From NCBI GenBank assembly GCA_024276605.1, contig JAJRWX010000053.1, positions 1-39,479 of the forward strand: DNA of 39,479 bases, in the 5' to 3' direction. A program made the position numbers and the translations under genes. Below are positions 1-39,479 of this stretch, piece after piece. This DNA comes from Planctomycetota bacterium. Lineage in GTDB: Bacteria > Planctomycetota > Phycisphaerae > UBA1845. Numbering within the stretch: the stretch's first letter is position 1; the number at the start of each line of letters is the position of its first letter. Under the pieces are notes generated by a model that did not search any database, was not told where the DNA came from, and was given only the letters and a program-made list of their open reading frames with translations.

Positions 1-178
1 CTAGTGCTGTGTCACAGCTAAGAATTCGGGTGGCATGGGTAAGTCCCGATGTATCCCGACGTAAAGTCGGGATACATCGGGACTTACCCGTGTAGTTCCG
101 GAGGCCGACACGGGCAAAAAAAACGTTGCCCATGCCACCCTTGATGAACCCGAAAAATAAGCTGTGACACAGCACTAG
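1..178. repeat. Nested-palindrome, MITE-like element
   Basis: Three inverted repeats lie one inside another. The outer arms, 1-19 and 160-178, are a perfect 19-bp pair (CTAGTGCTGTGTCACAGCT and its complement). The middle arms, 28-39 and 129-140, read GGGTGGCATGGG / CCCATGCCACCC. The inner arms, 37-60 and 66-89, are a perfect 24-bp pair around a 5-nt loop. No coding sequence is inside. The middle part is the same family as 12773-12860, so one repeat may have inserted into another. The left flank is outside the window, so a target duplication cannot be checked. Confidence 0.85.
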
Positions 179-200
179 GCGTCCGCAGCGTATCTGGCAC

Positions 201-326
201 TGGGTGCCCTATGTCCTGTTTTTTGGACATGGGGGAGTCGATCATAAATCGGTCGATGATCATACGTTTAAGTCATCTACCGCTTCGATGATCGTCTCCC
301 CCACCTCGGAAACGAGATGGGCCACC
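201..326. repeat. Inverted pair of dispersed repeat (family B)
   Basis: Two copies of a short repeat face each other at 201-242 and 285-326. The left copy has a GTCC...GGACATGGGGGA hairpin followed by GTCGATCAT. The right copy is the complement, with TCTCCCCCAC followed by GATGGGCCACC. Related copies occur at 4527-4570, 14251-14297 and 31617-31668. The rest of 179-666 holds only short, composition-poor reading frames and I see no gene in it. Confidence 0.6.
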
Positions 327-666
327 ATTTACTATTGCGGCAACATCTATTCCGTTTTCAGATCTTGCGGTTGTTGGGGTTGGTGGGTAATGGGTATAGC
401 TGAACGCACGCAAACGACGACTTCCCCGACCCAGATGGGCCGATGAGAACGACGAGAGAGAGTTCGGGAATGTTAATGCTCGTTACCATCGATTCTTCAC
501 GACATCATATCCGCACTTGCCGCGTGGCGGACGAAGTGAAATATGTTAGAGGTAAAGCATTCTATCCCGCAAATCAAGCGTGATATGTGGCATTGGAGTC
601 GATTTTCTTGACAATCGTGGCGAAATGGAGTATAGGAAAACTCGAAAGACACGGGAGATTCCGGTT

Positions 667-1459
667 ATGGCTCGGTTTCCGAGCAATGAAGCGGAAGCGT
701 TCGCGTTGGCCCAGGCGATGATAACCGGGCTGGTCGCTAACGTGGCGGATTATCCCTCGCCTCCGGTCGGCGGGTGTCGCTGATCCATGAGTTGCGTCTT
801 TGAACCATGTGTGGTTCTGCCGTTCGGCACTGCTGACACTGGAGTGGCATGCGACACGATGTGGAGAAGTGTTGATGCGTCCCGAAGACATTCTTGAAAT
901 CCTACGATCCACGCCCTTTGAGCCGTTTCGAGTTTATCTGACGGATGGGGCAGTGTACGAGATTCGCCATCCCGACATGGCCATCGTTCAGAGGTCAAAG
1001 GTGATCGTGGCGGTCCCGGGTCCGGCGGAACCCGATGGGCCGGCAGAACGTACCGTAAATTGCGCATTGATTCACATTACGCGTACGGAACTGCTGAATG
1101 GCAAGAACGGACGCGGCTAGGCGCTTGTTTGAACAAGCTGATGAATTGGCGTCTAAGGCGAGGTCGTCGATCAGTATGATGGTGCATCAGGCGCGCACGC
1201 TCGAAGCCGTGTGTCAGGGCGATGGCTTGGTTTTCCTGGACTGGAAAGAGCCAGTGGACAACTGCAAAGCCGCTCTGCGGTCGGCAAGATCGAGCGCCGC
1301 GAGCGCCCCTCCAGCCCGTGGACGGATGCAGGCATGGCCATCGAGAGCGAAATCACGCTCTCGAATCAGGAGCGCGGCAAGGAATGGAAATACCGCGTCA
1401 TCGCCGTAAACAAAGCCGGTCAGGGCCACCCCAGCAACACCGTGATGGCCGTGCTGTGA
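667..1459 (+). pseudogene. Broken planctomycete protein with fibronectin-III-like C-terminus
   Basis: Two ends of one gene are visible but are not in one frame. The N-terminal piece (667-783, 38 codons, starting MARFPSNEAEAFALAQAM) has a good Shine-Dalgarno sequence, GGGAGA at 653-658. It stops after SPPVGGCR. The C-terminal piece runs in one frame to about 1260 (QARTLEAVCQGDGLVFLDW) and then in another to 1459 (KIERRERPSSPWTDAGMA, ending NTVMAVL), so there is an indel near 1260-1290. From memory, intact relatives of about 200 residues in planctomycetes have this start, a central helical part and this fibronectin-type-III-like end. Here the central part is missing and a separate small gene (875-1120) occupies the space. 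Confidence 0.7.
875..1120 (+). CDS. Small conserved planctomycete protein of unknown function
   Basis: An 81-residue protein starting MRPEDILEILRSTPFEPFRV. The ATG at 875 is chosen because GGAGAAG (863-869) sits 5 nt upstream; the frame is open further up to 800 but without a ribosome site. The pattern FEPFRVYLTDGAVYEIRHPD followed by an alternating hydrophobic strand and ALIHITRTEL matches a short family that I recall as common and multicopy in planctomycetes, with no known role. It lies inside the remains of another gene (667-1459) and its end overlaps the downstream fragment frame by some 20 bp, so it probably arrived by insertion or rearrangement. It has no signal peptide or membrane segment. 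An intact gene is likely; function unknown. Confidence 0.6.
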   Translation: MRPEDILEILRSTPFEPFRVYLTDGAVYEIRHPDMAIVQRSKVIVAVPGPAEPDGPAERTVNCALIHITRTELLNGKNGRG

Positions 1460-1499
1460 AATCGGAGAGTAACTACACAAGCGTTCGAAGGTGCGGGGA

Positions 1500-3326
1500 G
1501 TGAATCGAAGCAAGCCGACAATGTGCTTTGCGGTTGTGTTGACTGCCGTGGTTCCCGCTTGGGCATTGGGCACAACGTTCAACGTGCCGGGCGATTTCGC
1601 CACCATCCAAGCGTGCATCGACGCCGCCCAAGACGGCGATGAATGCGTTGTGGCACTGGGAACCTATCACGAGCTGATTGATTTTCTAGGCAAGGCGATC
1701 ACGCTTCGCAGTTCGGACGGTCCGGAGGTGACCATCATCGACGCCGGACCGGTCGCGGACCCCGGCAGGGGCAGACCCGTAGTCCGCTGCGATACCGGCG
1801 AAGGCCCGGACACTGTCCTTGAAGGTTTCACAATCACCGGCGGAACGGGAAATACGGTCGGCTTTGGGACGTCGGTTGGCGGCGGAGTTTTCAACAACGG
1901 TAGCAGCCCGACGGTAACAGGCTGCGTGTTCAGCGGGAACATGGCGGGCGGCGGCGGCGGAATGTTCAACAACAACGCCAGTCCGACGGTGACCGACTGC
2001 ATATTCACCGAAAACATGGCGATATCCAGCAACGGCGGCGGTATGTCGAATCTCGGTGGAAGCAGCCCGACGGTGACCAACTGTGTATTTATCGAAAACG
2101 CCGCAGCCTCCGGTGGTGGCGGGATGTACAACTTCAGCCTCAGCAACCCGACGGTCACCGACTGCACATTCAGCAGAAACTCGGGCGTCAACGGCGGTGG
2201 GATGTACAATCGTGTCTATAGCAGCCCGACGGTCACCGACTGCGCATTCAGCAACAACACGGCGCCGTCCGGAGACGGGGGCGGCATGGCCAACGAGCGT
2301 AGCAGCAACCCGACGGTCACCGACTGCACATTCAGCGGAAACTCGGGCTTCAACGGGGGTGGGATGTACAACCTCTTCAATAGCAATCCGACGGTAACCA
2401 ACTGCATGTTCAGCGACAACACGGCTGGTTCGTTGGGTGGTGGGATGCACAACTTTAGCCTCAGCAACCCAACGGTGATCAACTGTACATTCAAGAGAAA
2501 CTTGGCTACGGACTACGGCGGTGGGATGTATAACGTGGGAAGTGCCCCGACACTAGACAACTGCACGTTCAGCGAGAATTCGGCTATCGTCTCCGGTAGA
2601 GGGGGTGGGTTGTACAATATCAACAGTAGCCCTACCGTTACCGATTGCACGTTCAGCGGAAACTCGGCCAGTGGGTTCGATAGCAGGGGAGGCGGGATGT
2701 ACAACCAGAGAGGCAGTAGCCCCACGGTGACTAACTGCACCTTTTCTGGCAACACCGCTGGCAACGGCGGAGGGATGTTTAGTACAAACGACGAGGTTCC
2801 TGGGGGGGCCTCAACAACCCCTGCGCTAAAAAACTGCGTTTTCTGGGACAACGCTCCAGATTCGATTGTAGATACGTTCGGGGCAGTAACGACAGTCAGT
2901 TACAGCAATGTGCAAGGCATGTGGCCTGGTACCGGCAATATCGACACCGACCCGCTCTTTCTCGATCCAAACGGAGCCGATAACACCGTCGGCACAGAGG
3001 ATGACAACCTGCGTTTGTTGCCCGGCTCACCTTGTATTAACACCGGAGATTCTGCTTTGATTCCCGGACGAACCGCGACCGACCTTGATGGTCACGCGCG
3101 TGTGCTGTGCACGCGTGTTGACATGGGGGCGTACGAGTTTGGCATCGGGGATTTCAACTGCGATCAAATCGTTACGCTTACCGACTTCGCCGACTGGGAC
3201 GGTTGCATGACCGGACCAGACGTTCAATCGATTTCACCTAGTTGCGAAGCGTTCGATTTCGAATTCGACGGCGACGTGGACCTGATCGATTGGGCAGGGT
3301 TTCAGAATGCTTTCACCGAGCCATAG
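1500..3326 (+). CDS. Secreted right-handed beta-helix protein with dockerin-like C-terminus
   Basis: A protein of about 608 residues. The GTG at 1500 is preferred because GAAGG (1487-1491) lies 8 nt upstream; GTG 1491 and ATG 1521 are alternatives. The N-terminus looks like a signal peptide: basic residues, then CFAVVLTAVVPAWALG. Residues about 20-110 match the usual lead-in of planctomycete beta-helix proteins (FATIQACIDAAQDGD). Then come eleven repeats of about 25-30 residues of the form PTVTDCTFSGNSA...GGGMYN. These resemble parallel beta-helix and chlamydial Pmp repeats (FxxN plus GGG). The last ~60 residues (GDFNCDQIVTLTDFADWDGC, later FDGDVDLIDWAGF) are two Asp-rich, EF-hand-like segments typical of dockerin-like tails. 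It is probably exported and may bind surface polysaccharide or anchor to a partner. No catalytic site is evident. Confidence 0.88.
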   Translation: MNRSKPTMCFAVVLTAVVPAWALGTTFNVPGDFATIQACIDAAQDGDECVVALGTYHELIDFLGKAITLRSSDGPEVTIIDAGPVADPGRGRPVVRCDTGEGPDTVLEGFTITGGTGNTVGFGTSVGGGVFNNGSSPTVTGCVFSGNMAGGGGGMFNNNASPTVTDCIFTENMAISSNGGGMSNLGGSSPTVTNCVFIENAAASGGGGMYNFSLSNPTVTDCTFSRNSGVNGGGMYNRVYSSPTVTDCAFSNNTAPSGDGGGMANERSSNPTVTDCTFSGNSGFNGGGMYNLFNSNPTVTNCMFSDNTAGSLGGGMHNFSLSNPTVINCTFKRNLATDYGGGMYNVGSAPTLDNCTFSENSAIVSGRGGGLYNINSSPTVTDCTFSGNSASGFDSRGGGMYNQRGSSPTVTNCTFSGNTAGNGGGMFSTNDEVPGGASTTPALKNCVFWDNAPDSIVDTFGAVTTVSYSNVQGMWPGTGNIDTDPLFLDPNGADNTVGTEDDNLRLLPGSPCINTGDSALIPGRTATDLDGHARVLCTRVDMGAYEFGIGDFNCDQIVTLTDFADWDGCMTGPDVQSISPSCEAFDFEFDGDVDLIDWAGFQNAFTEP

Positions 3327-3411
3327 GTCTCGCAGTTATCAACGCCAAAGAGATTCTGCAATTCGTCTCGAAGTCTGAATACTGTGCAGAAAGAGCGGAC
3401 AACCTTTTCTC

Positions 3412-4077
3412 TTATAGTTCGTAAGTTGCGCTCCAGACGCGCGTCACGAACGTCAATACGTAACCGTGACATCGTACAAATGGGCGGCACCAGCAAGCTG
3501 GCTTTGCCGGGCTCGGGAAACCCGGCCTCACTAACCGGGCTAAGAGTGCGACCTCACCAGTCGCAACGATGCTACCAGCAAAAGCCGGATGCGTGGAGAA
3601 GCGCTTGTCGCGGATGCGTTCGAGCAACTCGTCGAAGTAGTCCGCCCCCAGCGTGCGCCCTTCCTTGAGTCGCTCGTCGTCCATCGTGAATCCCTTGACG
3701 ACATACTCGCTCAAGCGCTCGGTCGCCCATCGCCGGAACTGCGTACCCCGGTGGGAGCGAACCCGATAGCCGACCGCGATCACCATGTCGAGGTTGTAGT
3801 GCTTCAGGCGGCGCTGCACCTGCCTGGTCCCCTCGGATCGAACTTGTAAGTAATCCTTACAAGATGCCTCCGCCTCAAGCTCGCCGTCCTCGTAGATGCT
3901 TTTCACATGGATGGTTACGTTCTGAGGCGTCGTCTGGAACAGCTCCGCCATCGCCGCCTGCGTCAGCCAAACCGTTTCGCCCTCAAGGCGCACGGACAGC
4001 CGGGTCGTACCGTCCTCCGTCTGGTACAGGATGATATCGGAGGCTGACGGCTCGTCGTTGGGTCGATTCTTCGTCAT
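3412..4077 (-). pseudogene. Truncated RhuM-family protein
   Basis: Residues 1-158 match the N-terminal half of RhuM (virulence RhuM) proteins: ILYQTEDGTTRLSVRLEGE, then VWLTQAAMAELFQTTPQNV, YNLDMVIAVGYRVRSHRGTQ and DYFDELLERIRD. RhuM proteins are usually about 330-350 residues. Here the similarity stops at about base 3603, and the frame then runs through unrelated sequence that includes a GCCGGG/CCCGGC hairpin (3506-3511 / 3521-3526) before a stop. The C-terminal half, which should carry the YDP and FFATVQNK region, is missing. I read it as a gene cut by a repeat insertion or deletion. RhuM is often carried on mobile islands and its biochemical role is not established. The start at 4077 gives the normal family N-terminus. 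Confidence 0.75.
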
Positions 4078-4526
4078 CGCCTTGCCTCCATATCAATCAC
4101 GCCCATTTGCGTCGGCGATCCTCATCAGCCGTCGGGTAGAAAACGTGCGCCTTCCCGAACACCAGATCGAAGCTCTGGCAGCGATCCGGGGGCTTGTGCA
4201 GCAGATAACCCAGATCGGTGGCGGGCGTGCGGGTTGTCGAAATCGTCAGCAGCATGAATCACCATCATACGCCGAAACGTCGTTCAGCTCGTTCGGTCCG
4301 GGACATACAGTCGATTATCGCAGCGCATAGCGTGCTTGCAACTCGGAGTAGTGGGAATGCGATTAGTGCGCTGAGACCGCGTATTTGTGGTCGCTACGGG
4401 CATTCACGCTATTGGCCGGACTTCGACTCTGATCAAACTCTCACCCGGTTACTGACCACATCCATCTTGTCAGTCAAATCCGAGCGGTCATCCATGCTAT
4501 ATCAGTCGGAGCGGCTATATGGATGT

Positions 4527-4570
4527 CATCATCGTGTCCCCCACGTCTGAAGACATGGGCCACCAACCCA
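4527..4570 (-). repeat. Dispersed repeat, family B
   Basis: On the plus strand it reads ATCATCGTGTCCCCCACG, then TCTGAAGACATGGGCCACC. It is the reverse complement of the copies at 201-242 and 14251-14297, with a small hairpin between the two halves. Confidence 0.6.
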
Positions 4571-4681
4571 CCACACACCTTCCCTACATTGCTATCGTAT
4601 AGAATGCGGGGGCTACATAGTAGAGGCATGTCAACCTTCCGCCTTTAGGCGAAAGAACGACGGGTGCAAGACAAAGTTGGC

Positions 4682-4848
4682 GGGTGGATGGCATGGACAA
4701 ACGCCGCACAATCGGGTTGTCGAATGCCCAATGGATGCTACGCGCGGCGTTTGCCCGTGCAGGGGCAACCGAGGAAAAGCACGGGCAAGCGTCGCCCCTA
4801 CGCATTTATCATCCGATCCCTTCAACGCGACGCTTGTCCATGCCACCC
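4682..4848. repeat. Dispersed palindromic repeat, family A
   Basis: The arms are GGGTGG (4682-4687) plus CATGGACAA (4692-4700) on the left and TTGTCCATGCCACCC inside 4827-4848 on the right. The right half (4767-4848) recurs at 8321-8402 with few differences. The end motif GGGTGGCATGG links it to 28-140 and 12773-12860. Confidence 0.7.
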
Positions 4849-5060
4849 AACTCAAGCCCGCCTAAACTGTCTTGCACCCAAGAACGACATGCCCTACGGC
4901 TGAACGTATCAGTAAAAAAACAAAGCAAGAAGCAGCAAATCGCCCCAAACGGCAGCGACACAAGTCCGACGGGCCAAGAATGCTGGATAACTACTGTTAG
5001 CTTCATCCTATGTTTTTTCGCTTTTACGCTCTGTATGTAGAGGATCGAAGTGCGTTTCAA

Positions 5061-5096
5061 CATGCCCGCGCCTAGGGGCTTGGGCATGCCACCCTT
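5061..5096. repeat. Partial family-A repeat hairpin
   Basis: CATGCCC (5061-5067) pairs with GGGCATG (5082-5088), followed by the family end CCACCC. Confidence 0.45.
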
Positions 5097-5108
5097 CTAA
5101 AAAGAAAA

Positions 5109-5139
5109 CCCGGACACCTTAACAGCGTCCGGGCTTTTT
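5109..5139 (-). terminator. Intrinsic terminator downstream of the OmpA-type gene
   Basis: A perfect 7-bp stem, CCCGGAC (5109-5115) with GTCCGGG (5127-5133), closes an 11-nt loop. It is flanked by T5 on the plus strand and, read on the minus strand, by TTTTCTTTTT. It lies about 60 bp past the stop of the minus-strand gene at 5201 and could work in both directions. Confidence 0.75.
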
Positions 5140-5200
5140 GTAGTTGTTTTGTGCGTTCATCAGCGCGACCACAATCAGGGTCGTCGATAAAAGATCAGCA

Positions 5201-6073
5201 CTAATTGGCTAACTTGGCAAAAGCCAAACCTGTGCCATTCACATGCCAGCTATTTTCCGCTACGCCCGGTACGATGGAACCTCGGGGAATGAGATATATT
5301 TCCACACGGCGGTTTCGGCTACGATCCTGTGCACTTTTCCCTTTGGCTACGGGTCTAAACTCGCCACAACCCATCACGCCAATGCGCGCAGGGTTGTAGC
5401 CGTTTTTGCGGAGAATGTTAGCTACGGAAATTGCGCGATGGGATGATAAATGCCAGTTGGTCGGATGCTTGGCCTTGGTCGAGGCTCGAGCGATAGGCTG
5501 ATCATCCGTATGTCCTGCGACGACAACTTCAAAATCGTTGGCGGCTGCAGATTTGATAATCTCGGTAAAACTTTTTAGTGAAGCCATTGAGTCTTTTCTT
5601 ACCACATCGCTACCCAACGCAAAGAGAAGATCAGATTTCCAGCGAACGTTACCTTTGGCCGCGTTATAGGCTACCGCGCTGGGGTTTTCTTCCGCGAAGC
5701 GCTTCAAGGCTTCATCCAATGGCTGGGGTAAACGCGGGCCGACCACGGTGATGTCACCCATGTGGTTACCCATTTTTTCCAGTTCCGTTTGAGCCAAGCG
5801 GCGCATGTCATCGAGAAGTTCATTCTCACCGCGCAAGTTGGTGATGAGTTCATCTTTAGTTCTCAACTCACGCTCAAGCGAGGCGATGCGCGAACGCACC
5901 GCATCTTCATTATTGCGTAGATCGAACATCTCCTGTACGAGCTGTTCTTTCTCGGCACGCAATGTACGATTTTGACGTTGCGCAACTCGGTAATCACCGA
6001 TCGATGCGCAACCACTTAACCCCACGACCATTCCACCCATTATCACCAAGCTCATCATCCATCCGCTGCGCAT
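5201..6073 (-). CDS. OmpA-family peptidoglycan-binding lipoprotein
   Basis: A 290-residue protein. The ATG at 6073 is chosen because AGGAGG lies 6 nt upstream (complement of 6080-6085); a GTG at 6094 is less likely. Residues 1-22 form a lipoprotein signal with lipobox LSGC (Cys22). Residues about 30-95 are a heptad-like coiled coil (LRAEKEQLVQEMFDLRN). Residues about 150-270 are an OmpA/MotB C-terminal domain with GHTDDQPI, WHLSSHRAISVANIL and DRSRNRRVEIYL, the usual diaminopimelate-contacting signature. It should be lipid-anchored and hold the envelope to peptidoglycan. A terminator follows at 5109-5139. Upstream is a ~95-bp sequence shared with the nuo cluster (6101-6195). It could be a Pal-like or MotB-like protein; there is no TM helix typical of MotB. 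Confidence 0.9.
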   Translation of the reverse strand: MRSGWMMSLVIMGGMVVGLSGCASIGDYRVAQRQNRTLRAEKEQLVQEMFDLRNNEDAVRSRIASLERELRTKDELITNLRGENELLDDMRRLAQTELEKMGNHMGDITVVGPRLPQPLDEALKRFAEENPSAVAYNAAKGNVRWKSDLLFALGSDVVRKDSMASLKSFTEIIKSAAANDFEVVVAGHTDDQPIARASTKAKHPTNWHLSSHRAISVANILRKNGYNPARIGVMGCGEFRPVAKGKSAQDRSRNRRVEIYLIPRGSIVPGVAENSWHVNGTGLAFAKLAN

Positions 6074-6100
6074 GTTGTGCCTCCTATGCTTCACCTAGAA

Positions 6101-6195
6101 CAATTTCAATCCGTGTGCAGCGTCGAAACGTCAATAAACTACGGAAGCAACATACTTCCGGACACCACAGCTAAAAATAGAGTTTGCTCTAGCAG
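6101..6195 (-). promoter_or_regulatory. Putative promoter/leader shared with the nuo operon
   Basis: Read on the minus strand it contains a CGGAAG...CTTCCG hairpin (6142-6147 / 6155-6160), then TTGACG (6129-6134), a 17-nt spacer and GATTGA (6106-6111), ending 33 nt before the OmpA-type start. The same order and much of the same sequence occurs at 27882-27978 upstream of nuoI. A TAGAG-caaa-CTCTA hairpin followed by TTTTT (minus strand, 6191-6173) may terminate transcription arriving from the HTH gene. The promoter reading is inference: the -35 is close to consensus, the -10 is not. Confidence 0.45.
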
Positions 6196-6441
6196 ACCCT
6201 TATCAAATGTTCGACCGTGCAAGGCATCATCCGCGCGTTGCACCCTCGCTATGTGCGCCAATACCTTGTCATCATACCACTGCTGTCACCGCTCCTTGGC
6301 GACCTATGACAGTATCTCTACCGTGTGTGCTACTCATTTACAACTAATCAACAAACTAATGCACTGTCGCCGTTGAATCGAAGTGTGTCCTGCATCCCGA
6401 GATAAAATGGAACCTACACACGGGCTGCCAAAAATCATCAC

Positions 6442-6470
6442 GGGTAAGCTATTGCTTACCCATGCCACCC
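6442..6470. repeat. Partial family-A repeat
   Basis: GGGTAAGC (6442-6449) pairs with GCTTACCC (6454-6461) over a 4-nt loop, followed by ATGCCACCC. This is one half of the family-A element seen at 28-140. I see no gene in the rest of 6074-6611. Confidence 0.5.
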
Positions 6471-6611
6471 ATCAAATGACCAACGACTATGCACTAGTAT
6501 AATGTAACGCATACCGCACCTATAGCCAATCAATTTTACCACGATCTTGTCATATAGAGGGAAAAAATAAGCGTACGAACCCAAGTGGAAACTGTGAGTT
6601 TCCTGTCAGAT

Positions 6612-7559
6612 TCAACTATTCTTTCGTTTACTCACGAGAAATGTGATCCCGGCTGCGGCGATTCCGATACCAAGCGATGCGCCGGCGAAGATCATCAAGT
6701 TGTCAAAAACGGTCTGTAGCAAAGAAGGGACAACGCCACGGGCTAACCCCGCACCTGCAAGACCGGCTAGTAGCATAACGACTACAGAAACGATCATCGC
6801 AGCCGTCAAACCAGAAGAAAGTGGATCACTGGTGTACACCACTTCACGGACCACCGTACCCTTGGAAGCTGACGGGGCTTGCTCTTCCTCCGCTAGCTCA
6901 AATACTTCATCGTCGCCCTCTTCCAGGCGCTCTTCCATGCCGGCTTTGGTGTCCTCGCTCGGATCCGCACCCGCTCGATCATCTTCACCGGTATAAATTT
7001 CATCGAGTAATTCCGCCCCTAGCGAGGTGTCGTCACTTTCGCGGGTAAGTTCCATAATGCCGGACCCACTACCGCTACCGTCCATACCCAACCCGCCAAT
7101 ATCACTTACAGCTGTTTGGGCTAAGGGGTCCACCATTTCATCGAGATCGTCATCGTCGAATATATTGACTCCGGCTGAAGGAACCACCGTATCGCCTTTA
7201 GCGCCTGACCCACTTTTGGCAGCTGCGCTAGTGCCACCGGATGTGCCGCTCAGGTCTGTATCCGCCAAGCCCAATATATCGCCGCTATCGGAAGCGCTCA
7301 TGAGATCGATGCCGGAATCTTCCACAGGTTCGAGCACTAACTCGCCGCTGGCAGATCCGCTAAAAGAGCCTGAAGAAGAATCGCCACTGCTAATACCTAA
7401 CGTGACGGCAAGATCGTCCACATCCTGGACCTTATAATTGGTCTTATCGCCGTCTCGGAATTCTCTGAGTGAACCGTCGCGTACAAAGCCCTTCAATTCA
7501 TCCTCAGTTTTGCCTAATTTCTCTGCGGCTTCCTTCGAAGTATAAAAATTATTAGCCAT
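6612..7559 (-). CDS. HTH-domain protein with acidic linker and two C-terminal membrane helices
   Basis: A 315-residue protein in three parts. Residues 1-55 resemble an excisionase/MerR-type helix-turn-helix (FYTSKEAAEKLGKTEDELKG, then SLREFRDGDKTNYKVQD). Residues about 56-245 are low-complexity, rich in Ser, Gly, Asp and Glu, and probably disordered. Residues about 250-273 and 288-310 are hydrophobic helices, followed by the basic end SKRKNS. I recall similar proteins in planctomycetes, of unknown role. The layout suggests a membrane-held protein with a cytoplasmic N-terminal HTH that binds DNA or, as in some related folds, another protein. The ATG at 7559 gives the normal HTH start but has no clear ribosome site. 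The gene 7605-8063 ends 45 bp upstream on the same strand, so the two may be co-transcribed. Confidence 0.85.
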   Translation of the reverse strand: MANNFYTSKEAAEKLGKTEDELKGFVRDGSLREFRDGDKTNYKVQDVDDLAVTLGISSGDSSSGSFSGSASGELVLEPVEDSGIDLMSASDSGDILGLADTDLSGTSGGTSAAAKSGSGAKGDTVVPSAGVNIFDDDDLDEMVDPLAQTAVSDIGGLGMDGSGSGSGIMELTRESDDTSLGAELLDEIYTGEDDRAGADPSEDTKAGMEERLEEGDDEVFELAEEEQAPSASKGTVVREVVYTSDPLSSGLTAAMIVSVVVMLLAGLAGAGLARGVVPSLLQTVFDNLMIFAGASLGIGIAAAGITFLVSKRKNS

Positions 7560-7604
7560 TGAATACTGACCCCAAACAAGCGGCGACTCGCCGCGTATCT
7601 CGAT

Positions 7605-8063
7605 CTACGGCAGCTGACTCTCGCTGCTCTGAAGCCGATACTTACGCTGTTCTTCAATCATCTGCTCGACAATCTCAGGTGGCAAGTCGCAAATATTGTG
7701 GTTCTCCAAATACCGATCATATCGCCAGGTGCGTGAGGCAGCCAGCCGCATACAACCTTTTTGTGGCAGATACTCATACGTCCAGATGGTCATCGCGTCG
7801 ACATCCACCATATACACACCGTAGGTTGATTTCGACAACTGCCCGGAAAAAGCAAAGACCCCGCGTGCGCCACCACTCGTGGTAGGCTGGGCAAAGGCCA
7901 TGTTGTCCAGACGCATCCCACTCGGAGAGAACAACTGGGCGACAACCGCTATGGCGATGATACTCAATGCGGTGGCTATTACCCAATACACCGGATGCGG
8001 CGACTTCCGCACCCAGGGCGTTGGTGTTGGACAGTTCGTTTCTATTGGCAATGGTTGGTCCAT
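7605..8063 (-). CDS. Conserved planctomycete protein with one membrane helix
   Basis: A 152-residue protein starting MDQPLPIETNCPTPTPWV. The start at 8063 is chosen because sequence further upstream, though open to 8342, is low-quality and runs into a repeat. Residues about 24-44 form one TM helix (VYWVIATALSIIAIAVVAQL). The exported part contains SGGARGVFAFSGQLSKSTYG, then VYMVDVDAMTIWTYEY and RLAASRTWRYDRYLENHN, a block I recall from small planctomycete proteins with an AQ(P/T)T..GG.RGVFAF signature. It ends in a charged helix (PEIVEQMIEEQRKYRL). No enzyme motif is seen. It may be co-transcribed with the HTH/membrane protein downstream. Function unknown. Confidence 0.7.
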   Translation of the reverse strand: MDQPLPIETNCPTPTPWVRKSPHPVYWVIATALSIIAIAVVAQLFSPSGMRLDNMAFAQPTTSGGARGVFAFSGQLSKSTYGVYMVDVDAMTIWTYEYLPQKGCMRLAASRTWRYDRYLENHNICDLPPEIVEQMIEEQRKYRLQSSESQLP

Positions 8064-8320
8064 TCCGCTATTCCAAAGGCAACCCCATCTACGTCTTGGC
8101 CTATCTCCGTTGATCCATTTAGTCAGCAGGCCAAGCCTTTCCCCTGTGAGATTATAGCAGACCTGCCCAGCGTTACAAGATTTATCATCCGAACTTAAAT
8201 ATAGAGTATGGTCAGGGATTTTGGCATCGGAAGGATGAAGCAGGCGTATCCTGCCTTTCTGCCAATGCCACAACATACACAAACCGAACGACGCCAATGA
8301 ATAGCCATTCCCCCCATCAC

Positions 8321-8402
8321 AACCAAGGAAAAGCACGGGCAAACGTCGCCCCTACGCCTCTTTTCATCCGTGATTACTTCAGCGCGACGCTTGTCCACGC
8401 CT
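8321..8402. repeat. Second copy of the family-A right half
   Basis: The sequence AACC(A/G)AGGAAAAGCACGGG, then CAA(A/G)CGTCGCCCCTACGC, and the end GCGACGCTTGTCCA(C/T)GCC match 4767-4848. It lies in the 364-bp gap between 8064 and 8427, which holds no gene I can support. Confidence 0.65.
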
Positions 8403-8427
8403 CTCATCAAATGATAGCGACTATACA

Positions 8428-8988
8428 TCAGATTATATACATACCAAAGCTGATACGCTTAACTTGCGGAATTGTTGGCAGTGCATTGCTAACGGCTTTG
8501 GTTAAATCATCTGACTTCGTCGTATACCCGGCTTTGACCGTCGCAGCAGAAATCTCGCGCGGGCTCATCGGCCTATTAGCTTTCTTCATAGCGTTGACAA
8601 TGTAGTTTTTCAACGATCCTGATTTCGGACTACTACCTCGCGGTCGACCGACACGGCGATTTGTGGTGAAACCACCAAAGGCTTGAAGTGCCGTCGTAAT
8701 GCCTTCGAGTGCATGGTCAATTTGCTCACGCCGATTCTCTAGATTACGACGATAGTTTTCCAGTTGCTGAACGATATCGTCCGACCCCATGGCGCTAAAA
8801 CTCGTAGCTGACGATGGTGTGACTCTATTCTTAGAACCTTTCGGGCGACCCGGCCCGCGCCCTGAGGGTTTGGGGCTTTTACTACGCTGCCCCCCGATGG
8901 CATGGATGGCTTTCATATGCCGGGCTAAGTGTGCCGGCATGGAGAATTTGCGATTACATTTCGTACATCTAAGTTTTGTTCGAGCCAT
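8428..8988 (-). CDS. C2H2 zinc-finger / AT-hook / winged-helix DNA-binding protein
   Basis: A 186-residue protein starting MARTKLRC. Start 8988 has GAGAG about 10 nt upstream; ATG 8997 is an alternative. Residues 8-29 are a single C2H2 finger (Cys8, Cys11, His24, His29). Two AT-hook cores follow, GRPKG at 47-51 and GRPRG at 114-118, each in a basic, Pro/Ser-rich context. Residues about 70-103 are a charged helix that may form a coiled coil. Residues about 126-183 (NYIVNAMKKANRPMSPREIS, then ATVKAGYTTKSDDLTKAVSN) look like a HARE-HTH-type winged helix. Each part is a DNA- or chromatin-binding type better known from eukaryotes. A nucleoid-associated or regulatory role is likely. No neighbour points to a specific target. 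Confidence 0.85.
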   Translation of the reverse strand: MARTKLRCTKCNRKFSMPAHLARHMKAIHAIGGQRSKSPKPSGRGPGRPKGSKNRVTPSSATSFSAMGSDDIVQQLENYRRNLENRREQIDHALEGITTALQAFGGFTTNRRVGRPRGSSPKSGSLKNYIVNAMKKANRPMSPREISAATVKAGYTTKSDDLTKAVSNALPTIPQVKRISFGMYII

Positions 8989-9514
8989 TTTAATCATTCT
9001 CTCATAAATTAACGGTGCATTCTTTTTCCTCAGCGGAAATCGACATCCGTACATTTGTTAGTAACTCAGTCAATCCGACCATAGTTAGTGCTACCGCCCT
9101 ACTACGTTTGGTCGTTTTATTCAGGTAAGTAAACCAGGGGCATGGTAACACCAAGTCCAACTGGGGCGCGCGATGGACGCGAAACAGGTCGAGGATCGTA
9201 ACGCCGAGACAGAAGGTTTGCAATGTCAGAGAAAATGAATGTATGAGGTAAATGTTTAAGTAGGTGAAACGTGGGAGGATGTTGGCTGGACAGTCTATAG
9301 AGAATAGGCTCAATGCTTGAACCACTACTGAAATTTAAGCCCGATAAAGTATTCTACGCAGGGGAATTTACTGGATTACCTGATTCGTTTTGGTCTTACT
9401 CAATATCATCTCATGTAGAACTACATCATATCATAGATATCATTGAATGCATGTATTTGTGAAACAATGCACACTATGGACTCGGTCAAGCTCTTTTCCG
9501 CCATACTACTCGGC

Positions 9515-9545
9515 TCGATCACACTTATCAGGGTAGTGTGATCGA
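9515..9545. promoter_or_regulatory. Perfect 11-bp palindrome, possible operator
   Basis: TCGATCACACT at 9515-9525 is exactly complementary to AGTGTGATCGA at 9535-9545 across a 9-nt loop. No T-run follows, so it is not a clear terminator. It lies between divergent genes 8988 (minus) and 10005 (plus), so an operator is possible. Confidence 0.35.
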
Positions 9546-9616
9546 AAGATTTATCGTCGTTTTTTGAATTAGATCACTAGTACTCCATCACGACTGATGT
9601 GACGGATTGGTCTTAA

Positions 9617-9693
9617 CCGAGCCGCGACCGTCAGGCGGTTTCCGTGCTCGCGGGCGCTGGCTAAAGGTCCACTCCCTCACGATCGTGGCTCGG
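9617..9693. repeat. Dispersed palindrome, family C
   Basis: The left arm CCGAGCCGCGACCGTCAGG pairs with the right arm 9675-9693 with three mismatches. The core CCGCGACCGT(C/G)AGG recurs at 30740-30807. I recall this sequence as an abundant intergenic palindrome in many planctomycete genomes. Confidence 0.65.
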
Positions 9694-9801
9694 ATTTGAG
9701 CGTAAAATCGCTACATACGTGAAACGACCGGGTTTCCGCCCGGTCCATAGTGACCGCTCAGGCGGCATTTTCAAAGCCCCTGGCGCGGACGCAGGCAGGG
9801 G

Positions 9802-9829
9802 TTGACAACCCAAACCAATAACCTAACAT
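9802..9829 (+). promoter_or_regulatory. Putative sigma70-type promoter upstream of the sugar kinase
   Basis: TTGACA at 9802-9807 is followed by a 16-nt spacer and TAACAT at 9824-9829. A second -10-like TATACT is at 9841-9846. The distance to the kinase start is about 175 bp. Confidence 0.35.
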
Positions 9830-10004
9830 TTATCTAACATTATACTTGCCAGCTGGACGAAGGTATAGTAGCATCAGCGGGTAGATTGTTTTTTGGAACG
9901 GGTCGTGATTGTTTTTGTCACGGCTTAGGATTTCGATTTTTCGCTGCGTATGTAATATTTTAAGACGCGAGAAAATTCGAAAGCGATACATTAAGGATTC
10001 TAAC

Positions 10005-10913
10005 GTGCAATTATTAGTAACCGGCAGCATTGGCATTGATACGGTGATTTCCCCCTATGGACAGGCAGATGGCGTACTCGGCGGCTCAGCTGTGTACTTT
10101 GCCTTTGCCGCGTGCCAATACGTCCCGGTCCGACTCGTGGGCGTGGTGGGTGATGATTTTCCAACTGATTTCCGACAGACCCTAGCGGCTAAAAACATCG
10201 ACTTAGACGGTCTTGAAGAGCGAGCGGGTAGTAAGACCTTCCGCTGGACCGGCCAATATCAAGACGATGTCAACAAAAGGGATACACTCTCTGTTGATCT
10301 TAACGTCTTAGCTGAGCGTGGCCCGGCTGTGCCAGAGTCTTTCGCGGATAGCGACATTGTTTTTCTAGCTAACTCCCATCCCGCGTTGCAACGAGAACTG
10401 TTATCCAAGGTAACCAAGCCCAAGCTCGTCGTTTGCGATACGATGGACTTGTGGATCAATACCGAAAAAGATTCCTTGCTCGAAACCCTGCGCATGGTAC
10501 ACGGGTTAATTATCAACGACGCCGAAGCGCAGATGCTTACCGGCAAGTTGAATGTCATCGAAGCGGGTGAATCACTGCTATCGCTGGGGCCTAATTTTAT
10601 CATTGTCAAAAAAGGTGAACACGGCGCTTTGCTCATCACAAGCGAAGGGCCGGTGGCTATCCCGGCCTTTCCATCTAAAGATGTGCGAGACCCCACCGGC
10701 GCAGGCGATAGTTTCGCCGGGGGCCTGTTGGGATATTTGGCTGAGCGAGGCCGATTCGATCGTGACGCGCTAAGTCGCGCTATGGTTCACGGTACAATTG
10801 CTGCGTCGTTTACCATTGAGGATTTTTCCTTACGGCGCGTAGAAAAATTAACGCGTGACGAGATCAATCAGCGTGTTGATGGATTTATCAACATGCTACA
10901 GTTTAACGATTAA
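10005..10913 (+). CDS. PfkB-family sugar/nucleoside kinase
   Basis: A 302-residue protein. The GTG at 10005 is chosen because AAGGA (9993-9997) lies 7 nt upstream and it gives the normal family start QLLVTGSIGIDTV; the longer frame from 9909 is unlikely. PfkB signature 1 is GVLGGSAVYFAFAA near residue 24. Signature 2 is DPTGAGDSF at 229-237, with catalytic base Asp235. The adenosine-contact region is NDAEAQML. The enzyme phosphorylates a sugar or nucleoside hydroxyl with ATP in the cytoplasm; the substrate cannot be read from the sequence. It heads a plus-strand run with thpR (54 bp later) and recA. Confidence 0.92.
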   Translation: MQLLVTGSIGIDTVISPYGQADGVLGGSAVYFAFAACQYVPVRLVGVVGDDFPTDFRQTLAAKNIDLDGLEERAGSKTFRWTGQYQDDVNKRDTLSVDLNVLAERGPAVPESFADSDIVFLANSHPALQRELLSKVTKPKLVVCDTMDLWINTEKDSLLETLRMVHGLIINDAEAQMLTGKLNVIEAGESLLSLGPNFIIVKKGEHGALLITSEGPVAIPAFPSKDVRDPTGAGDSFAGGLLGYLAERGRFDRDALSRAMVHGTIAASFTIEDFSLRRVEKLTRDEINQRVDGFINMLQFND

Positions 10914-10967
10914 CAAGGCCGGTCCAGGCCATGTGCAGTAGCTTTGGCCGGTGATACGTAGTTGACT

Positions 10968-11540
10968 GTGAATGTGCGGCTTTTCATAGCTATCGAGTTG
11001 AACGAAGCGGTTCGCTTAGCCCTGACCCGCTTTCAAGATAAGCTGAAGCGCCGTTGTGAAGGTATTCGCTGGGTGCGCAGTGACCAGTTACACCTAACGA
11101 TCAAATTTCTGGGTGACGTACCTGATAAGGAAATCGACCAAGTGACCCAAGCCATGACTATCGCCGCTCATCGTGCTCAGCCGTTTTGCATGACGATCGA
11201 GTCCAGTGGCTGCTATCCGCGAAGCGGTGCCCCGCGTGTTGTTTGGGCAGGTGTCACCGAAACGACACATGCGTTGGCCCGCTGCAAAGATGCGGTGGAA
11301 GCCGAGCTGGTGGAAGTGGGTTTCCCCCAATCGCATGGCACCTTTTCGCCGCACATAACGCTTGGTCGAATTAAACGAGACGCGTGGGCAGACAGGGTGC
11401 GAAAGACGATTGAATCGGCTGACTATGCCCCATTGTCTCAACCGGTTAACAAACTGGTATTAACATCGTCGGTGCTTTCGCCGCAAGGCCCGACGTATCG
11501 AACAGTCGCTTCGGCAGCGCTGTCTAAATCGCAAGGTTAA
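10968..11540 (+). CDS. thpR: RNA 2',3'-cyclic phosphodiesterase (2H family)
   Basis: A 190-residue protein of the 2H phosphoesterase family. Both catalytic HxT motifs are present: HLT at 42-44 and HIT at 129-131, inside [11 protein letters not shown] and FSPHITLGR. ThpR hydrolyses 2',3'-cyclic phosphate ends of RNA to 2'-phosphates. The start is uncertain: TTG 10962, GTG 10968 and GTG 10974 are in frame, none with a strong ribosome site; 10974 would give the most typical start, RLFIAIEL. It sits directly before recA with a 20-bp gap, suggesting co-transcription. Confidence 0.93.
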
Positions 11541-11560
11541 CACATAACGAGGATGGTACT

Positions 11561-12673
11561 ATGAGAGTCATCATGAACGACAAACAGGAAGAGAAACGAC
11601 AGGAAGCGCTTGGTCGTGCGTTGCAACAAATCGAAAAGCAGTTCGGCAAAGGTGCTATTCTTCAAATGGATAAGATGGAGGCCGAGGTGGATGGCGTTTC
11701 CACGGGTACGCTCTCACTAGATCTCGCGCTAGGCGGCAAAGGCCTGCCGCGTGGCCGTATTATCGAAATGTACGGCCCGGAATCTTCCGGTAAAACAACG
11801 CTTGCGTTACACGTCGCCGCCGCAGCCCAAAAAGAGGGTGGCGTGTCGGCTATCGTTGACGCTGAGCATGCGCTCAATCCGGCGTGGGCGAAAAAGTGTG
11901 GCATTAACATCGAAAAATTGTTGGTCAGTCAGCCCGAGTCCGGCGAGGAAGCCCTTGAGATTACCGAGATGCTCGTACGCAGCGGTTCCGTCGATGTCAT
12001 CATCGTCGACTCCGTAGCCGCCCTTATCCCGCGCGCGGAAATTGAAGGAAATATGGGCGACGCCCACGTTGCGCTACAAGCCAGGTTGATGAGCCAAGCG
12101 CTACGAAAACTTACCTCAGCCATCGGCAAATCCAAAACCATTGTCATTTTCATCAACCAGATTCGTATGAAGATCGGCGTCATGTTCGGCAATCCGGAAA
12201 CCACGCCCGGTGGTCGAGCGCTGAAATTCTACGCTTCCGTTCGTCTGGACATTCGACGCATCGCTGCCATCAAAGACGGAGATGTGGTATCCGGCAATCG
12301 CGTGCGCACTAAAGTGGTCAAAAATAAAGTAGCCGCACCGTTCCGCGAAGCCGAGTTCGACATCATGTTTGATAGCGGCATCAGCGCTGAAGGAGATTTG
12401 ATCGACTTAGCCGCAGCCGACGGCATTATCCACAAAAGCGGCTCATGGTTTGGCTATAAAGATATGCGACTGGGGCAGGGACGAGAAAACGCCAAGCAGT
12501 ACCTGCTCGACAATCCGGAACTCTTTCAAGAAATCTACGCAGCTGTCGTTGAAAAACGACGTCCACCGGTACCATCAGACGAAAAGCCAGCCCAAGCAAC
12601 ATCGGCAGCAAAAACAGCAGCGGTTAAGCCCTCAACCAAGAAGGCCCAACCACTAAAACGCAAACGCGCGTAG
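11561..12673 (+). CDS. recA: Recombinase RecA
   Basis: A 370-residue protein, slightly longer than the usual 340-355 because of a C-terminal Ala/Lys/Pro-rich tail. Walker A is GPESSGKT at residues 72-79. Walker B is [10 protein letters not shown], and the DNA-binding loop regions ([20 protein letters not shown], then [19 protein letters not shown]) are intact. It forms filaments on single-stranded DNA, drives strand exchange and triggers LexA cleavage. The ATG at 11561 has GAGGA (11549-11553) 7 nt upstream. There is no intein. No LexA box is evident immediately upstream, and the 20-bp gap to thpR suggests it is read from a promoter further up. Confidence 0.98.
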
Positions 12674-12772
12674 CGGCTGTTTGAACAAAGAACGATCGTA
12701 TGCACGTCATCGACTGGTTATTGCAGGATAATGCACCGGGTGTGCAGTACCAATGTTCGGACACACATGACC

Positions 12773-12860
12773 TGATGGGTGGCATGGGCAAGCAGTAGCT
12801 TGCCCGTATTGTTCCGGAAGTCGCCACGGGCAAAAAAAGCATTGCCCATGCCACCCATCA
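12773..12860. repeat. Complete family-A palindromic repeat
   Basis: Perfect 19-bp outer arms (12773-12791 / 12842-12860, core GATGGGTGGCATGGGCAA) enclose a GGGCAAGC/GCTTGCCC hairpin and an A-rich spacer. The interior TTCCGGA...CACGGGCAAAAAAA matches 95-130 of the element at the start of the window. No gene is seen in the rest of 12674-13006. Confidence 0.8.
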
Positions 12861-13006
12861 TCCCATACCTGTCGGCGTGCCAGCACTCTGTAAAACTGAT
12901 CTAAACCACGCCGCATAGCCATCCGACCAATAAGTATAGAAGTTATCAGGAAAATGACGGACCAACTGCGCGAAGGCGGTCATAGCCGTAGTCACGGAAA
13001 ACGACT

Positions 13007-14230
13007 GTGAGACGAGGATCAAAATCAACGCAGCAAGACCTCCCGGCTACTATTACCGTCGTCGGCCCACCAACCTCCGCGATAGGGGGCATGGCCACTG
13101 TGATCCGTCAAATGGCTGATCTTGATTTTGGTCAGCCATATCACGTCCAACTATTCGAGACGACACACAGTATTGGATCGACTGAATCGTGGACCTCTCG
13201 TGTGCGTCGCCATCTAGGCCGTCTATTAGCTTTACGTCGCACGTTGCGAGCGAGTCAATCACCCATTGTCCACATTCACACTTGTAGCGGTTTTTCGTTT
13301 TTTCGATCCATGATGGATATGCTGATAGCCCAGCGTGCGGGTTCTCATGCGGTGTTACATATTCACGGCGCATCGTTTGATGAGTTCTATGCGCATCTAG
13401 GTTTTCTAAGACGGAGCCTGGTAAGATGGTCATTGGCGAAGGCGGATGCAGTGATTGCGTTATCTGCCGCCTGGCAGGATTGCCTATCTCGCATGTCGCC
13501 ATATGCGAAAATACACGTCATTGAAAACGCGGTCGAAATACCGGTTAAAAATTGTCCCACCCAACGCAAAGGCCCCTGTCGACTACTATTATTAGCCCGC
13601 ATGGACCATTGGAAGGGCATCGATGATCTGCTATGCGCCTGTGAACGTTTGCATAACGAAGACATTCCATTTGAACTTGTGCTAGCCGGTCCAGCAGGAA
13701 GTGCGGGCGACGCGCAAACATTACAGCAAAAGATTACCACAGTCGGATTATCTGGCGTGGTGCGCTATGTGGGTGAAGTTCGTGGTGATAAGAAGGCAGA
13801 ATTACTGAATTGGGCGGATGTTTATGTCGTGGCCAGCCACCATGAAGGCCTGCCCATTTCCCTGCTGGAAGCATTCGCCCACAAGTTAGCTGTGGTGGCG
13901 ACAACCGTCGGCGCGATTCCTGAGATCATCACGAATCGTGTTCACGGCCTACTTGTCCCGCCGCACGACCCCACACAACTCTATGCCGCATTACAGGACA
14001 TGATTACCCAACCGGAGCGACGTGAATTTATCGCAGAGCAAGGACATGGCATGGCCCGTAAGCGATTTAGCTTGAAGCGATTTGCAAACCAGTTGGTTAC
14101 GCTATATGACGGACTCTGCGGTTATCCGATTGTCATTCACGAATCGTCGTCCGCACAAACAACGATTTTTCCAGGTCTCAACAAACCTCCACATGCATCA
14201 ACCGACGCCCCTAACACAAGTTCTTATTAG
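13007..14230 (+). CDS. GT4-family glycosyltransferase
   Basis: A 407-residue protein with two Rossmann-like halves. The N-terminal half holds the glycine-rich start TITVVGPPTSAIGGMATVIR and HIHGASFDEFYAHLG. The C-terminal half has LLLLARMDHWKGIDDLL and the EX7E-type motif EGLPISLLEA (Glu280, Glu288), which binds the nucleotide-sugar donor. It should transfer a sugar in surface polysaccharide or glycolipid synthesis; donor and acceptor cannot be inferred. The GTG at 13007 has GGAAAA about 8 nt upstream. It stands alone in this window, about 330 bp after recA, with a repeat on each side. The last ~40 residues are Ser/Thr/Pro-rich and outside the fold. Confidence 0.9.
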   Translation: MRRGSKSTQQDLPATITVVGPPTSAIGGMATVIRQMADLDFGQPYHVQLFETTHSIGSTESWTSRVRRHLGRLLALRRTLRASQSPIVHIHTCSGFSFFRSMMDMLIAQRAGSHAVLHIHGASFDEFYAHLGFLRRSLVRWSLAKADAVIALSAAWQDCLSRMSPYAKIHVIENAVEIPVKNCPTQRKGPCRLLLLARMDHWKGIDDLLCACERLHNEDIPFELVLAGPAGSAGDAQTLQQKITTVGLSGVVRYVGEVRGDKKAELLNWADVYVVASHHEGLPISLLEAFAHKLAVVATTVGAIPEIITNRVHGLLVPPHDPTQLYAALQDMITQPERREFIAEQGHGMARKRFSLKRFANQLVTLYDGLCGYPIVIHESSSAQTTIFPGLNKPPHASTDAPNTSSY

Positions 14231-14250
14231 CGATAACATCTGGAAGTGGC

Positions 14251-14297
14251 GGGTGGCCGGGTGGCCCATGTCCTTTGGACGTGGGGGAAACGATGAT
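14251..14297 (+). repeat. Dispersed repeat, family B
   Basis: GGGTGGCCCATGTCC-TTT-GGACGTGGGGGAAACGATGAT is the clearest copy of this family. The GTCC/GGAC hairpin and the flanking GGGTGGCCCATG and TGGGGGA are shared with 201-242. It sits between two convergent genes. Confidence 0.65.
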
Positions 14298-14384
14298 ATA
14301 CGGAAAGTGTCGTGTATGTGACACTATCCTAAGTGCGCACAATAACAAGCCATCAAACCAATCGTTGCCTACAGCTTGTCCTCG

Positions 14385-14765
14385 TTAAGACGGTTCAACG
14401 TCAGCACCGCAGGAGGACTCCAGTGCTTCGCTGCCGCTGGCGGTGTTGATGTGGTCTGCCCGCGGCGCTACCTTGCGATAGCCCAGGTAGTGGATAAGTT
14501 CAAAAACTTCCGACCATGTGGGGAATGGGCGTTCGTTAATGCGCTTATATTCGTCGATGGTCATGATGAACTCGAGTAGTTCACCGGTTATTTCACCTTC
14601 TTCAGCGGCCTTGCGTACTTCACCGCGACGACGACCAGGCCCACGGCGACGATCCATCCCTGATCGCCGATCTACGGCAGCCCGGGTTTTTCGATTACCG
14701 GACCTACGGTCTGTTTCGGTTGATTCTCGTAAGTCCGCTGCGATTTCGGTTTGTGTTTGAGACAT
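14385..14765 (-). CDS. Small conserved planctomycete protein with Arg/Asp-rich repeats
   Basis: A 126-residue protein starting MSQTQTEIAADLRES. Start 14765 is used because the open frame further upstream (to 15035) lacks family-like sequence. It has an Arg-rich repeat, DRRSG.DRR.GPGRRRGE, around residues 30-60, then a conserved acidic/aromatic block: EGEITGELLEFIMTIDEYKR, RPFPTWSEVFEL and LGYRKVA. I recall this combination, in this order, from uncharacterised planctomycete proteins. The Arg-rich part could bind nucleic acid; the second part looks like a small helical domain. It is convergent with the glycosyltransferase and downstream of the nuo-end gene. Confidence 0.7.
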   Translation of the reverse strand: MSQTQTEIAADLRESTETDRRSGNRKTRAAVDRRSGMDRRRGPGRRRGEVRKAAEEGEITGELLEFIMTIDEYKRINERPFPTWSEVFELIHYLGYRKVAPRADHINTASGSEALESSCGADVEPS

Positions 14766-15115
14766 ACGTCTGCATCGGTTTACACACGGGACTACTTGAC
14801 CGTAGCTTTTAGCTATGATCGTTCGCCAAGTCGCCACACAATCCTTGAGACTTGCCATAGGGTGGATTTTCGGACGCTGACTCGGTGAATAAAAAAGTTT
14901 ACCCCCGTTTACATCCCAACGGACAGTGGCAATGGAATTGGCTGATGATGGAAGGCTGTATTGAACAGCTTCGCGGTTGACGGGATATCCCATCGACTCA
15001 ACAGCAAAATATCCGCCACGAAAACCAAAAGACATAATGCAAGCGAAAACACACCGTCCATCAGCCGTAAACGGTTAGTTGAGTTCTTAGTTCGCCGAAT
15101 CAAACTAATCCTCTT
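14766..15115. other. Intergenic, no feature seen
   Basis: A 350-bp gap between two minus-strand genes. Two short frames cross it but neither has recognisable motifs or a ribosome site. I see no strong hairpin or repeat. Confidence 0.5.
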
Positions 15116-15556
15116 CTAAGACGAGGCGTTGGAAGTTTTATTTGCCTGGGCTTGAAGTTCGGCGAGCATGAGTACGTGATGCAGAGCAATATCCGATACG
15201 ATGTTAGATGCGCTGGGCGTATCCGAAAGCCGTTGTCCCGCGGCTTCGTACAAGCGTACGAGTTTTTGTTGATAGTCAACGATACGCGGTAGTACTTGGG
15301 CAAGGTCAACAAAATGTAAATCGCCCGTCGTGGCATCGGGGTTACGCATACCGGGCGTCGCGCCTAATGAGGAGACGACGTCGGCCAGGCGAGCGGCATT
15401 GCTACGATGTTGCATCGCCAACTTTCTGACTAACGGCTCTTCCGCTTGAGAAAGACCGGAAACAAATGTTGTGGACTCGATTGCGCGAATAGCCAGGCCT
15501 TGTAGTTCGAGACCTATGAGTTCATTAAGTATGTCGGTTGCGAGATTGTCCGTCAT
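15116..15556 (-). CDS. All-helical, possibly ferritin-like protein at the end of the nuo cluster
   Basis: A 146-residue protein predicted to be almost entirely helical, in four segments with conserved-looking Glu and His residues (LGLELQGLAIRAIES-like first helix, KLAMQHRSNAARLADVV second, then RIVDYQQKLVRLYEAAG and DIALHHVLMLAELQAQ). The layout suggests a ferritin-like or DUF-type four-helix bundle, but I cannot confirm metal ligands. Its ATG overlaps the nuoN stop by 4 bp (15553-15556), so translation is probably coupled to nuoN. It has no signal peptide or membrane segment. A role linked to complex I is suggested only by position. Confidence 0.75.
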   Translation of the reverse strand: MTDNLATDILNELIGLELQGLAIRAIESTTFVSGLSQAEEPLVRKLAMQHRSNAARLADVVSSLGATPGMRNPDATTGDLHFVDLAQVLPRIVDYQQKLVRLYEAAGQRLSDTPSASNIVSDIALHHVLMLAELQAQANKTSNASS

Positions 15557-17181
15557 CGTTGCACGTTTTCAATCGGCTGTGTAGCGGAAGCGTCTACGAC
15601 GGCTGTCTCCTCTACGGTTGCGTGAAATATGTTGCGCGTGAATCGGTCGCTCGTTGTTTTCAGTGGTTGGGCGAATACAAACATCACCAGTAGGGCTACT
15701 GCACAAAAGTTGACTAACGCCATGCCGCCTAGCGGGAATGCGACCACTGGTTGGCCATCCTCGCGTAGTGCCATCTTAACGACAATGCGCATGTAATAAT
15801 ACAAGCTGATTAGGGTATTGAAAACCGCGACAATCACCAAGAACCAGCCAAGCGTACTGCCCAGTTGACCTAGTGCAATAAGTATCCACCATTTACCAAT
15901 GAACCCGGCGAACGGCGGTAGGCCCACCAATGACACAAGGCAAATGATCATAGGGATAGCCAACATGGGCGCACGTCGTAACAACCCGGTAAATGATGAA
16001 AGATTGTCGTTGCCCGTGTCCCACACAATCATGGCTACTACGCCGAAGGCACCGAGGTTCATGAACATGTAAATGGCAATGTAAGTCAGCAATGCGCTGA
16101 TACCGCCTTGGCTGTCAGCACTATGTGGATGTACGAAAATCGCGACAGCCATCAACATATACCCGGCGTGCGCGATCGAAGAATACGCCAGGAGTCGCTT
16201 GGCGCTAGTTTGAACATAGGCGGCGAAATTGCCCACCGTACAGGTGATCGCAGCCATGATGCCAATACCCCATGCCAGCGGCGATAATATACCGATCGCC
16301 TCAGGCGCAGCAATTCCGGCGCAGAAAACCATAACCAAGCGTGCCAACAGAATGAGAGCTGCGGCTTTGCTGGCTACACTAAGCCAAGTCGTAACTTCGA
16401 CTTTCGCACCCTCAAAAGCATCCGGACACCAGAAGTGGAAAGGAACAGCGGATACCTTAAAACCGATACCAGCCAATACGCACATGAGCGCCACCAGCGT
16501 GATCACGAGATCATGGCCTGAGGCGAGCGACTGAATACAGTAGTGAGCTACACCGGCTACGCTTAAGCTGCCGCTGAGTCCGTAGAGCAAGCTAATGCCG
16601 TAGAGCATGATAGCAGCGCTGATAGCCCCGAAGATCAGATACTTCAAGGAAGCTTCCGCACCGCGTCGATCTCGTTTGTCAAAGCCCACCATCGCGTAAC
16701 TGGGTAGCGAGGCGGTTTCGATGGCCAGGGCGATCATCAGCAGATTACTGGTACTGACCATCAGGGCCATGCCCACGGCACTTCCGATGAGCAAAATGAA
16801 AAACTCCGGTGCGTTTTCTTCGCTATCACTGGAGCCCATCCACCACAACCAAGTGACCCCGCCCATAAACACCAATAAAATAAGTTGGAACGCGATCGAA
16901 AGATTGTCCACCAGCAGCAAACCCTCCCCCGGTTGGGTCGATAGTCCACTGGCTCCGCCGCTAGCTACTTCCCCAGCCACGCGCAGGGCTAAAATAAAGC
17001 TTGCTATGATGCCCAACACGGCGACTGTGCCAATAGTCTTTGCCGACCTTCCGACAATAATCGGGCAAGCAACCACGGCTAACATGGTACAGATCAGCGT
17101 TAACATGGGCGAAAAGAGGAATAAATGTCGCGTCACATCAACTCCGGCCCAGGCATCAGATTGTGCAAGCATGATGGTCAC
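15553..17181 (-). CDS. nuoN: NADH-quinone oxidoreductase subunit N
   Basis: A 542-residue, roughly 14-helix protein of the antiporter-like (Proton_antipo_M) family. Family marks include a Glu in helix 5 (LLMIALAIETASLPSYAM) and FKVSAVPFHFWCPDAFEGA near 241-259. It is one of three antiporter-like proton-pumping subunits in the membrane arm. The GTG at 17181 has AGGA 10 nt upstream; ATG 17172 is possible. It follows nuoM by 52 bp and overlaps the next gene by 4 bp. Confidence 0.96.
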   Translation of the reverse strand: MTIMLAQSDAWAGVDVTRHLFLFSPMLTLICTMLAVVACPIIVGRSAKTIGTVAVLGIIASFILALRVAGEVASGGASGLSTQPGEGLLLVDNLSIAFQLILLVFMGGVTWLWWMGSSDSEENAPEFFILLIGSAVGMALMVSTSNLLMIALAIETASLPSYAMVGFDKRDRRGAEASLKYLIFGAISAAIMLYGISLLYGLSGSLSVAGVAHYCIQSLASGHDLVITLVALMCVLAGIGFKVSAVPFHFWCPDAFEGAKVEVTTWLSVASKAAALILLARLVMVFCAGIAAPEAIGILSPLAWGIGIMAAITCTVGNFAAYVQTSAKRLLAYSSIAHAGYMLMAVAIFVHPHSADSQGGISALLTYIAIYMFMNLGAFGVVAMIVWDTGNDNLSSFTGLLRRAPMLAIPMIICLVSLVGLPPFAGFIGKWWILIALGQLGSTLGWFLVIVAVFNTLISLYYYMRIVVKMALREDGQPVVAFPLGGMALVNFCAVALLVMFVFAQPLKTTSDRFTRNIFHATVEETAVVDASATQPIENVQR

Positions 17182-17233
17182 GCCATTGGCATCCTACGAG
17201 AAATAATTATGAACCTTAACATGGTCTATATCG

Positions 17234-18883
17234 TTACCGGGTCACACTGATCGCATTCGTTACATGTGCAAGTACCAAATCCAGTGTGCCGTTCGTGAAG
17301 TCGAAAACTGTTTGCATGGGGAAAATGCCCAACGCCAAGGCTAAAATCGCAAAGGGGACGAGAATGAAAATCTCTCGACCGCTGACGTCTGAATAGTTGG
17401 CGTATTCCTCTTTTTCCTTGCCAAGATATACCCGGCGAACGAGCCAAAGAATATAACCTGCGGTGAGTATCACACTCGCAGCCGAAATGATAGCCAGCGG
17501 ATACGCCCACGGATATTTTGATCCCGCATCAAAGGTACCCAACAATACCCAAATTTCTCCGATGAATCCGCACAAACCCGGCAGACCCAGCGAAGCGAAG
17601 AAACCAATCGTCGCCATCGTGCCGTATTTGGGCATGGTCATCCATAGTCCGCCAAAGCGATTGATTTCACGATGATGCGCACGGTCGTAGATGACGCCGA
17701 CCAAGAAGAAGCACATGGGTGAGCTAATACCGTGGGCGATCATCTGAAACATCGCTCCTTGGAACCCGGCTTCGGTCATCACCGCAATACCGAGTAGCAC
17801 GAAACCCATATGAGACACCGAGCTGTAGGCCACGAGTCTCTTAAAATCACTCTGAGCCATGGCGCAGAGAGCACCGTAAATAATGCTGACTACACCAATC
17901 ACGGCGAGGGCATAAGCCCAATACTCCGCCCCGGTGGGAAAAATTGGATAACACAAGCGAAGGAAACCATATCCACCCATCTTCAAGAGTACACCGGCTA
18001 GGATCATGCTGACCGGCGTTGGTGCTTGTACGTGTGCATCGGGTAACCAGGTATGAAACGGCACGATCGGAAGCTTGATGGCAAAACCGATGAACAGGAA
18101 CATGAACATAAGCGGTGCGAACTTCATGCTCAGAAACTGTGTTGCCGGTGAGGCGAAGTAGGATTGAATCGTGTCGTTGGTGGCTAATTCGATGAGATCA
18201 AACGTACCGTGCGTCAATGTGACGTCCGTGCGATAGCCGCTGACAATCTCGCCGCCGGCCTGGGCAATGGCATCGCCGCTATAGAAGTACATGGCAATCA
18301 GGGCTACAAGCATGAGCACGGAGCCGGCTAATGTGAACAGGAAAAACTTGATCGCTGCGTACTCGCGTCGTTCGCCACCCCACACACCGATAAGAAAATA
18401 CATCGGTAGAAGCATAACTTCCCAGAAAATGTAAAACAAAAAGAAATCCAGCGAGACGAAGACGCCGAGCATACCGGTTTCAAGCAGTAGAAAAAGAATG
18501 AAGTAAGCGCGAATGCCCTTATTGATTTTCCATTGCTCCATATTCCAACTGGCCAGGCAGGCCAAAAAACTTACCAGGGTAGTCAAAATAAGTAGCGGAA
18601 AGCCCAGACCGTCAATGCCGAGGAAATACTCAATGGTGATACTTTCACCCGTGATCCAAGGTAGTCGCGTCACATGGTGCAGCGTCCCGTAGGTGCTGCC
18701 GAATACCTCCGTGCTAGAACCACCGGTTTCGCTGCCAAAGTAAATACCAAAAAGCGTCAACGAAAGGAGAAACGTTACGAGCGAAGCCAGGACCGCAATG
18801 CTGCGTATTAACGGCTTAGGCGCAACCAAACAAAGTAGTGCGCCAATCGCAGGGAGAAATACTATGAGTGTTAAAATGTTCAT
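17234..18883 (-). CDS. nuoM: NADH-quinone oxidoreductase subunit M
   Basis: A 549-residue membrane protein of the same antiporter-like family. Marks are FFLFYIFWEVMLLPMYFLIG (key Glu in helix 5) and PFHTWLPDAHVQAPTPVSMI followed by LKMGGYGFLR. It is slightly longer than the usual 490-510 because of an insert near residues 60-90 and a loop near 205-240 (GGEIVSGYRTDVTLTHGTFD). It pumps protons in the membrane arm of complex I. ATG 18883 fits the family start; the ribosome site is weak. Confidence 0.97.
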   Translation of the reverse strand: MNILTLIVFLPAIGALLCLVAPKPLIRSIAVLASLVTFLLSLTLFGIYFGSETGGSSTEVFGSTYGTLHHVTRLPWITGESITIEYFLGIDGLGFPLLILTTLVSFLACLASWNMEQWKINKGIRAYFILFLLLETGMLGVFVSLDFFLFYIFWEVMLLPMYFLIGVWGGERREYAAIKFFLFTLAGSVLMLVALIAMYFYSGDAIAQAGGEIVSGYRTDVTLTHGTFDLIELATNDTIQSYFASPATQFLSMKFAPLMFMFLFIGFAIKLPIVPFHTWLPDAHVQAPTPVSMILAGVLLKMGGYGFLRLCYPIFPTGAEYWAYALAVIGVVSIIYGALCAMAQSDFKRLVAYSSVSHMGFVLLGIAVMTEAGFQGAMFQMIAHGISSPMCFFLVGVIYDRAHHREINRFGGLWMTMPKYGTMATIGFFASLGLPGLCGFIGEIWVLLGTFDAGSKYPWAYPLAIISAASVILTAGYILWLVRRVYLGKEKEEYANYSDVSGREIFILVPFAILALALGIFPMQTVFDFTNGTLDLVLAHVTNAISVTR

Positions 18884-18967
18884 CGTTACATCGATTCTTT
18901 CAAGCTAAATCAATTAAGACCTATCGAGTTACGGGTTCTACTCCGAACAGTTACACGGCCTCATACG

Positions 18968-21343
18968 TTATGGGGCAAGCATCGCCACCGTCTGCTCCGG
19001 TGATGCGACACCCCAATAGGCCAACATCAACACGACGATAATCGTTACACCGCCAACTGCGAATAATACATAATTTCGAATGCGTCCGGTTTGCGAGCGG
19101 CGCATCGCATCACCCACATTGATAGCTGTATCAGCCATACCATTATAAATACCATCCACACCGTGTTGATCCAAGACCAATCCCGAAAACGCAGCCAAGC
19201 GCTCCGTGAGCTTAGCTAGCGTGTTGAATATGAGGTCTACGACCCACGTGTCGAAAAAACGTGCTATATGCGCTACAGCCATACAACCTTTGACCCATAC
19301 GAGGTGATATAAATCGTCGATGTAATACTTGTTTTCGAGCAAGGTATGCAATGGCCCGGCGATGCGCTTGATGCGAGAAGCCATACCCAACCCTCGGCCA
19401 TAGATCACGATCGCAATCGCGAAACCAACGATAAAGGCGCCTCCTACACCATAAATAAGCCAGCTATGAGCGGCATTGATCGCGGTGGTGTGAATCGCAC
19501 CATCCGTGGCCATGACTAATGGGGCGATGGTAGCTTGCGTCGCAGCATCAGCAATGAGATCGCGGAAGAGAAAATAACTAGATACGAACGTACCGATAGC
19601 TAAGACGACCAATGGCACAAACATCATGGGCGACTCATGCGCGTGTTCGTGTACATGGTCATCACGAGGCTTGCCCATAAAGGTCATCCACCAACAGCGC
19701 ATCATATAAAACGGGGTCACATAAGCAGTAAACAATGCGAGATAGAACATCCACTTAGGCAGCGTCGGCGTTTGACTAAAAATCCCCGCCCGTCCATGAG
19801 CGTCTCCCCCATGAGCCGAAGGTTTCAGCCCATGCGGAGTTACGGATGTCGTATGCGTGTCACCATGTGGCTGATCAGAGACTAAAACGATTCGTTTCTC
19901 GCTCGAAAACACATCGTTCGAAGAGTCCTCCGCAGCAGGAATGGGAGGAATCACTGAGGCATGATGACCACCGGCGCCGGCTTCGTGATGAGAATAATCA
20001 TCCCAATCAAATGCCCGCACCCAAGCAACAGCCAGGATTTCATCCTTACTAAAGAACCCGCCCAGCCCGATCTTCGTACCGGCTATACCAAAGCCGGAGA
20101 TGGCTAATACCCCGACAAGAAACGTGATCCCGGTGACGGGCATTTTCTTCATCAGCCCGCCCATTTTGCGCATGTCCTGTTCATGGTGACATCCTTCGAT
20201 CACCTGACCTGAGCCAAGGAACAGCATAGCCTTGAAGAACGCGTGCGTAATAAGATGGAACAGCGCTGCAATCCAAGCGCCGCAACCTAAACCGAATATC
20301 ATGTAACCCAGTTGCGAAAGCGTTGAATACGCCAAACATTTCTTGATATCCGTCTGCACCATAGCAATCAACGCCATGAGGAAAAGTGTGATGCATCCGA
20401 TAGCTGCGACGAACATCAACGCTTCCGGTGTCATCAGGCGGAACACGCGGGCTACAAGGTAGACGCCGGCAGCAACCATCGTCGCGGCGTGAATGAGTGC
20501 GCTAACGGGTGTAGGGCCGGCCATAGCGTCTGGCAGCCAAACATGCAGCGGGAATTGTGCGCTTTTTCCCATAGCGCCGCAAAACAATCCTACACCCATG
20601 ATCGTAGCCAGCGACCAGCCGAACATGGTGAAAGAGCTGGCGAAAATCCCCGTACCCGCTGCGTACTGCTCAGCAAAAATGCGCGCGGCGTCATCAAGAT
20701 CGAGTGTGCCCAACTGAAAATACACCAACATCAAACCAATGATAAAACCGAAGTCACCCACGCGGTTGGTGATGAACGCTTTCATCTGGGCATACTGCGG
20801 CACGCGCTCGTGGAAGTAGTACCCAATCAGCAAATAACTGCACAAGCCGACAAGTTCCCAGAAGATAAACAAAAACAACAGATTGGAACTAAGTACCAGC
20901 CCCAACATGCTAAATGCGAACAGAGATAAATAGGCAAAGAAGCGGTGATACTTACTCTTGCCCGCCACTTCGTCGCTATGCCCCGACATATAGCCAATGC
21001 TGAAGAAGAAAATCCAAAACGCGATGAACGTGACCATGAAATACATGGCCACGGTTAGCGAATCGAGTTTGACGCCGACTAAGATGGACACTGTCCCTAA
21101 ATTGGCCCAATGATAGCGAAAGGCATGTTCAGTCAGCATCGCACGGCTGGCGGCGTCTTCGCCCAGCCATCCCCAAAGTACAATGGATGCCATAGCCAGT
21201 GGCACACCCATCCCTAAGATGACCGCACACCAGCCAGCCCAAGGTTTGCCCAACTTAGGACCAAAGAAAACCAACAGCCAAAAGCTGATGAACGGCGAAA
21301 GGACGCCTAAAGCCAGAAATATCTCGTATGTATGTCCGTTCAT
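18968..21343 (-). CDS. nuoL: NADH-quinone oxidoreductase subunit L, with His-rich insert
   Basis: A 791-residue protein, longer than the usual 610-680. Family marks are LLFLFIFWELVGLCSYLLIG and VWLPDAMAGPTPVSALIHAA. A hydrophilic insert at residues about 448-521 is rich in His, Asp and Ser (HHEAGAGGHHASVIPPIP, later HGDTHTTSVTPHG and AHGGDAHGRAG). After it come further membrane helices and the usual C-terminal region with the lateral helix. It is the distal proton-pumping subunit. ATG 21343 is preferred over the upstream TTG. A further His-rich run, VHEHAHES, lies near residue 560. Confidence 0.97.
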   Translation of the reverse strand: MNGHTYEIFLALGVLSPFISFWLLVFFGPKLGKPWAGWCAVILGMGVPLAMASIVLWGWLGEDAASRAMLTEHAFRYHWANLGTVSILVGVKLDSLTVAMYFMVTFIAFWIFFFSIGYMSGHSDEVAGKSKYHRFFAYLSLFAFSMLGLVLSSNLLFLFIFWELVGLCSYLLIGYYFHERVPQYAQMKAFITNRVGDFGFIIGLMLVYFQLGTLDLDDAARIFAEQYAAGTGIFASSFTMFGWSLATIMGVGLFCGAMGKSAQFPLHVWLPDAMAGPTPVSALIHAATMVAAGVYLVARVFRLMTPEALMFVAAIGCITLFLMALIAMVQTDIKKCLAYSTLSQLGYMIFGLGCGAWIAALFHLITHAFFKAMLFLGSGQVIEGCHHEQDMRKMGGLMKKMPVTGITFLVGVLAISGFGIAGTKIGLGGFFSKDEILAVAWVRAFDWDDYSHHEAGAGGHHASVIPPIPAAEDSSNDVFSSEKRIVLVSDQPHGDTHTTSVTPHGLKPSAHGGDAHGRAGIFSQTPTLPKWMFYLALFTAYVTPFYMMRCWWMTFMGKPRDDHVHEHAHESPMMFVPLVVLAIGTFVSSYFLFRDLIADAATQATIAPLVMATDGAIHTTAINAAHSWLIYGVGGAFIVGFAIAIVIYGRGLGMASRIKRIAGPLHTLLENKYYIDDLYHLVWVKGCMAVAHIARFFDTWVVDLIFNTLAKLTERLAAFSGLVLDQHGVDGIYNGMADTAINVGDAMRRSQTGRIRNYVLFAVGGVTIIVVLMLAYWGVASPEQTVAMLAP

Positions 21344-21466
21344 AAACAATTTTCAATTCGACGCGATCAATCTTGTCGCAGGCCTTTTGACAGCACGGCC
21401 AAGTGCATACACCAGTTATTTTCAGTCTAAGCCATAACCACTGTGTGATGACTTATTTCACAAAAA

Positions 21467-21781
21467 CTATCCTCGCAACTGTGACGCCATGTCGACGTCC
21501 ACAGTGGCAATATTCTTATACACATTGATGCATATACCTACGGCCAAGGCCGTTTCCGCCGCAGCGAGGACAATCATAAAAATAGCCACAATCTGCCCAT
21601 CCAATCGCCCCGGCCCCATATACCGATCAAAGGCTACCAGGTTGATACCCGTGCTGTTGAGCACAAGTTCCACACCGATCAAGATACCAATCGCATTGCG
21701 TTTGGTAGCCATAGTGAATATACCGCAACAAAAAAGCACGGCAGCCACAATCAAATAATGCGTAAGACCAATGTGCTCCAT
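21467..21781 (-). CDS. nuoK: NADH-quinone oxidoreductase subunit K
   Basis: A 104-residue, three-helix protein, normal for the family (100-105). It contains GILIGVELVLNSTGINLVAF with the conserved membrane Glu and, in helix 3, IVLAAAETALAVGICINVYK with the second Glu. It forms part of the proton path next to NuoJ. ATG 21781 is preceded by AGGAAAA in the end of nuoJ, and the gap to nuoJ is 4 bp, so the two are coupled. Confidence 0.96.
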   Translation of the reverse strand: MEHIGLTHYLIVAAVLFCCGIFTMATKRNAIGILIGVELVLNSTGINLVAFDRYMGPGRLDGQIVAIFMIVLAAAETALAVGICINVYKNIATVDVDMASQLRG

Positions 21782-21785
21782 CGTG

Positions 21786-22415
21786 CTATTTTTCCTGTCG
21801 CGCCAGATGGGCAGCGCCCACCATGACAATCATGAGCAGTACCCCAGCCAGTTCAAAGGGGACTAAGTAAGTCGTGAGTAGCGCCCGGCCGATGTCCGCA
21901 ATCGACGAGCCGGACACTGATGATATCGTCGTGTCAAATTGGGCACGCGTCAGCAATAAACTCAAGCAAATAAATAGAACGCCGCAAACGATGGCCGCAC
22001 CCCATATCTCTATTTTTCGCGGCTCGAACTTGGCCCACGGGGACTTACTCGTAAGCATAACTCCGAAGACCAGCAGAATAAGCGTACCGCCGGCGTAAAC
22101 AATCAGTTGAATGGCTGCGATGAAATTAGCCGCGAGCATGAAATATAGCAGCGCAACCGAACCCAACGCCCCGAATAGCCACACAGCCATCCGTACGATG
22201 TTCTTACTGAAGCAAACGCCCAATGCCGAGATGACAGCTACAGCTGCTACCATGTAAAACAGGACCACTTCCATCCACGTGCCCGAAGCCGCCCCATGAG
22301 TAATACCTGAATGATCGACCACATCTGCGGCTGAGTCACCAGCGAAAGCCGCAGAGCCAATAGCGACTACGCACAAGAAAGCAAGGGTTACTATGTGAGA
22401 CCTATGACGAAACAT
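21786..22415 (-). CDS. nuoJ: NADH-quinone oxidoreductase subunit J
   Basis: A 209-residue membrane protein with the NuoJ core FYMVAAVAVISALGVCFSKN, then NFIAAIQLIVYAGGTLILLV and ELAGVLLMIVMVGAAHLA. Unusually, the core follows a signal-peptide-like start (TLAFLCVVAIGSAAFAGD) and a short polar stretch, making it longer than the usual 165-185. This suggests a processed N-terminus or one extra helix. ATG 22415 is preferred over GTG 22421. It lies 24 bp after nuoH. Confidence 0.95.
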   Translation of the reverse strand: MFRHRSHIVTLAFLCVVAIGSAAFAGDSAADVVDHSGITHGAASGTWMEVVLFYMVAAVAVISALGVCFSKNIVRMAVWLFGALGSVALLYFMLAANFIAAIQLIVYAGGTLILLVFGVMLTSKSPWAKFEPRKIEIWGAAIVCGVLFICLSLLLTRAQFDTTISSVSGSSIADIGRALLTTYLVPFELAGVLLMIVMVGAAHLARQEK

Positions 22416-22439
22416 AAACACCCAATATCAAGGTTAAAC

Positions 22440-24122
22440 CTACGACGCAGGCATGGCGTCGACCGCCAAATTGCCAACCATTCGTCGGCGATGATAAAAT
22501 CCGTAGCCGGCAATCGCTGGAAAACCTAACAAGAAAACGAAACCACCAATACCCAACGCCCAATTAACGATGTCTGCGAACAGATGCCAGCCAGCACTGT
22601 CTGATGTTTGTGCCCATGTCCAGAGTGTGACGCCAAAGAGCAAGAACATAGTCAACGGCAACAATACCTGAATGCAAGCATACAACACCTGATCAATGCG
22701 AACACGCGGCAGCGTCCAACGAAGCCAAATTTGCACGTACAGTAGAAACAGTGCCTTAGCAAATAGCCAAATCGGGCCGTCGAACAATATACCGTTGATG
22801 CCGCGTGCGAAGACATTCTCTCCCAGTAAGTTCGTCACATGCACCGCCCACGACGCAGGCAAAGGCGAATGCCAGCCACCCAAAAACAAGATGACCGCCA
22901 ACGCGCAGACCACAAACATGGCCGCATATTCAGCAAAGAAAAACAACGACCAGCGAAAGCCTGAGTATTCCGTCACGAAGCCCGCTACCAGTTCACTTTC
23001 CGCTTCGGGAAGATCAAACGGCGCACGCTTGCAACTGGCCAATGAAGCAATGTAATAGCAGATGAAGGCTGCAAAACAAAATGGATTCGTAAATATCAGC
23101 CAGGAAAACCAGCCACCTGATTGTGCATCCCCGATCGTCTGCAAACTCAAAGACCCCACACATACGACGGGAATCAGCAAGGCCATGCCCATGGGGATTT
23201 CATACGACACCATCTGAACCGCTTCACGCATCGCACCGTAGACGCTCCACTTATTATTCGACGCCCAACCTGCCAAAATCACCGCGAGCACTTCAATGCC
23301 CAGCATAGCTAAGACAAACACCAACGCGACGTCCAATTCTCGAAACACATAAGTCATGCCGAATGGCAACCCCACAAACGCCAGTAGCGACGGGATGATG
23401 GCAAAGTATGGCGCGATGCGATAGAGCTTACTGTCCGCCTTGTCGGGAATAAGGTCTTCTTTGAGAACAAGTTTGATACCATCCGCAAAAGACTGCGCCC
23501 AGCCATGCCACCCACCAACACGCATGGGACCGAGTCGAGATTGAATGCGACCGGCAACTTTGCGCTCCCACCAGATCAGATACACGGGGATGATATTAAA
23601 CAAACCAGCCAAGGCACCCAACACAGTCAAGTCACGAACCAGTGGATATTGTAATGGCCATAAGGCTGGGATAAACCACGCAGGAAGCCAACTAATAGCC
23701 GCCTGCATTTCCGCCAGCGTCAGCGGAGCACCGAACCAAGTATGAACCGCCACGTCATTGGCAGCGCTGGCTACTAAATCCACGCTGATCCACTCGAATA
23801 GCATGTTGATTAGCCACACGCCTATCGTTGTTGATAGAATCGCACCTATGAAAATCAACAATGCAAATCGAAAGAGTAGTTGACCTATTGATCGCCAGGT
23901 CTTCACAATACAAGCCACGACGAGGGCTAAACCCGCAGTAGCGATAGGACCGACGACCAGCAATAATGTACCTACGGGATGGTCATTCAAAAATGTAGAT
24001 GTGATCCAACACCCCACACCGGCCAGGACGGCTAGTAACACGGCAAGTATCACAGCTCGGGTAGCCACCGCGAACTGCGGCTTCTCTACATGAGGATTCC
24101 AAGGAAACGCAAATTGGGTCAC
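22440..24122 (-). CDS. nuoH: NADH-quinone oxidoreductase subunit H, N-terminally extended
   Basis: A 560-residue protein; NuoH is usually 320-430. The standard core begins near residue 165 with VYLIWWERKVAGRIQSRLGP, then ADGIKLVLKEDLIP, VYGAMREAVQMVSYEIPMG and KRAPFDLPEAESELVAGF, which form the quinone-chamber loops. The ~140 extra N-terminal residues contain three hydrophobic helices (about 21-42, 50-73, 80-105) and no motif I recognise. NuoH carries electrons' quinone-binding site coupling to the pumps. The GTG at 24122 has GGAG about 10 nt upstream and overlaps the stop of a 48-codon ORF (24119-24265). Confidence 0.96.
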   Translation of the reverse strand: MTQFAFPWNPHVEKPQFAVATRAVILAVLLAVLAGVGCWITSTFLNDHPVGTLLLVVGPIATAGLALVVACIVKTWRSIGQLLFRFALLIFIGAILSTTIGVWLINMLFEWISVDLVASAANDVAVHTWFGAPLTLAEMQAAISWLPAWFIPALWPLQYPLVRDLTVLGALAGLFNIIPVYLIWWERKVAGRIQSRLGPMRVGGWHGWAQSFADGIKLVLKEDLIPDKADSKLYRIAPYFAIIPSLLAFVGLPFGMTYVFRELDVALVFVLAMLGIEVLAVILAGWASNNKWSVYGAMREAVQMVSYEIPMGMALLIPVVCVGSLSLQTIGDAQSGGWFSWLIFTNPFCFAAFICYYIASLASCKRAPFDLPEAESELVAGFVTEYSGFRWSLFFFAEYAAMFVVCALAVILFLGGWHSPLPASWAVHVTNLLGENVFARGINGILFDGPIWLFAKALFLLYVQIWLRWTLPRVRIDQVLYACIQVLLPLTMFLLFGVTLWTWAQTSDSAGWHLFADIVNWALGIGGFVFLLGFPAIAGYGFYHRRRMVGNLAVDAMPAS

Positions 24123-24265
24123 GAAGCTGCTACTCCAAGCGAGAAAATCATACTTAGCTCAAGCTGAGCAAAATCATAGTGGTTACCGATGTCAGCGCAA
24201 AGAGCACCATCAATCAAGGGCTTAGAGTCGTAAGCGTCGTCACCGCTTCTAAACCTGTCAGCCAT
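24119..24265 (-). CDS. Possible 48-aa small protein between nuoD and nuoH
   Basis: A 48-residue ORF starting MADRFRSGDDAYDSKPLIDG and ending in the hydrophobic LSMIFSLGVAAS. Its ATG starts 2 nt after the nuoD stop, and its TGA overlaps the GTG start of nuoH (GTGA), so it fills the gap completely. This tight packing is what translational coupling would produce. I recognise no domain. It occupies the place where nuoE-nuoF-nuoG stand in the E. coli order, but does not resemble them. It could be chance, since a 48-codon frame is short. Confidence 0.45.
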   Translation of the reverse strand: MADRFRSGDDAYDSKPLIDGALCADIGNHYDFAQLELSMIFSLGVAAS

Positions 24266-24267
24266 CA

Positions 24268-25467
24268 TTATCGATCCACCTCACCCATCACCACATCGAT
24301 ACTGCCGATGATCGCAGGGATATCTGCGAGTAATACGTCTTGGCATACCTTGGTCGTAATAGATAAATTACAAAAACTTGGACCACGTGCCTTAACCCGT
24401 GCGGGAATAGTAGAGCCGTCACCACGTACATAAAAGCCCAGTTGTCCCCGTGGATTCTCCACCTCCACATAAACCTCATCATCGGGGAGTTTAAGATTCT
24501 TAAGCTTAGGTGCTTCCGTCGGCCCTTCCGGAAGCTTGTCCATCGCCTGGCGAATAATACGCACCGATTGGGTCATTTCCAACACACGCACGTAATAGCG
24601 ACTCCAACAATCGCCGACGATCACACCGTCCGGTACGCCGTTAACACCAGCGGGATAGGCTATGGGTACTTCAAAATCGTAAGTTTCATACCCATCGTAA
24701 GGCTGAGTCTTGCGTAAATCCCACCGCAATCCGCTGCCGCGAAGCATCGGGCCTGTGGTGCCATACGCAATGGCATCCTCGATACTAATCACACCCACAC
24801 GCGACGTGCGCTTGACGAATATCTGATTAAAGCTCAGCAGGTTGTTGTAATCGTCGATCTTCGGCTCAAAGTAGTCCAGAAACTCACCGCATCGCTCTAT
24901 CCAGCCATCCGGCAAATCGTCATGAACGCCGCCCACGGTTATATAGCTATATGTCAGCCTTGCGCCGCAAGCAGCCTCGAACATATCGAGAATCATCTCG
25001 CGCTCACGGAAGCAATATAAAAACGCCGTAAACGCCCCCATGTCCAGACCATAAGTGCCCAGCGAAACAAGGTGAGACGCAATACGATTGAGTTCCGCAA
25101 ATATTACACGGATGACCTGGGCACGTTCGGGAACTTCAATACCACAAAGTCGTTCCACAGCCAGGGCAAAGCCCTGGTTGTTGTTCATCCCCGCGAGATA
25201 GTCCATGCGGTCGGTATAAGGGATGAACTGAAACGGTTGAATGTTTTCACCGATTTTTTCAGCGCATCGATGCAGATACCCAATGTGAGGAATAGCTTCA
25301 AGCACCATTTCGCCATCCGTACGCAGCACAATGCGCAAGACGCCGTGCGTCGATGGGTGTTGCGGCCCCATATTGATTAACAATTCTTCGGTTCGCAGAT
25401 CACCCTGTGCGCCGCGATCATAATCGACCAAGAGGTCCGGTTGAGATTCGAGAACTGTATTATTCAT
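24268..25467 (-). CDS. nuoD: NADH-quinone oxidoreductase subunit D
   Basis: A 399-residue protein of normal length for the 49-kDa subunit, related to the large subunit of NiFe hydrogenases. Marks are MGPQHPSTHGVLRIVL with the quinone-site His, YLHRCAEKIGENI, YTDRMDYLAGMNNNQGFALA and LRGSGLRWDLRKTQPYDGYE. It forms the quinone-reduction site in the peripheral arm with NuoB. ATG 25467. It follows nuoC by 26 bp. Confidence 0.98.
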   Translation of the reverse strand: MNNTVLESQPDLLVDYDRGAQGDLRTEELLINMGPQHPSTHGVLRIVLRTDGEMVLEAIPHIGYLHRCAEKIGENIQPFQFIPYTDRMDYLAGMNNNQGFALAVERLCGIEVPERAQVIRVIFAELNRIASHLVSLGTYGLDMGAFTAFLYCFREREMILDMFEAACGARLTYSYITVGGVHDDLPDGWIERCGEFLDYFEPKIDDYNNLLSFNQIFVKRTSRVGVISIEDAIAYGTTGPMLRGSGLRWDLRKTQPYDGYETYDFEVPIAYPAGVNGVPDGVIVGDCWSRYYVRVLEMTQSVRIIRQAMDKLPEGPTEAPKLKNLKLPDDEVYVEVENPRGQLGFYVRGDGSTIPARVKARGPSFCNLSITTKVCQDVLLADIPAIIGSIDVVMGEVDR

Positions 25468-25493
25468 CGCGTTAGCGATTCCTGTTTGTCTTT

Positions 25494-26027
25494 CTAGTGT
25501 CGTGGATTCGTCAGTTCAAATTCCGTCGTAGCTGGAATACCGTGATATTCCAGTGGGAACTCGTAATCTTTCCTCAGCGGGTGTCCCACCCAGTCGTCCG
25601 TACAAAGAATCCGCCGCAAGTCCGGATGGTTCGAGAAGTGGATGCCCATCAGGTCAAACGCTTCTCGCTCATGCCAATCCGCCGCCGGCCAAACATGGGC
25701 CACGGATGGTATCTGGGGACTGGTGCGGTCAGTTACGATACGCACGGCAAACTCAAAAGTATGCGTGATCAGCGCGGCTGGGCTATCCGTCGGTACGTGC
25801 ATTAAGTCGTACACACAGACCAATTGGTCGTCCGCCAATAAATCCAACGCCGTGATCGACCGCAATAAGTTGAGTCGTAGTCGCGCATCCTGTCGTAAAA
25901 ACGAGGCTACCTCAGGCCAAGCCTGCGGCTTGATCGTTATATACGGATGCCCGCCTTCGGCAGTCGTACCTTCAACCGCGTCGCTGAACTCGCCGGCCAA
26001 TAATTTAAAAATGTCCTCAGGTGTCAC
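25494..26027 (-). CDS. nuoC: NADH-quinone oxidoreductase subunit C
   Basis: A 177-residue protein (30-kDa subunit), separate from NuoD rather than fused. The C-terminal mark is [20 protein letters not shown], then [21 protein letters not shown] 26027 ([13 protein letters not shown]) is preferred over the TTG at 26045 because it gives the usual family start; neither has a strong ribosome site. It belongs to the hydrophilic connecting module. Confidence 0.96.
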
Positions 26028-26102
26028 AATAGTCTTACATCTCAAACTATACGACCGATGCTCGCACGCTTTCGCGATTAAGCTTAGCCGCGTCCATGTA
26101 AC

Positions 26103-26621
26103 CTATGCCAGTGCCATTTCCTTGGCCTTGGTCATCACATCTTTCGTGCGGCGCTGACTACGAATTTTATCCTGCAAGCGCATGAGACCTTCGATTAGCG
26201 CCTCCGGTCGAGGCGGGCAACCGGGGACGTAAATATCCACCGGAACCACCAAGTCCACACCCTTCACCACGTGATAACCATGCTTAAAATAAGGGCCGCC
26301 ACCAACAGTACAAGCGCCCATAGCCATAACATATTTGGGTTCGGGCATCTGGTTATAAAGTCGCTTGAGTCTACTGGCCATTTTGTACGTGACCGTACCC
26401 GCCACAATCATCAAGTCCGATTGACGCGGCGACGCACGAAACGCGCCGGCACCGAAACGATCAATATCAAATCGAGAAGCGCCGACAGCCATCATCTCGA
26501 TCGCACAGCAAGCCAAACCGAACGTCATGGGCCAAATGCTGTTGCTGCGACCCCAGTTGATCGCCCAATCGAGCGACGTAACGATGACGCCTTCTTCGAA
26601 TCGATTTTCAATCCAACTCAT
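26103..26621 (-). CDS. nuoB: NADH-quinone oxidoreductase subunit B
   Basis: A 172-residue protein that binds the N2 [4Fe-4S] cluster, the last electron carrier before quinone. All four cluster cysteines are present: the adjacent pair in [10 protein letters not shown], one in [14 protein letters not shown] and one in [15 protein letters not shown] 26621 has GGAAG about 7 nt upstream. It is of normal length. Confidence 0.98.
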
Positions 26622-26669
26622 AATCTACTTCCATCGAGCCATACTACTACCGGCTCGTTGCTAAATACG

Positions 26670-27185
26670 TTACGACGATGTCACCACGTCGGTCGTCTCA
26701 GCCTTGTCTTTAAGCAGAGGTTCGCGGCGCTGGCCCGTGCTTGCACGTACCCAATTCAAATAGCCCGACTTCCACTCATAAGCGAAAGGGATAGCGATCA
26801 ACAGGAAAAACACTAAAAACGCCCAAAACGCCGGCGTGCCCATCTCTTTGAACACCACTGCCCAAGGCCAAAGCAGGGCTATCTCGACATCGAACACGAT
26901 AAACACAAGCGCCACCGTGTAAAACCGTAAATCAAACTGCACCCAGCCATCGCCAATCGCCGGCTCTCCGCATTCGTAAGCCGTGCCTTTTTCCGGATGA
27001 GGAAGCGTCGGGCGAACAATACTACCCACCAGCAATCCGCCGAACACAATGCCGAAACCAGCAATCGAAAACAAAAGGATCCCCAAGACCAATTCGAGGT
27101 TGGAGTTCGTATGTAAGGCGCTATTGGTCGTCTCGGCGGAAGCTATGATCGACGTAGCCAGTATAGTCAACTGATTTGTCATCAT
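26670..27185 (-). CDS. nuoA: NADH-quinone oxidoreductase subunit A
   Basis: A 171-residue, three-helix membrane protein; NuoA is usually 115-150. The core has the loop PHPEKGTAYECGEP and FIVFDVEIALLWPWAV. The start is uncertain: ATG 27185 and 27182 follow GAGG closely, and a GTG at 27236 would add 17 residues. The ~35 residues before the first helix (LATSIIASAETTNSALHTNS) are extra to the family. It lies 58 bp after nuoI. Confidence 0.95.
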   Translation of the reverse strand: MMTNQLTILATSIIASAETTNSALHTNSNLELVLGILLFSIAGFGIVFGGLLVGSIVRPTLPHPEKGTAYECGEPAIGDGWVQFDLRFYTVALVFIVFDVEIALLWPWAVVFKEMGTPAFWAFLVFFLLIAIPFAYEWKSGYLNWVRASTGQRREPLLKDKAETTDVVTSS

Positions 27186-27242
27186 CCTCGTATTCCACAC
27201 ATAAAGGGACACCCTCGCATGCCCGTAGTTGGCCACTGCGAT

Positions 27243-27866
27243 TTAATCAGCAATAGCCTTCATCATTTCGTCACGTCGCATATCATCGCTGCCCGTAAGC
27301 TTATCCTTTGAATGGGCGAAGTCGATCCATTCCTGCTTGCGCTGCTGCACCCACGTCGGTAGCTTATCTTTTTGCATCCATAAAGGTTGCGGCGTCTGCA
27401 AACCTTGCTTCGCCAACTCCGTGAACTCCACGATCATACTTTCGCGTGTGTAGCCGGTATGATCGTGCAAGTTACCCATGTGGATGCACTCCGTTGGACA
27501 AGGATCGCAACAGAGGGCGCAGAACATACATTTGGAATAATCAATCGCATAGCGAGACATTTGTCCGCCGGCGGCTATCCCGGTAGCTTTGTCTATCTTT
27601 CGTGGGCCGGTTTTTTCAATGTAAATACAATCGATCGGGCAGGCTTTGGCACAGAGATCACATGCAATACATTTTTCTGCCTCGAAAAAGTGAAAACCAC
27701 GATATCGGGGCATGATAGCCGGCCCCACGTCGGGATACTGCAGCGTGACGGTCTTGGCGAAGCAATACTTCAACGAGATGCGCATACCCACGAGAATGGT
27801 GTATACCGTCAGCCAGATATTTCGGAAATAATCACGTACCGGACGCTCTTGCATGAACCTGTTCAC
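27243..27866 (-). CDS. nuoI: NADH-quinone oxidoreductase subunit I (first gene of the cluster)
   Basis: A 207-residue ferredoxin-like subunit with two [4Fe-4S] sites: CIACDLCAKACPIDC and CMFCALCCDPCPTEC. It relays electrons through clusters N6a/N6b to NuoB. GTG 27866 is used with AGGA just upstream; ATG 27854 is an alternative. In the usual order nuoI lies between nuoH and nuoJ, but here it heads the cluster. The ~40-residue C-terminal tail is charged and longer than in E. coli. Confidence 0.97.
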   Translation of the reverse strand: MNRFMQERPVRDYFRNIWLTVYTILVGMRISLKYCFAKTVTLQYPDVGPAIMPRYRGFHFFEAEKCIACDLCAKACPIDCIYIEKTGPRKIDKATGIAAGGQMSRYAIDYSKCMFCALCCDPCPTECIHMGNLHDHTGYTRESMIVEFTELAKQGLQTPQPLWMQKDKLPTWVQQRKQEWIDFAHSKDKLTGSDDMRRDEMMKAIAD

Positions 27867-27881
27867 TCATCCTTATTAGAG

Positions 27882-27978
27882 CATTCTCAATCCACCGTGT
27901 AGCGTTAAATCGTCAATAAGTTCCGGAGCGAACACACTTCCGGACGCTACAGTTTAGCACAGCTAGCTCTAGATCCCG
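27882..27978 (-). promoter_or_regulatory. Putative nuo promoter/leader, copy of 6101-6195
   Basis: Read on the minus strand: TCCGGA direct/inverted pair (27939-27944 and 27922-27927), TTGACG (27911-27916), an 18-nt spacer, then GATTGA (27887-27892), 21 nt before the nuoI start. Order and much of the sequence match the element upstream of the OmpA-type gene. TGTAGCGT and ACGCTACA at its ends form a further inverted pair. The promoter assignment is inference. Confidence 0.45.
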
Positions 27979-28047
27979 CCGCACCTACCGACCCGTCTCA
28001 CTTTAGGGCTGCGGATTCTATAACAATATCCGATTTTGTGTAACCGC

Positions 28048-28068
28048 ATAGAGCAAACTCTATTTTTC
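28048..28068 (+). terminator. Hairpin with T-run, orientation opposite to flanking genes
   Basis: ATAGAG-caaa-CTCTAT (28048-28063) followed by TTTT. As a terminator it would act on plus-strand transcripts, while both neighbours are on the minus strand. A near-identical hairpin in the other orientation is at 6173-6191. No gene is seen in the rest of 27867-28262. Confidence 0.35.
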
Positions 28069-28262
28069 TGCAGCGGTCGAATCGAGGCTTTTCCAAGGGA
28101 TAGTCTCAAAAAAGAGACTCACAATAAACAAGCACACCCTAACCCGTAGTATTTCTCGTCGAATTGATTGATCTTTAAGTAGTATTTGCTTACAACCGTA
28201 CGTGTTGATTCGACTTATGCACACCCAAGCTAATGAGAAGATGCCTTACTACTTTTAATCCT

Positions 28263-29522
28263 TTATGGCCTTCCCTGCGATTCAATGAGCCGTAATCGGA
28301 GCATGTTGAGCGCTGTCTTGCACGCCCGGTCCCGAACCTCATCACGGGTGAGGTGGTCCCCCAACAATAGACGACGAACTTCGGTTTGTGCTTCCCATGC
28401 CAGACCGACGTAGACAAGCCCAACGGGTTTATCCGGGGGGTGTCCACCATCCGGGCCGGCGATGCCTGTTGTGCTGATTGAAAAATCACAGCCTGATATG
28501 CCGCGACAGCTCTCAGCCATCGCCCGGGCAACGGGTTCGCTGACAGCCCCTTTTTGGTTGATGATCTCCCTTGGGATGCCCAAACGGTCGGTTTTTGCCG
28601 AATTGTGGTATAGGACAAACCCTTCGATGAAATAGCCGCTACTGCCCGGAACGTCGGTTAAATGCTTGGCGATCAGTCCACCTGTGCAGGACTCAGCCGT
28701 AGCTACAGTCAGGCCTTGTTCCAGCAACATGGAGCCAACGGCGTCGGCTAATGTATCCTCGCCCTCGCCAAATACCGAATCGCCGAGCCGTGACCTGACC
28801 TCATCCACATCTGCCGCCAGTAACCGCCGAGCATCTGACTCACTCTCACCTCGGGCTACGATGCGGACACTAATAACTCCGTCGGCGGCTGAGGTGCCCA
28901 CAGAAGGGCTTCGGCCTGGATTCATCAGATCACTCAGCAATTCCCCTAGCTTAGCTTCACTAATTCCGAAAACCAGCAACCGAGAACGGGCTGTTCGGGC
29001 ACCGGTTGCGAGTTGGGCAATGAGCGGCTCAATAGATTGCTGAAACATAGCCCGCATTTCGCTGGGAACCCCTGGTAGGATGAAAAAGTGTCCTGATGAG
29101 CTGGAATGGCTGATTCCTGGGGCAGTACCACGGGGGTTGGGTAATATTTCACACCCTTGGGGCCGCATCGCTTGGCACACATTGGCCGGGGGCATGGATC
29201 GCTCCAATCGAGCGAAGAAAGCTTCCAATTGCCGCAACGCAGCCTGATCTGTTTCCAACGGTTTATCCAGGGCTATCGCCAATGCTTCGCGTGTAAGGTC
29301 GTCCGGTGTTGGTCCCAAACCACCCGTCGCAATGACCATATCAGCCTCTTTCATGGCCTCTCGAAAGCAGGTGGCGATATGGTCAACATTATCTGTAACC
29401 GTCACATGGCGTAGGATGCGTGCGCCGTGGTCACTTAATTGCTCAGCCAGCCAGGAGGCATTGGTATCGAGACACTGGCCGGTGGTCAGCTCCGTGCCGA
29501 TGCTAATAATAATAGCGTCCAT
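28263..29522 (-). CDS. cinA: CinA-family protein (competence/damage-inducible)
   Basis: A 419-residue, two-domain protein of normal length. Residues 1-170 are the molybdopterin-binding-like domain (AIIISIGTELTTGQCLDTNA, then ATGGLGPTPDDLTREALA), linked in CinA enzymes to ADP-ribose pyrophosphatase activity. Residues about 265-415 are the PncC-type NMN deamidase domain (VATAESCTGGLIAKHLTDVP, later STTGIAGPDGG and KPVGLVYVGLAW). The protein recycles pyridine nucleotides. ATG 29522 gives the usual family start (DAIIISIGTE); no strong ribosome site. It is divergent from the ATP-grasp gene, with 66 bp between. Confidence 0.96.
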   Translation of the reverse strand: MDAIIISIGTELTTGQCLDTNASWLAEQLSDHGARILRHVTVTDNVDHIATCFREAMKEADMVIATGGLGPTPDDLTREALAIALDKPLETDQAALRQLEAFFARLERSMPPANVCQAMRPQGCEILPNPRGTAPGISHSSSSGHFFILPGVPSEMRAMFQQSIEPLIAQLATGARTARSRLLVFGISEAKLGELLSDLMNPGRSPSVGTSAADGVISVRIVARGESESDARRLLAADVDEVRSRLGDSVFGEGEDTLADAVGSMLLEQGLTVATAESCTGGLIAKHLTDVPGSSGYFIEGFVLYHNSAKTDRLGIPREIINQKGAVSEPVARAMAESCRGISGCDFSISTTGIAGPDGGHPPDKPVGLVYVGLAWEAQTEVRRLLLGDHLTRDEVRDRACKTALNMLRLRLIESQGRP

Positions 29523-29588
29523 AAATGGATAGAATATCGATAGGTGACGAAACCATAAAGCGCAAGGCTGCATAAGTAGCAGATAAAA

Positions 29589-30611
29589 ATGAAAAAATCG
29601 TTGTCAGGTAAAACTCGAAAAACCACCCACCGCAAGACGTTTCGTCTTCTGATGACCTGTATAGGCCGTCGGGTGGAACTACTGAACGCATTTCGACGTG
29701 CCGCTGATGCGCTGGGAATCAACCTGGAAGTACATGGTACGGACATCAACAAGCTATCCCCGGCTATTCATCTGGTGGATAAACCACATTTTGTAGATCG
29801 TATATCCTCGGGCTGTTACATAGAGCAACTGCTCAACGTGGTACGTAAACACAAAATAGATTTGCTGATCCCGCTGATCGATACCGAGCTGGCTTTGCTT
29901 GCCGATGCCACAGTGGCATTTGACCATGCGGGGTGCGTCGCGTTGGTGTCATCGCCAAGTGTGATCGAAACGTGTAGCGACAAGTTAGCGACCTACCGCG
30001 TATTGTCCGATGCGGGCATTGATACACCTGTGACTTGGACTTGGCGCGAGGCGCTGCGATTGAAGCATCCTACATTTCCGATGTTTCTCAAACCACGTGC
30101 CGGCAGCGCCGGCATGGGGAATTATGTCGTGCGCACGCCGGCGGAACTCAAGACCTTTGGCCGGCGCGTGCCGGATGCCATTGTACAGGAATTCGTCGAT
30201 GGAGATGAACACACGCTCGATGTATATACCGGGTTTGATGGACAACCTCGGTGCGTGGTGCCGCGTAAACGTCTTGAGGTGCGTACTGGTGAAGTCAGTA
30301 AAGGTATCATCGTCAAAGATGAGAAAATCATGGCTATCGGTCGGCGTGTAGCTGAGGTTTTGGGAGAGTGTCGCGGCGTTGTCACGGTGCAGTGCATGCG
30401 TACCAAGCGGGGCCGTATACGCGTGATTGAAATCAACCCGCGCCTGGGCGGGGGCGCGCCGCTAGCTATTCACGCCGGCGCTGATTTCCCCAAGTGGATC
30501 ATGATGGAGCTTTGCGGCATGAAGCCGCGCATCCGCTGGGCTGGTTTTCGAGATGACATAGCTATGCTTCGTTATGATGAGTCGGTTTTTGTGGCGAATG
30601 CTTCTCGTTGA
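29589..30611 (+). CDS. ATP-grasp enzyme (CarB/PylC-like)
   Basis: A 340-residue protein. Residues about 20-120 form a Rossmann-like pre-ATP-grasp domain (RLLMTCIGRRVELLNAFRRA). Residues about 130-310 are the ATP-grasp fold, with FLKPRAGSAGMGN as the nucleotide loop, IVQEFVDGDEHTLDVY and the Mg-binding IEINPRLGGGAPLA. Such enzymes join a carboxylate to an amine or thiol using ATP; the substrate is unknown. It is close to carbamoyl-phosphate-synthase-like proteins often found in surface-polysaccharide loci. ATG 29589; the ATG at 29652 would give a start nearer the family norm. Confidence 0.9.
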   Translation: MKKSLSGKTRKTTHRKTFRLLMTCIGRRVELLNAFRRAADALGINLEVHGTDINKLSPAIHLVDKPHFVDRISSGCYIEQLLNVVRKHKIDLLIPLIDTELALLADATVAFDHAGCVALVSSPSVIETCSDKLATYRVLSDAGIDTPVTWTWREALRLKHPTFPMFLKPRAGSAGMGNYVVRTPAELKTFGRRVPDAIVQEFVDGDEHTLDVYTGFDGQPRCVVPRKRLEVRTGEVSKGIIVKDEKIMAIGRRVAEVLGECRGVVTVQCMRTKRGRIRVIEINPRLGGGAPLAIHAGADFPKWIMMELCGMKPRIRWAGFRDDIAMLRYDESVFVANASR

Positions 30612-30739
30612 GTTGTTTATGTTTGGCAATTGGCTGACTGCTAACATTGATCCATCCCCCACCCTTTGCCAGTAGGCAAAGAATGGGGCACCCGCATAGA
30701 AGTTCGCTTGCGTCAGGTAATAGTCTGACCTACAAAACC

Positions 30740-30807
30740 GAACCGCGACCGTGAGGAAGCGGCCTCTAGGTAGGCGCACGAGGACCGCTTCCTCACGGTC
30801 GCGGTTC
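30740..30807. repeat. Perfect 23-bp inverted repeat, family C
   Basis: The arms 30740-30762 and 30785-30807 are exactly complementary (core CCGCGACCGTGAGGAAGCGG) with a 22-nt loop. It shares its core with 9617-9693. It lies in the gap between the ATP-grasp and HAD genes and could slow or stop transcription, but no T-run follows. Confidence 0.8.
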
Positions 30808-30858
30808 TGATTGTTTGCCGTGGGCTTACGCTGGCAGCGCTAACTTGGTGGATTGGAT

Positions 30859-31533
30859 ATGGCTGACATTCAAGCGGTTATTTTTGATATGGACGACACG
30901 CTCTTTCCGGAGCGGCAGTTCGCCTTCAGTGGTTTTGCGGCGGTGGCTGCAGTTTTTCAACAGCAACTTGGCGATGTGTTAACGGCTACGAGTCAGATGT
31001 GTGCGATGTTTGATACGCCGAATCGTCGCCGCGTGTTTAATGTCATACTTGAGCAACAGGGTTTGCCGGCAGATCAACATACCATCGATCGCATGATCGA
31101 AACCTACCGCACGCATCAGCCAAACATAAATCTTTTTGAAGACGCAGCCCGAGCCTTATCTCGATTAAAAGGCAACTATAAACTAGGTGTCATTTCCGAT
31201 GGGCCATTGGTGATGCAACAAGGCAAGGTTAAAGCGCTAAGTCTGCGAGACAAAGTTGAGGAAGTTATCTTAACGGCTGAGCTAGGTGAAGGCTTCGGCA
31301 AGCCACATCCGAAAGCGTTCGAGCAGATGGTAGAACGACTGGGCGTTGAGCATCAGGCGTGCGTATACATAGCTGACAATCCATCCAAAGATTTCGTGGC
31401 GCCTAATGCACTCGGTTGGCTAACCGTGCAGATTGTTAGGGATAATGGAATTTATGCAGATGTTAAGGCGGCTGAGGGTGGTGCGGCAGCGAAAGAGATT
31501 CAAACGCTAGATGATATTGAAAAGGTTTGGTAG
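30859..31533 (+). CDS. HAD-superfamily hydrolase
   Basis: A 224-residue protein. Motif I is FDMDDTLF (nucleophile Asp10, Asp12), followed by an alpha-helical cap. Motif II is VISDGP, motif III the Lys in FGKPHPKAF, and motif IV is YIADNPSKDF. It probably removes phosphate from a small molecule. ATG 30859 has GGTGG (30846-30850) 8 nt upstream. It shares strand with the ATP-grasp gene; such pairs occur in polysaccharide or nucleotide-sugar loci. Confidence 0.93.
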   Translation: MADIQAVIFDMDDTLFPERQFAFSGFAAVAAVFQQQLGDVLTATSQMCAMFDTPNRRRVFNVILEQQGLPADQHTIDRMIETYRTHQPNINLFEDAARALSRLKGNYKLGVISDGPLVMQQGKVKALSLRDKVEEVILTAELGEGFGKPHPKAFEQMVERLGVEHQACVYIADNPSKDFVAPNALGWLTVQIVRDNGIYADVKAAEGGAAAKEIQTLDDIEKVW

Positions 31534-32055
31534 GGCTGGTCGTTCTTTCGCATAAAGGCGATAGGTTGACCTGCACTACACACTTGTACAGTGACGAAAT
31601 AATGGCATTGTTTGAATCATCGACTCCCCCAGGTCCAAACAGAAGGATCCGGGCCACCCAGCCGCCCCAATGGTGCAGCTGCACAAGTCATTCAATCGCT
31701 CGATGAACTTTTGTTTTAATCAAGAGGATGCACCGGATAGGGTGACATGCGAGTTCAGCGCACCGAGGATGATCCGAGCTGAAAGCGCCAGCGTCCGATT
31801 TCTTCGAATCCCAACTCCTGTTGACATGTTTCGGATGTTTCCCTGTGAATAGCGTATTACAGGCACGGGTAGACGGTGTTCTCCGATCGGGTTTGTCATA
31901 CATAGTCACAGGTGACCGCGTTGTCGTGATCGCGTAAGCCATTGATTATTTCATAGAAGCGAAATCAACCGGTGTGATTGGCATGAAATGTGCATTGCCA
32001 TTTTGCGTTCTGGAGTTGCGCGCGTCCTTCAACCACCAACATGGAAGGCAAATCT
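31534..32055. other. Intergenic region before the multiheme genes
   Basis: About 520 bp without a supported gene. It holds a family-B repeat (31617-31668). TTGACA at 31821-31826 could be a -35, but no good -10 follows. The frame upstream of 32056 is open to 31990 without a ribosome site. Confidence 0.55.
31617..31668 (-). repeat. Dispersed repeat, family B
   Basis: On the plus strand ATCATCGACTCCCCCAGGTCC and GGATCCGGGCCACCCAGC flank a short loop. It is the reverse complement of the copies at 201-242 and 14251-14297. Confidence 0.6.
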
Positions 32056-34908
32056 ATGAGTACTGGCTGTTATTCTTCAATCCGAGCGACCTTGGCTAGC
32101 ATGGCCACCCTATTATGTTTTCTAGTAGTCCTCACAGGCTGCCCGGGTAGCAAACCCCCGGGAGATACGTTTACCAAGGCCAACCCAGGTTGTCTTGAGT
32201 GCCATAGCCAGATTGAGGACATCCACACGGCAGCCTCAATCGCCTGCACTGATTGTCACGGTGGAGACTTCTCAACCGCCACGAAGGACCAAGCTCACGT
32301 GCAACCGGCGCTTCCTGTTATCATGGATAAGACGACGGCTCCGTTGGATTACGACCTCCCCTACCAGCAGTTCGTCAACCCATCGAACCTTCGCGTCGTC
32401 CAAGATACATGTGGCGTGTGCCATGAGCCGCACGTGGGCTGGATCATGAAAAGCTTAATGGCCACCGGCGCCGGGCACTATGCCGGTGGGTTGTACCAGG
32501 CTGGCGTTACGGATACGAAAACGCCGATCTACGGCAACTTTGCGGTTACCGATGATGATGGCGAGGTGCCGACTGAGGCGGGTGCGGTTGAGGCATTAGT
32601 GGATCTCATCGAGTATGATCCGACGAAGGATCAGTCCGAGTTTGGCACTCACTATGCGGCTGTACCGGGTCAAGCGTGCGCCCGCTGTCACCTCTGGTCG
32701 CGCGGCAAGGGTTTTCGAGGGGCGGAAGGCGCGGAAGGACTATACCGAGCCGACGGGTGTGCGGCCTGCCACATGCTATACGCCGATGACGGCCGATCGA
32801 CCAGCGCAGACGCTTCCATCGACCATCAAGAACAAGGTCATCCGTTGGTCCATAACATTACGCGAGCCATTCCTACGGAGCAATGTCTCCGCTGCCATCA
32901 TCGAGGTGCCCGCATCGGCCTGAGCTTCACGGGACGATCACAGATGCCCCCAGGCTTGCCATCGGGGCCGGATGTCATAGGTACCACCGACGTGAAGTTT
33001 AACGGGAACTATCACTACGCCGACGCCGCAACCAATCCGCCGGACTTGCACGGTGAACGAGGATTGAATTGCATCGACTGTCATACTCAGGCGGGCATCA
33101 TGGGTGATGGCAACATCTACGGTCACATGGATCAGGCAACTAAGATCCAGTGCCGTACCTGCCACGGCGTGCCAACCAAGCGAGGTACGCTGAAGGACGC
33201 AGATGACAAGATGTTGACCCACATCGAATCTTCCACAGATGGCCATGTTGTACTCACATCAAAGATCACCGGTCGTCAACACGTGATTCCGCAGGTCATG
33301 GACGTCGTAGACGCCGATTCCCCACGATATAACGCCAAAGCAGCCGCGGCGATGAATAGCCACCACCTCAAAGATGTAGGCGGGATGGAATGCTATGCCT
33401 GTCACGCCGCATGGGCGCCAAACTGTTTCGGCTGTCACTTTGAACGCGATGAACAGACCACCGGCCTCAACCTGATTACTCGGAATGAAGAAATCGGCGC
33501 GGCTCGCACGGGTAATAAGGTTTTTGTATCGTTGAAGCATTTCGCGATGGGGCTTAACGCACAGGGCAAGTACTCTCCTTATATCGTAGGTTGTCAGCCG
33601 ATCGCCGACGTCACCGCCCCAGATGGAAGCAAAAAGTTGGATTTCGTGATGCCGGAAACGGTCAACGGCCTGTCCGGGCTTGCCCTCCAGCCGGTTAACC
33701 CACACACCATTCGTGGCAAGGGCGAGGTGCGAACCTGTGTCGAATGCCATCGTTCACCACCATCGCTTGGTCTAGGTTCCGGAAATTATTCGTTGGCTGT
33801 AGACCATGCATACACGGTAGCCTCTGATGGCATCCATGTTTTCGATCGCAAGTCCGACCCATCTAATCCCGCGCCGTTGGCAACACTAGCCACCACTAAC
33901 CCACAGGCTATGGCTGTGCTTCCCAATGTCGTCTCAGGCAATGCTGATTATCTCTACGTAGCCACAGGTACTTCGGGACTATCCATCTATAATATGACTG
34001 GTGCGCTACCGCTTGAAACAACGTCCGTAGTGGCGAACGTCAATGCCGTGGATGTATCTCGCGCCGCCCGATACTTGTACGTTGTAGCCGCAGGGTCGGG
34101 CATCAACATCTACGACAATCAGAATCCCAGCGAGGCTATACTGGTTTCCACCGTGAACATTCCCACAGCGATTCGGGCGGTGCCTTGGGGCATTCATCTC
34201 TTTGTGGCAGCAGGTCAGGCGGGTCTCGTGATTGTAAACATTTCTGACCATAGCGCTCCGCAGATTGTCGGTACAATCTCCGGTATCAATGCGGTCGCAG
34301 TCCGACTCTACGCGCATCATCAAAACGGCCCCGCGTTCGCAGCCAGGGCCTACGTAGCCGATCCCGATTTCGGCATTCGCATCATCGATCTCTTGCCGGA
34401 ATTCTCAGCACCTAATCTAGTCGGTGGATTGTCGTTGGCGGGAGCCTTGGACCTCGATACCTATACCCGTTACCTCGAAGCCACCACCGATACACCATCA
34501 CGAGAGCACGACTACCTTTACGTAGTCGCCGGAAGTGCGGGCTTGCGCGTATACGACATCACCGACCCTGATGCCATTGTTCAAGTTGCGGCACTGACCG
34601 ATTTAGGTGGGGAAGCCGTAGATATCGACGTAGCCAGCCAGATGGCACCCCCAGGCGTGAACGATTATGCACTGATCGCCAACGCCACGCTGGGGTTACA
34701 GGTCATCGACGTAAACGATCCGCTGAATCCGAGTCTGCTTTCGACTATCGGTCCAAACGGTGCGTCGCGTGTTCTGGTGGACGTGCAGCAGATGGATCGA
34801 TTCATAGATGAGCAAGGTAATCAGCTCAAAGAGAACTCGCACCCCGGCGCCGGCACGCTAAGCCGCTCGGACATTATCCGGATTCTCAGCGCCGATTTGG
34901 GTGGGTAA
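32056..34908 (+). CDS. Lipoprotein multiheme cytochrome c (11 CxxCH) with LVIVD-type propeller
   Basis: A 950-residue protein. ATG 32056 has AAGG (32045-32048) 7 nt upstream; ATG 32041 is an alternative. Residues 1-29 are a lipoprotein signal ending LTGC (Cys29). Eleven CxxCH heme motifs lie between about 46 and 565: CLECH, CTDCH, CGVCH, CARCH, CAACH, CLRCH, CIDCH, CRTCH, CYACH, CFGCH and CVECH. From about 575 to 930 come repeated blocks such as YLYVATGTSGLSIYN, LFVAAGQAGLVIVN, AYVADPDFGIRIID and YLYVVAGSAGLRVYD, typical of LVIVD repeats forming a beta-propeller. It should be exported, lipid-anchored and electron-carrying. Partner and substrate are unknown. The next gene, 350 bp downstream, is another heme/propeller fusion. 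No stop or frame problem is seen. Confidence 0.92.
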   Translation: MSTGCYSSIRATLASMATLLCFLVVLTGCPGSKPPGDTFTKANPGCLECHSQIEDIHTAASIACTDCHGGDFSTATKDQAHVQPALPVIMDKTTAPLDYDLPYQQFVNPSNLRVVQDTCGVCHEPHVGWIMKSLMATGAGHYAGGLYQAGVTDTKTPIYGNFAVTDDDGEVPTEAGAVEALVDLIEYDPTKDQSEFGTHYAAVPGQACARCHLWSRGKGFRGAEGAEGLYRADGCAACHMLYADDGRSTSADASIDHQEQGHPLVHNITRAIPTEQCLRCHHRGARIGLSFTGRSQMPPGLPSGPDVIGTTDVKFNGNYHYADAATNPPDLHGERGLNCIDCHTQAGIMGDGNIYGHMDQATKIQCRTCHGVPTKRGTLKDADDKMLTHIESSTDGHVVLTSKITGRQHVIPQVMDVVDADSPRYNAKAAAAMNSHHLKDVGGMECYACHAAWAPNCFGCHFERDEQTTGLNLITRNEEIGAARTGNKVFVSLKHFAMGLNAQGKYSPYIVGCQPIADVTAPDGSKKLDFVMPETVNGLSGLALQPVNPHTIRGKGEVRTCVECHRSPPSLGLGSGNYSLAVDHAYTVASDGIHVFDRKSDPSNPAPLATLATTNPQAMAVLPNVVSGNADYLYVATGTSGLSIYNMTGALPLETTSVVANVNAVDVSRAARYLYVVAAGSGINIYDNQNPSEAILVSTVNIPTAIRAVPWGIHLFVAAGQAGLVIVNISDHSAPQIVGTISGINAVAVRLYAHHQNGPAFAARAYVADPDFGIRIIDLLPEFSAPNLVGGLSLAGALDLDTYTRYLEATTDTPSREHDYLYVVAGSAGLRVYDITDPDAIVQVAALTDLGGEAVDIDVASQMAPPGVNDYALIANATLGLQVIDVNDPLNPSLLSTIGPNGASRVLVDVQQMDRFIDEQGNQLKENSHPGAGTLSRSDIIRILSADLGG

Positions 34909-35258
34909 AAGTGTTAGTAAAGCTCGCGCAGGATCGTAAGCAACTTCGATATGCCTTATAGGTCGTATGTATTCGTGGGATCTACGCATCATTACCAAAT
35001 ACACCATACCGCCGTAATTAAAGTGTATATTCACCAAATTCACCCAAATTGAATACTGAACGACCGCTAATTATCTCACTGATAGGAATCCCTGGAAAAC
35101 TGCTTCTCGATTTCAAGAATTCGGGTCAAGGGGAAGATGCATTACTGTTTTGGGGATCATCACAACCCGCATTATTGGAGATGGCCGGTTTCGGGGAATG
35201 ATTTGGCATGTTCCTTGCTAGTTCTTTTTGACATAGCAGCGTAAAGTCTCGGAGGGCA
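34909..35258. other. Intergenic, AT-richer than its flanks
   Basis: A 350-bp gap between the two multiheme genes. No clear hairpin-T terminator and no repeat is seen. A strong GGAGGG (35251-35256) precedes the next start. Confidence 0.5.
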
Positions 35259-38200
35259 ATGCGCGCATTCCTTATAAAGATGGGATTCGTCATGATCTGG
35301 AAGCTCGCGTTAATGGTCAACGTCGTTGCCGTGCAAGCGGTCAATCCTCTCGTGCATGTCGGCTCGCTCACCAATGGATTACAAGGCCCCGCGCGGGTCA
35401 ATGTAGCCTCCGACGGCACCCTTTTAGTAGCTGATCCTCAAGCAAACCAAATTGCACGGTTTGACTCTTTAGGTGTATTTTTGGGGAATTGGTCTGTTCC
35501 GGAAGGTCCGTTGGATGTTGCGGCACACGGTGACGGTCGGTACTTCGTATCACTTCGTGACACTTCGGAAGTGGCCATCTACGACAGTGGATTTGTACGT
35601 ATTGGCACGCTTGGCGGGGGAAACCCGTTGGTTACCTTTATGCAGCCGACGGACATCGACATCGCGTCGGACACTGGGCGAATCTATGTGGTCGACGGCA
35701 AGGGGGATCGGGTCTACGGGTTCGAGTCGGATGGGACACTGGCGCTGTTCTTCGGCATCCGCGGGACGGGCAATGGGCAATTCAAGTATCCCAGTGCGAT
35801 CGCAGTAGACGAAGCGCAAGGTCGACTGATCGTGGCGGATCATGATAACTTCCGGATTCAGATATTTACGACATCGGGTGTTTTTCAGAGACGGTTCGGG
35901 TATCGAATCAAATACACGATACAGGGTGATGAGGGGTGGATGCCAAGAACGCTGGGTTTGGATGTTGATGCCGCAGGTCACATCTACGTGACGGACGCAT
36001 TGATGGGTACGGTTCGTATCTTCGATGCCTTGGGTTCCGAACTAGGTAAGGTGGTGACATACGGATCGAACCCGGGCGACCTTCGAGTACCGAGCGACGT
36101 GGCGCTCAACGGAAATGAGTCGCAAGTTTATGTCGTGAGCACGAGCACGAGCAGCGTGGAGGTCTACAACACACCAACGTTCGCAGCGCCGATGCTACAG
36201 AGCACGCCGGCGCGGGGATGGAACGCGTCAACGCTGGACGTTGATCGTCAACGTGGAGAGCGTGATCAGTGGATGGGACGAAATAAATCGTTTTTCCGCA
36301 ACCCCCGTAGCAAATCAGGCATTCGTGGAAATTCGACAATCATAACAGGTGACAGCGCGTTGACCCAGGCTACGGATTTCGAAGGCCCGCACATGATCGA
36401 GGGGCCGGTGATCTGTGGTCGGTGCCACGGGATTCCGGATCAGCCGGGCGGACACCTCGGGTTGGTCGAGGGTCAGGGTGTACTGTGTCTTTCGTGCCAT
36501 AACACAGCCGGCGCAAGTCTGAACTTGCCGAAACGAGAGTTGGACATCGCGGATCCGTACAGTACGAATCCGGCAGCAGTGGACGGTCAAGGTCGATCGC
36601 ACGCCTGGGGTGTTCCTGCAGTGAACGCGGCGGCGGATTCGATCGGACCACGCGCGGGCGGGCTAATGGAACGCTACCTCGATGGTGGTATGATCAAATG
36701 CGCAACGTGCCACAATCAACACAATAACTTATACGGTACCCCCTACTTACGCACCTCCAATGTCGGCGACGCCATGTGTAAGGAATGTCATGCGCCGCGG
36801 AACGAGGGCCTTGGCGAACGCGGCACACACCCGGTAGGATTTGCGTATCCGGGCGGCACAGGCGAGTTTCCGCTGGAAGCCGCGGTGTCTCCGCTGGTCA
36901 TCAAAGATGGAAAAGTCGAGTGCATGACATGTCATGCACCGCACAAGGCCGACTCGGGCGGTGCAAACGGCGGCGCCGGCGACGGGATGCTTTTGAGAAG
37001 TGCCAACGACGAAACACTGTGCAAAACGTGCCATGCCAACCACATCGGCCACACGGCAGGCGGTGCGTGGCAGCCAACCTGCAACGACTGTCACAACGCG
37101 CACGATCCAACAAGCATGAATCTTTCGCTGATCGCCCGGACAGTCTTCAATCAGACATTGGGCACGAACTTTCCGGTAGTATTCACGTCGCTAACCGGTG
37201 CCAACAGCTTCGATGACGGCGATCCAACGGTCAACGACGGCATTTGCCAGGTTTGCCACACGGCAACTACGTACCACAAACAGGACGGCAGTGGAGTCGC
37301 ACACAACGACGGACTGAACTGTACGTCGTGTCACCCGCACAGCGCAGGATTCATGCCTGCCGGCGGTTCATCCTGCATCGCGTGCCACAGCAATCCGCAG
37401 GATAACGGTGACGGAATTCCCCTTGGCGGTCGTCAGCCGGTAGTCAATGCGGACGGTAGCGGCGGTCACCATCTAGCCGGCGGTGTCTTGACGGACGGTG
37501 ACTGCGTAACGTGCCATGAGATGGCACAGCATCAAGCCGGTCAGGTGCGGTTGTGGTCCGATCCGAACAACCCGGTGACACCTCTTCTAGTCACCGGAAA
37601 CCCAGCCGAACTTGTTCCGTTCTGTGAATCCTGCCACACCGGAACCGATCACCCGATCATCCATACGACGGGGACGGCCTGGGTTCCGGTCTGTACGGAG
37701 TGTCACGAATTACATGACCCGGCCAATACAAACTTGTTCCTCGTGAACGACATCGTGAGCAACCAGACACTGGCGGTGAATAAGCCTGTGGTATTCACCG
37801 CACTCACGGGACCAAACAGTTTCGACGATGGATTCGGCGCTAACGACGGCATCTGCCAAGTCTGTCATACCGCAACGAATTACCACCTTCAGGACGGAAC
37901 TGGTATTACACACAACGATGGACAGGATTGCACGACGTGTCACCCGCACTCGTCAGGATTCCAACCAACGGGTGGGTCGTGCATCACGTGCCACAGCAAT
38001 CCGCAGGACAACGGTGACGGGATTCCGATCGGCGGTCGTCAGCCGGTCGTCAATGCAGACGGCAGCGGCGGTCATCACTTAGCCGGTGCGGTCATGACGG
38101 ATACGGACTGCACAACTTGTCACGAAATAACGCAACACCAGCTGGGTACCGTGCGTCTATGGACCGATCCCAACAACCCGGTAACACCGTTACCGCTAAC

Positions 38201-39479
38201 CGGTAATCCAGCGGAAGTTGAGACATTCTGCACCAACTGTCATAGCGGCGTAGACCATCCGATCATTCACACCACGGGCGCCGCTTGGGAGCCGACTTGC
38301 TTGCAATGCCACGAATTACATGACCCGGCCAACGCCAACCTGTTCCTGGTGAACAACATCGTTCGTAACGAGACGTTGGCGGTGGACAAGCCGGTGGTGT
38401 TTACGGCACTGACCGGACCGAACAGCTTCGATGACGGCGACCCAACAGTTAATGACGGCATTTGCCAGGTTTGCCATACGGCCACCAACTTCCATCTACA
38501 AGATGGTACGGGAACGCCACACAACAATGGCGAGAACTGCACGACGTGCCACCCACACGGCAGCGGATTTCTGCCGACGGCAGCTCCGAGCTGTATCACG
38601 TGCCACAGTAATCCACAGGATAATGGTGATGGGATTCCTCTAGGCGGTCGTCAGCCGGTCGTCAATGCAGACGGTAGCGGCGGTCATCACTTAGCCGGTG
38701 CGGTCATGACGGATACGGACTGCACAACTTGTCACGAAATGACGCAACACCAGTTGGGTACCGTGCGTCTATGGACCGATCCGAACAACCCGGTGACACC
38801 ATTACCGTTAACCGGTAATCCAGCGGAAGTGGAGACATTCTGCACCAACTGTCATAGCGGCGTAGACCATCCCATCATTCACACGACAGGCGCCGCTTGG
38901 GAACCGACTTGCTTGCAATGTCACGAATTACATGACCCGGCCAACGCCAACCTGTTCCTGGTGAACAACATCGTCCGCAACGAGACGCTGGCGGTGGACA
39001 AGCCGGTGGTGTTCTCGGCACTGACCGGACCGAACAGCTTCGATGACGGCGACCCGGCAGTTAATGACGGTATTTGTCAGGTTTGCCACACGGCCACCAA
39101 CTTCCATCTACAAGATGGTACGGGAACACCGCACAACAATGGCGAGAACTGTACGACATGCCACCCGCACGGCAGTGGATTCCTGCCGACGGCGGCTCCG
39201 AGCTGTATCACGTGCCACAGTAATCCGCAGGATAATGGTGATGGGATTCCGATCGGCGGTCGTCAGCCGGTCGTCAACGCAGACGGCAGCGGCGGTCATC
39301 ACTTAGCCGGTGCGGTCATGACGGATACGGACTGCACAACTTGTCACGAAATGACGCAACACCAGTTGGGTACCGTGCGTCTATGGACCGATCCCAACAA
39401 CCCGGTGACACCACTACCGCTCACCGGTAATCCGGCGGAAGTGGAGACATTCTGCACCAACTGTCATAGCGGCGTAGAC
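35259..39479 (+). CDS. Giant multiheme cytochrome c with NHL-type propeller, partial (at least 30 CxxCH)
   Basis: An open frame of 1407 codons with no stop before the window edge; the C-terminus is missing. ATG 35259 is preceded by GGAGGG (35251-35256) at short spacing; an in-frame stop (35229) blocks anything longer, and ATG 35280 is possible. Residues 1-27 look like a signal peptide (KLALMVNVVAVQA). Residues about 30-320 are NHL-like repeats (PARVNVASDGTLLVADPQAN, then PTDIDIASDTGRIYVVDGKG and PSAIAVDEAQGRLIVADHDN). From residue 386 come seven CxxCH motifs (CGRCH, CLSCH, CATCH, CKECH, CMTCH, CKTCH, CNDCH). Then four tandem modules of about 204 residues follow, six motifs each, with five visible in the last. 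That is 30 in total. The N-terminal heme part resembles doubled-CXXCH proteins. It is probably exported and electron-conducting. Confidence 0.9.
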   Translation, partial: MRAFLIKMGFVMIWKLALMVNVVAVQAVNPLVHVGSLTNGLQGPARVNVASDGTLLVADPQANQIARFDSLGVFLGNWSVPEGPLDVAAHGDGRYFVSLRDTSEVAIYDSGFVRIGTLGGGNPLVTFMQPTDIDIASDTGRIYVVDGKGDRVYGFESDGTLALFFGIRGTGNGQFKYPSAIAVDEAQGRLIVADHDNFRIQIFTTSGVFQRRFGYRIKYTIQGDEGWMPRTLGLDVDAAGHIYVTDALMGTVRIFDALGSELGKVVTYGSNPGDLRVPSDVALNGNESQVYVVSTSTSSVEVYNTPTFAAPMLQSTPARGWNASTLDVDRQRGERDQWMGRNKSFFRNPRSKSGIRGNSTIITGDSALTQATDFEGPHMIEGPVICGRCHGIPDQPGGHLGLVEGQGVLCLSCHNTAGASLNLPKRELDIADPYSTNPAAVDGQGRSHAWGVPAVNAAADSIGPRAGGLMERYLDGGMIKCATCHNQHNNLYGTPYLRTSNVGDAMCKECHAPRNEGLGERGTHPVGFAYPGGTGEFPLEAAVSPLVIKDGKVECMTCHAPHKADSGGANGGAGDGMLLRSANDETLCKTCHANHIGHTAGGAWQPTCNDCHNAHDPTSMNLSLIARTVFNQTLGTNFPVVFTSLTGANSFDDGDPTVNDGICQVCHTATTYHKQDGSGVAHNDGLNCTSCHPHSAGFMPAGGSSCIACHSNPQDNGDGIPLGGRQPVVNADGSGGHHLAGGVLTDGDCVTCHEMAQHQAGQVRLWSDPNNPVTPLLVTGNPAELVPFCESCHTGTDHPIIHTTGTAWVPVCTECHELHDPANTNLFLVNDIVSNQTLAVNKPVVFTALTGPNSFDDGFGANDGICQVCHTATNYHLQDGTGITHNDGQDCTTCHPHSSGFQPTGGSCITCHSNPQDNGDGIPIGGRQPVVNADGSGGHHLAGAVMTDTDCTTCHEITQHQLGTVRLWTDPNNPVTPLPLTGNPAEVETFCTNCHSGVDHPIIHTTGAAWEPTCLQCHELHDPANANLFLVNNIVRNETLAVDKPVVFTALTGPNSFDDGDPTVNDGICQVCHTATNFHLQDGTGTPHNNGENCTTCHPHGSGFLPTAAPSCITCHSNPQDNGDGIPLGGRQPVVNADGSGGHHLAGAVMTDTDCTTCHEMTQHQLGTVRLWTDPNNPVTPLPLTGNPAEVETFCTNCHSGVDHPIIHTTGAAWEPTCLQCHELHDPANANLFLVNNIVRNETLAVDKPVVFSALTGPNSFDDGDPAVNDGICQVCHTATNFHLQDGTGTPHNNGENCTTCHPHGSGFLPTAAPSCITCHSNPQDNGDGIPIGGRQPVVNADGSGGHHLAGAVMTDTDCTTCHEMTQHQLGTVRLWTDPNNPVTPLPLTGNPAEVETFCTNCHSGVD
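37191..39479 (+). repeat. Tandem 612-bp coding repeats (hexaheme modules)
   Basis: Units start at 37191, 37803, 38409 and 39021, with lengths 612, 606, 612 and at least 459 bp (cut by the window). Each begins LTGPNSFDDG (first copy LTGANSFDDG) and encodes six CxxCH motifs in fixed spacing, with the linkers NPQDNGDGIPLGGRQPVVNA and LWTDPNNPVTPL. Units 3 and 4, and the second half of unit 2, are nearly identical in DNA, while unit 1 is more diverged. Confidence 0.9.

Follow-up and report, generated by a model that had tools for sequence, protein, structure and literature searches.

A giant NHL-propeller multiheme cytochrome, a candidate electron wire, in a Phycisphaerae-type genome bin

The window analysed here, a whole contig (C35) of 39,479 nucleotides from a Phycisphaerae-type genome bin, ends inside a heme array. 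Its last gene runs from 35259 to 39479 as an unbroken frame of 1407 codons, with zero stops up to the last base, and its translation contains exactly 30 CxxCH motifs, both as originally predicted. When the same residues were shuffled 1000 times, the mean was 0.137 motifs and the maximum 2; the remaining five frames held 0, 0, 1, 0 and 0. A start at 35259 is supported by the Shine-Dalgarno-like sequence just 5' of the ATG (Table 1). Hydrophobic 19-residue windows of the encoded giant protein (P0001) start only at residues 3-16, and none was found past the N-terminus, either in the visible chain or in the C-terminal pieces on two further contigs of the bin (C99 and C75). As a lipobox is absent too, no membrane anchor is seen.

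Table 1. Features of the giant cytochrome gene and its upstream neighbour in the window
Feature	Position	Strand	Basis or remark
P0002, 972 aa, 11 CxxCH, lipobox LTGC at 48, LVIVD repeats	31990..34908	+	distant ExtM-like
Shine-Dalgarno-like GGAGGG	35251..35256	+	just ahead of ATG
Putative signal peptide, residues 1-27	35259..35339	+	end set by eye
Six-bladed NHL propeller, residues 28-310	35340..36188	+	Pfam, AlphaFold, Foldseek
Linker, residues 311-377, low-confidence, poorly conserved	36189..36389	+	AlphaFold, conservation
Entry heme domain, residues 378-607, six CxxCH	36390..37079	+	motif count, conservation
Six-heme module 1, residues 608-811	37080..37691	+	autocorrelation, module profile
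Six-heme module 2, residues 812-1013	37692..38297	+	autocorrelation, module profile
Six-heme module 3, residues 1014-1217	38298..38909	+	autocorrelation, module profile
Six-heme module 4, residues 1218-1407	38910..39479	+	truncated by the contig end (model position 190/204)
Assembly branch point, 141 bp	39339..39479	+	same sequence as the final 141 bp of C50 and the initial 141 bp of C99 (C99 on reverse strand)

The NHL-like propeller proposed for the N-terminal part was recovered by three approaches. The Pfam NHL model scores 57.9 bits against a cut-off of 20, AlphaFold folds residues ~30-310 into a 24-strand propeller with high confidence, and NHL propellers rank first when this model is searched with Foldseek. 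The doubled CXXCH and multiheme families suggested alongside NHL also exceed their Pfam cut-offs: Cytochrome_C7 (PF14522) at 134.3 bits (cut-off 24.8), Cytochrom_c3_2 (PF14537) at 52.8 (cut-off 25) and, only just, Paired_CXXCH_1 at 23.5 (cut-off 20.6). The giant protein thus qualifies for the cytochrome c7/c3-like multiheme class, with an NHL head. No fusion of a propeller to a multiheme array was found in the accessible parts of the open-licence full-text literature searched. Modelling of residues 1-625 yielded the propeller alone and failed for residues 310-625. In the entry heme domain, the non-motif His residues 378, 448, 488, 524, 562, 595 and 598 are conserved in 12/12.

The remainder of the chain is repetitive: residues 371-1407 show their autocorrelation maximum at a lag of 204, and module starts are placed as in Table 1. 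Six CxxCH motifs and six partner His (module positions 8, 66, 75, 87, 130 or 131, and 151) are present in 43/43 modules from 23 genes, a set drawn from 23 of 50 module-matching proteins, which leaves out duplicate loci and some independent proteins and keeps matches that cover at least roughly positions 2-180 of the 204. In a wider set of 48 strings, in which some genes occur twice, His 8, 66, 75, 87 and 151 are found in 48/48 and His 131 in 44/48. With the partner positions so conserved, each module heme has a predicted second His ligand, and hence no obvious open heme site is apparent. Modules 3 and 4 differ by 30 nt and 3 aa, mostly silently, with a dN/dS of 0.04, and purifying selection acts between modules. 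An alignment combining single and triple modules was dropped as it placed the single modules badly, and an AlphaFold model of two modules (13 rows; mean pLDDT 47.5) was not used.

The original prediction expected a protein longer than the window and proposed extending the contig. The overlaps between contig ends indicate that two paralogous genes, that of the window and another on contig C50, both break in a common 251-bp repeat; the C35 paralog carries the propeller, and the C50 paralog is lipoprotein-like and has none. C35 overlaps exactly 141 bp with C99, presumably the k-mer of the assembler, and 30 bp with C75. Joining C35 to C99 or to C75 gives 2159 aa and 49 CxxCH in each case. Either available 3' end thus adds 19 hemes to the 30 of the window; the extension is partial, as C35 ends in sequence that three other contig ends of the bin also carry. 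The total therefore seems to be 49 hemes, counted along the shortest assembly path through the overlaps, and additional near-identical modules may lie beyond that path. Like arithmetic gives the C50 gene 28 hemes, as many as the complete array of L061, an array-only relative, contains. Over their shared part, the proteins of C99 and C75 are identical at 709/762 positions. Strain variation behind the two 3' ends was rejected, as the contigs have no common 15-mer in the 3.6-3.7 kb past their stops, and the idea that C75 holds an obligatory extra module was dropped since its start is a 140-bp match to C99. Compared with C35 modules 3 and 4, the first full module of C75 has 2-3 residue differences and that of C99 has 20-22, which hints that C35 may pair with C75, although the 141-bp overlap is with C99 instead.

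Assembly collapse had been named as a danger to the array, and the assembly does break within it. Since module sequence is common to the C35 and C50 genes, a switch could have occurred at the sequence where the four contig ends meet, giving an array that is chimeric or over-counted from two paralogs or strains while the real protein is shorter. We find this hardly credible. Exact repeats within C35 do not exceed 107 bp, so that each of the four modules in view has its own sequence, and their mostly silent differences mean that they are not assembler-made copies. Moreover, complete long arrays are found in other bins, with 33 hemes (L086), 28 (L061) and 30 (L027), and arrays of 22 hemes in two single-contig genomes (G004 and G023).

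Relatives carry from 1 to at least 6 modules, and those with a propeller form a series of about 15, 17, 26, 30, at least 43 and about 49 hemes. The giant family was found in 30 of the 51 family genomes. It was detected in 31/397 genomes of a class sample, all from one order, and in 1/392 of a phylum sample, this being the query's own genome; in both samples few candidates were scored per genome at a threshold of 1e-30, so that weaker relatives would escape detection. A scan of named genomes, which depends on exact short peptide matches, returned 16 loci, all labelled Phycisphaerae, Phycisphaerales or Planctomycetota.

A multiheme neighbour, P0002, sits 350 bp upstream of the giant gene and matches the ExtM model NF040943 over residues 62-598 with 196.9 bits. 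It could be argued from this proximity and match that the giant protein is a redox enzyme or a metal or tellurite-selenite reductase, whose array feeds a substrate site, perhaps together with an ExtM-like P0002. However, the score lies far below the ExtM cut-off of 800, so that P0002 does not qualify as ExtM of the Geobacter ext cluster, and it adds LVIVD repeats. P0002 is present in just 9/51 family genomes, far fewer than the giant family, and was rejected as a conserved partner in general. Neither a CxxCK-like nor a catalytic domain was identified in the giant protein, and the conserved second His for each module heme leaves such an activity no evident heme site. A redox enzyme or reductase is thus very unlikely.

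A different neighbourhood emerges from the relatives. A divergent homologue of a 5-heme cytochrome encoded on contig C56 of the window's genome lies at most 3 kb upstream in 10/22 propeller genes and is missing in 12/22; these 22 genes, one per locus with at least 1 kb of upstream sequence (25 loci, 3 dropped for shortage of it), are non-independent, since several come from a single genome and a more distant propeller subfamily is represented among them. Upstream of array-only genes, the homologue was found in 0/5. Other members of the same conduit cluster are present at two further propeller loci (L063 and L089). No conduit-cluster homologue lies upstream of the window gene; its genome has the cluster on C56, without an adjoining giant gene. 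The 11-heme protein of this cluster matches PDB 6r2q chain A (6.9e-16), which we take to be MtrA although the label in the PDB file differs, and the barrel-like protein had no PDB sequence match. The code 6r2q occurs three times in the MtrCAB paper as accessible (PMC7198977). PF01578, a weak check for c-type maturation, also had matches in 9/14 control genomes.

We consider it reasonably probable that the giant protein is an exported multiheme wire at or outside the outer membrane, with conduit exchange and propeller docking. The chain would comprise, in order, a signal peptide, the six-bladed NHL propeller, the six-heme entry domain, six six-heme modules and a seven-heme tail, and electrons would hop from heme to heme within this one chain. 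Most likely located at or outside the outer membrane, it would trade electrons with an outer-membrane conduit of the MtrA/Uet-like kind, with minerals, humics or partner cells as presumed donors or acceptors at the other end; the propeller, put forward in the original prediction as a binding head, would serve for docking. The earlier proposal of an electron conductor fits with the conserved heme ligands. In an extended shape, at the MtrCAB spacing of 20 hemes in 185 Å, the protein would reach about 45 nm. The usual periplasm is narrower than this. A wire or electron store (capacitor) within the periplasm, either connecting the outer-membrane conduit with donors in the inner membrane or holding their electrons, would thus be too long at ~9 Å for each of 49 hemes unless folded, and a propeller head and variable length would seem to fit outward reach better. 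The putative signal peptide without lipobox or anchor is nevertheless consistent with a periplasmic site, GSU1996-type proteins have been called periplasmic capacitors (PMC10138318), and periplasmic PCC3 cytochromes are described with 21-27 hemes (PMC10734462). On balance, we regard a periplasmic role as rather unlikely.

Returning to a wire at the cell surface, we tentatively suggest, with less confidence than in the wire itself, a covalent nanowire whose length is tunable through tandem duplication of the six-heme block between a fixed head and entry domain and an equally fixed seven-heme tail. Wire length would then evolve as repeat number, and a single molecule would span ~45 nm without polymerising. 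If true, one covalent chain, and not a polymer of small cytochromes, solves long-range electron transfer in a bacterium, and an uncultured planctomycete order is likely electroactive. The relatives would then offer a natural length series, with constant head and tail, for studying conduction against wire length.

Among known structures, the module profile matches PDB 3ouq (2.3e-5), presumably part of GSU1996, and cytochrome c7 3h4n (0.0062). GSU1996 and GSU2210, c7-type proteins of Geobacter, are likewise described as single-chain tandem heme arrays (PMC10138318), with 12 and 27 hemes against 49 here. The described GSU1996 domains are triheme with one His-Met heme apiece (PMC10138318), whereas the present modules are six-heme with six conserved partner His, and a propeller is present, which places the giant protein outside that type. 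Long-range conduction through stacked hemes has also been proposed for OmcS, OmcE and OmcZ. These are described as polymers of 4-8-heme subunits (PMC10138318), in contrast to the covalent array here, and none of their chains appears among the PDB sequence search matches; the filament-like character once suggested for the giant protein, in this polymer sense, therefore lacks sequence support, and homology is not indicated. Large multiheme proteins are indeed rare, as had been claimed, but larger ones have been published: ANME archaea reach 86 motifs in one protein, on an ANME-2c fosmid (PMC9012536), so that the giant protein is no size record. The ANME cytochromes are also very large single chains fused to non-heme domains, and the accessible text describes S-layer or pectin-lyase-like domains and, in several types, membrane helices (PMC9012536). 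They differ in being archaeal and in these domains and helices, which are not seen in the giant protein; the Pfam listing for the visible 1407 aa comprises six families, none of them an S-layer model.

Closer in length are the extracellular PCC3 cytochromes of Gallionellaceae, described with 10-35 hemes, modelled as long and mostly linear, and given a proposed role in outward conduction that starts at a porin conduit (PMC10734462). They share large size and variable heme number with the giant protein and provide a precedent for its length. At the level of these descriptions, the accessible text mentions neither a propeller nor a six-heme tandem module, and 49 hemes here compare with at most 35 (PMC10734462). 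By gene content, the clusters of the relatives resemble the Uet (undecaheme electron transfer) system in having 11-heme and 4-heme cytochromes, NHL proteins and a barrel, and differ in that the accessible text names no giant propeller cytochrome as a Uet part (PMC10734462).

Translation of the window gene gave a single open frame of 1407 residues that runs to the final base, as the original prediction had claimed, and a motif count on these visible residues agreed with its 30 CxxCH motifs, with no CxxxCH or CxxxxCH. Residue shuffles of the protein contained 0.137 CxxCH motifs on average and two at most (1000 trials), and the remaining five frames of the same stretch hold zero or one each. GGAGGG lies directly 5' of the ATG, and hydrophobic stretches (19-residue windows) are found only at the N-terminus, which fits a putative signal peptide. 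The NHL-like propeller that had also been predicted was recovered by a Pfam NHL match of 57.9 bits, by an AlphaFold model in which residues ~30-310 form a 24-strand propeller, and by Foldseek, which ranked NHL domains first. The first heme motif follows at residue 386, in an entry domain with six hemes, and then come units of ~204 residues with six hemes each (modules), starting at residues 608, 812, 1014 and 1218.

The window is the whole of contig C35, one of 110 contigs in the genome bin G000 (96.03% complete, 2.11% contaminated). A protein search of the bin revealed four further array-bearing places. C110 encodes a complete paralog (1069 aa, 15 hemes, one module), C50 carries an array gene with a lipoprotein-like N-terminus and no propeller that leaves the contig after nine hemes, and C99 and C75 each supply a 3' end with 20 hemes. 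The final 141 bp are identical in C35 and C50, and the same 141 bp open C99; the first 140 bp of C75 equal C99 positions 112-251, beyond which the sequence diverges. The simplest reading is that two genes have 251 bp in common and that short-read assembly failed to bridge this stretch, presumably on account of its k-mers. Joined in register, C35 and either C99 or C75 give 2159 aa with 49 CxxCH, so that extension past position 39479 would indeed yield a protein longer than the window shows; C50 and either end give 1110 aa with 28 CxxCH. Additional near-identical modules between the contig ends are possible.

Complete arrays exist in other genomes, with 33 hemes in L086, 30 in L027 and 28 in L061, an array-only relative of 1158 aa, and 22-heme arrays occur in the single-contig genomes G004 and G023. 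Exact repeats within the C35 gene reach 107 bp at most. Between modules 3 and 4, 30 of 570 bases and three of 190 residues differ (dN/dS = 0.04), and these mostly silent differences are the pattern left by selection on a real protein. All six motif histidines are kept in 43 of 43 modules from 23 genes, as are partner histidines at module positions 8, 66, 75, 87 and 151 and a sixth at 130 or 131; seven non-motif histidines of the entry domain are kept in 12 of 12 sequences. By this conservation, bis-His ligation of every heme would fit.

The window protein matches 30 of 51 genomes of its family (threshold 1e-20) and 31 of 397 sampled genomes of the class (threshold 1e-30); 26 of the latter belong to the same family and five to different families within its order. 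Order-wide, 22 of 114 genomes have a match to the module profile. The one match in a phylum sample of 392 is the query genome. All 16 loci of named relatives lie in Phycisphaerae or Planctomycetota bins. Over the stretch compared, two relatives' genomes are identical to records of OFTM243 and OFTM5; since OFTM5 belongs to family UBA1845 (PMC10732223), this is probably the family of the window genome too. Module number differs among relatives: many proteins with 12-18 hemes have a single module, and the L056 protein (OFTM243) has at least six. The L056 protein is open at the contig end, and its true size may exceed that of the window protein. A tree of 43 modules splits (99/99) into the modules directly before the tail (19 rows) and the inner modules (24 rows). 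Since the six inner L056 modules cluster with one another (98/92) and inner modules of the window genome with those of the relative G037 (94/92), we infer that arrays expanded separately in at least two lineages. The L073 propeller protein, from the single-contig genome G003, has no module match.

A divergent gene cluster adjoins the propeller genes of relatives. A PDB search with the first of its 11-heme proteins (415 aa) hit chain A of 6r2q, which we take to be MtrA of MtrCAB although the PDB molecule name differs. The 691-aa protein ends in Phe and was taken, by eye, for a putative beta-barrel; Pfam, NCBIfam and PDB sequence searches gave no match backing a barrel. A divergent homologue of the 5-heme cytochrome lies within 3 kb upstream of 10 of the 22 propeller genes that have 1 kb or more of upstream sequence, and of none of five array-only genes. 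In the window genome the cluster is on C56, with no giant gene adjoining; it comprises two 11-heme, two 5-heme and one 4-heme cytochromes, two NHL proteins, the 691-aa barrel-like protein, a kinase and a sigma-54 regulator, a gene content that may be likened to Uet. The window gene's own neighbour, P0002, encodes a lipoprotein candidate (972 aa, 11 CxxCH, LVIVD repeats, lipobox at 48) that is distantly ExtM-like, under the ExtM cut-off, and has homologues in nine of 51 family genomes. As the cluster adjoins propeller genes of some relatives and not the window gene, some members of the family have a real link to the conduit, and for the window gene this link is indirect.

Features of the window, its genome and related loci
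Feature	Location	Strand
Window gene	window 35259-39479	+
P0002	window 31990-34908	+
Complex I genes (three antiporter-like subunits, NADHdh, 49-kDa subunit)	window 15553-25467	-
Outer-membrane conduit-like cluster	L021 (G000:C56:1-16000)	
Divergent cluster by relatives' propeller genes: 5-heme cytochrome, histidine kinase, sigma-54 response regulator, 391-aa protein, 11-heme protein		
Divergent cluster by relatives' propeller genes, continued: 4-heme cytochrome, NHL protein, another 5-heme cytochrome, 691-aa protein, second 11-heme protein		
Lipoprotein-like array gene; array enters repeat common to window gene	L019:12484-13557 (G000:C50)	
Another 11-heme open frame, 655 aa	L101:2415-4382 (G000:C50)	-
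Propeller protein, 43 hemes, at least six modules	L056:4266-9647	+
Complete propeller protein, 2081 aa, 34 hemes, more distant subfamily	L073:4238-10483	-
23-heme propeller gene; 691-aa barrel-like homologue 39 bp upstream, divergent	L089:4911-9377	-
Relative's propeller-cytochrome match with one TAG stop (error or pseudogene)	G025:C227:12924-14417	-

The giant chain would be exported and would receive its hemes from the maturation machinery of the cell. Proteins matching PF01578 are present in the genome, although this model also matches nine of 14 controls. A row of bis-His hemes would run along the chain, with electrons hopping from heme to heme. MtrCAB places 20 hemes in 185 A (PMC7198977), a spacing at which 49 hemes would reach ~45 nm if extended. 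The protein would most likely act at the outer membrane or outside it, given that genes of relatives adjoin the conduit-like cluster and that length varies in a like manner among extracellular PCC3 cytochromes (PMC10734462); from this location to the direction of electron flow and the docking of the propeller, we infer rather than observe. The main rival reading is a protein that would act in the periplasm as a wire or electron store.

In the available portions of the literature searched, we found no fusion of an NHL propeller to a six-heme array of tunable repeat number. The domain types of the window protein are already known. Tandem heme arrays in print include GSU1996 with 12 hemes and GSU2210 with 27 (PMC10138318), Borg cytochromes have up to 33 motifs (PMC11208441), and PCC3 cytochromes are long, with up to 35 hemes. 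The size of the window protein is no record, since ANME giant cytochromes reach 86 hemes (PMC9012536).
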